64,000 bases of DNA, taken from positions 248,001-312,000 of the forward strand of contig NW_008805077.1 in the NCBI RefSeq assembly GCF_000004825.1, in the 5' to 3' direction. Shown one piece after another: positions 1 through 64,000 of the stretch. The DNA is from Heterostelium album PN500 (lineage: Eukaryota > Evosea > Eumycetozoa > Acytosteliales > Acytosteliaceae). Position numbers and translations under genes: made by a program. The number at the start of each line of letters is the position of its first letter. Positions within the stretch are counted from its first letter, which is position 1. Under the pieces are notes generated by a model, which was not told the DNA's origin, searched no databases, and worked only from the letters and a program-made list of their open reading frames with translations.

Positions 1-21
1 CAACCAATGAAATAATAATAG

Positions 22-97
22 TAATAACAATAATAATGATAATGGCAATGATAATGATAATGACAATGTTCAATTAATGATGTTCCGAGTGGTTTAA
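22..97 (+). CDS. possible last exon of an upstream gene (partial)
   Basis: A short frame rich in Asn and Asp codons (AAT/GAT) runs from just after an AG at 20-21 to a TAA at 95-97. The same frame has a TGA at 8-10, so it can only be coding if an intron ends at the AG. The Asn/Asp run followed by a short non-repetitive tail is typical of dictyostelid C-termini. No domain is visible, and an AT-rich trinucleotide repeat in non-coding DNA is an equally good explanation. Confidence 0.2.
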
Positions 98-1213
98 TTC
101 AAATTCTTTTTTTTTTTTTTTTTCTCATGTTATATTACTAAACTACAGTATATCTTAGTTACTGAACAACTCACACTTGCACTCTACTACTTATTACTTT
201 TCTTTACTAATATGTTAATATCAATCATCATGATTTATATAACATCATTCACCGTTATTTATGATCATTCATCTTCTTTTTTCGCTTTTTTGACTATTAA
301 ATATATGCGTATACAGTATCTAATGTGTACTCATCTCGCCTGTCTGTTCACCAATAGACTACCACCACCACCACCACCACTAACACCAACAACAAACAGG
401 TCGTCGATGATCATGATTAACTAAATATCACCACTCATACCACCAAACAATAATAACAACTATAATTGTTTAGTTATTGGATTTATTTGTTTTTTTTTTT
501 TTCGAGAAATGATAGCTCCGATTAACTTGGAGATGTTATCATTTACGACTTGATTTTCAAGCAAAACCAACAAATATAACACTTCACCAATCACACAACT
601 TGTTCTGTTCACTTAATTAATTCACACACACCAATTGGTTTCAATGTTGATGGTATATTGGGTTGAGAATTCAACACAAGTTCCATCTGTTCACTATTAA
701 ATTAATTTAATGAGTGGAACTAAATTTATTCATAAACAACATACCACCAAACACACATTGTACTTTTATAAATACTATCCACATATGTTCTCTTCACCAT
801 TTCATTAGACCAAACATTGGATAATTAATGGTATGATGATTAGATTAGTTAGTTTTTACCCAAAATCATTTGGTGTAAAGGTTAATTGAAATATAGTTTT
901 AGGATAATATAATACATGTCTGGTTGGTTTGTATATATTCATATTTTTTTTTTTTTTTGATGGTCTTTAATTATTATTTGTATTACCTTCTCTTCCCTCC
1001 TCACCATAATAATAATGTTCATCACATCAAATCCTCAATAAAGGAAATAAAACACACACAAATCCAAAATTGGGTGTTTATCATCCAAATTTAACTTTTT
1101 ACCACTGCTGCAAATCATCATCACAACAGACAGTTAGAATTAGGTGTGTGTGGTGTGGGTGTGGAACGGCACACACAATGTTTTTTTTATAAACACACAA
1201 CATAGCACACACG

Positions 1214-1353
1214 CTATCTAGATAGTGTTCGACAACCGCCACCACCATCACAATCACTACCACGTCTATTCACCATTTCTCTCTTTATCATTTTGAGTTT
1301 GCAAACTCAATACCATCAATCAAACCTCCCCTAAGCTTCTCGGCGCAAGCTTA
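1214..1353. promoter_or_regulatory. cluster of three dyad-symmetric sites
   Basis: Within 140 bp there is a 12-bp perfect palindrome (CTATCTAGATAG, 1214-1225), an 18-bp perfect palindrome (TTGAGTTTGCAAACTCAA, 1293-1310), and a 7-bp inverted repeat TAAGCTT/AAGCTTA (1332-1338 and 1347-1353) around an unusually GC-rich 8-nt loop. Palindromes containing G and C are rare by chance in DNA this AT-rich. They could be binding sites for dimeric factors. No factor is assigned. Confidence 0.35.
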
Positions 1354-2701
1354 AGAAAGAGATGTTTTTATTTCATTTCATCTTAACATAACTGATTGAT
1401 ATAAGAAACACTCACCTCTTGAAAAGGTTATAGTGAAACAACAACAACAAACTCTTATCACTAAATCACCTTTAACACAACACACCAACAGCATTTGAGA
1501 AGTTTCCTTTCGCCCTACTATGTTCATTGTTATTGTTGTTGCTGTTGTTGATATAATTTAAATTAGAGTTGTCATGTGACTAGATAATAATTTCTGAATA
1601 TAATGTATTATTATATTATTTACATTGCCGTTGTTTGTTATGATTACTATTTAAATTGAAATTTTATTTAAAACAAAAACAGCCAAAATAATAATAATAA
1701 TAACAATATCAATTTCACAACAATAATATTATTGCTTAGCGAACACCCAACAATAAAATCATTAGTTAGTTAATCAAAACTCAAATTGCTGCAATTCAAA
1801 TTCACTCTCCTTTACAACAAAAACATAACACTCATTTGAATAATTTTAATTAATATATTTATCTTATCAAATTTGTTGTTGTTGTTGTTTGGCAGACAAA
1901 ACAAAACTATCCATTATTTAAATTAAATTAAATTTATAAATTTAGTAAATGTCTTTTCATACCAATAATATAGACTATCAATAAATATTATTTATTTTTA
2001 AAATATACTAAACACATCGACACACACACATAACACCAAATTAATTGTTGCTCTAAATTTAACAACTACATATACTTTGTATCAAATCAACAATAACAAT
2101 AATAACATTGCTCTTCTAAAGATCAAATTTCTTTGTTTGCCACCAAACACACACCCGCCTGGCTTCATCCCCAACCCAACCTCTTCTTTTTCAAAACACT
2201 AGTTTAATCGGTGTTGATCACCACCACAAACACTACCACCAAAACCAACTTCACATTCTTCTTTGTTATTGTGATATTATTATTTATAATCATCATCATA
2301 ATAATAATAATAATAAATCAATAACCATTTCTTTCAAAAACATCACTCTTTTCTCCTAAAAATATAATATAATTTTAGACAATCCAAAAACTATATTTTT
2401 ATCATCACCATCAAAATCAAAAGCCATAATTACTTAATTAATTAATTAATAATATCTATCCTTTAATTGGTTTATCAACATCATCTAAATCTTATTTTTA
2501 GTAGTATTCAGTCTTCTAATAACTTATTTTTAAATTAATTAACCACAAACAGGTCCAATAGCAATCATAAGACAATCAATCTTACTTGGTAAACAAAGTT
2601 CTGAAAACACAGCTCGATATTAGATCTTCAATCTTCAATCTTCAGTCCACCAACCAATCAACAATCATTATTTATTAAAAGTATTTGCAATTTGCCATTA
2701 C

Positions 2702-2727
2702 TTTTTTTTTTTTTTTTTTTTTTTTTT
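2702..2727. repeat. T26 homopolymer
   Basis: An uninterrupted run of 26 T residues about 260 bp before the inferred leader-exon donor of mef2A. Oligo-T tracts are common in dictyostelid promoters; this one is among the longest in the window. Confidence 0.85.
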
Positions 2728-2982
2728 GGTAAAAATCATAACGATTATTTAATTTGGAAACCCTTTCTGTAACATTACTCAAAACCAACAAATCAATCCA
2801 AAATATCGACACACAACAATAGTATATCAAGTTTAATAGTATCATTAAACTTTTAATCAATTTTTATCAATCAATCAACCAACCAATCAATTAAATTCAA
2901 TTTAATTAAATAATAATAATCACACTAGGTTGAATTCAACCCACAATACTCAATTCCACTTTTATATATTTAGAATACAAAA

Positions 2983-5333
2983 AGTAAGTGTTCAACAACG
3001 ATTTTTATTCAATCTCAATCAATATTTATTAAATTATATTTTTTTTTGTTATTACCACAGTGGGAAGAAATAAGATTACGATTGAGAGAATCACAAATGA
3101 AAGAAATAGACAGGCAACTTTTACAAAGAGAAAAAATGGTCTCATAAAGAAAGCAATGGAGCTATCTATTCTGTGTGACTGTGATATTGCTCTCATCATT
3201 TTTAGTAGTAACAATAAATTATTCCAGTACTCTTCCAAAGACATGGACAAAATACTCATTAGATATACCGATAGTACTGACAATTCAAGAAAAACCTTAA
3301 CAAATCAAGATGTAAGTTTATTAATAATGATAATAATAGTTTGTAATTAATCCATATACTAATTTATTTAATTTTAGTATAAAAGAATTTTTGGAAATAA
3401 GAAATTAAAGACAGAGAATGGAGATGGTGATGATGACGATGATGATTCACCATTGGAGGATTTGGGTGAGACTCCAACCACTCCCAATTGTTCGTCAACC
3501 AATCAGAGTCCGTTACACGTTGGAAACAACAATAGCAACAATAATAATAGCAATAACAATAATAACAACAACAATAGCCATAGTCAATCATCCAATTCAA
3601 ATCAACAAAGTAATAGTAGTAATCAAATTTCCAGTTCAAACAATAGTATACCTTTTCAATCGCTTGGCTCAAGCCAACAGCATCCATCGCAGAATGGCTA
3701 TGTCATGTTGAATTCCGTACCACTTATCCAACCAAAGTATCATCCCTACAGCATGGAGGCAGACTTGGCACCATTGACGCCACGATCTGCCGCCGCCAAA
3801 TACAAAGGATATCCGATGGCAGGCATGGAGCTTCCACACAAGCAACCGTATGGCGCGCCAACTCCACCCTCGCCACTGGTCGCCTCAAAAAATGGAATGA
3901 TGAAGGGACCACCACCTGGAAATCACCCATACCATCCATACTACTATGATTTCGCTGGCTATCAATATATGTACCAACAGAACGGACCGATTCCCCCACA
4001 ATCGGGTGGTCCTGCTGGCGGTCCCCCAGGTGCCGGCTACATGAATCCCCAGATGCTCTCCTACTACAACTCACTGCCACCTCAACAACAACAAAGTATG
4101 CAACATCTCCAGTATGCACAACAACAACACGCTGCTCATCACCACCACCAACAAGCTGCACAAGCACAGGCAGCTCAACAGCAGGCACAGGCACAGGCAC
4201 ACGCTCAACAGGCACAGGCACAAGCTCAGCAGGCTGCACAACAACAAGCACAGGCACAAGCGCAGGCACAGGCACAAGCTCAGGCTGCACAACAAACACA
4301 GGCACATCACTTACAGAATCCAGCATTACATTTATCATCGTCTCAACATCCTTCGTCATCACCACTGATCCATCCACACTCACACATTCAATCGCAATCC
4401 AATTCCAACTCTCCGCTAATACATCATCAACCACATCCATATTCTCAACATCAACAACAACATCTTCAAAATACAAACGAATCTTCCAGTCCACATATAA
4501 ATTTCAATTCCAAAAACAACAACAACCATAATAATAGTTCTAGTAGTAAATCCAATCATCACAACAACAACAACCATCACAATAGTCATCACAGTCAATC
4601 AAATGAACATACACCAACACTTAACCCATTTTCCAAACATTCAACAGCAGCCAGTCCATCTAATAATATTCAACCACCTCCATCTCTTTCAATAAGTTCA
4701 CATAACAATAACAGCAACAGCAACAGCAACAACAATAACAACAGTAATAGTAGTAGTTCAGCATCAACACCACCAATATCACCAGCAGTCAATTCACCCA
4801 GTGTCACCATTTCACCTGCTTTAGTACCAGTAGTCACTTTGGAGGACGCCAACAAACCGAAACCCAAAAAATCGTTGAGTGTTGTCATCCCCGAGGCATC
4901 ACCTCCACCACCCCCGAAACCTCCAGTCGGCTATGCCGGTCTTGGCATCATTCCTCGCGCTATTGCGCCACTCAACCAAGATCTCCCACCAAAGCCAGCG
5001 GACACCCCAACACTGCCGTCTCCACGTGACTTTTATCCCGATTCGATGGTCGACATGACCCCGAACGGATCGTTTTTCCCTACACACTACCACTGGCCGA
5101 AACCTTCACCAAGTGGAGTCACCGGACTCACCACACCCAGTCCTTTTGATATCATCTCATTCGGAGCACTTCCATCGCCTGGTAAATTTGGTTTCTGGGG
5201 AGAAGGCAATCAGACGCCTCTCAGTCTACTGCAGTCCTTGTCAAACAACGACGATGACAAAACAAAAATAAAACAGGAACCAAACAACGGAAACAACAAC
5301 AATAGCAACAGTAGTAGTAAAATATCATCATAA
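2983..5333 (+). CDS. mef2A: MEF2-type MADS-box transcription factor
   Basis: Coding exons are inferred as 2983 (one base), 3061-3311 and 3378-5333, giving 735 residues. Exon two opens TGGGAAGA directly after a CACAG acceptor, and the upstream donor AAA|GTAAGT supplies the A, so the spliced junction reads ATG GGA AGA (Met-Gly-Arg, the usual MADS start). Residues 1-57 form the MADS box ([18 protein letters not shown], then [15 protein letters not shown]); 58-85 match the MEF2 extension ([12 protein letters not shown]) rather than SRF. The rest is low complexity: an acidic patch, Asn/Ser runs, a Pro/Gly/Tyr region, a Gln/Ala repeat near 4150-4300, His/Asn/Ser tracts, then a conserved-looking Pro-rich segment with SP/TP sites. 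It should bind AT-rich DNA as a dimer in the nucleus. D. discoideum mef2A affects cell-type differentiation. The family call is secure; the split start is inferred. Confidence 0.88.
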
Positions 5334-6529
5334 ATATTATTTAAAAAATCAATAGAGTATATTATAGAATAAAAACAAAACAAACAAATCAGTAAAAAAA
5401 ACCTCCCGTTTATGTGTAATAAATAAAACAATATATATAAATATTATTTAAATTAATTTTGAAGTCTTTTGTTTTGTATTTAACATTAAATTGTAACGAT
5501 TTGCTCATTAATTTTTTAGAGATAACAGTTATTAATTTTTCCAAGAATGGTTTAAATAATACTTTAGATTTATTTTTTTGTATTTTGAATAGTTCTTGGC
5601 TTATTTCGGTGACTATTGATGGACCTCATCTATTTCTATTACCTTAACCACAGTTTCTAAACCTACTTTGTTTGCATTGCCAAACCGACTTTAACTAAAC
5701 CAACTGATACTACAATTACTAGTCTACTTTTCTTCAACTTGCCTTTACCTCATAATATCTTATTTTTTTATTTATCAATAAATCAATAAATATTGATTTT
5801 ATTTATTTCACTGTCACTTGTAATTACTTATATATTCTAACGAAAAGATACCAGAATAGAGATAATTAAGTTTGATGATTAGTAAATAGTTAACTTTCTG
5901 AGGTATCGGCCTGGGAGAGTATGCTTTAATTAAACCCAAGATATCTTTCAAAAGAGACCAGGTGGTATTAATCAATTCTGAAATTAATAATCTATTTTTT
6001 GATTTGTAGGAGATAAAAAATCTTGAAAACTAGAATAAATAGATCAAATTACCAGGGTCCTATCTCTTAAAAAAAAAAAAAAAGTTAGTGATAAAAAAAT
6101 GAGAAGTTCTTGATTTGGAAAAACACATTTTAATTTAACCAGGTGTTTTTGTTTTCCTTTGTTTCGAAGCTATTAATTAAATAATTTAAGGTGATAGTGT
6201 TTTGAAAGGTTTGTGCAAGTGTGAACTAAATCAAAAAAAATCTTCTTGAGACGATACTTTAAGATTATTCACCTCGGATAACATGAAAAAATTTGCAAAT
6301 TTTTTTAAAAATTTTTTTTTATTTAAAGTTTTGATAGATTTTATTAAAATCTTTGATACTAAGGTTATTTTTTTTTAAAGATGGTAATTTATTTTTTGTG
6401 GAATTACATCAGCAACATTTTTTTATTTTTTCTATTTAAACACTGTGATCACACTCCAATATTATTATAATCTCTTTATTTTATTATCTATTTAATTTAT
6501 AAATTTAAATAATTTAAAATAAAAAAAAC
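5334..6529. other. intergenic region between mef2A and the four-span protein
   Basis: AT-rich, with AATAAA-like polyadenylation signals just after mef2A (about 5368). No convincing protein gene is seen; the open frame near 5459-5647 is of random composition. A GC-richer island at 5900-6066 is listed separately. Oligo-A and oligo-T tracts lead up to the next start at 6530. Confidence 0.5.
5900..6066 (+). ncRNA. possible structured RNA in a GC-richer island
   Basis: The ends can pair: GAGGTA (5900-5905) with TATCTC (6061-6066), then after small internal loops CCTGG (5910-5914) with CCAGG (6052-6056). The island is richer in G and C than its surroundings, which in AT-rich amoebae often marks RNA genes. 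No family (tRNA, snRNA, snoRNA, SRP) is recognised and no obvious upstream element is seen. It may be chance. Confidence 0.2.
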
Positions 6530-7335
6530 ATGTCATCAGATAAAAAACTTTTCGTTACTTTAGTTGTATTAAATGTGTTAATGCTTGTTAGTGTGGTAAT
6601 TGCAATCTCGACCGATTGGTACCATATTAAATCCGATTATGATATTTTGGCTACTGACATTGAGACCACCTACAATCTGTTCTTTAATTATGTAAATATA
6701 GAATTTTTTAGAATATATATGTTTTACAAATATTTATTTACTTTCAAAAAAAATAGGTTGAAACTACATACGGATCTAAAGCCTACTATCTTGATTATAT
6801 GGATAATAATACTAGTAAGTTATTTGTTGCGATCGGAGTTTTCCAATTCTTGGCTGGAATTTCTTTGGTTGTCAGTTTCACCGCTCTGAATATGTCCAAT
6901 CGTAAATGCACCAAGTCCTCATTGCAAGTCAACAGAGTATTTTCAATTTTCCATTTGTTCTTCCAGATCCTTGCTATTTTCAGCTTGTTTGGAATTACCG
7001 CTTCTTTCCAATGCGAAGACAACGCCATTGATTTCTCTGGTTTCTGTACCAAGTTTGCCGGTAGCTACGATGTCGGTATCATTGATGTTAGCTGGGGACC
7101 AAGCGTAGGTTGGGGATTCGGTATCGTTTCATTCTTTTTCTCTTTTATCAATGTCATCGTTGTCTTTAGAAGAGCGAAGCATCTTGAACACCACTGCCAC
7201 GCTCATGGTGGATACACCCAAGTCACTGTAACCGCGCCTCCAGTGTACTACCAACAACAACAGCCACAATACCAACAGCCATATCAACCACAGTACCAAC
7301 AACAACAAGGTCACAATCAAAAGCAATTCCCATAG
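6530..7335 (+). CDS. four-transmembrane (claudin-like topology) protein
   Basis: Two exons, 6530-6691 and 6757-7335, with a 65-bp intron between phase-0 boundaries; 246 residues. ATG follows an A-rich leader. Predicted spans lie at about residues 8-27, 76-97, 115-138 and 168-192. A first outside loop of about 48 residues, a second loop with two cysteines (QCED...GFC) and both ends in the cytosol give the topology of claudin/PMP22-like proteins, but the claudin W-GLW-C-C signature is not evident. The tail is rich in Tyr, Gln and Pro (for example QYQQPYQPQYQQQQG), a type seen in proteins that associate through low-complexity tails. No enzymatic motif is present. Likely a plasma- or endosomal-membrane protein; function unknown. 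Confidence 0.75.
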
Positions 7336-7816
7336 ATCCAACTCACTGAATGATGTACCTTATTTTTTTTTAATTATTAATAATAATTCAAAGAAAATAA
7401 ATCCCCAAATCAAACTCATTTTTTGATGAAGCAGTTTTTCATCAAACACAAGATATTTCATCTATTTAGAATTTGTTTTTTTTAATTATTATTATCTATT
7501 TAAAAACACAATCAATATTCATTTTTTATTTCTAATAAAATTTGTTTTTTAAAAAAAAAAATAAAGTCACCTCATACTAAATTAGTAAATCTACCACATA
7601 TTTAACGCTATAGTAAACTTTCAATATTCAAGATTTTTTCAAAATTCACTGTTTTATTCTAAAAACATTACACTATGTTAGAATAAAGGTTCTTTTAACA
7701 AAAAAAACTTATTTTTAATTTTAATTTTTTGTGTTCACAAAAAAATGTAAAAACATTTGAATTGTTGGCCATATTTTGTTTTAAGAACCTTTTTTCATTT
7801 CATCATCCACCCAAAG
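7336..7816. other. intergenic region, 3' end of four-span gene to FNIP gene
   Basis: AT-rich with AATAAA signals near 7396 and T- and A-runs. An in-frame upstream ATG exists at 7757, but the paralogue-conserved start is 7817. Nothing else is seen. Confidence 0.5.
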
Positions 7817-9553
7817 ATGTCAAACAACAATAATAATTCAACACATAAATTAGTAAATCTACCACATATTTTATTATCAAACATTGTTTATAATTTAACA
7901 GATAATATCGATCAGATTTGTTTTAGTTTAGTTTGTAAAAGATGGTTTGAAGATAGAAATAGATATCTATTGTTTGATACCAATACTTTATATTGTATCG
8001 ATAAACATAGTTCAAAAATCACTTTGAATTCATATAGATCGATAATATCTGAATCACTTAGCAAAAAGAAACAATGTAGCATGATAGTCATTCCTTATAT
8101 GTACGGCAATGTTGGTAATTATGATCATTTATTAGATCCTGGTAATTATATTTTTTCTTACATAACAATTATTGAATATTATTGTCAACTATTTACTTAT
8201 TTATTTTATATTGTTTCTATTTTCTATGCAGATTCAATTGAAAGTATTGATGAAATCGATCAAAGCATAGTAAAGGTAGCACTGAGCAGAGAAATACACT
8301 ATATAAAAGAGGAAGGAGAAGATACAGATAAGCTATTTACTCGATTTTTTGATTTGATTAGCAAATCTAATGTAACTACTATAAAAGATTGTCAGACATT
8401 AAAGTATGGAATACCAATGAATATCACCTCACTGCGTTTCGATCTTTATTTTAAGGAACGGTTTGTCAAAGGTTGTTTTCCACCCAACTTGAAGAAACTG
8501 AAATTTGTCGGGGATTCTGATCAGGTGTTTGAAGTTGGTGTGTTGCCTGATACATTGGAGAAGCTTGTGACTTATAGTCTCAATCAAATATTGGAACCTG
8601 GAGTATTACCAACATCATTGAAGATTCTTAAAATCTCTTATTCAACACCTGATAACTATCTCAAAGTTGGATCATTACCACCAAATCTTCAGGAGTTCTT
8701 TCACACAGGAGAAGATTTTAAAATTGATTCAAACGTTCTACCAAATTCGCTAATCAGTCTTAAGAGAGTACCTGTGTCATGGATGAATTCAATCAAGCAA
8801 CTCGAGAATCTTAGATTGCTATCGTTGGTAGGCAATTCTGGCTTTTTAGATCTGAGTGATCTACCTCAAACATTGACAGGATTGAGCATTCCCAACACAC
8901 TAGTGTTAAAATCGGCATTTCCAACTTCAATAAGACATCTGAATCTGGGCAATTCAAAGTATGACATCGATGAATTGTTCCCGGATCGATCACTTTATCA
9001 TTTGGATTGTCTACAGCTGTCGGCATTCAAACAAGAATCTCTTAATGGCTTGAATATCAAGATATTGAGCCTAAACGATTTTCCTTACGACAATGATTTG
9101 GAAACACTCAGAGTCATTCCGTTTGGTGTTGAAACACTTGGGATTTTTACATTTGGTGACTTTGATTTCAATCAGAATTCACTTCCATCATCAGTGAAAA
9201 CACTCGATATTCACAATATGAACGGTTTCAAACGCCCAGGTACTATTCCAAACACTGTGAATCATCTTACCATTCGAGATCACAGATCTGACTTTGTCAT
9301 AGCAGAAGGAGTTCTCCCAGACTCTATTCAAAACATTAAATTGAAACAACTGCTATTTCCAATAACAAAAATGGTTGACAACATTTCATTCGAGACCTAT
9401 GATGATAATAAGTGTTCGATTCGAAAACTTGATGATCAATATTACATCGTATTTGGTCATCAAAAAAATATCGGATTCATTGCAAGTCTATTCCACAAAT
9501 CAATGTTTTTAGACAAAGTTAATGTGGTAAAAATACTTAATTCTAATCATTAA
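7817..9553 (+). CDS. F-box/FNIP-repeat protein, type B (copy 1)
   Basis: Exons 7817-8141 and 8232-9553 by comparison with the copies at 12384 and 14490; 548 residues. The start is the ATG shared by all three (MSNNNNNSTHK), not the in-frame ATG at 7757. Residues about 12-48 are an F-box (LVNLPHILLSNIV...SLVCKRWF). The rest is a solenoid of FNIP-type repeats of about 22-24 residues with the core PG-x-LP-x-SL or P-x-NL (for example EPGVLPTSLKILK). It ends with a conserved tail, SIRKLDDQYYIVFGH...FHKSMFLDKV. The family is predicted to act as SCF ubiquitin-ligase adaptors, with the F-box binding Skp1 and the repeats the substrate. The intron (8142-8231) is 90 nt, a multiple of three and free of stops, so an unspliced message would add a hydrophobic 30-residue insert. 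Confidence 0.85.
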   Translation: MSNNNNNSTHKLVNLPHILLSNIVYNLTDNIDQICFSLVCKRWFEDRNRYLLFDTNTLYCIDKHSSKITLNSYRSIISESLSKKKQCSMIVIPYMYGNVGNYDHLLDPGNYIFSYITIIEYYCQLFTYLFYIVSIFYADSIESIDEIDQSIVKVALSREIHYIKEEGEDTDKLFTRFFDLISKSNVTTIKDCQTLKYGIPMNITSLRFDLYFKERFVKGCFPPNLKKLKFVGDSDQVFEVGVLPDTLEKLVTYSLNQILEPGVLPTSLKILKISYSTPDNYLKVGSLPPNLQEFFHTGEDFKIDSNVLPNSLISLKRVPVSWMNSIKQLENLRLLSLVGNSGFLDLSDLPQTLTGLSIPNTLVLKSAFPTSIRHLNLGNSKYDIDELFPDRSLYHLDCLQLSAFKQESLNGLNIKILSLNDFPYDNDLETLRVIPFGVETLGIFTFGDFDFNQNSLPSSVKTLDIHNMNGFKRPGTIPNTVNHLTIRDHRSDFVIAEGVLPDSIQNIKLKQLLFPITKMVDNISFETYDDNKCSIRKLDDQYYIVFGHQKNIGFIASLFHKSMFLDKVNVVKILNSNH

Positions 9554-9612
9554 ATAAATTTTTAGGTTAAGTTATTTTAAAGTTTAGGACTTTGTTTTAT
9601 TTAACTTTTTTT

Positions 9613-9844
9613 TTAACCCCAGATATACTTTCTGGTAAGATGGGAAGTTAAATCATTGAATGTTTGAGTTGAATTGTATTGACCTTTGTTAATAGCATTT
9701 AATGATTGTACATTTGAACCTGACGGTTTTGAACTGAAAAAGAATAAAAATTGAATATTTTCTAAATTTAAAAAAGGTTTAGAGAAAAAAGGTAAATGAA
9801 TTTATAATATTTACTTACTGTATAACATTATTTAGATGATAGAG
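9613..9844 (-). CDS. small Ser/Asn-rich protein, 3' exons only
   Basis: On the minus strand an exon from 9733 to 9613 follows TTTTTCAG and encodes 39 residues (SKPSGSNVQSLNAINKGQYN, then STQTFNDLTSHLTRKYIWG) before TAA. A 26-nt exon at 9844-9819 lies between CAG and GTAAGT and joins it in phase, adding LYHLNNVIH. Codon use and the non-repetitive sequence look coding. The layout (short Ser/Asn protein ending in an aromatic KYIWG-like tail) recalls small developmentally regulated dictyostelid peptides, but I cannot name the family. The first exon with its ATG was not found, so the gene is incomplete as described. Confidence 0.4.
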
Positions 9845-10361
9845 CTGAAATGAAAATAAATTTATAATAAGTTCCTTATATATATTGTTTTTTTTTGGAT
9901 AATTTTTAAGTCGACATAGAGTATCGATGAAGTAACAAAGTTGTGTTTTAAAAAATTTATTAATAAAAAATGTTAAATGTGATTAGTTTGTGTAAGTAAA
10001 TTCGAATCTTTGAAGATATGGGTTTTTTTAAAATAAAATTCTATTTATATTATTTGTAAAAGTAAGATCTGAATCTTGATTGATATAAATTCCAAAATGG
10101 TGTCTACATTATTAATAGGTTTTAAACACTATTGAGTACAATTATATTTTTTATTTTATTTAAATATTTCACACCAAGAAATTAAGAGGTGACAAATATG
10201 TGAAAAATTCATTCTTTTAATTTTTTTATTGTGTTTGTTTAATAGAATGATAATTATCCAAGATATTTGATTTCATTATACAATATTCAATCACTAATTA
10301 TAGATTGGTTTAATAAAAAAAGAGAATCCAATTCCTATTAACACTCGTGAATTCAAATTTT
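9845..10361. other. intergenic region
   Basis: AT-rich sequence between the small minus-strand exons and the 3' end of the next FNIP gene. It probably holds the missing first exon of the small gene. No other feature is seen. Confidence 0.4.
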
Positions 10362-12226
10362 TTATTGTATTTTTGTACTTAAAATTTCAACAAGTTTAGA
10401 GTGATGAAATATTCTAGTAATTAAGTTTCCAGAATTTCCTTTGTTTTCATAGTAACCATATAATAAATAATAATTATCATCCAATTTTCTAATAGTTTGT
10501 TTGTGATTAAATCCGAAATTTCCAATGATATTAGTTATTGTTTTAACTGTATTTGGAATGGTGATATTGATATGAGATTGGTACTTATAGACAAGAGTTC
10601 TGACTGAAGATGGTACCAAATCTAATGTTTCATTGAGATCACTCCAACCAAGATCTAGCAACTCGATGGTGTTTGGTAGATTTACTTTAGGTCTATCTTT
10701 GAAACTAAAAACACAAAGTTCTCTTAATGAACAAGATTGATCGTTGGTAGCACCATTGTCATCAAAGTCCATTATCTTCCCATTTGAATTTGACCAGTCA
10801 ATATAAAATTTGATTTTTCCAACACCAGACGGTATCGTTATCTTTTGTTCTTTTGAATTTCCACGTACTATAATTTCATTGATCTTGATGTTTGATGGAA
10901 TTGCATGTATAATCTTATTTTCATATTCCAATAATTCCAAGTGATATTGCGATGTTTCTGGGAATATTTCATCTTTGAATGTATAATCTTCAAAATAGAA
11001 TTTTTTCAATGATGTTGGCATTGTTCCTCTCAATATAGTTCTTGGAACTATAAAATCGAATGATTTTATAGTTGGTGGGAGGTAGTTAACATTGAATATA
11101 GTGTTACCATCTCCTTCTTGATAAGGAAAATAAATAAAAAGTGATTGAAGGTTGGGGAGTGTTGATATTTCTTGTAACCATGAAATAGGCAAGCAAGATT
11201 CCGCTGAATATTGTAAATCTTCTTGATTAGGTTGACTATAATTTTCAAAAGATAAAAATTCAATAGACGATGGGAATACACCTGGTTGCATTTGATATTG
11301 ATATCCATTGCTACTTTCAAGTGAAAAATTGAGTAAACCTTGTGGTAGAACACCTGGTATAATTTCGAAATTATAGCTATAGAGATAACATTTGAGTAAA
11401 CCAACAGGAAGTACACCTGGTTTCAATAAGAAATTATAGAAATTGAGAGAAAATTCAAGCAAACCAACGGGAAGTACACCTGGTTGAATTTCATAATCAT
11501 AGTTATTTAGAGTAAGTGTACGCAAAGCATTTGGAAGTACACCTGGTAGAATCTCTTGTTTGAAACCTCTTCCAAAATCCAATACCTCCAATGAATTGGG
11601 AAGTGATCCTTGCACAAGTGGTTCATTGAAATTGTGGAATTCAATAGATTTGATTGACTTTGGTAATCCATACTTCAGTGTTCTACAACCTTTTAACATT
11701 GTTACTGATTGTGATTCTGATAATAATCTATATAGATACTCCTGATTTTGTTGTATAACAATATCAGTATCAAGTGAAACAACTGAAACATTGCTGGGAA
11801 TACTCTTGAGGTTTCTAGCATCATCTTTGATAATTTTAAAATTAAAATAGTTAGCCTCATAAACAATAATTATCGATAGAATATATATAAAAATAGAAAG
11901 TATTTACCAAAATGATAATCGTAATTATGATAAGTTTTATAACCAATAACAAGCAAACAATCGGTCTTTGATTGAACAGATTTCATAAAGGTATTTTGAT
12001 ATGATGGTAAGTTGAAATGCTTATGATTTTGATTGATATCAGTGGTATTAAGCGAGAAAAGGTCGATACTATCAGTGTTGAATAATAAATATTTATCTCT
12101 ATCTTTGTACCATCTCTTACAAACTAAACTGAAACAAATGATATCGATATTATCATCTAAATAACTTATTATTTTATTTAATATTAAATGTGAAAGATTT
12201 ACTATTTTATCTGTTTGATTATTCAT
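10362..12226 (-). CDS. F-box/FNIP-repeat protein, type A (copy 1)
   Basis: Exon 1 is 12226-11908 (319 nt) and exon 2 is 11824-10362; the 83-bp intron has a GTAAATAC donor and CAAAG acceptor and splits a GAT codon after its G, as in every family member. Product 593 residues. It starts MNNQTDKIVNLSHLILNKII, with an F-box (SLVCKRWYKDRDKYLLFNTD). FNIP repeats follow, with the core LPGVLP-x-x-L (for example IQPGVLPVGLLEFSL), then a C-terminal conserved block IRKLDDNYYLLYG...IFHHSKLVEIL. Predicted SCF adaptor. It is transcribed head-to-head with the type-B copy at 12384, with 157 bp between starts. Confidence 0.85.
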
Positions 12227-12383
12227 TTTAAGTATTGTTAAAATGATCGCAAATTTATTCTAGAAGTTTTTCAAAAATCAGCAATCTAGATATTATTTTA
12301 AAATTATTGGTTCAACAATTTTTTATTACTCTTCAAGTTAGAATTATCATATGAGAGAAATTTCCCATCTTCATCATCCAAAG
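12227..12383. promoter_or_regulatory. shared promoter between divergent FNIP genes
   Basis: 157 bp separate the starts of the minus-strand type-A gene and the plus-strand type-B gene. It contains T-runs (for example around 12320) and no coding signal apart from an alternative in-frame ATG at 12351. A bidirectional promoter is the simplest reading. Confidence 0.45.
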
Positions 12384-14088
12384 ATGTCAGACAACAATAA
12401 TAATTCCACACATAAATTAGTAAATCTACCACATATTTTATTATCAAACATTGTTGATAATTTAACAGATAATATCGATAAGATTTGTTTTAGTTTAGTT
12501 TGTAAAAGATGGTTTGAAAATAGAAATAGATATCTATTGTTTGATACAAACACTTTATATTGTATCGATAAACATAATTCAAGAATCAAATTGAATTCAT
12601 ATAGATCTATAATATCTGAATCACTTAGCAAAAAGAAACAACGTAATATGTATGTCACTCAAGATAAAAATGATATTGGTCATTATGATTATATAATAGA
12701 TTATGGTAATTATATCTTGACAACAATTATTGATTATTATTTTCATCTATATTCAGCTATTATCTTTTTATTTAATAGATTCAATTGTCACTATAGATGA
12801 AATCGATCAAAGCATAGTGACGGTAATACAAAGCATGGAAATGCTGTTAAGAATAGAGCAGGAAAAATTGTTTACAAAACTTTATCAATTGATCAGTAAA
12901 TCGAATGTAACTTGTATAGAGGATTGTCAGACATTAAAGTATGGAATACCAATGAATATCACCTCATTGACATTCAGTTTCGATTTTAATGAACCGCTGT
13001 TCAAAGGTTGTTTTCCACCCAACTTGAAGAAACTAAAGCTTGATGGTACTTTCAATCAGGTGATTGAAGTAGGTGTGTTACCTGATACATTGGAGAAGTT
13101 CGAGACTTCTACTATCAATCAAATATTGGAGCCTGGAGTATTACCGACATCATTGAAGATTTTTAAAATGTTGACTCCGGCACCTGATAACTATCTCAAA
13201 GTTGGATCGCTACCACCAAATCTACAGAAATTCGTTCACTATGGTGGAGAGGATGATAATATTGACCTTAACGTTCTACCAAATTCGCTGATCAAACTCG
13301 ATAGTGTACCTTTGTCATGGATGAAGTCAATCAAGCAACTCGAGAATCTTAGATCACTAATGTTGAAGGAAAGCTCAGGTTTATTAGATCTTGCAGATCT
13401 ACCTAAATCATTGACAAGACTGTACATTTCCTACTCGGTAACATTAAAATCGGCACTACCTACTTCCATAAGACATCTTACTCTTTCCAATTCAAAGTAT
13501 GACATTGATGAATTGTTCCCGGATCGATCACTTTATCATTTGGAAAGTCTACAGCTGTCGGCATTCAAACAAGAATCTCTTGATGGATTGGATATCAAGT
13601 GTTTACGTCTCGTCGATTATCGTAGAGCAGACATTTCCCAATTGATCAGAGCCGTTCCATTTGGTGTTGAAAGGCTTGAAATTGTTTTAGGAGATGGCTT
13701 TGATCTTATCAAACAGAATTCACTTCCATCATCATTGAAAACACTCGATATTGATAATTTAGACAGTTTAACCCGTCCAGGTATTATTCCAAACTCTGTG
13801 AACCATCTTATCATCAGAGATCACAGATCTGGCATTGTTATACCCGAAGGAGTTCTCCCAGACTCTGTTCAAAACATTAAAGTGACAAAAGCTTTGTTTC
13901 CAACCAGTAAAATGGTTGATAATATTACCTTTAAAAATTACAATGGTAAGAAGTGTTCGATTCGAAAACTTGATGATCAATATTACATCGTATTTGGTCA
14001 TCAAAATTACGAATTCATTGCAAGTCTATTCCACAAATCAATGTTTTTAGACAAAGTTAAAGTTCTAAAAATTATTACTGGTAAATAA
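12384..14088 (+). CDS. F-box/FNIP-repeat protein, type B (copy 2)
   Basis: Exons 12384-12705 and 12779-14088, intron 73 bp ending AATAG; 543 residues. The start is the family-conserved ATG (MSDNNNNSTHK); an in-frame ATG at 12351 would add 11 residues. F-box at about 11-47 (ICFSLVCKRWFENRNRYLLF), FNIP-type repeats through about residue 500, and the conserved tail SIRKLDDQYYIVFGHQNYEF. It is closely similar to the copies at 7817 and 14490 along the whole length. Unlike copy 1, its intron contains in-frame stops, so only the spliced form makes a full protein. Predicted substrate adaptor of an SCF ubiquitin ligase in the cytosol or nucleus. Confidence 0.85.
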
Positions 14089-14489
14089 TAATAAACATTT
14101 TCATAATAATAAAAAAAGATAACCAATTTCTTTAATTTGAATTTTTAAATAATTAGTATTTTCTTTTTGAACATATCCTTTACAGTCAGCAAAATTGAAA
14201 AGTGTGGGTTTAAAACAATTTGATCTTTTTTTTTTTTTTGTTTTTTATATTATATGGATCCCATAATGCACAAATTGAATGTCCCCACACCAATTTGGTC
14301 GTAAATTAAAAAAAGTAAAAATTTCAAAAATGGGGGTTAAATTGTTAGTTGGGAAGTTTAACTCACTTTTTTACCACGTTTTTACAAAAAGGTCGTCTGC
14401 GTGACTGAGAAAGATATAAAAAAAATTTTTAACACTTTTGCTATGCATTTCGTATCAATCATTTTTCGTTTCAATTCCTCTACCCAAAG
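14089..14489. other. intergenic region between type-B FNIP copies
   Basis: About 400 bp with a T14 run near 14227-14240 and a small GC-richer patch at 14270-14300. CCTTTACAGTCAGCAA near 14177 loosely recalls the conserved motif of Dictyostelium class I small RNAs but has insertions. TCCCATAA near 14259 resembles the small-RNA upstream element. Neither is convincing. Confidence 0.35.
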
Positions 14490-16171
14490 ATGTCAAACAA
14501 CAATAATAATTCAACACATAAACTAGTAAATCTACCACATATTTTATTATCAACAATTGTTGATAATTTAACAGATAATATCGATAAGATTTGTTTTAGT
14601 TTAGTTTGTAAAAGATGGTTTGACAATAGAAATAGATATCTATTGTTTGATACAAACACTTTATATTGTATCGATAAACATAGTTCAAAAATCACTTTGA
14701 ATTCATATAGATCGATAATATCTGAATCACTTAACAAAAAGAAACAGTGTACTATGTTATTAATTTCACAACATGGCTATATTAATCTTTTTAATCGCTT
14801 TGATCATTTTATAGATATTAGTAAATATTTTCTTACAAATACATTTTTAATTGATAGTTATGTTTCAAAGAGATTAACTTTTCTTTATATTTAATAGATT
14901 CGATTGAAAGTATAGATCAAAACATAGAAACGGTTTCATTTAAGAGATTGTCACTTCGAGATGTCCCAGATAAGCTATTTACTCGACTTTATGATTTGAT
15001 TAGTAAATCAAATGTAAATAAAATGGAGAAGTGTCAGACTTTAAATTATAGAATACCAATGAATATCACCACACTGGTTCTAAACGATTTTTTTAATGAA
15101 CCGTTGTTTAAAGGTTGTTTTCCACCCAACTTGAAGAAACTGAAATTTTATGACTGTTTCTATCAGGCGATTGAAGTAGGTGTGTTACCTGATACATTGG
15201 AGTGTTTAGAGATTTTTCATCTTATTAAGATATTGGAACCTGGAGTATTACCAACATCATTGAAAGTTTTTAGAATCTCTGGTTCAGCACCTGATAACTA
15301 TCTCAAAGTTGGATCGTTACCACCGAATCTACAGGAATTCATTCATAATGGCAAAGATTTTAATATAGATTCAAATGTTCTACCAAATTCATTGATCACA
15401 CTTGAGAGAGTACCAGTGTCATGGATGAAGTCAATCAAGCAACTCGAGAAACTTGAATCACTGTGGCTTACTGAAGGTATTGGTTTATTAGATCTAAGTG
15501 ATCTACCTCAATCACTGACAAGACTGGACATTTCCTGCTCAGTAAATTTACAATCATCATTACCTACTTCAATCAGACATCTGAATATTGCCAAATCCGA
15601 GTATGACATCGATGAATTGTTCCCGGATCGATCACTTTATCATTTGGACTATCTACAGGTTTCACCATTCAAACAGGAATCTCTTGATGGCTTGGATATC
15701 AAGATATTGCGTATCAATGAACATCCTATCATCCCGGGAACACTCAGAGCTATTCCATTTGGCGTTGAAACGCTTGAGATTGCTGCATGGTATGAATTTA
15801 AGTTCAATAAGAATTTACTTCCATCGTCATTGAAAACACTCGATGTTTGCAATATGAGGAGTTTCACACATGCAGGTATTATTCCAAACTCTGTGAATCA
15901 TCTTATCATTCAGAATGGATATGACAGTGATACTGAAGAAGGAATTATCCCAGACTCTATTCAAAACATTAAAATGGGAAGAGTTGCATTTCCAACAAAA
16001 ATGGTTGATAACATTTCATTCGAAGATTTCAGTAATAATAAGTGTTCGATTCGAAAACTTGATGATCAATATTACATTGTGTTTGGTCATGTAAATAACG
16101 AATTCATTGCAAGTCTTTTCCACAAATCAATGTTTTCAGACAAAGCTATAAAAATCCTTAGTGGAAAATAA
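14490..16171 (+). CDS. F-box/FNIP-repeat protein, type B (copy 3)
   Basis: Exons 14490-14820 and 14898-16171, intron 77 bp, phase 1 as in the other copies (here the split codon is AAT instead of GAT); 534 residues. F-box at about 11-47 (SLVCKRWFDNRNRYLLF), FNIP repeats with cores such as LEPGVLPTSLKVF and VGSLPPNLQEF, and the shared tail SIRKLDDQYYIVFGHVNNEF. The region just before the intron (residues about 85-110) is the most diverged part, while exon 2 aligns without large gaps. Predicted SCF adaptor. It is third in a tandem plus-strand set, interrupted by one inverted type-A gene. Confidence 0.85.
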
Positions 16172-16356
16172 TCATAAAAATAAAGATCACTAAATACTTT
16201 AACTCTAAAATTTTAATTTCTAAATAATTATTATCGAAACAGATAATTATTATTTGGTACCAAACCGAAAAAGAAAAAAAAAAAAAAACAAAGCATGCAG
16301 ATTTAATAAAAAAACTTCAGATTCTTAAGAATCATTTGTATATTCTACAAATAAAG

Positions 16357-17640
16357 ATGAATGATCAACAAATATATATAAATGCAATAAATAACAATCG
16401 AAAAGATGAAGACGCTCTTTATAAATTGGCATTGACAATTAGTTATGAACAATCAATCAAACTACTATCAGGTGAATCAAAAACAAGACAACAACTTCTA
16501 TTAGAGGTGCTTGGTATCAATCCCAATCATTCGGATGCTCATTTCAGGTTGGGTTCGATACTGCATGGGAGTTTAAAGACTATCACTCTTCCATCAGGCC
16601 AAACAATGAATAGCAGACAACTTTACAACGAATCGATTATTCTCGATCCTAATAACCCAAACCCATACTACAACTTGGCAAACATGCTTTGTATAGATAA
16701 TCAAGAATCGGTCACTCTTCCATCTGGCCAATCAATGACACAGAGACAACTCTATCTTAAAGTACTATCGATTGACCCGAATGATTGTGATTCATTAAAT
16801 AACCTTTCTGCTTGTCTTGCTCCCAATGAAACAATCGCTCTACCTTCTGGCGAGACAGTTACATCAAGACAATTGCTATTAAAAGTTATAGATAAGCAAC
16901 CAAATTATAAATATTCATTCTATCTTCTTTCAAAGTTACTTTCATCTGACGAAACAATCACACTCCTCAATGGTGACACTGTCAATAGTAAACAATTACT
17001 ATTGAAAGCAATTGATTTGGATCCGAATTACTCGATTGCTTATCAGGCACTTTCATTTAAGCTTCTTAAAGGACAATCGATTGCTTTGCTCAGTGGCGAG
17101 TCGATGACAGGTAAACAGCTATGTTTGCGCGCAATACAAGTGGATCCTCGAAACTCCTCTGCCTACTTCAATCTTGCATTGAACATCGAGCTCTATGAAA
17201 CGGTATTGCTTCCAGATGGCGAGCAAATGAGAAAGAAACAACTGTATCTCAGAGCGATCGAACTCGATCCAACCAATGAATCTGCACACAACAACTGCGG
17301 TAACTGTATGACTTTCGATGAAACCGTCTACCATCCAACGCTTGGAATCATAAATAAACAACAAATGCTTCTGGAATGTATTAGACTCGATCCAAATAAA
17401 GCGGAACCCTATTCTAATCTTGCAATTCTTATCTCTAAAGATGTAAAACTGCCAAATGGCGAAAAAATGACAATTAAACAACTCCTTTTAAAAAGCATCG
17501 AACTTCAACCAGACCGACCACAATTCTATAGAAATCTTGGATATTCTCTTGTGAACAAAGAGAAAATCATCTTACCAAATGGTAAAGAAATGAATAGGAG
17601 ACAAATACTTCAAAAAGCAAACCAACTCAAACAAAGTTAA
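16357..17640 (+). CDS. TPR-like repeat protein with a beta-hairpin insert in each repeat
   Basis: Single exon, 427 residues, starting at the ATG after an A-rich leader (an in-frame ATG at 16336 would add seven residues). Nearly the whole protein is nine full units and one partial unit of about 41 residues. Each unit has a TPR-like helix pair, with the second helix and turn reading QLLLKAIDLDPNYS-x-AY. Each is interrupted by a short segment of the form ETI-x-LPSGE-x-M, which probably forms a hairpin. A standard TPR is 34 residues, so the extra 7 lie at the same place each time. No signal peptide or membrane span. TPR solenoids bind peptides or proteins; the partner is unknown. Repeat 8 is degenerate (YHPTLGIIN). 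It lies directly after the FNIP genes but is unrelated to them. Confidence 0.75.
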   Translation: MNDQQIYINAINNNRKDEDALYKLALTISYEQSIKLLSGESKTRQQLLLEVLGINPNHSDAHFRLGSILHGSLKTITLPSGQTMNSRQLYNESIILDPNNPNPYYNLANMLCIDNQESVTLPSGQSMTQRQLYLKVLSIDPNDCDSLNNLSACLAPNETIALPSGETVTSRQLLLKVIDKQPNYKYSFYLLSKLLSSDETITLLNGDTVNSKQLLLKAIDLDPNYSIAYQALSFKLLKGQSIALLSGESMTGKQLCLRAIQVDPRNSSAYFNLALNIELYETVLLPDGEQMRKKQLYLRAIELDPTNESAHNNCGNCMTFDETVYHPTLGIINKQQMLLECIRLDPNKAEPYSNLAILISKDVKLPNGEKMTIKQLLLKSIELQPDRPQFYRNLGYSLVNKEKIILPNGKEMNRRQILQKANQLKQS

Positions 17641-18031
17641 ATACTACTAAGGTAAATATAAACTGTAACACTCCTTAAAGAAAATAAATAAATCCTCTTT
17701 GTATAAATCTACTCTTTTTATTAAATAATAAAAACAAATAGAATAGAATAGATGTTCTAGATATTAATTAAAATCAAAAGTTAGATAACCTTATTATATG
17801 GTATCTGTAATTACCGTTTTTGGATAATAATAAACATTATTTAAATTAATTTAAAACCACACACACTCACCAACCAACCACTTTATATAAATTAATTATA
17901 TCCCATAAAAGCTAGATATGTTTCCTCTGGGTTGATATTTCTATTATCTAAAGATATCTTTGAAACTGGGGATATTTAGTGCATCGATGAACTCTGTTAC
18001 TTTGAAATTTAAATAATTCTCTTCGTTTCTG
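17641..18031. other. intergenic region before LINE fragment
   Basis: AT-rich, with AATAAA signals near 17683. From about 17900 the sequence may already be decayed upstream LINE sequence, because short frames in two registers look coding-like before stops. Nothing firm is seen. Confidence 0.35.
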
Positions 18032-18508
18032 ATGGAAATAATGTTTAACTCCATCAAACACCACAGAGGTAGAAACACAGTATTCAGATTCTTCTCAAGA
18101 TCACTTCCTGGTATGGCATACATCAAACAAGACAGTTGTAAACTATGTTCAGCAAATGACTTTGACCCACACACACATTATTTCTTTAATTGTCGAGTCA
18201 TCCTAAACAAATTCAACCTCAAACACATCACACAACATCTACAAATTGCCAACTATGAAGACGAATGGTCACTGGAAAAATCTACTACTCACTTCTACCT
18301 CTGCGATGAATCATCAGACCTAACAGCGATCATCTACCACAACATTTGGAAACATGTCAGTTCAATTCTATTCAGTCAAGATGACAAAATACTCGATTTC
18401 TCCAACCAATCTATTATATCCGACTTCGATATCCACAGAAACATTCTAAAATTAATACACAACACTCCAACACCAGCAGATATTGAACATATAAAGTGTA
18501 TAACTTAG
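18032..18508 (+). mobile_element. 3' end of a LINE-type retrotransposon ORF2 (zinc-binding tail)
   Basis: A 158-residue frame resembles the C-terminal zinc-binding region that follows reverse transcriptase in non-LTR elements. A basic segment (HHRGRNTVFRFFSRSLPG) is followed by C-KLC-x12-H-YFFNC, the zf-RVT type C-x2-C...H-x4-C pattern, and then by a Trp-containing stretch. No reverse transcriptase or endonuclease region is present upstream in this window; the frame is closed by a stop at 18014, so this is a 5'-truncated or decayed copy. A short minus-strand open frame over the same DNA is treated as a shadow. A domesticated single-domain gene is possible but less likely. Confidence 0.55.
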
Positions 18509-19225
18509 ATTCTAAAAACGAATCATTGACTCTGAATTCATAGGAGACAAAGGTTCTGTAGGATTTAATAGCCAGATTCCGCAATCACTAAATTCCTTTT
18601 TACATTGTAAACAAAAGAAAAAAATAACCTTTTTAAATTAAAAGATACGTTAAAAAAAAAAAAACAATAAATATATTAAAAGATAGATAGTTTGGTGAAA
18701 CCAACCAAGATTCACGAATCTGATTATTTAATAACTCACTTCCCATTTGTCAATCTAAAGAGAGTTTAAAAAAAAAAACAACACAATCTAAAGGTGAATA
18801 CCAAAAAACTATGATGGTATTTGTTTAAAAAAAAAAAACTATGTTACTTTTGAACCATGATAATTCTTTAACCAAAAGACAAACTACGGGAGTGTTGCTC
18901 TAACTCTTCTCTTATCAAGATATTCACTTTCTAGAACAACAAAGAAAGAGTAGTTTAATTAAGTAATAAACCAATTATATATATATGTATATTCTTCGAG
19001 TTTTTTTGTTTATTACTGTTTTTTTTTTTTATTTCTTTTAAATATTAATAAGCTTATTACAAATTGATATTATTTTTATTTACAATTAAGTATTTATAAA
19101 TAAGAAGTTATATAATATCAACATATCTATTTGTTTGTTTTGTGTTTTGATTGGTTTGTTTGTTGATGGATGATTGGTAGGTTGGTTGAATTATTGTCAA
19201 AAGTTATACTATATTGCTATATTAT
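18509..19225. other. intergenic region with repeated A-tracts
   Basis: Contains several A10-A13 runs (near 18650, 18770 and 18825) that may be poly(A) remnants of retrotransposition, and T-runs nearer the following minus-strand gene. No gene is seen. Confidence 0.4.
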
Positions 19226-20156
19226 TTAAAAGAATGGCTTCTCTGGGTCGAGTGAGGCAACAAAAGTCTTAACAGCATCCTTCTCACCTTGTTGGAGTTG
19301 AGCTTTGATTTCGTTAAGAGATCTTTGGTTCTCTTCAGCAGCTAAAAGATATTAATAAGTTGGTTAGTAAGCTATGTGTTGTTTTGTGTAAAATACAAGA
19401 TATGATATGATATTTACTTGGTTCCTTGTAGGTGATACCAAACTTGGCAGCAGTTGGTGCAATATCTGGTCTGGCGAGGAACTCCTTAATTTGTTGATCT
19501 ACACTCTTGGTGGCATATGATCTCTATAAATTTTACATTAAATAGATTATTATAGTTTATGATTAGTTAACTTTATTAACAACAACAACATTATATATAT
19601 TAAAAATAATAGGTATAAATAACCACTATGAGCAGCAGCATCATCATCATTATCTATCATCCACAATAACCACTATTACTAAAAAAATAAATCTATTCTT
19701 TTTTTTTTTTTGATTTTTAACTATTATTATTTTTATTCTATTATACTTTATTTCATTGTTGTTATGTATTTTCTCTTTCACTTCTATTCTTTTTATTTTC
19801 TTTCCTATATTATACAATGTTATGTTATGTGTATAATAAACAAATTAAAGTTGAACTTCTATGGTTGTTATGTGAATCAAAATCTTAAACTGAATAATAT
19901 TCCTGTTGTTCTATTTTACTCTACTCTATTCTTCTCTATTCTACTATAACTTTATTCGTATTTATATCTAAAATGTTGAATGTTGCTGAACCTTATATTC
20001 TACTAATATGACTGCTAGCTATTATGTTTACATTGCTATGATGATGACGATGATGATGAAAGCTATTATAGGTGTATTATTTCAAATAAAGAATAGACAT
20101 ACTGTAGAAGCAGATCTAACTAAGTAAACTGATCTTTGATTGAAGAGTCTTGACAT
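19226..20156 (-). CDS. small probable mitochondrial protein
   Basis: Three exons on the minus strand: 20156-20103, 19523-19418 and 19341-19226; 91 residues. Donors are GTATGT and GTAAAT, acceptors TATAG and TTTAG, and phases agree. The N-terminus MSRLFNQRSVYLVRSAST-RSYA has Arg, Ser and hydrophobic residues with no acid, and the RSYA motif is typical of mitochondrial cleavage sites. The mature part is short and helical-looking, with charged stretches (QQIKEFLARPDIAP, EENQRSLNEIKAQLQQ) and ends DPEKPFF. No transmembrane span. It may be a small subunit or regulator of a respiratory or import complex; I do not recognise which. The first intron, 579 bp, is far longer than others in the window. 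Confidence 0.7.
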
Positions 20157-21117
20157 TTTGTGATTTTTTTAATAATATATAAAGTAATGTAACTAATAGT
20201 TTTGATATTGAAATTATTATTATTTTCGTTGGTGTGGGAAGTCTCACACTACATCACAAATAATAAATTTTAAAAAATGAAAAATCAAAAACAAAAAAAA
20301 TTAAAATAATCTGAACTACGATTCTGCAGAAAAAACAATCTTTCATTGTTATGACAATTTACTTATTATTATTACATATTATCATTATTTACAGAACGTA
20401 ATATTTATTAAAAAAATAACAAAAAAATAATTTATTTTTATATCTATCTATCTATCTTTTTGGATAAATTAAAGTATCACTGAACTTCACTTCACTTTTG
20501 ATTTGTTCCAAAAATATTAATATGTAAGTAGTTGATAGTTAATCATTGCTTAGATATCTGAATTAAATATCTTTTTTCAAAACAAAAAAAAGTAAGAAAT
20601 ACTACACTAATTATAATATTGCAATTTTTCTTCGAACACCTTAGTCAACGATTGTGTGACCAAGATCTTTTAAAACTACGTAGAATCTATTGGAAAAAGT
20701 GGGTGAAAAATTAGAATGAGAAAATTTCATTGAGTGGTTGAAGTTTTGAGGGGTTACCCCCCTTTATTGAACAAAAAAAAAAACAGTTAGTTGGTAACTT
20801 GAATTTGTTATAAAATAACAAAAAAAAAATAGTTAGTAAAAAAACAAATAATAATTATATATATATATTATTCATAACAACCATTCCAATAGAATATTTT
20901 TGGTCAGTGATAAAATTTAAAAAGTGTCACGAACAGCAGCAAACATTTCTTTTTGTAATTTTGCCACAACTTTATTCTTATTTTAAAATTAAAAAAAAAA
21001 GAAAAAGATTTTTAATAATAATAAATCAATAAAAGTTTTTTTAATTTTTAATTTTTGTTATTAAAGATAGAGAATTTTAATACTACTAGGTTTTTTCTAT
21101 AATATTAATTAATATGT
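20157..21117. other. intergenic region with two coding-like minus-strand segments
   Basis: Mostly AT-rich. On the minus strand 20686-20641 (after CAATAG) reads FYVVLKDLGHTIVD then stop, and 20982-20917 reads NKNKVVAKLQKEMFAAVRDTF then stop. Both have balanced composition unlike random AT-rich DNA, but no start or joining exons were found. They could be last exons of an unrecognised small gene, or chance. Confidence 0.25.
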
Positions 21118-22656
21118 ATGGATAGGAGAGAAAAGAGAATAACAATGCTACCTAAAATTAGAATTATATCAGTTATTGCATTTGTATTTATATTTGTGTT
21201 GGCTGTGAATTACTTTTACTTTTATGGCGCCGAGATCAAGCAAAAGGAAGAGATGCAACAGCAGTCAGAGTATGACAACCAAAAGATCAGACAGTTGGAG
21301 CGTGCCATCGATGTCATGCTGACAAAGATCAACGAGTACAATCTGACATTGAGCCTGCCGCCAGTGCAACCGACGGTGCCGCCAACGGTGCCGCCAACAG
21401 AGCCACCCACAGAGGAGACCATCAAGAAGATGGCGCGTGACATGGTGCAGGGAAGACTCGACCCGTTCGACGCGAACAACGTCATCACCAGCAAAGACAT
21501 GCTCACCTACTTCATCTCGAATTTCAACAAGAATCGCAAGGTTCTCAACGCAGACAAGTTCAAGCTGGCGCCGAATCACATCCCTATCGTCATCCGTGTT
21601 TTCAACAAGCCGCAGTACTTCAAGGTGGTTCTCGACTTTTACCGCCAGGTCGAAGGCATCGAGGAGACCATGATTATCGTCTCGCACGACGGTATCTTCA
21701 AGGAGATGTTTGACTTGGTCGAGTCGATCGATTTCTGTCAGGTCCGCCAAATCATTCATCCATACTCGTCGCAGGTGTTGTCAAACCGATTCCCAGGAAA
21801 GGATCCGCAACTCGCGCGTGAGCGTAAAGACGAGGACAACGGTAAGCCACGTAACAACAACGTCACCCCACTGAAACACCACTTCTGGTGGCATCTCAAC
21901 TATGTGTGGGACGTCATGTTGCCAGAGCACAAGGGCGACATCTGTCTCCTCGAGGAAGACCACCTTCCATCGTACGACTTTTACCGTACGCTTCTGGCGA
22001 CACGTGATCTCCGTAACAAAGAGTGTCCCGACTGTTTCGCACTCCAAATGCAAGAGCCATCGTTCAACGGTGACACACACGACCTTGGTATCTGTCCGAA
22101 CATCGGTAACATGGGTCTGACGTTCGACCGTCGTCGTTGGGAAATCTTGCGTGGCGCCGGTGACGAATACTGTAATTTCGACGACTACAACTGGGACTGG
22201 ACTTTGCAACACATGAAATCCGTCAACAAAATCCCTGGTAAATACTTTTTCACATGCAAACCACGTATCATTCATATCGGTACCTGTGGTATTCACGGTC
22301 GTGATAATAACAATTGTGAAGTAACAAAAGAACAAATTGATGTAAGTAGAAAACAAAAAAAAAAACAATATATTATATAAATATAATAATAATCTGGATT
22401 CATCCAACTTTCTTTGATTAATCATTAACATAATAATTATTTCTCCATCTATTTCTATAATTTACTCTTTTTTTATTTTTATTTTTAGCAATACAAAGCA
22501 AGATCGGATGAATTGAAAAGGGATAATGCACACGATTGGAGTAAATATAAGATTAGAGACTTTATGAACACTAATAATGCCTTACATTTCAGAGGATACG
22601 AGTCATGGGGACAAATGGATAGAGATCATTGCAATAATCAGAAATTCGATATCTAG
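21118..22656 (+). CDS. mgat2: alpha-1,6-mannosyl-glycoprotein 2-beta-N-acetylglucosaminyltransferase (GlcNAc-TII, GT16)
   Basis: Exons 21118-22341 and 22489-22656; 463 residues. A type II Golgi membrane enzyme: short basic N-terminus, signal-anchor at about residues 14-33, a Pro/Thr-rich stem (PTVPPTVPPTEPPTEE), then the GT16 catalytic domain. It adds beta-1,2-GlcNAc from UDP-GlcNAc to the 1,6-mannose arm of N-glycans. Matching landmarks are the start of the fold (PIVIRVFNKPQYF), the LLEEDH metal-binding motif, the NMGLTFDR segment, the DDYNWDWTLQ motif and the C-terminal GYESWGQMDRDHC. An ATG at 21114 opens a four-codon frame that overlaps the first ATG, so translation may begin at the in-frame ATG at 21145. 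The main exon is markedly richer in C and G at third positions than its neighbours. Confidence 0.88.
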
Positions 22657-22766
22657 ATTTCCACTTTTTAAATAATATTATTTTAGGAATATTAATAATA
22701 ATATTATAGTTTAATAAATATATATATATATAATAATAATAATAATAGTTGATTATAGATTTTAGA

Positions 22767-24459
22767 TTAGAGGTCATTTGAATATTTATTTAAATAATAA
22801 GGTTGAATATCTACGTATTCTTCATCTGGTTTGTTCTCCCAGAGTAGTTCACAGAGTTTCATTTGAATCATCTTGTGGATTCCGTGGTTCTTGTATTTCT
22901 CCAGGATCAGAGGTGATGCTTTTTCCACTTGTTCCAACCTACTCCTAAATATCTCCAGCTCGAAAGCATTGGAATTCGGACAACAACTTGTGATATCTAT
23001 ACCGATCTTCCTTACAAACATATCATCTGTATCCAATTCCACCATCTTTATATTCTTAATTCTCCTTATTCTTTCATCAATTATTTCTATTTGTTTTTCA
23101 TCATTATCATCTCTTTTTTTTTTTTTTTGATTATTATTAATAATATATCTTTAATTCTTTTGATTTTTTGTTTATATACTTACATTGTATTTGAATACAT
23201 TGGAATTGAATCTAAATCTATTGATCCATCTTTTAATCTTTTAATATTTGTTGTTATTTGTTTATTGATACTATCATCATCATCATCATTGTCAATATTC
23301 TTCAAATCATCTAATCCTTTCAATAGTAATTGTTGAGTAACTTCTAAACTGATTACTGATTTCTCTATTAAATACTTGTTTACTATTTCACGCAATTCCA
23401 AATCATCATTGTCAAGATAATCTCTAATAATATCCATTTTCAAAATTGATGCAGTTGTAGGTCTATCTTTTGCATTAGTCAAAATAGACTGTACCAATTG
23501 TTTTAATCTTTCCGAATATCGACTTGAATAGAGAATCAGATTATTTATTAGTATTATACAAACAGAAATGTTTGCTTTTAAGTTAAGAATAGTACTTACT
23601 ATGATTCAATAGGTTTATATTTAATATTGATTATATTCTCTCTTATTTCTTTACTAGATACACCGCTATCGTTGAGCAAATTAGATTATGTTAACATAAT
23701 TTAATATGATCATAACATACCTAAAACATTGTTCTTTTGTTATAAGTTCATAAAGTACTACACCTAATGACCAAATATCTGTTTTAAAGTTATGTTTTCT
23801 GCCACTATACATCTCAGGGCTAGTATAAGCAGGAGTACCAGTGAAGTTTAATATTTCACTCTTTGTTGACAGCGCTATAGATGTTCCGAAATCAGTCAAG
23901 TTTAACACATTGTTATTCATTAACAATATGTTTTTTAGTTTTATATCTCGATGTACAAATCCTGCATTGTGTAATGAATGTAAAGCTAAGCAAATTTGAA
24001 TAAACCATCTCAATACTTGCTATATGTATATAGTATATATATATATATATATATAAATACGATTTAGTTATAATTTGATTATATTAAAATAAAAAGTACA
24101 AAAAATATTACCTTTTCAGTTAGATAATCTTCATATTTCTTTAAATATTCTTGAAGATCACCTTCTTTAGAGTATTCCAATAGCAAGAATAAATTACCAC
24201 GATAGAAGAAATGCTTGTGTAGTGTAACTATAAAAGGATGACCTTTAAAGAATGATAGAATATCTATTTCATTTACATATTGAGACTGTCTTGATGTTGG
24301 ATCTAAAACCATATGCTTTACACAATACTCTTGGTTTGTTTGTTTAGCTCGATAGAGATACACCAAAGCATTTGAACCTCTTCCAATATTCTCAACAAAT
24401 TCATATTCTAATAATGGATTTGTTTCAACTGGGTATTCTAAATTAATATTATTATCCAT
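22767..24459 (-). CDS. serine/threonine protein kinase, NEK-like
   Basis: Five exons on the minus strand: 24459-24112, 24019-23721, 23665-23600, 23522-23184 and 23112-22767; 465 residues. The kinase domain spans about 20-290: Gly loop IGRGSNALVYL, ATP-site Lys48 (EYCVKHM), catalytic loop HRDIKLKN (Asp141), DFG at 159-161, and TPAYTSPE. All key residues are present, so it should be active. The segment NIINIKYKPIESY is typical of the NEK/NIMA-like C-lobe. The C-terminal 150 residues are acidic and helical with no named domain. The last acceptor is preceded by an A-run rather than a pyrimidine tract, so that junction is the least certain. Convergent with mgat2, 110 bp away. Confidence 0.78.
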
Positions 24460-24619
24460 TTTCTCTTAAACTATATAATATACTTCTAAAACAATGAGTT
24501 TTGAAAACTAAAAATAAAATGTTCGAAAAAAAAATGATGAATGTTACTGTGTCAAATTCCATCACATAAATGAACGAATATGATTTTATTATTATCGTTA
24601 TTTTTACTATTTATTATTA

Positions 24620-26290
24620 TTAATCTTTTTCAAAGAGTTGAACTAAACTCTTTTTATTCACTTTGAGCATTGCATTCTTTGGTATTTCTTTGAGGATCTT
24701 CAGACGACGAGGTGTTTTGTAGCTGGCCAACTTATTGGAACACCATTGTTTGAGTTCATCATAGGTCAGGTCTTTGGTGTTTGGTTTCATAACTACGAGT
24801 GCACCAATGATTTGTCCGTACTCTTCACTCGGTATTCCAAGTACTGCCACCTCGGCAATCGAGGGATGAGCCAGTAGTTCATATTCGATTTCCAGTGCAC
24901 TTATCTTGTAGGCAGCGGATTTAATGATGTCGACAGAGGTTCTTCCTAGAATTCGATAGATCTCACCGTCTTTGGCGACGGTATCGCCAGTCATAAAGTA
25001 TCCATCTTTTGTAAAGTTCTTGGCGGTCTCCTCTGGACGTCCCCAATACTCCTTGAACACCTGTGGTCCTCTAATTAGAAGCTGTCCATCTTCATCGATC
25101 TTCGCATCGACAAATGGCAGTGGATAACCGACGGTTCCAGGAAATCTCATTTGTTGGTCGTAGCTATTTGATAGTGCCATACCGATCTCTGTCATGCCAT
25201 ATCGCTCCAACAGCTTGTGTCCAGTGATCTCTTTCCATCGGTTGAATATAGGTGTTGGTAAGGAAGCTGATCCACTCACCATCAATCTCAGTGAGCTCCA
25301 AGCATCGGAAATCAATTGCTTCTGTTCTGAAGAATGTCCACCTCTATCGTAATTCTCCAGCAATTTCGAATAGATTGTTGGAACAGCCATAAATACAGAG
25401 ATGGGTGGAGATGAACTGCTGATGCTGCTATTACTATTGATATTATTATTGTTATCTTTGTTTTTATATCCATTTACAATTCTATTGTTTACAGTTGAAG
25501 CATCAAAGTGATTCATCATTTCAACGGTTGCACCAGTGAAGAGTGGACATGTAAGAGCATTGATTACACCATGAACATGATGTAGTGGAAGTGTATGTAG
25601 AATTCTATCTTGAGGTGACCATCGCCAAGGACCGATCAACGCCTTGACCTGTGACTCAATATTTCCATGTGTACTGACACATCCTTTCGGCTTATTCGTT
25701 GTTCCAGAGGTATAGATAATCATAGCGTTTCTACCGGGATCTATATTGATAACCTCTGAATCTTTCAACTTTATCTTATTAACAACATCATCTATATTAT
25801 CAAAGCCAGTACCGTTTGTTGTCGTCGCCGCCGCTTCATCTAAATCATCCAGAATAATCAGAGGAATATTCAATTCCTTTGAGAGTTCAACCATTTTCGG
25901 TGACATTGTTCTAGTCGAAATGATAACCGATGGTTTAGAGTCGGTCAGTGTATAACGGTGCTCTGCAGGTGGATGTGAGAGTGCCAATGGTACAGCAACG
26001 CCACCAGCTCTCCAAATAGCCCACTGTGACTTTACATAGTTGAAACCAGGCTCACTTATAAAAGCGACACGCTCACACTCCAAATCCTCCACTCGATTCG
26101 CCAATCGTTTCGATCGTAGTAACTCTCCAGCCACTTCATTCGAGGCAGCCAACAACTGTCTATAGGTAAAAGATCGATCATTCTTTCCAATCAAACTATT
26201 ATTATCGACAATAGCAACATTTGACCAATGATTATAATAAGCATTCTGAAATAGCTTTAATGATGGTAATTTACCAATAAACCTATTCAT
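24620..26290 (-). CDS. malonyl-CoA synthetase, ACSF3-type acyl-CoA ligase
   Basis: Single exon, 556 residues, in the ANL superfamily of adenylate-forming enzymes. The P-loop motif is YTSGTTNKPKG, followed by LPLHHVHGV, the YGMTEIGM adenine-binding motif, TGDT and GRTSVDIIKSAAYKISALEIE hinge residues, and the C-terminal catalytic Lys region KVNKKSL. The early signature GGVAVPLALSHPPAEHRY is like ACSF3, which activates malonate (and methylmalonate) to the CoA thioester in mitochondria. The N-terminus (MNRFIGKLPSLKLFQNAYY) is basic and free of acids and could be a targeting sequence. A low-complexity Asn/Ser insert (near residue 285) is typical of dictyostelids. Middle of three tandem minus-strand genes. 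Confidence 0.82.
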   Translation of the reverse strand: MNRFIGKLPSLKLFQNAYYNHWSNVAIVDNNSLIGKNDRSFTYRQLLAASNEVAGELLRSKRLANRVEDLECERVAFISEPGFNYVKSQWAIWRAGGVAVPLALSHPPAEHRYTLTDSKPSVIISTRTMSPKMVELSKELNIPLIILDDLDEAAATTTNGTGFDNIDDVVNKIKLKDSEVINIDPGRNAMIIYTSGTTNKPKGCVSTHGNIESQVKALIGPWRWSPQDRILHTLPLHHVHGVINALTCPLFTGATVEMMNHFDASTVNNRIVNGYKNKDNNNNINSNSSISSSSPPISVFMAVPTIYSKLLENYDRGGHSSEQKQLISDAWSSLRLMVSGSASLPTPIFNRWKEITGHKLLERYGMTEIGMALSNSYDQQMRFPGTVGYPLPFVDAKIDEDGQLLIRGPQVFKEYWGRPEETAKNFTKDGYFMTGDTVAKDGEIYRILGRTSVDIIKSAAYKISALEIEYELLAHPSIAEVAVLGIPSEEYGQIIGALVVMKPNTKDLTYDELKQWCSNKLASYKTPRRLKILKEIPKNAMLKVNKKSLVQLFEKD

Positions 26291-26454
26291 TTGTTATCAA
26301 TATATTTATATATATATAAATAAACAATGTGTGTTGTTATGAATGAATGATATGTAAAAAAAATAATTATATTTGGACACTGTTTAAATTTGATGTACTT
26401 CACCACCACATTTAATTTAAATTATATTAATTTTTTTAATATTTATTTAATTGA

Positions 26455-26478
26455 TTCATTCATTCATTCATTCATTCA
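26455..26478. repeat. (ATTC)n microsatellite overlapping a stop codon
   Basis: Six tetranucleotide units. On the minus strand the TGA stop of the NSUN gene is the first part of the TGAA repeat. Confidence 0.85.
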
Positions 26479-28048
26479 TATCTTTGTGAATTTTGAAATG
26501 AACATTCCACTTGTTCCATTCTTTGGATAGAATCTATATGTATTATCAATGAATCCTTTACTATATGGTACTTTATAATCATTGTTGTTGTTGTTATTAC
26601 TGTCTTGTTGTTGTTCTTGTTGTTGTTCTTCGAAACAAGGTAATAATTTAGCATTGGCATTGTTATCTAATAACCATTTAACAACATCTTCATTCTGTAC
26701 TTTACAGAAACTACATGTACTATAAACTAAACTACCTCCTACTTTTAATAAATTGAATCCTGTTTGTATTAACCGTTTCTATTATAATAGAAAGAATGTA
26801 TTAATATAATTGAATCATTTGGTGTGTGAATATGATCATATTGTAATGATCAATATTAATAATATACCTGTAAATCGGTCAATTCAGTTAATTCGTTTGG
26901 TAAGAAATTTCTACCTAGCTTACTGTATTGAAGAAGATGACGAACCGATGCATCCAAACTACATTCTGCGTCAACAATAACCTTGTCATATAACTGTGCA
27001 TTCGAATATCGCATATAAAAAGTATTACAAAAGTACAATCCATCCAGGTCGTATGTTACTTTCGATGTCTTTTTCTTTGAAACTCTTCTCTTATTACAAT
27101 TACCATTACCACTACTACTATTATTATTACTAACTTGTTTATATTCTTCATTATTTACATCTTCTTCTTCTTCCTCTTCTTCTTTTGATTCTTCTTTGTT
27201 ATTATTACTATTATTATTTTTCTTTTGTTTCTTAATTGGTTTGAATGGTAATGGATCATCTTTAATAGGTGCTTTAATGTTGAATGTTGAACCGTCGCAT
27301 TGAAATAGTCTGGCACTCGGTACCTTGTATTTCTTGAGTATCGTTTTACAAGAACCCAATCTTTGAAGACTGATATCGACACCTGTGACAGTACCTTCTC
27401 CATTCATCATGTCGGCAATCATCGACAGCTTTGTTCCAGGTGCACAACATATATCCAACACATTATCACCAGGCTGTGGATCTAATGCCAATATTGCTGC
27501 TCCACTAGAAGCATCCATACCATATATCAAACCATTCTTATAACTATTAAGATAACAACATATATCCAACATACATTAATATATATATAAAGATTTGAAT
27601 AGAATGAATGAATAATTGATTGATTGATACATTACGATTTTGATGAAGCTATTCCAACTCTTTCCGATAGTTTATAGAAATGAGGTAACCACTTGAGTGG
27701 TATTAACTCGGTTTTCAACTCTGTTTCTAATTGTTTTATAAAACTATTTATATCTTGTTTATCATTACTATTTAATAATCTATTATTTAATCTAATGAAT
27801 CTTGGTATTTCTTTAATATCATAAGAATCGAATGGTATATCATTCTCTACTAAGAAATCGATAAACTCTTTTGGTTTGTTCTTTAGGAAATCCGATAGCT
27901 CTACTGTTTGTTTTTCTAAATCCAATGAAACATTCTCATTCTCTTCACCTTCATTATTATCTATTTGATCCCTAACATCATTATAGTTATCATTGTTTTT
28001 ATTTAATGAATCATCTTTATTACTGATATTTGTTGTTGTTGTTGTCAT
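26476..28048 (-). CDS. NSUN-family RNA (cytosine-5) methyltransferase
   Basis: Three exons on the minus strand: 28048-27636, 27543-26868 and 26778-26476; 463 residues from the first ATG in frame. An upstream exon is possible, as a CAG acceptor precedes in-frame codons at about 28090. Landmarks of the SAM-dependent fold are motif I (VLDICCAPGTKLSMIADM), TGVDIS, motif IV VDAECSLDAS and motif VI YSTCSF with the catalytic Cys. Motif IV has Glu-Cys rather than the usual Pro-Cys, a variant seen in one branch of NOL1/NOP2/Sun proteins. The enzyme should use SAM to make 5-methylcytosine in rRNA or tRNA; the target is unknown. A long Lys/Glu/Asn insert (about residues 260-315) separates motifs III and IV. 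Confidence 0.8.
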
Positions 28049-28521
28049 TCTTCTTTGAAAATCAGAAGAAGCTGTGTGACTTTTACTGTCAGAAGAAAAA
28101 AACACGATGTCGAAATAGATAGATTTGGTAATCTCAAAAAGGAATCAAACAAAACAATTTTTAAAAATTAAACAAAAAAAAAAAAAAATTATTAATAAAA
28201 TTATTAATTAATATCACTTATACTAGTGTATATCATATCTTATTTAGAATTCGAATGAAACTTAAAAGGAATTTATATTTGTGTATGTTTGTGTGGGTGT
28301 GGTTAAAAAAATCTGTTGCTTTGGAGGAATTTTATAGCTATTCTACATGCATCTTCCAGAAGAGAATGAAAATTTTACCAAATGTGTGTTAATTATTGGG
28401 GCTATAAATTGATGATCAAAACCAAAAATAATTATTAATAATATAAATCAAAGACAATTATAAATAAAGATATATATATCTTTTAGAAAATAAATAAATA
28501 AATAAATAAATAAATAAGAAA
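28049..28521. promoter_or_regulatory. divergent promoter region, NSUN and hydroquinone reductase
   Basis: 473 bp between divergent starts, with a long A-run near 28172-28188 and an (AAAT)n repeat at 28487-28516 directly before the plus-strand ATG. A GTGTGTATG-rich patch near 28280-28300 is the only departure from plain AT-rich DNA. Confidence 0.45.
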
Positions 28522-29561
28522 ATGCCTTCATATACACATCAAATTGAAGTAGACGGACAATATAAACCAGAGGCAAATCGATATCATTTGTATTTGAATA
28601 AAGGATGTCCTTTCGCTCACCGTACACACATCGCTTTGTATCTTAAGGGATTGGAGGATGCTATCGATGTCTCCTACACTGAACCAGGCATGGGTCCCAA
28701 CGGATGGATCTTCTCGAATGCCGAGCAGCAAACCGCTGGTTCCACCGTTGATAAGGTCAACGGTTTCGTAGGTGCACGTGAAATCTACTTGAAGAACGAT
28801 CCAGCCTACGAAGGTAAATACACAGTTCCCGTGCTTTGGGATACCAAAACCAGTACCATTGTAAATAATGAATCTGCAGAGGTAAGCTATAACTGGTTGT
28901 TCACAATTTAATTAAAAACCTATTATTAACTTAACTATAACTATGATTATTATTAGATTCTCAGAATATTCAACAACCAATTGAATAATCTCGCTAAACA
29001 TCCGGAAGTTGACCTCTATCCAGAATCTTTAAAATCAAAGATCGATGAATTGTTTACCATTTACAATGCATCCATTATTATGGGCGTCTACGGTCCTGGT
29101 TACGCTACAACTCAAGCTGATTGTATGTTTATTTTAGTGCAATATTGAATAATTATAATATCTAACTAACTAATTAATTAATTAATCATTTATTAGATGA
29201 AACAAAAACAGATAAATTCTTTGCTGCTTTGGACGATCTTGAGAAACATCTTGGTACAACTAGATATGTTGCAGGATCACAACTCACTGAGCTGGATATA
29301 AAGTTGTTTGTCACATTGATTAGATTCGAACCGGCATATTACGGTGCATACAAATTGAATCTAAAGACCATTCACGACTATCCAGTGATATCAAACTACT
29401 TGAAGGATCTCTATCAGAAACCGCAATTCAACAAGACCGTCGATTTCGATCACATCAAAAAGATCTACTATCTCTCACCGAATGCACCATCTCCAAAGAT
29501 CGTACCAAGAGGTCCAAACGTAGATTGGTTAAAAACTCAACATAATCGTGCTAATTTGTAA
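28522..29561 (+). CDS. glutathionyl-hydroquinone reductase (xi/omega-type glutathione transferase)
   Basis: Exons 28522-28881, 28957-29122 and 29197-29561 with 75- and 74-bp introns; 296 residues. N-terminal thioredoxin-like domain with the active-site motif CPFAHR (Cys29; the family usually has CPWA/CPFA), followed by GMGPNGWIF, a family hallmark. The C-terminal helical domain includes YVAGSQLTELDIKLFVTLIRFEPAYY and ends WLKTQHNRANL. The enzyme reduces glutathionyl-hydroquinones to hydroquinones with glutathione and is cytosolic. Length is close to the usual 300-330, slightly shorter at the N-terminus. No odd features. Confidence 0.85.
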
Positions 29562-30315
29562 ATTTATTTATTTTATTAATCAAAAAAGAAAAAAAGAATA
29601 ATAAAATAAACAAAAAAAAAAAGAATAAAGTTTATTTTGTAATAATAAATAATTATTTAATGTTTAAAACAGCAAACAAAAGATATTAATAATAATGATT
29701 TATCACACCACAAATAAATAAAACATCATCATTAACATCATCATCACCATTATTTTAGTTATTTTTGGGTAAAAGTTGACCACACACATATCTTATTCTT
29801 TTATACAGGGATTAATAAAAAACACACCAATAACTTTGAGAAAAAAATTACACACACAAATTTTCATGGTTGTTCTGGTTGAAAGAAGAAGTTTGACTTT
29901 TTTTTTTGAATCAAAAAAACATGATGTTTGCAGCACGAAATAGCTTGACTCCTTCGTTTTTTTAGAAAAAAAAAATTTTAAAAAAAAAAATAAAAGAAAA
30001 ATGAATCTGGATAACAAAAAAAACTTTTCTTTTTGACCAAGAAGAAATTTCTATCCAACGCATCCATTGCAATAGATATACATCTAAAAGTGACTCACCA
30101 AAATCACAATATTACAATCAACCAACCATTTGTATTGTTCAACAATAATAATTTGTTATTATACTTTTTTTTTGATCACACTTTTAAATAATAATAATCA
30201 CGTGATATAATTATTATTATTAAATATACATATTTATTTTATTTATTTATTTATTTATATAAATTTCTTAAAAAATAATAAATAAAATTAGATTAGATTA
30301 GTTTTGTTTTGGAAA
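29562..30315. other. intergenic region
   Basis: About 750 bp of AT-rich DNA with A- and T-runs and a (TTTA)n patch near 30238-30258 just before the next gene. A minus-strand open frame near 29793-30017 is low complexity. No feature supported. Confidence 0.5.
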
Positions 30316-33300
30316 ATGAAAAACTATTTCAATGTATTACAAGATGACGATGAAGATGAATTCGTAATGGTCGAAAGTGATTCTACCAACAAGTCGAATG
30401 AAAAACCTGTAAAGAAAGAAGATTCAGAAAATGGTGGTGATTTGGAGGAAGGTGAGATCGTAGAGGATCAAGTCGTACCAAATGTTACTAGTACACATAA
30501 TAATAAAAAACAACATCAAGGACATGGACATGAATTGGAAGATGGTGAAATCGTAGAGAACCAGAAATCCAATCATAAGAAATCTGCTCTGCAACTCAAT
30601 AAGCAACCACAATACTCGATCGATTTGCAATTCGATTTTTCGAGCACCGAATTCTCAGAGTTGGACCAAACCAAGTCGTTCAATGACACCTGGGTACTCT
30701 GGTACGATAATACCAAGAAAGCAAAGACTCAACAAACCCCTCAACAACCAGCTCAACCAGATGAAAACAGTTTATATCTTCAAAGTTTAAATAGAGTTGG
30801 AACTTTTAATAATATTCAAGTAAGTAATTATTATTATTTTAGTGATTTATTTTAATGATAAAATATCATTTATGATTTATTAATATTTTATTTATTTATT
30901 TTATTTATTTTATCTATCTTTTGTTTAGACATTAATGCAATTATGGTCATCATTGACATCACCAATGGATACAAATATCAGTATTTTCAAAGACGGTATT
31001 GAACCAGCATGGGAGAGTGCAAAGAATAAGGATGGTGGTAAATACGTAAGTATTCATATATTTGATAATAATAGTTATTCAATGTTTTAATTAATTAATT
31101 TGATTGTTTTTATTTATCTACATACATTTTATTTTAATAGTCTGTTAATTATATTCTTAAAGATAATATTGAATATGCTAAAGTATTAAATAGTTGGTTT
31201 ACATTGGTAACTTCAATTGTATTTGCTTCACAATGGGAGAATTATGATCAAACCGTAAGTTGATTTAATTAGATTACACTAATATCAATGTTAATATTAA
31301 CATGTTGTTGTTGTTGTTGTTAAAATACAGAATGGTATCGTTATATCATTTAGAAGTTGGGGTCTAAGTATCAGTCTTTGGAATAGTGACTCTGAGAATC
31401 AAGAGAAAGTCAACAGTCTAAGAGATGCCTTACAGAATCTATTAAAGGTTAAATACACAAAATATTCATCACATAATGTATGTATTTAAAATTCGTTAAA
31501 TATTCACATAGTTTAACTTTGCAATATTGATATTTATATTAATTTGGTTTTCCATTTTATTTTTTTTATAGAACACCATATTATTGAAAACATTTAAAAA
31601 GAATGATGAAAAGAAGAAAAAGATGAACTTTAAATTCCAAAAGAATAATAATGGTGGTAACTCTATTGGTTCTGGAAATAACAATAATAATAATGGTGGT
31701 TTCGATAACTACAACAATCAATACTCTGGAAATAATAGTATTACCAACAACAGTCAGTCATGGAGTGATCAGACCGACGGTAATGACGGTATCAATGTTT
31801 TCGCTTCGGCTTTCGGAAAGTCTGGATACAACATGCAAAACAATGGTGGTAATGCCAATAATAGCAACAACGGTAGCTGGACATCACAACTCAGAAAGAT
31901 TAAACCATTGACTTTGGGAAGTTATCAACCAAATCAACAAGGTCAACAACAACAACAAGCTCAACAACAACAACAACAACAACCACAAACTGTTATTGTT
32001 AACAATTCTTCATCTGAACCAGCTGTTCCAGTACCTGAAATTCCAGTCGGTATGAATGCATGGGCAACCGGTATCCTCCTTGGAAAAGAACCAACTCCAT
32101 TGCAAACTCCATACGTTGCAAAGAAGTCCGCTGATTCAATTCCAGTAGTTGAAGAGCAACAAGAACAACAAGAACAACAACAACAGCCACCAGCTCAACA
32201 AGAACAACAACAAGTTGAAGAAAAGAAGGTTGCCGTACCAACTATTCCACCATCGGTAAATGCATGGTCAACCGGATTGTTATTACCAAAATCACCTTCT
32301 GTCAACAATATTGTTGAGACTACTGCTACTTCCAGTGAGGACACTACACCAGAATCTGTTACTCCAACTACCACCGCCACTAAAGAGAAGAAAGAAAAGA
32401 AGGAAAAGAAAGAGAAATCTTCAGAGCAACAACAACAACAACAATCAAAGAAACCAGATACAGCTGCTGTTAATGCTTGGTCAACTGGATTGTTGCTGCC
32501 AAAGGAAGTCGAACAACCAAAGGTAGAGAAGAAAGAGAAAGAACAACCACAACAACCACAACAACAACAACAAAAGGTAGAGAAACAAGAAAAGAAGAGA
32601 CAATTGAAGGTATCAGATGAGAAAGTTAATGAGACAAACTTCTGGGAATCAAATCCAACTACTACCACTGCTGCTGCTAACGTTGCCTCTAAAGACGAGT
32701 CACCAAAGACTGTTGCTGCTGCTTCTACCTCTGCACCACAACCCGAGCAATCAAGAGAGAGAAAGAGACAAGCAAGACACGCTACCACCTCACCAGTTGT
32801 TAATGCACCACCCGTATCTCTATGGGAGCAAAAAGACAATGTCTTGAAGTTGATGGAAACCATTGCCATTGAACAACCGACTGTTGTTGTTGCTGCTGCC
32901 GTCACCAGTGTAGAGACCACCGAGACCAAAGAAGAATCAACAAGATTGACACTCCAGATTAAACCACAAGACAAGAAGGCAAAGGTACAAGAGATTCAAC
33001 CGGTTGCAGCAACAGCTGAATGGACATCAGTAGAAGAGAAGAAACCAAAGAAAGAAAGAAAAGAAGATGATGATAACAATAGCAGTAATAATAATAATAA
33101 TAAGAAGAACAGTTATAATAATAATAATAAGAAAGAAGAAAAGACATCGTTAATTCATGCTTTATTGGTTGAAGAACCAATTGAATATAAGACACCAGTT
33201 AAACCTAAATCATCATCATCATCTACAACATCATCAGTCACCACAACCAATGTATCTAACAACAACAATAACAATAAGAAAGATAAATCAAATAGTAGTA

Positions 33301-33467
33301 GTAATAAGACTAAAGTTAGCAAACCAACCACACCTGTTACAACCACAAAGCAAATCACAAAGAAATCAACAAACAATAACAATTCATTTGATATCAAATT
33401 GGTCGGTGCTGGTGCTGTCATTTTAGTATTAATACTTGCAATCCTCTTTAAATTCATTCTCAATTGA
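30316..33467 (+). CDS. eIF4E-like cap-binding protein with long disordered region and C-terminal membrane anchor
   Basis: Five exons: 30316-30819, 30929-31045, 31141-31254, 31331-31477 and 31572-33467; 925 residues. Residues 1-100 are acidic and carry two near-copies of LEDGEIVE. Residues about 120-300 are an eIF4E fold: TWVLWYDN (Trp126, Trp129), SIFKDGIEPAWESAKNKDGG (Trp196, Glu197, equivalents of the cap-binding Trp102/Glu103) and FRSWGLSISLWNSD (Trp262, equivalent of Trp166). The Trp56 position is Tyr154, as in class II (4EHP) proteins. Then come about 600 low-complexity residues with three spaced copies of NAWSTGLLLPK-like sequence, and a single hydrophobic span at about 904-921 ending KFILN, i.e. 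a tail anchor. It probably binds mRNA caps at the ER or outer mitochondrial membrane and may repress or localise translation; that role is inference. Confidence 0.82.
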
Positions 33468-33677
33468 GAGATAACAACAACAACAACAACATCACAAAAT
33501 ATATTAAGAAACTAAACAAAAACAAAATAACAAATCAAACAATATCAAATCAATATCATATATTTACTAAACTATTAATTAATTAGTTATAACTTTATTA
33601 TTAATTTTAATAAAACATTTAACATTTATTTTTTTTAATTAAAAAAAAAACAAAAGACAAAGAGTGATTTGTTTTGT

Positions 33678-34039
33678 TTAGTTTGCCAAGAAATGTTCAA
33701 TTGCAATTGATAACTTCTCTACTGGTTCAATGTTAAAGTTAAATTGATAGGCTTGCCAACCAAATGTTTTAGCTGCATTGATATTGTCTATTTTATCATC
33801 GATGAACAACACCTTTGATTTATCTGAAAGTTGTAGAGCTTTGTTGTTGTGTGTAGATTCATACTTGCACATTATATCCCAACAACTTTGGAATATCTCT
33901 TGTTGTGGTTTATAATAACCGACTTGATATGAAACAACCAGTTTCTCTTTATCTGGGAATGCTGCTTTAAACAAAGCTTCACTATCATAAATATAATTGA
34001 ACCAATCTTTACCATGATTTGATAATATATATGTACTAC

Positions 34040-34073
<34 letters not shown>

Positions 34074-34451
34074 TATTAATATATTAAAATAATAATAATA
34101 ATAATAGTTATTTATAATTATTTACCTTATTGATCTATGATGTAGATCGAATGCAACTTGTAAAGGTGGTTTGAATGCATAGAGCTCTTGTTTGGTATGT
34201 AGCATGAATTGCTCGATCAATTGTTGATCGGATGGAATGTCTAGTTGCTTTACAAAGTCTTCAAAGTATTGACGGTCTGTATAGGTTGCATCCACTCTGA
34301 TTCTTGACCATAGTTGTTTGTTTAGGAGTAACTCTGCCTGAGCAGACTTCTCAGGATAATGAGTAGCGACATGATTCTTCACGAATGAATATTTCATATC
34401 ACTACCTACAACACCTCCACAATCAAAAACAACAAACTTATTACTATTCAT
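33678..34451 (-). CDS. HAD-superfamily hydrolase (subfamily IA, YihX-like)
   Basis: Two exons on the minus strand, 34451-34126 and 34035-33678; 227 residues. Motif I is VVFDCGGVVG, with nucleophile Asp10 and Gly in place of the second Asp, as in the DLGNV/DLGGV group. The cap region is helical. Motif II is YILSNHGKDW, motif III the Lys in GYYKPQQEIF, and motif IV VLFIDDKIDN. Probably a cytosolic phosphatase acting on small phosphorylated metabolites; the substrate cannot be told. The 90-bp intron contains a TAA/AAT repeat. It is followed on the same strand by no close partner and converges on the eIF4E-like gene 210 bp away. Confidence 0.78.
34041..34072. repeat. (AAT)n microsatellite in intron
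   Basis: About eleven trinucleotide units inside the intron of the HAD hydrolase gene. Confidence 0.85.
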
Positions 34452-34598
34452 AGCTTTAAAGTTTTAATAATATATATATTTATAAGTAACTATATGTTAT
34501 AAAATTTTAAAATAAAGTATTAATCATGAATGTTGCTCAAAATGCGGGGTTGATTGTTTTGAACTTTACCAATTTGTTATAATTATATTTATTTAATT

Positions 34599-36116
34599 TT
34601 AATGATAACTATGATATTTATGATGATTATGATGTCTCTTCTTTATGATATATATAATTAATACTAATAGCAGTAAACCAGCTATAGAACCAACGATGAT
34701 ACCTGCAATTGCACCTGGACTAAGTCTACCTTTGGTGGGACAAGAGATTGCAGTGATATCATAGTTACCAGTGAATTTACATCCGGCTCTACCACCGTTC
34801 GAACATGAAACTAAACTATCGGTATCGGAGGTGATGTCGTTGATTGCAATATCAGAGTTATCACAGAAGATAGGATTGGTGGTGCCGTTGATTAGATTTT
34901 TTGAAAAGGTTACTCCGTCGATCGAGTTGGATGCTACGTTGTCGATGTATAGCGCACTACCAGTGCCGTCCGGACCAACAGAGTTACCGGTGACGGTGGT
35001 ATTGGTAAGGCTAAGAGTTTGTGCATCGTAGATGTAAATGGCACCACCCGATTGCTGTGCGTAGTTCGCTGCGATAATACAGTCTGTAATGAACAGTGAA
35101 CCGTGGTTACATACGATGCCACCACCAAATGCCGATGCAAAGTTATTGATAATGAGAGTATCGGTCATTATGAGGGTGTCGATCGAGTTGAAGGAGATCG
35201 GTGCACTTCCAACGTTGTGCGAAATCAACGAGTTGTAGATTTGAACAAAGTTCTCAAACAGTAACATTATACCGCCTACCATTGGATCTACTACTCTCTG
35301 GACAGAGTTGTTGGTGAGAGTCATGTTATTGATAATCACATGATCATTGTTGCTCAATTTCAAGATGGAGCTACCTCCGACGACGTTGGAATCGATGAGG
35401 ACATTGTTCATTTTAAGCGTTCCATTCACTACGTAGATGATACCGTTGAAACCTTGATTCTCAACGATGCTGCTATTGGTGATTGTCAGATGACAGACAT
35501 TGGTGGTAAAGAAAACCGTTCCGTAAGTACCAGAGTTGTTGGTGAACGTTGAGTTGGAAAAGGTGATTGAGGAAGAATTCAGAGTTGACTGGAGAGATAC
35601 GACACCACCGTAGTAAGCATTGCAATTGGAAACAACGACATTCTCCAAAAGTAAAATAGTATTGGAATAGTTAGTAGTTATATAGATGACACCACCGTAG
35701 ACACCGTGGAATCCAGAGCCATTGACAATGTTTAGGTATTGGAGGGTTAGGACGACGTCACCTTGTTTCTGCTGGCTATCCATTATGCTGAAGAGCAAAC
35801 CATTCTGCGCAAGATCGATAGTGGCATAGGTATTTGGATCACCTTGTACAGTGAGTGTTATGTTTACCAAGTTGATGTTTGTGTTGTTTGGACCGGTGTA
35901 TGTGTAATTTCCCAAATCCAGCAGGATATTAGTTGCGTTGGTGGCACTCAGAGCAACAGCGATATTAGGACAAGCATTTTCTGTTGTGTTACCACATGGC
36001 ATAGTGTATTGCGCGATATTTGGATTCAAAATAAACAGTGTTTCCGGCTCTACTTGTGCCTGTACAAGTGTTGAAACACCAAATAATAAAAATAATGAAA
36101 ATATTAAATTAATCAT
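34599..36116 (-). CDS. secretory-pathway beta-helix membrane glycoprotein
   Basis: Single exon, 505 residues. Signal peptide about 1-20 (LIFSLFLLFGVSTLVQAQ). The ectodomain repeats short hydrophobic strands with Asn ladders and motifs such as GGVIYI, GGVVSL, GGGIVC and SGGAIYIYD, typical of right-handed parallel beta-helices (pectin-lyase-like, also seen in polymorphic outer-membrane-type domains). Many NxS/T sites predict N-glycosylation, and cysteines occur at both ends. A transmembrane span lies at about 463-486 (GAIAGIIVGSIAGLLLLVLI), then a short basic tail of KK and many His (KRHHNHHKYHSYH). The position is a type I surface protein. Such proteins are often expanded in dictyostelids; none of the catalytic residues of pectate lyases can be recognised, so an adhesion or recognition role is only a guess. 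Confidence 0.72.
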   Translation of the reverse strand: MINLIFSLFLLFGVSTLVQAQVEPETLFILNPNIAQYTMPCGNTTENACPNIAVALSATNATNILLDLGNYTYTGPNNTNINLVNITLTVQGDPNTYATIDLAQNGLLFSIMDSQQKQGDVVLTLQYLNIVNGSGFHGVYGGVIYITTNYSNTILLLENVVVSNCNAYYGGVVSLQSTLNSSSITFSNSTFTNNSGTYGTVFFTTNVCHLTITNSSIVENQGFNGIIYVVNGTLKMNNVLIDSNVVGGSSILKLSNNDHVIINNMTLTNNSVQRVVDPMVGGIMLLFENFVQIYNSLISHNVGSAPISFNSIDTLIMTDTLIINNFASAFGGGIVCNHGSLFITDCIIAANYAQQSGGAIYIYDAQTLSLTNTTVTGNSVGPDGTGSALYIDNVASNSIDGVTFSKNLINGTTNPIFCDNSDIAINDITSDTDSLVSCSNGGRAGCKFTGNYDITAISCPTKGRLSPGAIAGIIVGSIAGLLLLVLIIYIIKKRHHNHHKYHSYH

Positions 36117-36164
36117 TTTGCAAAAATATATATTATAATTATCTTATTAACTTCTTCTTAGTCA

Positions 36165-36345
36165 TTAATCTTTGTTTAAAATAGTACTCAACTCTTTAAT
36201 TAATCTTATCTCGTTCCACTGATCAGATATTTTCTGAAATATCTAGGAGAAATTTAATTTTTTAAAATCAACAGATATTATCAAAACTAATAATGATGAT
36301 ATTTACTTGAGTAATACAGAAATGAAAATTTGATGTGATATTTGT
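36165..36345 (-). other. possible exons of a small unrecognised gene
   Basis: On the minus strand, 36345-36307 (after TTAAAG, before GTAAAT) reads TNITSNFHFCITQ. It joins in phase to 36242-36165 (after TCCTAG), which reads IFQKISDQWNEIRLIKELST followed by ILNKD and stop. Composition is unlike random AT-rich DNA. The first exon and ATG were not found. It may be real or chance; there is no homology I recognise. Confidence 0.25.
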
Positions 36346-36638
36346 CTTTAATTAGCGAGAAAAAAGCTCCACATCTTAAATAGGTATAAGAATGATTTCA
36401 GATAGATTGTCAAAAGAAAAATAAAAATTATAATGATGAGAATGAATATAAAATAGTTAGTTAAATCGATGACTACATGTTTTTTAACATTTGTATGAAT
36501 CAAATTAACAGTCTACCGTTTTTTTTTTTTTAAGGATTAAGATTAGATATTAAGTTTTTAATAGGGAAGATAAGATAAAACTCAACAGTCATCATGATGT
36601 AATGTACAGATTATTTATTAATTGATCAAAAAGAAAAG

Positions 36639-37202
36639 TTATTCGGTTGATGATGACGAAGAATCAGTTTGAAGATTTTTTAGTTTCATGGTATCGTTGA
36701 TATTGCGGGCAACTATATAGCCTTTCTTCACCGGTGATTTATTGTGATGGCTATTAGGATTGGTTGGTGGTGCTGATGTTATTTTTCTTATTAGCTGTTC
36801 TTTCTGATTGAAATAATCTATCTTTTCTTTTCGGGCTTCCTCCTTTTGTTGTAAATCGTGAATTTGCATCTCCAGTTGCTTTATATATTCATATTCATTC
36901 ATGGTAATTGGTGTTGTACTGTCGTTTGATGGTATTGAGCAGGTATTATTTTCTGATTTAAAACTTGCGCTCTTTAAGCTAGTATCGACTTTGTTGTTGT
37001 TGTTGCCACTGTTACATAGATAGCATTTCGAGATTGTCTTAAGTTGTTCCTCCAACTGAGTAATTTTCTGTATATATTCATATTCTCTGATAAGTAGATT
37101 GATATTTTCCTCTTTCAATGTCTTGATCTTCTTTCTCTCTAGTTCTAGGTCATTGTTGACGTCATCTAAATCTTTCTTTAACTGTTGAAGTACATTTGTC
37201 AT
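36639..37202 (-). CDS. coiled-coil protein
   Basis: Single exon, 187 residues from the ATG at 37202. Heptad-rich helices at about 3-55 (QQLKKDLDDVNNDLELERKK) and 100-140 (YIKQLEMQIHDLQQKEEARK) flank a Ser/Asn linker with a CYLC pair. The C-terminal 50 residues are basic then Ser-rich (KKGYIVARN, then TDSSSSSTE). No motor, kinase or zinc-finger domain is evident. It may be a scaffold or cytoskeleton-associated protein. Function unknown. Confidence 0.6.
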   Translation of the reverse strand: MTNVLQQLKKDLDDVNNDLELERKKIKTLKEENINLLIREYEYIQKITQLEEQLKTISKCYLCNSGNNNNKVDTSLKSASFKSENNTCSIPSNDSTTPITMNEYEYIKQLEMQIHDLQQKEEARKEKIDYFNQKEQLIRKITSAPPTNPNSHHNKSPVKKGYIVARNINDTMKLKNLQTDSSSSSTE

Positions 37203-38092
37203 TTTATACACTCATATAATAACCAATTAAACAACAGTCTATAATTATAAATTATTGATTTAGTTTTATATCTATCTATATATTTATATAGTAGTGAACA
37301 AAGTTTAGTGATTTTTGTTTTGATTAACTATAAAATTTTATATATTTTTTATATATTTAAAAGGTTCTTAAGTTTTTTTTTTCTTTTTCTTTTTTGTTTT
37401 TTTCTGCTAAGCAGAAGCAGAAGGATGTTAATAAAAAAAAAAAAAAAAGATTCAAATGACAGAACTACATTTTTTTCAGATAATTACTAATTTTTAAATA
37501 TTAATAAATAACAATTAGATACATGTATATCACACATAGGTAGACGAAGTTTAATAGTTCATTTTTTTATTGTTTCACAAATAATACTTTACTTTATCAC
37601 AGTTACTTTAGACTATTTCTACCTTTTTGTACTTTTTTTGTTTTAGTGATTACAAAGTACAAAATCATTCAATCTAATATGTTTTGCAATGTATTCACTT
37701 AAAGTTTCGTCTATTGATCAGTATGGTGACTTTATATACACACGTGTTTCGATACATCTATATATCTTCTCTTGCTAGTTTAATCTTAAATATATACAAC
37801 ACCCTCATCATTATAATTATAATGATCGATAGCCTATATATTAGAAACGGTTTGTTGTGTTGCTTTCTATTCCGTCGAATACCACACCATCATATCCATT
37901 GTCAATCAAGTATGTTTGTCTCTATCATCTTCACCATAATAATACAAATTTTCATTGTTGTCGGTCCTCGTAATCCTCATATATCGCCATTATCATCAGA
38001 CATAAGAATATCAATAATTGTTTCAATAAAATATCATATAATTTAATGAATTAGTGATTCACAGACATTAGCAATTTCAAGTAATTTTGTAT
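37203..38092. other. intergenic region
   Basis: About 890 bp of AT-rich DNA with a T/C-rich tract near 37370-37405 and an A16 run near 37433-37448. Open frames near 37684-38046 are short and of mixed AT-rich composition. No feature supported. Confidence 0.45.
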
Positions 38093-39970
38093 TTATTGTA
38101 GATTGTTTAAAATTTGATCAAGTTTCGAGTGATGAAATATTCTGGCAATTAATCTTCTGGAGCATTCACCATACATCACATAATAATTATCATCCAACTT
38201 TCTAATAGTTCTTATATTAAACATCTCAAATTTAACAATGAGATTGGTGATCGATTTGATAGTGTTTGAAATGCTTATATTAATTTCAGATTGTTTGTCA
38301 AAGACAAGAGTATTGAGTGATGATGGTATCAAATGTAATATATCATTGAGATCATTGTTACCAATATTCAGATATTCGATGGTGTTTGGTAGTTTAACAA
38401 TTTTAGGTGGTCCATCTTTGAATGTTGGAAGATGTAGCTCTCTTAATGAACACAATGAGTGATCAATAGTATCTTCTCTACCAAATTCGATTGTACTATC
38501 CTTTAAATCTGTCAAAATAAAAGATAATTTGATTTTTCCAAAACCAGTTGGAAGAGTTATCTTTGGTTCTCTTGATTCTCCACGAATTATCAATTCATCG
38601 ATCTTGATGTTTGATGGAATCAATTTAATAATATTATTTTCACATTCCATAAATTCCAAGTGATATTTCTTAGTTTCTGGATATATTTCATTGATATTAT
38701 ATTGACAATCAAGATATATTGATTTCAATGATGTTGGCATTGTTCCTCTCAATGCCGTTCCTCTCAATGTAAAATAGAATGTTTTTAGAGTTGGTGGTAG
38801 GTAGTTGACATTGAATATAGTGTTATCGTGGCCAACTTCATGGAAAATATAAATTGAAAGTGATTGAAGATTGGAAAGTGATGATATTGCTTGTAACCAT
38901 GAAATTGGTAAAAATGATTTGCCTGAATATTGTAAATCTTCGAGGTTTGTTTCTACAGGTTCTACTGGTGGATTAAAACTATCAATTGATAAATATTCAA
39001 GAGACGATGGTAATACACCTGGCTGAATATCATATTGAAATCCAAAGCTGCTTCCAAATGAAAATTCGCGCAGACCATCCGGGAGTACGCCCGGTTTAAT
39101 TTCGAAACCATAGAAACTGAGTGATAGTCTTTTTAAACCAACTGGAAGTATACCTGGTAGAATTTCATGTTGGTATTTGAAAAGAGATAGTACACGTAAA
39201 CCAACTGGCAGTACACCTGCTTGAATTAGATGTTGATAGTTGTTCAAATAAAGTTTGTGCAAACCAACTGGAAGTACGCCTGGTAGAATCTCTTGTTTGA
39301 AAAATCTGTCTTCAAAATTTATGATCTCTAATGTATTGGGAAGTGATCCTTTAAAAAGTGGTTCATTGAAATTGTTAAATATAATAGATTTGATTGACTT
39401 TGGTAATCCATACTTCAATGTGTTGCATCCATTCAACACTGTTACTGATTGTGATTCTAATATTAATCTATAGAGATACTCTTGATCAGCTTCTAAATCA
39501 TATTTAGTCGTAACATAGACTGTTGTAACATTACTAGGAATACTTTTGAGACATCTAAGATCATCTTTGATCATTTTAAAATTAAAATAGTCAGGTTCAT
39601 AGTAATATGATAAGTATCAATAGAATATATTTAAAATTTAACGATATTTACCATATTGATAATCGTAAATATGATATTTGTTGTAACCAATAACGAGTGT
39701 AAAATCAATCTTTGATTGAATTGATTTCATAAAGATATTGTTATATGATGGTAATTTGAAATGATTATGATTTTGATTGATATCATTGGTGTTAACTGAA
39801 AATATGTTGATATTATCAGTGTTGAATATTAAATATTTATCTCTATCGTTGTACCATCTCTTACAAACTAAACTGAAACAAATGATATCAATGTTATCCT
39901 TCAAAAAACTAACTATTTTATTTAATATTAAATGTGAAAGATTTACTATTTTATCTGTTTGATTATTCAT
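38093..39970 (-). CDS. F-box/FNIP-repeat protein, type A (copy 2)
   Basis: Exon 1 39970-39652 (319 nt), exon 2 39564-38093; intron 87 bp with the family's CAAAG acceptor; 596 residues. N-terminal F-box (ICFSLVCKRWYNDRDKYLIF). A linker contains YLYRLILESQSVTVLNGCNT. Six or more FNIP repeats have the core ILPGVLPVGL-x-x-L and are very even in spacing. A second, less regular solenoid follows, then the tail IRKLDDNYYVMYGE...IFHHSKLDQIL. Predicted SCF adaptor. Closest in the window to the type-A copy at 10362-12226. One repeat reads LPGILPVGL, otherwise the solenoid is intact. Confidence 0.85.
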
Positions 39971-40144
39971 TTTAGGTCAGTGTTTTTTTATCAACCTACT
40001 TGAAGAGGAGGTGTTAATTTTAAAAAAAAAAATGTAAAATTAAAATTAATTCTTTTCACTTTTTATGATCACATCTTGAAAAGATTATTTATTATTACAT
40101 TAAATATATAAATAGAAATATGTAGTTATTAAAGATTATAAAAT

Positions 40145-40235
40145 ATAGATAAAATATGTGTTATGATTTGTGTAGAGAATGGGAAGATATCTATCTTTTT
40201 AATACTGATCATATGCAAAATAATGCTATTTGAAA
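40145..40235 (+). pseudogene. relic of a type-A F-box exon
   Basis: One frame reads CYDLCREWEDIYLFNTDHMQ, which resembles the family F-box sequence CFSLVCKRWYNDRDKYLLFNTD with short losses. It is flanked by non-coding DNA and has no FNIP repeats behind it. Probably a decayed fragment of a duplicated FNIP gene; the match is short. Confidence 0.3.
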
Positions 40236-40329
40236 CTTTACAGGAGCTAAGGGTTTATTTATTTTAAAATTTACAATTTATATTAATTGTTACTAAAATT
40301 AAAGTTCTTTTTTAGAATATACATGTTCT

Positions 40330-41725
40330 TTATATATTAGTAATTGCCAAAGCATGTGTAGCAATACCACACATATTAACACCTCTTTGAATTCTGAAAA
40401 ATCCTATAAACATATAAAAATTAGTATTTTGAAACAAACTTTAATTATATTAAATGAATAGTCTTCGAATTACCTTTTTCACCCCATCCTGTTCCCCATG
40501 AATTCTTTCCCTATAAATATTATAAATTAGATAAATATTATAAGTTTCTTTATAAATTTTGCTAATAATATTTAAAACAAATTAATTTACCTTAAAGTAT
40601 TTAACACCATTTGTTGTACCATATCCAACTAAAACAACGGCATGGTTTGTTTTAGTTTTTGAACACTCTGTTGTTTTAATGATTCCTTTTTTATAATTCA
40701 TAAATTGAGGTGCGTTACAATCAAAACTAATGCTTACGGGTGCAAATCTCAGACTTTGGGTAATTTGGAACTCTTTTCCATTGGGTATTAATTTAAAATC
40801 TTTGATTTTTGCAGCAACCTTGTTTGAATTGAACTGACATTCTCCTTGCTCGTCTGTGTATGGATAGGTAGCTTCAGAATTGATACCTCGGTTTTTGATA
40901 TACTTGAAACAATTTAAAGGGAATCCTCCTTTACATGTTGCACCCTCTAAATATTTTAAAAAATAAATATATTAAAATCTATTTTAAAATTTCAAATATA
41001 TATATCTTACTAGTACAATCAAGTAGATTTTGTTCAGAGAGATCTGCTTTTCTATCGAATTTGATTGATAATTTGGCTTCCAGAACTCCAACAACAGCAA
41101 AAGCAAAACAACTTGCACATGTACCTTGATCTCTTACGACAGTGTGTGATGACCAATCAACTGATGCTGGCATTTGTGCTTCTATTGCTTCCACTTCTTC
41201 AATATTCTCTACCTCTTCAACTTCATTGGTTGATAAGATCTTTCTTCCACCAATTGATAGTATTCCACCAGATGTATGATCGGCACCGTGTTTATCATCT
41301 TTATTGCATCCACAGTCATTTTCATCACTATCGTCATGAGGTGCATCGTTAGGATCAACTGAAGAAAGTATAAGATCTTTAAATTCATCTAAAGTCAAAT
41401 CCGAGAATTTATTCACACCCATTTCTAATCTTGCTTCTTCCGCTTCAGCTTTCTTGACAGGATCTTCATGATGATCACATCCACAATCTCTTTTACTTTC
41501 AGCATTGAAACGGTTGATATAAATCAGATTATCTTTGAAATTCTTGAATCTTTTGATGAATTCTTCATTTGTGTAGGATTTTCCATTTTCGACCATCCAT
41601 TGTCTGAATTGATCTTGATAATCCTTCTCTGTCAGTGGAGTTGATTCAATATCCAATTCATTGGAATTAGCTACAATATATAGAGAGAATAAAACTAATA
41701 TTAATAAACTAAATATAGTTTTCAT
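40330..41725 (-). CDS. papain-family (C1A) cysteine protease
   Basis: Four exons on the minus strand: 41725-41011, 40946-40591, 40510-40474 and 40403-40330; 393 residues. Signal peptide about 1-20, an I29-type inhibitory propeptide (RFKNFKDNLIYINRFN, EMGVNKFSDLTLDEF), then the mature enzyme from about residue 185 (PASVDW). The catalytic triad is complete: Cys206 in RDQGTCASCFAFA (Phe replaces the usual Trp after Cys), His340 in TNHAVVLVGYG and Asn360 in KNSWGTGWG. The propeptide carries two acidic, Cys/His-rich inserts (CGCDHHEDP and CGCNKDDKHGADH) that are not part of the standard fold. A lysosomal or secreted protease. Exon phases all agree. Confidence 0.85.
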
Positions 41726-42789
41726 TATTTATTTTATAAATATAAAAATTATATAATGAATGAAATATTATTTAGGTTTATAAATAAATAATGATCGAAA
41801 TATTTATATTAAATTGTATAGTACAATCATTAAGTTAAAACCTCTTAATTGTACAGATTTAATAAAATTATTAAATGAAATCTTGAGATCGATAGATAAT
41901 TTGATTAAACCCCAATCTGAAGGTGAAGGTATTTTTTTTTTTTTTTTGAAAAGTCAGATTACTGCAATCGTTCTATATAATATATATATATATAGTATAC
42001 ATACTTAATCTAGATATATTCTTAAACTAGATATTACTCGCTTTAGTCACTAATTCAACATTATAATTTTTTTAATTTGTGTTAATACCTTTTATTAAAT
42101 GTGGTGAAAATGGCAATTAATTAACACTCTTTAACACAAAATTTTTTTATCTTCGCGATGTTTTAATTATTGGCGTTAAATACAACCAGTTTTCACAAAT
42201 GATTTACAACAAGAGAATAAAATAACTATGATTACCAATATATATATATATATAAATTATACAATTATTGAGAAATAATGCATTTCTTTCTGTCTTCTTG
42301 TTGATCTAAGTTGAAGCGATAATACCCTCTACAAATATATTTTGTGATCGCACGAATAACGTACTTGAATGTAGTATATAATTGGATGATCATATTGAGG
42401 TGAGATTCTTTCTAATAATAATTATGATCATTCTCAAAATATATTGGAAAGATGATTATTTGTCCAAACTTTATAATTCTTTGATTTCTTTTATTTCTAT
42501 GTTTGTTGTATTAAACAACATATTGATTGAATTATATCTATTTCTTAACTACTAATTCTTTAACAGTTATTAATCACAAGTGCTAAGTAATGAATATCAT
42601 CATGTCACCCCACCACAAAAATTAAATTAAAATTTTTAGAAAAAAAACAAAAAAACTAGGAGTTAGAGTAACGTTGTTTTTTAATAAGAACATGTTTGTT
42701 TAGTAAAATAAGATATATAAAGTAACCTTTTACCAGTTCAGATTCGTTGGGCTTGTAGGTTTGAAAAATACAAAAAAAACAGAGAACTT
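41726..42789. other. intergenic region
   Basis: AT-rich DNA with TA repeats (near 41980 and 42240) and a T16 run near 41932. No gene is seen; a short open frame near 41814-42008 has random composition. Confidence 0.45.
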
Positions 42790-42930
42790 ACATCGCACAA
42801 TAAATAATTATCGTCCAACTTTCAAATTGTTTGTCTATCAAATAGTCCAAATTTATGTATGAGATTGGTGATCGATTAGTTAGTGTTTGGAATGCTGATA
42901 TTGATTTTAGATTGGAGTTGTTTGTTAACA
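42790..42930 (-). pseudogene. relic of a type-A FNIP gene 3' end
   Basis: The minus strand carries ISIPNT-like and TITNLI-like sequence followed by ESWTIIIYCAM in the wrong register. At the DNA level it closely follows the last 130 bp of the type-A FNIP genes (AGCATTCCAAACACTA and AAAGTTGGACGATAATTATT), with stops and indels. No repeats remain upstream, so it is a fragment. Confidence 0.55.
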
Positions 42931-42949
42931 TTTTTTTTTTATTATTATT

Positions 42950-44647
42950 TTATATTTTTAATTGTTTGATTAGCTCCCTTCTGGCGAGAAAATCAAATGT
43001 CTTTTCATCGTTCAATTCAATATAAGATGTATTTAGGTGATCTGTTGTGTTTTGATCAAGGAATTTGATAATTGGAACGTTATCATTGCATATTGCTCGA
43101 TACATTGCTTTGGAACTACAACCTTCACTACGATTATAATGAAGAAATGTGATGATTGGTAAACTAGAAGCGAGATTCATTGCATTTTTCGTACATTTAC
43201 CACCATTATCATGAATATACTTTAATATTGACAAGTTGTTTCTGTTAGGAGAAGCAGCGCAATCCATTGCGAATAGTGGAATTGGGTGTGTAGTATTTTC
43301 GCGAACCCATTGAAGTGTTGCAAGATTACCGGATTCAATAGCATTCCTGTAAGCAAAAACAGTACATTTCAATGTTGTATTGTCCTTCAGCCATTGGAGT
43401 GCTGTCGTATCTTTGTAGTTGGCAAAATAGTCAATCACTGATTCCGAACATCTTAGATTGAATCTACTGAATTCCATGAGATATTTGAATGTTTCGAAAT
43501 GACCGTTGCTCGCTGTCAACGACATTGTATTCGACTTACAACCTTCGGTACGATTCTCATTGAGGAACTTCACCACTTGCAAATGTCCGTTGACAGCTGC
43601 ATTATGTAGACAATCGGATGAGCATCCCTCACTCCTGTTGAAATGAAGATACTTAATGAATTCTAGGTCACCTCTACACGCTGCACAATCCATTGTACTT
43701 GAGGAAATGACTTGACTGGCACTGGTATTCTCTATCAAGTATTGGAATACAGGTTGTTTACATTGTCCTAAAAGTGATGAGGTTAAAGAGATTTCCAATG
43801 TTTCAGGTATATTCGCCATGAGATACTTCAGTATTTCCAAATGTCCATATATTGCAGAATAGTAGATTGCGTGATTTGTAAAACCTTCTGTTCTGTTCTC
43901 AATTAAGAACCTAACTATTTCCAAATAGCCATTCTCAGCGGCATTGTCTACTGCTTTGGTGGTACATCCTTCACTTCTATTGTAGTGGAGAAACATCACC
44001 AATTCCAAACTACCAAATGAAGGAGCAGAATCTAATGCTACCACTGAACAACCTTCTGTGCGATGAGAATGGAGAAACTGGACAATATCGAATCTACCCA
44101 TTTTACTGGCGTTATCAAGAGCATCAGTGGTACAACCTTCGCTCCTATTGAAATGAAGGAACTCTACAACTTCCAAGCTGGAACATGCAGCAACATCCAT
44201 AACTCTTGTACCCAATGACTCGAACCAGCCACTGACATTCTCATGAAGAAATTTAATCAGTGGAAGGTTACTCTGATAATGATAATAAAGAAGTCTCTTC
44301 TTATAATCTATTTCACCTTTAAATGAATCATGAAGGAATTCTACCAACTCGATTGTCGAACCACATGTGATAGCTGTTTCGAATGATTCGTTGTATAATT
44401 GTTTAAATTTGGAGATCGTACTAAAATTATTTGATTTCACTCTATTAGGTTTTATTAAAGTATTGAATATCTCTTTATACCTCTGAATGTAATTGAACTT
44501 GATCAGGAGATCTGGAAAACAACCGAGATCATACCAATCACATCTTAAAGAATTTACTGTTTGTTGATCGTGAATATCTTTAACACTTTTAAATATAATT
44601 CTTCTCAACTCTAAAGAATTTAATATTCTTTTAAATAATAAATCCAT
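42950..44647 (-). CDS. ankyrin-repeat protein (NRxEGC family)
   Basis: Single exon, 565 residues. Residues 1-90 form a conserved head (LFKRILNSLELRRIIFKSVK, then LRCDWYDLGCFPDLLIKFNY) shared with the genes at 49713 and 63520. The rest is about twelve ankyrin-type repeats with the unusual loop FNRSEGC or NRTEGC followed by A-x-D-x-AA-x-x-GHLE-x-V-x-FL. Such repeats are abundant in dictyostelids and resemble those of giant-virus ankyrin proteins. No other domain is visible. Ankyrin solenoids bind proteins; the head region could be a divergent F-box-like or Skp-binding element, but this is a guess. Repeats near residues 270-310 are irregular. Confidence 0.8.
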   Translation of the reverse strand: MDLLFKRILNSLELRRIIFKSVKDIHDQQTVNSLRCDWYDLGCFPDLLIKFNYIQRYKEIFNTLIKPNRVKSNNFSTISKFKQLYNESFETAITCGSTIELVEFLHDSFKGEIDYKKRLLYYHYQSNLPLIKFLHENVSGWFESLGTRVMDVAACSSLEVVEFLHFNRSEGCTTDALDNASKMGRFDIVQFLHSHRTEGCSVVALDSAPSFGSLELVMFLHYNRSEGCTTKAVDNAAENGYLEIVRFLIENRTEGFTNHAIYYSAIYGHLEILKYLMANIPETLEISLTSSLLGQCKQPVFQYLIENTSASQVISSSTMDCAACRGDLEFIKYLHFNRSEGCSSDCLHNAAVNGHLQVVKFLNENRTEGCKSNTMSLTASNGHFETFKYLMEFSRFNLRCSESVIDYFANYKDTTALQWLKDNTTLKCTVFAYRNAIESGNLATLQWVRENTTHPIPLFAMDCAASPNRNNLSILKYIHDNGGKCTKNAMNLASSLPIITFLHYNRSEGCSSKAMYRAICNDNVPIIKFLDQNTTDHLNTSYIELNDEKTFDFLARRELIKQLKI

Positions 44648-44860
44648 TTATTTTTCAGTTTATTATTTAAAAGTGTTTTTGAAGAACATATAAACTAAAA
44701 TCATTTTGGTGTTTTGTGAAAAAAAAAATCTGATCTCTTTTTTTGTTGTGAAAAAGGTAGAAAGAAAAAAGAATAGGAATCATAGAATTTTTAAAGTTTT
44801 TAAATATTATTTTTTATAGTTAATTTCTTCTTTTCTTACTTTTTGTTAAAATTAAAAATA

Positions 44861-46628
44861 ATGAACAATCAAACAGATAAAATAGTAAATCTTTCACATT
44901 TAATATTAAATAAAATAGTTAGTTATTTAGAGTATGATATTGATATCATTTGTTTCAGTTTAGTTTGTAAGAGATGGTACAACGATAGAGATAAATATTT
45001 AGTATTCAACACTAATAATATCAACCTATTTACACTTAATACCACTGATATTAATCAAAATCATAAACATTTCAACTTACCATCATATAATAATATCTTG
45101 TTGAAATCGATTCAATCAAAGACTAAATGTACACTCATTATTGGTAAAATAAAATATTATACATTCGATTATCATTATGGTAAATATCTTTAAATTTTAA
45201 AAGATTAACTATTGATTAATTTTAAACTGACTATATTTTTTTTTATCTATAGATGATGTTAGAAATCTCAAGAGTATTCCCAACAATGTTTCAGTTATCG
45301 ATATTACAACTAACGAATATACAGAGGATGATATGGAGTATCTCTACAGGTTAATATCGGAATCACAATCAGTAACAAAGTTGAAAGGATGCAGCACATT
45401 GAAATATGGATTACCAAAGTCAATCAAATCTATCAAATTTAAATATTATTTCGATGAACCACTGGATAAAGGATTACTTCCCAATACATTAGAGGTGTTA
45501 GATTTTGAAGATCCTCTGGAGCAAGAGATTCCACCAGGTGTACTTCCAGATGCTTTGCGCAAACTTTCTCTAAACAACTATCAATATGAATTTCTACCGT
45601 GTGTACTTCCAAGTGGTCTAAGCAAAATCGATCTTAACAACTATCAACATACAATTCTACCGGGTGTACTTCCAAGTGGTTTACGCTACCTAAATCTACA
45701 AAACTATGAATTAGAAATTCTACCAGGTGTACTTCCTGATGGTTTGCAGAAATTTACTCTTGATGGTTATCGACATGAATTTCAACCAGGTGTACTTCCA
45801 TCTTCTCTCAAAAGTTTATCGCTTACGAATTACACCTCTTCACTCAAAGCTGATTTACGATATTCTATCGATTCGACAGCAAGTGAAGATAGTACGGAAA
45901 CCGAATCCTACTTACCAATTTCATGGTTACAAGCAATATCATCACTTTCCAATCTTCAGTCACTCTACATTTTTATTCCCATGAGCAGTCAACATGATAC
46001 CACAATATTCAATCTCAACTATCTCCCACCAACTTTAGAAACACTAGATATTACACTACAAGGAAAAGATAGCGTATTATTGAAAGGAGCAATGCCAACA
46101 TCATTGAAAAGTATCCATTTTACAGATTGTCGATTCAATATCGATGAAATATTCCCAGAAACGCTGCAATATCACTTGGAAATATTCTATTATAGAAATG
46201 ACAGTTTTCCTCCAATTCCATCAAACATTAAGATCGATAGTTTATCGGTATCTGGTGATCACAGACTATCAAAAATAGTTCTACCAACTGGTATTAGAAC
46301 AATCAACTTATATATGGGATCATGGGGTTCAGATGAGAACAGTATAGATTTTGGTTTTGATGGTGTTGCCGATCAAAGATGTTCATTAAGAGAACTTCGT
46401 CTTCCAACATTCGTAAATGGACCTCCTAAATTTAAACTACCAACCACCATCGAATATCTGGATATTGGTAACAATGATCTCAATGATATATTACATTTGA
46501 TACCATCAACACTCAACACACTTGAATTTGAAAACCAATCTAATAAGAATATCAGCATTCCAAACACTATCAAATCAATCAACAATATCATCTATAGATT
46601 TAAGTCATTTCAAACACTAATCAATTAG
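44861..46628 (+). CDS. F-box/FNIP-repeat protein, type A (copy 3), tail frameshifted
   Basis: Exon 1 44861-45179 (319 nt), exon 2 45253-46628; 564 residues. F-box (SLVCKRWYNDRDKYLVF), five evenly spaced FNIP repeats (cores such as IPPGVLPDALRKL and ILPGVLPDGLQKF) and a second solenoid region. Compared with the copy at 51765, one extra A in CACTAATCAATTAG (about 46618) shifts the frame, so the protein stops at 46628. The conserved tail IRKLDDNYYLLYSE...IFHQSKLEQIF is left in another frame up to TAA at 46755. Either a recent truncation or an assembly error. If real, the F-box and repeats remain and only the tail is lost. Confidence 0.75.
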
Positions 46629-47157
46629 AAAGTTGGACGATAATTATTATTTATTATATTCTGAAAATCAATGTTCACCCAAAGGAAAATTAATAGCTCG
46701 AATATTTCATCAATCTAAACTTGAACAAATCTTTAGAAAATTCTATATATATTAAGAAAGTCGAATTTTTTACTTATATTTATTTGTTTTTTATTATCAT
46801 TATCCAAAGTTATTCTATTATGAGAATAAATGTTTCAATCTATGAATCTAGATTGAATGTAATTAATTTTAAATTATAAAATAGAAATTCTAAAAATAAG
46901 GAATTTGACACAAGATCTAATTTTATTTCATCATATATTATAGGGAACTTAATCTACTCCCAATTATCTAGTCTTTATACAATTATTTAAACTAGAATCA
47001 ACTCATTAATCTTTTATTCTTATCTAGCATTTCAATCTATTCTCTATTACACTAAAACGTATACAAATCCAACACAAAACTGGCTCTTGATTGTTGTTTG
47101 AAGCCACGTAGTAAGATACTGTTAACAACCTACAGATCATTTATTTTGAGCATTAAA
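46629..47157. other. lost FNIP tail and intergenic region
   Basis: 46629-46755 holds the out-of-frame tail of the preceding gene. The remainder is AT-rich and leads to the next FNIP copy; an in-frame ATG-less extension begins near 47098. Nothing else is seen. Confidence 0.5.
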
Positions 47158-49033
47158 ATGAATAATCAAATAGATAAAATAGTAAACCTTTCACATTTAA
47201 TATTAAATAAAATAGTTAATTATTTAGATAATAACATTGATATCATTTGCTTCAGTTTAGCTTGTAAGAGATGGTACAATGATAGAGATAAATATTTAGT
47301 ATTCAACACTGATAATATCGACTTATTTACATTTAATACCACTGATACCAATCAAAATCATAAGCATTTCAAATTACCATCATATAATAATATCTTGTTG
47401 AAATCAATTCAATCAAAAACCAAATGTACACTCTCTGTTGGCTATAACCAAAAAACCAGTTATGACTATCATTTCGGTAATATTATCTATTTATTAAAGA
47501 TATTTTATTATGTATTGTTGAAACTGATTATTTTAATTTTAAAAATATCAAAGATGATGTTAGAAATCTCAAAAGTATTCCCAACAGTGTTTCAACAATC
47601 GAAATTCTATCTGATAGAGAGGATGAACAGGAGTATCTGTATAGATTAATATCAGAATCACAATCAGTAACAAAGCTGAATGGATGCAGCACATTGAAAT
47701 ATGGATTACCAAAGTCAATCAAATCACTAAAGATGGAATTCGAATTCAATGAGCCACTCGCTAAAGGATTACTTCCCAATTCATTGGAGGTGTTAGATTT
47801 TGAAGATCCTCTCAAACAAGAGATTCCACCAGGTGTACTTCCAGATGCTTTGCGCAAACTTTATCTTGACCGATATCGATATGAATTTCTGCCAGGTGTC
47901 TTCCAGTTGGTTTGCATAGCATTCATCTATTCAACCATAAACATGATATTCGACAAGGTGTATTTCCAAGTGGTTTGAGCAAACTTTATCTACTCAACTA
48001 TCAATATGAAATTCTACAAGGTGCACTTCCTGATGGTTTGCAGAAATTTAATCTAGATGGTTATCAACATGAAATTCAACCGGGTGTACTTCCTTCATCT
48101 CTAAAAAGTTTATCTCTTACCAGTTACAGTTACAGCCGTCCAATCAAAGAAGAATTAAAATATTCAATCGATTCTGCTCCAATAAGTGAAGATAGTACGG
48201 AAACCGAATCTTTTTTGCCAATTTCATGGTTACAAGCAATATCATCACTTTCCAATCTTCGATCACTTGACATTTATTATCCCATACACAATCGACATGA
48301 TACCATAATATTCAATCTCAATTACCTCCCACCAACTTTAGAAACACTAGATATTACACTAAAAATCAAAAAGAGCATATTGAAAGGAACAATGCCAACA
48401 TCATTGAAGAAAATACGTCTTGTTGATTGTCCGATTTAATATCTATGAAATATTCCCAGAAACGTTGCAATATCACTTGGAAAAATTTAATTATATAAAC
48501 GACAGTTTTCTTCCAATTCCATCAAACGTAAATATCGATATTTTATCAGTATCTGGAGATGAATCACCGATTTCTCTTCCATCTGGTGTTAGAGCAATCA
48601 ACTTATACATGGTAGCCTCTGGTTCAGATGAGAACAATATTAACTTTGGTTTTGATGGTGATAACGATCAAACATGTTCATTAAGAGAACTTCGTCTTCC
48701 AACATTCATAGATGGACCTCCTAAATTTAAACTACCAACCACCATCGAATATCTGGATATTGGTAACAATGATCTAGATGATATATTACATTTGTTACCA
48801 CCAACACTCAATACTCTTGTCTTTGAAAAACTATCTAATAACATTATCAGCATTCCAAATGCTATCAAATCATCTATAGATTTAAGAAAAATCAAAACCA
48901 AACAATTAGAAAGTTAGACGATAATTATAATTTATTATATTCTGAAAATGAATGTTCACCTAGAGGAAAATTAATCGCTAAAATGGTCAATCAATCTAAA
49001 CTAGAGTTAATTTTTAGTAAAGGAATAGAATAA
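47158..49033 (+). pseudogene. broken F-box/FNIP gene, type A (copy 4)
   Basis: Exon 1 47158-47476 (319 nt) and the start of exon 2 (47554) are intact and encode the F-box (SLACKRWYNDRDKYLVF) and first FNIP repeats. The frame then breaks: one base is missing near 47898 (GGTGTCTTCCAG versus GGTGTACTTCC in paralogues), one C is gained near 48432 (GATTGTCCGATT), and a further shift near 48890 leaves the tail IRKLDDNYNLLYSE in another frame up to TAA at about 49031. Between breaks the frames are clean, so inactivation looks recent. Sequencing error would need three independent events, so a true pseudogene is more likely. Confidence 0.75.
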
Positions 49034-49250
49034 AATAAAGAGATCAAAATATTCGTAATATGTGTACTTTTATTATGCAAAGATGATTTAGAATATAACG
49101 TTATTTATTTAAATTTGTTTATTAAAATAGATTTGTTTTCTAGAAATTGTGTTTTCATATATATATATATATTAAGAGTTCTTTCTTTTTTTCCTAAGTT
49201 TGAAACAGTTCCCACTTGTATTTGTGTTGTAAATAATTTAAGATTTTTTT

Positions 49251-49370
49251 CTAGTTTGGAATTATGAAATATTTGAGCTATTAATTTTCCTGAATAATCT
49301 CCATACAGTAAATATTAATTTTAATCCAACTTTCAATTTTCTTGTCTCCTAGATATATATCAAATTTAAG
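49251..49370 (-). pseudogene. relic of an FNIP gene tail (minus strand)
   Basis: Minus-strand DNA matches the family tail (AAAGTTGGATTAAAATTAAT, ATTAATAGCTCAAATATTTC) with several differences. It is an isolated fragment that abuts an oppositely oriented fragment at 49378. Confidence 0.5.
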
Positions 49371-49377
49371 ATTAAAT

Positions 49378-49465
49378 GGTTCTAAACTCAATCTACCAAA
49401 CACAATCGAATTTCTGGATATTGGTGACAATAATCCTAAAGATATGCTTCAACTCTTACAATATA
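49378..49465 (+). pseudogene. relic of an FNIP gene repeat region (plus strand)
   Basis: The frame reads KLNLPNTIEFLDIGDNNPKD, matching KLPTTIEYLDIGNNDLND of type-A genes. Only about 90 bp remain. The inverted junction with the preceding relic suggests rearrangement between copies. Confidence 0.5.
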
Positions 49466-49712
49466 GTTAGTGGAAACATGGACAAACAAACTGTTTAATG
49501 AAGGTTATGCTTGGAATAGTTGAATCTCAAATTGGAACTACTAAATCTAACAAACTAAATAAAATACTCTATATATCTAAAAAAAATTTATACCTAACTA
49601 GTAAATAAAAAATATAAAAGATCTAAACATTCAATAGTAAATATTATTATTTGATATATCAATAAACTCGTCTAGTTATTTTTTTCTTTTACATCATAGA
49701 TATTGTCTTTAT

Positions 49713-51443
49713 TTAAAGATTATAAAGTTTTATAAGTTTAAGTCTTGATGAATAATCAAATGCTTTGCAGTATGTTAATTTCGAGTACTCTGTAGTTAAG
49801 TGTTCAGATGTGTTTTGAAGAAGGTATTTAATGATTGGAACATTATCTTTTTTAATTGCATTTGCCATTACCTCAGATGCCCATGAGTCCATTGAACATC
49901 CTTCGGGTAGGTTACAAAGTAAATACTTGAATATTGAAAGTTTATGACAACATTTCAATTCTTTTACTGAACAGGTTTCACCATTATCAAGCAGATATTG
50001 AACGATTTTGAGATCACTATTCTCCAACTTTGTTGCATATTCCAATAAGTTCGATGGAAATGGAAGACTTGTATTTTCACGAATCCATTTGATTATTGGT
50101 AGATTTGCTTTATCTATTGCATTTAAATAGGCTTCGTGTGAACATTGTAGAGTTGAATTGTCTTTTAACCATTGGAGTGCACTGCTATCTTTATACTTGG
50201 CAAAGTAGTCCATCGTTTTTGCTGGAATATCTAATTCTTTTCTATTTTCAAAAAGATATTTAAATACATCGAAATCAACATTGGCTACAACTTTTTCCAT
50301 TGTATACACTCGACAACCTTCAGTTCTGTTCTCATGAAGGAATCTGACCACTTCAATGTGTCCGTTTTCAGCTGCCCTGTGCATTGCTTTAGCTGTACAA
50401 TTCATATGTTTATTATGAAGTTGTTTGAGAAACTCTAGATCACCATGACCAGCGACAGCATCCATTGTAATACTTGTATATGTTGTGGCAGTGGTATTCT
50501 CTATGAGATATTTAACCACTTCAATAAGACCTTTTTTGGCAGCATCATCAATCAAAGTATTTGAAATGTCTTGCTTGGTGTTCTCCATGAGGTATTTGAC
50601 TGTAGAAAAAATCTGACCACCATCAAGTCCATAATTTGCAACTACACGTTTAAGAATGTCTTCATCACATGGTTTCTTCATTTTCTTGAGTAGATACTTG
50701 AGTATATCCAGATGCCCAAACAAAACTAAGAATACAATTGACTCTCCTCTCCATTTCTTCTCTTTCTTATACAAATACTTGATAGTTTCAAGATTTCTAG
50801 CATTGGGAGCATGTAAAGAATCATAGGTAGGTCTTTCAGGTCTATTCTTGTAAAGCCATTTGAATACTTGAAAACTACCAAGTCGAGCATTTTTCAACAC
50901 GTCGGTGCCTTGTGATCTGAACCATCGAGGTGCTTTATTATGAAGGAATTGAATGATCTCTAGATTATTAATGTAGTGATCTCTATTGACGTAAAGTGAA
51001 TATTCTAATTCATTCGGAAATGACTTTTGGATGAACTCTATAGCTTCTAGATTTCCAACATCGAATGCATTCCTCACTGAATCTAAATATAATTGTCTAA
51101 ACTTTCTGATTGTATGTATCCAATCTTTATAATTATCTGTATGAATATTATTATTATTATCTTCTCTGACTATTGTATTGAATATCTGCTTATATCTTTC
51201 GATATAATTGAACTTGATCAGCTGATCTGGGAAACAAGCAAGATCATACCAATCACATCTCAATGAATTGATTGCAAGTTGATCGTGAATATCTTTGACA
51301 CTTTCGAATATCTTGTTTCTTATCACTGCTGAATGAAGTAATCTCTTAAATATAATCGATACGGTAGTGTTTTCTATATTTTGTATCTTTGAAGTGTTTT
51401 CTATATTTTGTATCTTTGAAATGTTTCCTTTTTTTTTAAACAT
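49713..51443 (-). CDS. ankyrin-repeat protein (second copy)
   Basis: Single exon, 576 residues. The N-terminus has a duplicated nonapeptide (SKIQNIENT twice, residues 9-26), then the family head IFKRLLHSAVIRNKIFESVK and LRCDWYDLACFPDQLIKFNY. About eleven ankyrin-type repeats follow; the middle ones are more diverged than in the gene at 42950, with NRTEGC kept only once or twice. The C-terminus (KAFDYSSRLKLIKLYNL) matches the other copy's FDFLARRELIKQLKI. No signal peptide or membrane span. Protein-binding role inferred from the fold only. Lies between two FNIP loci, as does the other complete copy. Confidence 0.78.
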   Translation of the reverse strand: MFKKKGNISKIQNIENTSKIQNIENTTVSIIFKRLLHSAVIRNKIFESVKDIHDQLAINSLRCDWYDLACFPDQLIKFNYIERYKQIFNTIVREDNNNNIHTDNYKDWIHTIRKFRQLYLDSVRNAFDVGNLEAIEFIQKSFPNELEYSLYVNRDHYINNLEIIQFLHNKAPRWFRSQGTDVLKNARLGSFQVFKWLYKNRPERPTYDSLHAPNARNLETIKYLYKKEKKWRGESIVFLVLFGHLDILKYLLKKMKKPCDEDILKRVVANYGLDGGQIFSTVKYLMENTKQDISNTLIDDAAKKGLIEVVKYLIENTTATTYTSITMDAVAGHGDLEFLKQLHNKHMNCTAKAMHRAAENGHIEVVRFLHENRTEGCRVYTMEKVVANVDFDVFKYLFENRKELDIPAKTMDYFAKYKDSSALQWLKDNSTLQCSHEAYLNAIDKANLPIIKWIRENTSLPFPSNLLEYATKLENSDLKIVQYLLDNGETCSVKELKCCHKLSIFKYLLCNLPEGCSMDSWASEVMANAIKKDNVPIIKYLLQNTSEHLTTEYSKLTYCKAFDYSSRLKLIKLYNL

Positions 51444-51764
51444 TGTATTGCTATTTTTTTTTTTTAATTAAATAGATTTAATAATATGATATACCAAAAG
51501 TGAAATTTACTGTACTTCTTGTCGTTGGTTAGATAAAACTGTTTTTGGAAGACCCATTTTTTTTTGGTTTTTTACAACAAATATTTTTTTTTTTAAAATT
51601 TTTTTTTGTTGTCAGGTGGGTTTAAATGATTTTTAACAAATATATTTATAATTAGAATCTAATGAGTCTATTGATATCACAATTAGGACAGAAAACTGTT
51701 TTTTTTTTTTTTTCTTTTTTTTTTTCTTTTTTTTCTTTTTTGTTTTTTTTACTTTTGTTTAATG
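51444..51764. promoter_or_regulatory. T-rich divergent promoter
   Basis: 321 bp between the minus-strand ankyrin gene and a plus-strand FNIP gene. The last 70 bp before the FNIP start are almost pure T with single C or G breaks (51699-51750), an extreme example of the oligo-T leader typical of dictyostelid promoters. Confidence 0.55.
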
Positions 51765-53505
51765 ATGATCAATCAAACAGATAAAATAGTAAATCTTTCA
51801 CATTTAATATTAAATAAAATAGTTAGTTTTTTGAAGGATAACATTGATATCATTTGTTTCAGTTTAGTTTGTAAGAGATGGTACAACGATAGAGATAAAT
51901 ATTTATTATTCAACACTGATCGTATCGATCTATTATCACTTAACAACATTGATATAAATCAAAATCATAATCATTTCAAATTACCATCATATAATAATAT
52001 CTTGTTGAAATCAATTCAATCAAAGACAAAATGTAAACTCTTTATTGGTAAAATAAAATATAATACATTCGATTATCATTATGGTAAATATCTTCAATTT
52101 ACAAAAGATTTTCTATTGATTTTTTAACTTACTATATAAAATTATCAAAGATGATGTTAGAAATCTCAAAAGTATTCCCAACAATGTTTCAGATATCTAT
52201 TTTACAACCAACGAATATACAGAGGATGATATGGAGTATCTCTATAGATTAATATCGGAATCACAATCAGTAACAAAGTTGAATAGATGTAAGACATTGA
52301 AATATGGATTACCAAAGTCAATCAAATCTCTCAAGTATGAATATGGTGTAGATGAACCACTTGTTAAAGGATTACTTCCCAATTCATTAGAGGTTTTAGT
52401 TTTAGAAGATCGAAATTTCAAACAAGAGATTCCACCAGGTGTACTTCCAGATTCTTTGCGCAAACTTTATCTACCCAACTATCAATATAAAATTCAGCCA
52501 GGTGTACTTCCAAATGGTTTGCAGAAATTTTCTATGGATGGTTATCGACATGAAATTCAACCAGGTCTATTGCCATCATCTCTCAAAAGTTTAGGTCTGA
52601 CCAGTTACACCTCCGAACTCAGGGAATATTTGAGATATTCCTTCAATCCCACCACATTTGGAGATAGTAGAGAACCGAAATCATATTTACCAATTTCATG
52701 GTTACATGCAATATCATCACTTTCCAATCTTCGATCACTTTACATTTTTATTCCCCTGAGCAGTCGACATGATACCACAATATTCAATCTCAACTATCTC
52801 CCACCAACTTTAGAAAAACTAGATATTACACTACAAGGAAAAGAGAGTATATTGAAAGGAACAATGCCAACATCATTGAAAAGAATCCTTCTTGTAGATT
52901 GTCAATTTAAGTTCGATGAAATATTCCCAGAAACGCTGCAATATCACTTGGAAATATTCTATTTTATAAATGACAGTTTTATTCCAATTCCGCCGAATAT
53001 TAAGATCGATAGTTTATCAGTATGTGGAGAGACCATCAAATCAACGATATCTCTACCATCTGGAGTTAGATCAATCAACTTATATATGAAATCCTCTGGT
53101 TCAGATGAGAACAATATAGATTTTTGTGGAGATGGTGTTGCCGATCAAAGATGTTCATTAAGAGAACTTCGTCTTCCAACATTCGTGGATGGACCTCCCA
53201 AAGTTAAACTACCAAAAACCATCGAATATCTGGATATTGGTAACAATAATCTCAATGATATATTGCATTTGATACCATCAACACTCAATACTCTCGTCTT
53301 TGAAAACCAATCTAATAACAATTTCAGCATTCCAAACACTATCAAATCAATCAACAATATCATCTATAGATTTAAATCATACGAAACACTATCAATTAGA
53401 AAGTTGGACAATAATTATTATTTATTATATTCCGAAAATGAAGGTAGATTAAGATCTCAAATATTTCATCAATCTAAACTTGAACAAATGTTAAAATTCA
53501 GATAA
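51765..53505 (+). CDS. F-box/FNIP-repeat protein, type A (copy 5)
   Basis: Exon 1 51765-52083 (319 nt when the second of two adjacent ATGs is used, matching paralogues), exon 2 52151-53505; intron 67 bp; 557 residues. F-box (ICFSLVCKRWYNDRDKYLLF). It has fewer regular FNIP repeats than its relatives (IPPGVLPDSLRKL, IQPGVLPNGLQKF, IQPGLLPSSLKSL), so about two units have been lost compared with the copy at 44861. The conserved tail IRKLDNNYYLLYSENEGRLR is in frame and complete. Predicted SCF adaptor. This copy is the reference that shows the frame breaks in the two preceding genes. Confidence 0.85.
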
Positions 53506-54207
53506 ACCCCCCAATTTTGAAACAAATTGATCAAAAATTTAAGGTATAAATAAATGTTTAAATTTTAGTATAGCTCTTATACCTATCAACCTATAGATTC
53601 AAAAAAGATTTTATAAATCCATATTTTGTATCTAATAGATCGATCGATCTTCAAAACAACATTACAATAATCAAAAGGGTTAAAATTATTGTTGTAACGG
53701 TCATTTGAGTCGTACACTACGCTGGTACGGTAGTTTTGAGAATAATATGTTAAATATTTTTTTTCATATACCCTCGATTTACTTAATTGTATGTTGTAGT
53801 TAAATAAATAATGTGTAATATCAGGTGTAGAGTGTCGTCATTTTAATAAAATTAATTTATTAACAGGTATTGATTTATCGTATACATACGACAGTCAACT
53901 GTACTTGTCGAATATAACAGAATTAGAGGCATGAACTTTCTTTTAGTTTTTTAACAAACTTTAAGTTATCCTAATGTAGTTTTAGACTTGTAAGTTATTT
54001 ATCAAAGAGAGATTTAACTAAGTAAGCTAACTCAATTGTTATCATGATGATTAATGAATACACAAAAGAAGTTGATAACATCTCTACAACCAGTGTGCTT
54101 TTTGATCGACCTATTATTAATATTATATATTGTTTATTTATACATTCTAATTACTATTTTTCTTTATAAAAAATAATGAACAGTTAACCTTTATCAATTA
54201 ATGTTTT

Positions 54208-54353
54208 ATTACATTTTTATTGGTTGGGTCACTCCAATTCCTCCAAAAAATGAAAAAATTTTGCAATAAGTGGAGCACTCTAATTTTGCAATAAGTGGAG
54301 CACTCTAATTTTGTGAACTTCAAAATGTGTAATTACATTTTTATTGGTTGGGT
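54208..54353. repeat. nested direct repeats
   Basis: A 25-bp unit (core GCAATAAGTGGAGCACTCTA) is tandemly duplicated at 54257-54306. It is flanked by two copies of ATTACATTTTTATTGGTTGG at 54208 and 54332, about 124 bp apart. This looks like two rounds of local duplication. Confidence 0.75.
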
Positions 54354-54543
54354 TTTTTTTTTTGCTAAGCTTTTTTTGTATTCTCGCATTTTTTTTTGCA
54401 AAAAGCAACAAAAGCATTTTTTCATTTTTGGAGGGGATAAAATGAAATTACACAAATTTTCAAACGAAACTAGCTCTCAACCACTTTCGACCACATTAAT
54501 TTTAAAAAAATGTGCAAATTAATTAAAGTTTTTCAAAATGATC

Positions 54544-54720
54544 AAAAGAGAGTGTAAATATCAAAACAAACTTGAATATTAATCGAATCTTGATATGGGC
54601 AACCGATCGAATCAAGAGATTTTTAAGAGTGTTATGTAAGGTGATTTAATTAATTTTGATTGATTAATTGGTTTACAGTTTTGAAGATACCGAGCCATGG
54701 TTCGACACCCACTCTCTTTT
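54544..54720 (+). ncRNA. possible structured RNA or stem-forming leader element
   Basis: The ends form an 11-bp perfect inverted repeat: AAAAGAGAGTG (54544-54554) and CACTCTCTTTT (54710-54720). Inside is a second hairpin, TCTTGAT/ATCAAGA, and the 3' part (ACCGAGCCATGGTTCGACACCC) is GC-rich with a tRNA-T-loop-like GGTTCGA. The T4 at the end could stop RNA polymerase III. A normal tRNA is excluded by the 177-nt length and lack of a clear box A. It could instead be part of the promoter or 5' leader of the next gene, 66 bp away. Confidence 0.3.
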
Positions 54721-54785
54721 ATTAATTCTATATTCTGGAATTTAAATAGATAGTAGATAGATAATTAAATAATAATAATAATAAA

Positions 54786-57700
54786 ATGAAATCTATTAAA
54801 CTATCATTAATTTTAATATTAGTGATAGTTCATTTATTTCATAGTACCACAAATGCTTTTACTATCACCAGAATATCAGAGAGGATTGCTTATGTCGGTG
54901 GTGGCAATCGGTTTAGAATAGAATCACCCGATTTCCCTGGTGTTAATCTAACACCGACGTTGAAAGTTATCAATGGTGCTAAGGAAGCGGTTTTTATCTA
55001 TAGAGGTCAGATTCCTGCCACCAATATCTACGAGTGGGATGTACCTCCAAAACCAGTTAATCTAGCAATTGCAAAAAAGAGAGGAAGAGATGATGATTCC
55101 CAAGTAAAGCTTTATATAATATTAGCTAATACCCTAGATCCTTTATATCAATATGATTTTAACTATGTCAGTAAGTATTATACACAGCCGAGATAAAATT
55201 AATTAATTAATATCCAATCAACTAATTTACCAAATTTAATATAATATATTTTAGCTCCTGAAATTGAAGGATTCACTCCAAAGAGTAACTATATACATCA
55301 AGCTGGAACGTCGGTAACTATCACCGGTAATTACTTCAAGTTGAACGATTATGATCCTTCACCACAAGTGAATTTCGGTGCTAGTCCAGCGGTGGTTATA
55401 ACATCGGCAAGTGGATTCAAAATTATTTGTGTTGCACCAACCGTTGACATTGTTGGCAATGTCATGCTTAAAGTTACATTCCCCACTGGTCTAGAGATTA
55501 AAGGTGATACAGCATTTGAGAATATCATGCCAAATGTCGATACTGTTGTACCAGATAAAGCTGTCAGCCAAGTCAGTAAGAACATAAAGATCTACGGTAG
55601 AATCAGAGTTTCAGAGGATGACAAACCATTTACCACCGTCAGGATTGGTGATCAACCGTGCACCAACATCAGATTCCTCCAACAAGATGTCATTTCTTGT
55701 GATACACCTCAGATTGCAGTGGCTGCCGGATTATCTACACCCTTTGATATCACCATTCAAATTAGAGCAACTGTATTTCCTCATGCTAGATTTACAGTTT
55801 ATAGTATGTAATACCATTCTTTTTATATTTATTACTTTGTAGATGATTCATTACTTATTTAGAATTATTATCGTATGATAAATATAGATCCTGTCATTTC
55901 CAACTTTATACCTAAATTTGGTTTGTCTACTGGTGGTACCAGAGTGGTTGTGACTGGAAGACATTTCCATGATATTACTACTATCGATGCCGTAAGAATT
56001 GGTACTTCTGTGTGTGTTATCGATCTTATTTCTTATTATAAGGATCTTATTACTCAGGTTGAATCGTTTTCTTGTACCACTGGCTCTTATGATATAGGAG
56101 GAGCTACCGAGCAAGTGAGTAATTTCAATGTCATCATTGACGGCCAGACTTTTATTGCTAGTGTGAATCCTTCTTTCACTTACTATGTTCCAACTATCAC
56201 ATCGATAGAGCCAACTTTCGTCACCGGCAACATAAGAACACCAATTTTTATCCGTGGAAATTACCTTACATCCGTTACCAAAGTAACGATTGGTGCAGTC
56301 GATTACGTACCGGGTTCCGTTCTAGATAATGTGGTCAGTGTTGTGATAGATTCTTCCAAACATCCCGCTGGAATTTATCAAGTCTCTGTCGTCACTCTGA
56401 ATGTCTTGACCAACAAATTCAATTTAGATTTTGGACCACCTGACATTGTTGATATCAACATCAAAAAAGGATTCATCAATTCCTACACTGCGGTAACATT
56501 CATAGTTCGTAGTTTTCCAGTTGTTCCACTCGAGGATCTCGATGATGCCATTGCCTTTAAGATTGGCGCTCAGTATTGCGAATATTTAGAGAGAACCTCC
56601 AACAATGAATACACATGCTCCGTGCCACCAAAGGGTAGTGTTTCGACCGATGTCATTTCTTTTTTCATCAACGGTGAAGAAAAGAGAACTACCATTAGTT
56701 TCAACTATGCCGTTCCAACTGTTACCGCTCAGACTCAATCTACCGACATTCCATTGGGTGGCGGTAATCTTGTTATCGATGGACTTGGATTAAACTTTGT
56801 GACCTCCATCAAATTTGACACCACTGAAATCAAGATTACAACTTGTACTGTAAATGGTGAAATTAAGATTACTTGTCCAATTCCAAGATACAAACCAGGA
56901 AGTTATCCAGTTTCGTTGGTTGTCAATGCCAATGGTATGGATTACTCGTATCTAACAGGGCATAATCTTGCCTATGTCGGTCCGTCCATTACCACAGTGA
57001 ATCCAAAACAATCAACCAAGTACCAGGTTCATAGAATCACTCTGACTGGAACTGGATTCGGTACATCAGCTGCGTTAATATCGATAAACATTGGTGCCAA
57101 TGCATGTAATAATATCGCGATTATTACAAACGATGTAAAAGTAACATGTAGCATTGACGTTTTGGCTTTTGGAAGGTATCCAGTCACAATCACTGTCCAA
57201 CCCAATGCGCTCTCTCCCGGTGTTGTATCTTCCAATGTTGTTTCCTATAGTTCAACTAAATTGTCTTGCTTGGGACGCTCTCAGCCAGATAAAACCAACG
57301 ATCCAGTCGACTGGTGGTTAATTTATAAGATCAGAGGAGATGCTACAAATGATTATTTGTATATCGATTCTACAATGCAAAAGTTCGAGAGACTTAGTAA
57401 TCTTCAAAACCATCCCAATACTGCAGATGTGTTGTCTCCACTCGAAGCCACCTTTCAGGTGTCATTGACCAACTACTACTATATGTTTTTCAATGATCAA
57501 CCTAACTCCAGAGTTGACTCAGGAGCAAGGTCTAAAGAAAAAACTTATCTTGGTATGAGACAAAATCAAAACGGCGATAAATCAGAAGGTCATTTCAAAA
57601 CTTCGGTTTTTTTTGACGATCCTGATCCAATTACAAACTTGGTAGGTGGTATTCATATTGCTCATTCAAATCCAGGTAAATATATATATATATATATATA

Positions 57701-60700
57701 AAAAAAAATGTTAATTATCAAAGCATTAATTATTTTCTTTTTTAAAAGCTTTTCCATCCAATATAGATGCAAATAACTATAATGGTCCTGCTCAGGGTAT
57801 CAAATTCCTTGGTAAAGCAGATTTCAATCAACATTTCTTTTGTTATCCATTCGATAATCTTGAAAATGTCATGGAGTATGTTTTAAAGAACGATGGAAAT
57901 CTTCTAACCGGATACCATATCTTCCAAGATATAAGAACTTGGTTACAAACTAAAATGAATCAATATCCATACTTCTATGATTTCATCTCTCACTACCTCG
58001 ATTACACAGTGCGTGTGCCAGCTGTCAACACTCCACCAAGAATGACACCAAAGACTTTATTGGCAGCTTGTAATAACAGAGTTGGCAATACAGCAGGACT
58101 GACCCTGGAGAATATTTGTTGGTGGAGAAAGGATCCAATTGTGATTCCTAATACTAATATGAACCTAATTTATTTCATGAAGATTGGAACTAGCTATACT
58201 CCTGCAAACTCCCCATTCAGAAATCTTAACGAAGATGAATTAAAGGAAATTTCGGAATTCATTGTACCCAAAGAAAAAATGATCGATGGAGTAGATCTTT
58301 GGTTGGTCGTAGCGAATTCGTTCCAAAAGAAATATTTTGTTGAATTTTTTTTTGGAACAAAATTTGTGCAAATGAAAGTCACAGAGAAAGTCTTAAACGT
58401 TGCTTATTTCGAGCTACCACCCACCTATGCTAAAACGGTTCCATTGAAATCACTTTCTTCGGATTATCATTTCAGTGGAAGATCTAAGGTGTGTATCAGG
58501 AAAAGATAAACATAACGTACAACAAACTTATTCCCAAAATTAAATTATAAATATAGGAACATGCGAAAATGGGATTTCCAGTTTATCCAACTTTTGGTGA
58601 TAATGCACTTGGACCAAATGGTATTTAAATTATATTAATATAATATCTAATATGTATTATAAATCAATGATTAACTAAATTTATTATTATTTTTTTAAAA
58701 CTTAAAAAATAGAAAACTATTTCTGTGTTGGTGACAGCAATAGACATAATGGTCAAGGTAAATATTTAGTTAAAGAATATTAATAAATTTAAAATTAGAA
58801 AACAAACTAACCAAAGAAAATGAATAATTATATAATTTAGGTGACAGAGGTGGTGGTGTAATTTGTATACAGAACCCATATTTAGTTTATTTCTTTAATC
58901 GAATGGTTAGAGCATATAATACTAAGAATAATAAGGATAGATTAACAGACAAGACTGATACTATTGGATTATTCTATGGAGTTACACAACCAATTAAAGT
59001 AATGAGAGGCACCTGGACAAAGACATTCGAAGTGGAGGTGAAGGATTTCATCAATGGAAACCATTATTCCAAGCTTCCAAAAGAAATCTACCCGATTCTC
59101 AGTGGTACAGGAACAGCTGCTACCGATACCAATGCAAAGTTCAATGCTCTAAGAACCAGTAAAAACTTTGCCGTGAGTCCTAGTAATGGTGAGGTAACTG
59201 TTGTACCGGTTCCACCAACTCTACCAAATCAACAGGACATCTTGAACTTTGTTGCCAATGATTTGCTATCACTTCATTACATAGGTTATGATCAAACGGT
59301 CGGTGCCATTTGTGACTACAATGCAGCAATGACCGAATGTACTAAAGCTGCCTCTAGAACAACGATGATTACCAATGTCAGACCTGCCAACTATGTTCAA
59401 CCACATTTCCCAGGAGTATATGCTCATGTCTATGCTGGTGTGCAACCATTGAAATCCTATGACGTGACAACCAACAATAATTTCAAGCTAATCAAATTCA
59501 CCTCTGAATTTATGACTAAGCTTCCCAATGCCAAGCGAAACTTTTATCAATACCAATATGATGCCATACCAACTTTGGCCAATCCTCAATTCAAACCACC
59601 ATTTATCATTCGACAGGCCGATGTTGTATGTGAAGAGGAAGTTGCTTACTTTATGACACTTCACTATATCTATTATCAATCTGGTGCACCTGATCCAGCA
59701 TTACTAGTATACAAGATTGGTACTGATCTACCCAATTGGGCAAATGGTGTAATTCTAGCAATATCCAAACAACTCTATAATGTAACTATTATTTAACCAA
59801 AGTTTAGAAATTTGATTATTAATTTAACCAACTAATTTTAAATAGGAATTAAAACCAAGTGTAACACCAGCTGTTTTCAATGGTTGTATGAATAATATTT
59901 TCAACAATTTCCCAAATATTGATACATATACAGAGTAAGTTTATTTTTAAATTAAAATATTAGTGAACTTAAAATATTAATATTCTTTGAATAATATATT
60001 ATAGTGATAATGATATGGCTAATCCAAGTAATGATAAACTAGTAAGAAGAAGTGCTGGTGCTGCTTGGGATTGGATGCAGACTTCATATTCAAATGGAGT
60101 TGGTGGTAAAATAGATAGAGCAAATAATAATCAACGTATTCTTGTCGCTGATTTAATTGATGCAATAATCAAGGCCAGACAGAATGGACGTATTCGAACA
60201 ATGAAGAACCTAAAGAGATTCATAAAGAGAGAGTACATTCCAACAAACTTTGACGATATTCTGGTCAATAACTATATCATTCCAAGACCACTTGTTGTTT
60301 TAAGAACACTGCCAATGTTATTCATGCAGAGTCCATCGCTATATCATTCCCAATCTTTGTTGACTACTTCAACTTCTCCATCGGATCAGAAATCATTTAT
60401 TGTTCAAGATGAACGATCTACACTATCTGGTGTTCAGCAATTATTACTTTTAGTTGGGTCGAGCTCGATGAATTCAACTGATATTCTATCACTCTCAGCC
60501 TATCAAGTAGAGAAATTGAAGCTATCATTCGATAAATGGATAAATGTCAATGGACAAAGTCAAGCTATTCAAACACTTATCCTGGATCCATCCAATCAGG
60601 TTAGAAATCAACCGATCAGATTTATCGATGAGCTGAATCGTGATCTCGATGGAAATTCAATTGACCTTAAATATCAAGAGATTGGTTCCACCGGTGCAAT

Positions 60701-62273
60701 CAGAGCAACCATTTCATCTCCATTGTCGATTGTTTCCATTACTTTCTTCCTGGAGAGTATTATCATTAGTAAATCAATTAGTAAATCACAGTTTGGTGAT
60801 TTCGAAGTTTATTATCTTCCAAAGAAAATCAATTACAACGGTGTAATCTCTTCAGATATAAATGGAATGATAATCTCGACAATGAACTCGCAATTATGTG
60901 ATATTCAAATGATTAGTGAATCAAACTTCCTTTCAAACAACTTTGACACTGTTTGTTCTACTATTGGTCCAGTTATTACCTCGGTAAATCAATTAAGTGG
61001 ATCGTCCAACGGTGGATACACGATAACTGTAAATGGAATTGGATTTAATTCATCAATGACCATTCTCATTGGATCGAATGAATGTGTTTCCACTCAATAC
61101 ATTTCACAAAGTAAATTATTTTGTCAAGTACCAAAAGGTGTTGGTAAAAACAATGAAATTCTATTGTCAACTCCTCAAATGATTTTCAATCTTCAACGTA
61201 CAAAATACTTGTTCAACTACGATGCACCAGTAATTACCAGTGTGGAACCAGATATTATCAAGAGCTATGGAAGTGATTTAATGACAATCTACGGATCAAA
61301 CTTTGGCGATGATGTAACAAATGTTAAGATTCTAATTGATGAAAGATTGGCTTGCTCACCAATTGTTAGTTTAACCTCAGATTCTGTTGCTTGTCTAACT
61401 CCTGCTGCTATTGGCGACCATAGATCTATCACTGTCATTGTCAAAGACCAACCTTCAAAATTGAATCTCAATACGCTGGAAACTCAATCCTTTAGTTTCA
61501 GTGGTCCACAAATTCTTAGTTTTATTCCATCATCCGGTGATCCAACCGATAGTATTAGAATTCTTGGTGATGGATTTGGACATGAAGAAGATTCAGATCT
61601 ACCTCCACTCCTAATCATTGGTGATAATATGGTTGAAATTAGCAATTTTACCAACCAATTCATCGAGTTCCAATTGGAATATGACAACGCCAATCAACCT
61701 TTAATCATTCAAGCTGGTGACCAATCTATTGATACAGAGTTCACTTATTATCCTCCGTTGGTAACTTTCATCAAAAACTCTATTATCAGTACAAGTGGTG
61801 GATTAATTCAACTTGGTGGATATGGTCTTAGTCTAGCATCGTCGAATGACTTTGAATTCCAATTAAATTCCCAAGAAATCGATTGTAATCCATTCGATCT
61901 CTTTATTGAATGTTTTATTCCACCAGGTACTGGATCGAATTACATTCTATCGGCCACACTATCCAATGGTGAACCAATTGAATTCGCAGAGAATATCATC
62001 ATTTCCTATTCAGCACCAGTAATTACAGGTCACACTCTCGTACAAGACACCACTTCAATAGAAATCATTGGAGTTAATTTCGTACCATTGGAATATGGCA
62101 TAACCATCAACACTAGCTCATCATTTATAAGATTGAATTATCAAGATCTTCAATATGAAGACTGCACAACATTCAAATCAAGCAAATTAGCATTCTGTTC
62201 ATACACAGAATTACCTCAATCCATTCAAATTTTTGTGTCTGGACAATCATCAAACATTTATTCTTTATATTGA
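54786..62273 (+). CDS. secreted TIG/IPT-repeat protein with an embedded DNase II domain
   Basis: Nine exons by frame and splice motifs: 54786-55170, 55255-55803, 55888-57675, 57749-58488, 58557-58620, 58713-58757, 58841-59781, 59846-59934 and 60005-62273; 2,289 residues. Signal peptide about 1-24. Residues 25-765 hold about eight TIG/IPT-like Ig domains (for example PKFGLSTGGTRVVVTG). Residues about 766-1215 match DNase II throughout: LSCLGRSQP...PVDWWLIYKI, FFNDQPN, EGHFKTSVFFD, IAHSNPAFPS, the H-x-K pair in KEHAKMGF, and FCVGDSNR...RGGGVICIQNP. Catalytic His and Lys positions are kept. About 640 residues of unknown fold follow, then about five more TIG domains (for example GPVITSVNQLSGSSNGGYTI). 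There is no C-terminal membrane span. It should be a secreted or lysosomal acid endonuclease that acts without metal. The domain order is, to my knowledge, unusual. Confidence 0.8.
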
Positions 62274-63107
62274 AATAAATTAGACTATTTAAATAGAAAT
62301 AAATTAGTTTGTTTAAATAGAACAAATAATTCTTCATAGTAATTATCTAATTAACCAAAAAATAATAGTCTTCCTATTTTTATTTTAACATAATTATTAA
62401 TTTTAACACCTTCTTTGTGAACACTATCTTAATATAAAAAAAGATTGTTTTTAAGATTTTATTATATTCTTTTGAATTTAAAGATTAAAAAGTACTATAA
62501 TTTTAATTTGTACTAATATTTAATATCCCTACACAAATTTAGTACTTTTTGATATCATGTTTATTTGATTTATACTAATATTCTAGTAAGATCGACAATT
62601 CTTCTAATCTTTTATTAAATTATACAATGATTCTTCTATATAGGTACTCTACTTAACACAAACGAAAAATATCTTTACCACATTTATTTTTTATTTCTAA
62701 TATACCCCAAAACAAATCATAGATATATCTAATGGGGTGTTATAACATTTTTAGAATATGTGTGTGTAAAACGAATATTAAAATAAAGATATGAATATAA
62801 ATGTTTCAATTGGAACAACAAATGAAATAATCTGTTGATTAAAAGTTTTAGGTCATTTTTTCTATTTTAGTCTAATCTTGAACTACTCTCTCTTATTGTT
62901 ATTATCTTAATTTGATTTGCTATTGTTTATGTTATTAATAAATATTAATATTAAGATGCTATTTTATTATAAAAGTTTGATATTAGACAAAGTTATAAGA
63001 CTTCTCTTAAACTATAAATAGAAACGATAAAGACTATTAAATCATTACAATATAATTAAAAGTATTTAAATATTTTCAACTAAAGCTAAAGCTAAACTAA
63101 AACTAAA
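62274..63107. other. intergenic region and peptide-gene promoter
   Basis: About 830 bp of AT-rich DNA. TATAAATA at 63013-63020 lies 88 bp before the next ATG. The leader just before the ATG contains repeated AAAGCTA/AACTAAA units. Nothing else is seen. Confidence 0.5.
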
Positions 63108-63296
63108 ATGAACAAGTTCTTAATCTTTGTATTCTTTGCTATGGTATTACTCTCTGCTGTATCAGCCAACTACGATTGCTTTGCCAATTGCCATAGAGAC
63201 TACAACAACTGTGTTGTCGCCAAATTAAGAAACCCAACTAACAACTATGCTGATTGTGTCGATCAAGTCTACAGATGCTACAATGGTTGCAGATAA
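63108..63296 (+). CDS. small secreted cysteine-rich peptide
   Basis: Single exon, 62 residues. Signal peptide about 1-20 (MNKFLIFVFFAMVLLSAVSA) and a 42-residue mature peptide with six cysteines in a mirror-symmetric pattern: C-x3-C-x6-C-x14-C-x6-C-x3-C. This fits two helices joined by a turn (LRNPTNN) and three ladder-like disulfides, an extended form of the alpha-hairpinin (twin C-x3-C) fold. Net charge is near neutral to slightly positive. Plausible roles are antimicrobial, protease-inhibitory or signalling; none can be chosen. A TATA box and an A-rich leader precede the ATG, and AATAAA-like signals follow the stop, so it looks like a real, probably well-expressed gene. Confidence 0.75.
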   Translation: MNKFLIFVFFAMVLLSAVSANYDCFANCHRDYNNCVVAKLRNPTNNYADCVDQVYRCYNGCR

Positions 63297-63519
63297 ATAT
63301 TTAAAAGTTAAATTTTTAATCTTTAAAATAAAAAGAAATAAATTTACAAAATATTAAAAACAAAATTATTATTATTTATTCGATTGCTCTTTTATTTCAT
63401 TTTAGCGATTATAAATTTCATGTTTTTTTCCGCAAAAAATTGTGTTCAATGATAGATAGTGTTACCTTTTTGAAAACAACAATAATAGATTAATCAATAA
63501 TAATGATAAAATTTACAAG

Positions 63520-64000
63520 ATGGATAAAATTCATTCATTTAATTATATACTCAAGTCAGTAGTTTTAAGAACAAAGATATTTCAATACATCACAGATATT
63601 CACGATCAACTAGCGAAAAATCGATCAGAGAGATATGATTGGTACGATCTTGGTTGTTTCCCAGATCAACTGATCAAGTTTAATTATATTCAGAGATATA
63701 AAGAGATATTCAATACAATCATAAGAGATAATAGTTGTAATACATTAGCTAATTTAACGATAAGCAAGTTTAGAGAGTTATATTTAGAATCATTCTCATT
63801 TGCTTTAGACATTGGCAATATAGAAGCTATCGAATTTCTAAATCAAACACTTCCAAATGAAATCGATTATAGTCGTCTAGTTAGAAGAGAACATTATCAA
63901 AGTAATCTTGCACTGATCGAATTCCTTCACCAAAATGTAGAGAGTTGGTTCGAGAAACTAGGCACTAAAGTAATGGATGATGCTGCATTTGGAAGTTTAG
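63520..64000 (+). CDS. ankyrin-repeat protein (third copy), N-terminal part
   Basis: Open frame from the ATG at 63520 to the window end (160 codons seen). It carries the family head (LKSVVLRTKIFQYITDIHDQ, then RYDWYDLGCFPDQLIKFNYI) and the segment EAIEFLNQTLPNEIDYSRLV that precedes the repeats in the other two copies. It ends here at KVMDDAAFGSL, just as the first ankyrin-type repeat begins. The C of the CDWYDL motif is Tyr in this copy. The rest of the gene lies beyond the window. Confidence 0.75.
   Translation, partial: MDKIHSFNYILKSVVLRTKIFQYITDIHDQLAKNRSERYDWYDLGCFPDQLIKFNYIQRYKEIFNTIIRDNSCNTLANLTISKFRELYLESFSFALDIGNIEAIEFLNQTLPNEIDYSRLVRREHYQSNLALIEFLHQNVESWFEKLGTKVMDDAAFGSL

Follow-up and report, generated by a model that had tools for sequence, protein, structure and literature searches.

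A predicted large secreted protein of Heterostelium album PN500 that joins a DNase II domain to TIG arrays

Introduction

A gene of Heterostelium album PN500 raises the question of whether a DNase II can be built into one large secreted protein, next to arrays of TIG domains, and whether it would act there as an enzyme. DNase II is known chiefly as a small enzyme, lysosomal or secreted, that stands alone and usually has about 350 residues. It has been described as an acidic endonuclease (PMC4148230) and is known from Dictyostelium (PMC4148230, PMC4349608, PMC5982838). The dictyostelid tgr proteins with IPT/TIG domains were assigned to the cell adhesion category, and IPT/TIG proteins are abundant in this group of organisms, with 110 in Polysphondylium pallidum according to the apparent columns of the published table (PMC4931340). 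The gene was analysed within a stretch of 64,000 nucleotides, hereafter the window, and three points are considered: how far the coding sequence holds together, whether the DNase II domain has kept its catalytic residues, and what the arrays might contribute.

Results

The gene spans 54786-62273 on the plus strand, with the start codon at 54786 and the stop codon ending at 62273, and was modelled from sequence alone as nine exons separated by eight GT-AG introns. The spliced coding sequence is open throughout and encodes 2289 residues (~254 kDa). The introns are 64-92 bases long and their GC content is 9-25%, compared with 28-40% in the exons and 31% in the whole 64-kb window. The eight introns proposed in an earlier note on this DNA agree with the model in their GT-AG ends, shortness, and low GC. 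A codon-usage score was trained on exons 3, 4, 7, and 9, and it was positive in the chosen frame for all the exons left out of training (1, 2, 5, 6, and 8). For exons 5 and 6 another frame was also weakly positive (0.14 and 0.22, against 0.82 and 0.53 in the chosen frame). All introns scored negative in every frame, a result that is partly circular since the introns belonged to the background.

The first exon (54786-55170) encodes a signal-peptide-like N terminus (residues 1 to ~24), as the earlier note had read it, followed by a segment, U0 (residues 25-128), without a Pfam TIG match. After intron 1 (55171-55254, GTAAGT...TTTTAG, 84 bases, 19% GC), exon 2 (55255-55803) carries the TIG domains U1 and U2 (residues 129-312), and after intron 2 (55804-55887, 84 bases, 19% GC), exon 3 (55888-57675) carries U3-U7 (residues 313-767). 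The second array lies in exon 9 (60005-62273) and consists of D1-D2 (residues 1855-2034), a marginal D3 (2035-2117), and possibly diverged D4-D5 (2118-2289), after which the stop codon is reached. The Pfam TIG profile (PF01833) matched the whole protein well above chance (E = 1.7e-65, nine stretches), and U1-U7 (residues 129-767) and D1-D2 exceeded the cut-off, that is, nine of the 13 candidate segments. Tandem TIG domains above the cut-off place the protein among the IPT/TIG proteins. D3 reached 14.9 bits, under the cut-off of 20.9 bits, and U0, D4, and D5 gave no TIG match when searched segment by segment with Pfam. A home-made profile of the nine supported domains was compared with a background of 350 shuffled controls, the best of which scored 11.5 bits. 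None of D3 (9.0 bits), D5 (7.0), and D4 (2.8) rose above that score; U0 was absent among the best 30 rows of this search and did not exceed shuffled sequence either. D4 and D5 resemble the other TIG segments in length and in their cysteine pair, and they may be diverged TIG domains. Two arrays are therefore present as the earlier note claimed, but of its eight upstream and five downstream TIG domains the Pfam cut-off supports seven and two, respectively. The two arrays are alike (U6-U7 against D1-D2, E = 1.8e-9). In nine of the 13 segments two cysteines stand 9-20 residues apart, and such paired cysteines fit a protein that would be extracellular.

The 15 most hydrophobic 19-residue stretches of the protein fall in the signal peptide, near residues 174-185, and near residue 1770. 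Three of these 15 score above 1.6 and lie beyond the signal peptide, beginning at residues 174, 1770, and 1774. They may be buried strands, although a membrane segment is also possible, and the stretch near 1770 contains a glutamate. By this plain hydropathy scan no C-terminal membrane anchor was seen, as none of the 15 stretches lies in the C-terminal array. Tgr-type receptors have their membrane anchor near the C terminus. The tgrB1, tgrC1, and tgrD1 proteins have TIG domains in common with the protein studied here, but they serve in cell-surface recognition, whereas this protein has an enzyme domain and, by hydropathy, no clear C-terminal anchor.

The DNase II domain extends approximately over residues 776-1205 and is spread over exons 3 to 7. 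Its N-terminal part, with H880, K882, and H904, follows U7 unbroken in exon 3. Intron 3 (57676-57748, 73 bases, 10% GC) leads to exon 4 (57749-58488), which encodes the middle of the domain, includes residues without a Burkholderia counterpart, and has no Pfam match of its own. Intron 4 (58489-58556, GTGTGT...ATATAG, 68 bases, 25% GC) is followed by exon 5 (58557-58620, 64 bases) with the second HxK motif (H1156, K1158), and intron 5 (58621-58712, 92 bases, 9% GC) by exon 6 (58713-58757, 45 bases) with the CVGDSNR motif. Both of these short exons are backed by homology because DNase II motifs lie inside them. After intron 6 (58758-58840, 83 bases, 13% GC), exon 7 (58841-59781) contains the end of the domain with RGGG (domain border at about residue 1205) and the start of a region without domains. 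The Pfam DNase_II profile (PF03265) matched the whole protein with E = 6.4e-27 and 95 bits against a cut-off of 23, and the excised domain with E = 9.1e-29 and 101.1 bits; an NCBIfam scan of the domain gave no match. The landmark residues are DWW at 786, FFNDQP at 845, GHFK at 879, HSNP at 904, EHAK at 1155, CVGD at 1180, and RGGG at 1193, so the landmark set that had been reported between the TIG arrays was located and carries a profile match over the cut-off.

For comparison, the domain was aligned (MAFFT) with the DNase II of Burkholderia pyrrocinia (L001, 351 residues, Pfam E = 1.4e-75). The two are 29% identical, and the domain is hence divergent, but H880, K882, H904, H1156, K1158, CVGD.NR, and RGGG are invariant, and two HxK motifs are kept (H880-F-K882 and H1156-A-K1158). 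The aligned piece has 451 residues against 351 in Burkholderia, and the approximately 100 extra residues lie mostly in exon 4. The closest PDB sequence was 5i3e, 'Putative deoxyribonuclease-2', with a whole-sequence E of 1.7e-4 over two stretches, the better of which alone gave 0.039. The entries 5i3e and 5unb represent a Burkholderia enzyme, a solved DNase II relative. A tblastn match of the domain showed 21.7% identity (E = 2e-3). In a plasmid search for relatives of the domain, one Burkholderia plasmid gene was found; scans of prokaryote contigs gave 29 and 140 candidate stretches and a scan of viral contigs gave one, with none confirmed.

Between the DNase II and the second array, approximately 650 residues (1206-1854) have no assignable domain, and this stretch, which exceeds the nuclease in size, is omitted by the earlier description of a DNase II between two TIG arrays. 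Pieces of it gave no Pfam match over the curated cut-off (the best outside the DNase II end was IFRD, E = 0.042), no NCBIfam match over the curated cut-off (best TIGR04562, E = 0.044), no good match to PDB sequences (E of 0.2 at best), and nothing among plasmids. Comparison of the protein with itself showed only 12 residues in common with the DNase II piece, due to an overlapping cut, and one weak match to the TIG array (E = 0.68). Single-sequence structure prediction gave a mean pLDDT of 29.0 for residues 1192-1504 and 33.8 for residues 1535-1849, values too low for a fold comparison.

Exon 7 is connected to exon 9 through intron 7 (59782-59845, GTAACT...AAATAG, 64 bases, 17% GC), exon 8 (59846-59934, 89 bases), which lies inside the region without domains, and intron 8 (59935-60004, GTAAGT...TTATAG, 70 bases, 11% GC). 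This join was picked by eye on its splice sites. When all joins from exon 7 to exon 9 were enumerated (donors at 59700-59799, no intron shorter than 50 bases), the frame of exon 9 was preserved within these limits by 36 joins with two introns and by two with a single intron. A GTA donor together with a CAG, TAG, or AAG acceptor occurs in 16 of the 36 two-intron joins, including the chosen one. Introns 7 and 8 are thus a good-looking choice that we infer, and other joins are possible. Retention of intron 7 would lead to a stop after four extra residues (59782-59796), and a shorter TIG-DNase II form ending about halfway through the region without domains would be a possible alternative product.

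The window contains 39 open frames of at least 150 codons, and Pfam was run on ten of them; FNIP-repeat and ankyrin proteins were among these and, taken with the short AT-rich introns, are what a dictyostelid genome would show. FNIP-type genes form a cluster on both strands (7751-16171, 38093-39616, 45231-48917, and 52120-53505), assigned by Pfam FNIP for two frames (52120-53502 and 10365-11903) and by resemblance for the others. The frame at 34602-36143 on the minus strand matches Pfam Beta_helix (E = 3.6e-8) and encodes a protein of the right-handed beta-helix type, which closes with a hydrophobic segment and a tail rich in histidine. Upstream of the gene, a 25-base unit was seen by eye in two adjoining copies (54264-54313). 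Just 3' of the gene, at 63105-63296 on the plus strand, a 63-residue frame begins like a signal peptide, contains six cysteines, and resembles a cysteine-rich secreted peptide; its Pfam match is weak (Fungus-induced, E = 0.22).

Discussion

Whether the locus encodes one protein depends on its two junctions, and these differ in strength. The upstream junction lies within exon 3, which is open over 595 codons and by itself encodes five TIG domains and approximately the first 140 residues of the DNase II. Because the TIG domains and the start of the nuclease share one open exon, the upstream fusion is firm as judged from the DNA. The downstream link, which runs from the DNase II through introns 7 and 8 to the second TIG array, is less sure but probably part of the same protein. 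The single secreted TIG and DNase II protein of the earlier note therefore stands firmly on its upstream side and probably on its downstream side. It is also conceivable, but quite unlikely, that there are two adjoining genes, namely one for a secreted DNase II with a TIG array, complete after exon 7 (~1508 residues), and a second one that begins in exon 9 and encodes a short series of TIG domains. The frame of exon 7 does reach a stop within intron 7 (59794-59796), exon 9 is open over 756 codons with the stop codon counted, and the number of in-frame joins means that the link between exons 7 and 9 is not forced. On the other hand, exon 8 has a positive coding score when read in the joined frame but in neither of the alternative frames, and introns 7 and 8 are short and AT-rich like the other six. 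Moreover, an extracellular TIG protein would need a signal peptide, but none of the nine in-frame ATGs within the initial kilobase of exon 9 begins a stretch that matches the real start in hydrophobicity (1.82 at best, compared with 3.61), which makes a separate secreted gene there less likely. A fusion of unrelated pieces of the genome during assembly would be a highly improbable cause of the architecture. It is true that the analysis is based on one genomic window and that no second copy was found, but none would be expected in the plasmid, prokaryote, and viral collections that were searched; the TIG-DNase II junction falls within a single open exon, and the upstream and downstream arrays are alike.

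If the locus is read as one protein, the next question is whether its nuclease would be active. In porcine DNase II, the attack was ascribed to His297 and proton donation to His115, and a title cited in the same source names His115, His132, and His297 as crucial (PMC11430429). H1156 is taken here as the equivalent of His297 and H880 as that of His115, with the Burkholderia enzyme, not the porcine one, as alignment partner. Likewise, H904 of the HSNP motif is presumably the counterpart of His132; it was aligned here only with the invariant Burkholderia histidine. The Trichinella DNase II-7, in which the active histidine is replaced, was reported to be without activity, and the classical active site is described as missing from the Trichinella DNase II-like family of approximately 125 members (PMC10249883). 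Both that family and the protein studied here are secreted relatives of DNase II, but as far as the family is described there, the active site is kept only here. Since the HxK motifs and H904 are kept, and the Trichinella member without the histidine is inactive, the copy is probably an active enzyme. We regard as unlikely the alternative that catalysis has been largely or wholly lost and that the DNase II fold now serves a surface or matrix adhesin as a structural part or for binding DNA. Such a change has a precedent in the inactive Trichinella member, the domain is divergent and longer than that of Burkholderia, and the IPT/TIG tgr proteins belong to the adhesion category. However, both HxK motifs and H904 are retained, unlike in the Trichinella members with a replaced active histidine.

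We hypothesize, with fair but not high confidence, that the product of the gene is a secreted acid DNase set within an adhesin-like rod of TIG domains, which would cut DNA by the DNase II route; the domains, the motifs, and the upstream continuity can be read directly in the DNA. The order of the protein would be signal peptide, seven or perhaps eight TIG domains, DNase II, approximately 650 residues, and two to five TIG domains. After entering the secretory pathway, the TIG arrays would act as disulfide-stapled rods that keep the enzyme attached to a surface or ligand. DNA cleavage would be independent of metal, with H1156 forming a phospho-histidine and H880 serving as acid and base. Its substrate would be the DNA of food bacteria or debris bound by the TIG arrays. 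The likeliest site of action would be a phagosome, a lysosome, or an extracellular acid spot, because DNase II chemistry favours acid pH, and for an acidic DNase II the phagosome appears to be a better fit than neutral surroundings.

The arrays may aim the enzyme at a surface, a matrix, bacterial DNA, or DNA nets. S cells of D. discoideum were shown to cast DNA nets that are used against bacteria, whose viability rose on addition of DNase I (PMC4773522). It would mean that a secreted DNase needs control, and that any action directed at nets would come late, as a clean-up. Phagosomal digestion of prey DNA would thus be simpler than a role directed at nets. A more elaborate possibility, which we consider rather doubtful, is a self-tethered nuclease whose arrays bind prey bacteria or the DNA nets and matrix of the amoeba itself and whose DNase II is activated by a drop in pH, in the phagosome or at an infection focus in the multicellular stage. 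Capture and digestion of particles that carry DNA would then be combined in one protein, and the region of approximately 650 residues would be a third module for binding or control.

By comparing the protein with known systems, it shares with the DNase II family (PF03265) the profile match, both HxK motifs, HS.P, CVGD.NR, and RGGG. The usual enzyme stands alone, with 351 residues in the Burkholderia case, whereas here ~430-450 residues lie within a protein of 2289. The dictyostelid orthologous group OG5 153020, with 9 Ddis, 43 Asub, 35 Ppal, and 50 Dfas members, combines IPT/TIG with other extracellular modules (EGF-like, C-type lectin), and the text on this group names no nuclease (PMC4334915). 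No description of a DNase II and TIG architecture was found among the open-licence papers listed, for Dictyostelium and family-wide, eukaryote protein collections being outside the scope of the search; nor were PF03265 and PF01833 found together in open-licence papers, among the matches listed. A co-mention of deoxyribonuclease II and IPT in the Dictyostelium literature was set aside, as IPT stands for IPTG in the matching text. DNase II and IPT/TIG proteins are each known in dictyostelids, and their combination may be listed in a domain database.

Conclusion

An apparently intact DNase II within a giant TIG protein that is predicted to be secreted raises the possibility that amoebae direct DNA digestion by physical tethering. 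As the DNA nets of Dictyostelium kill bacteria, the gene would make the clearance of net DNA and of prey DNA testable.
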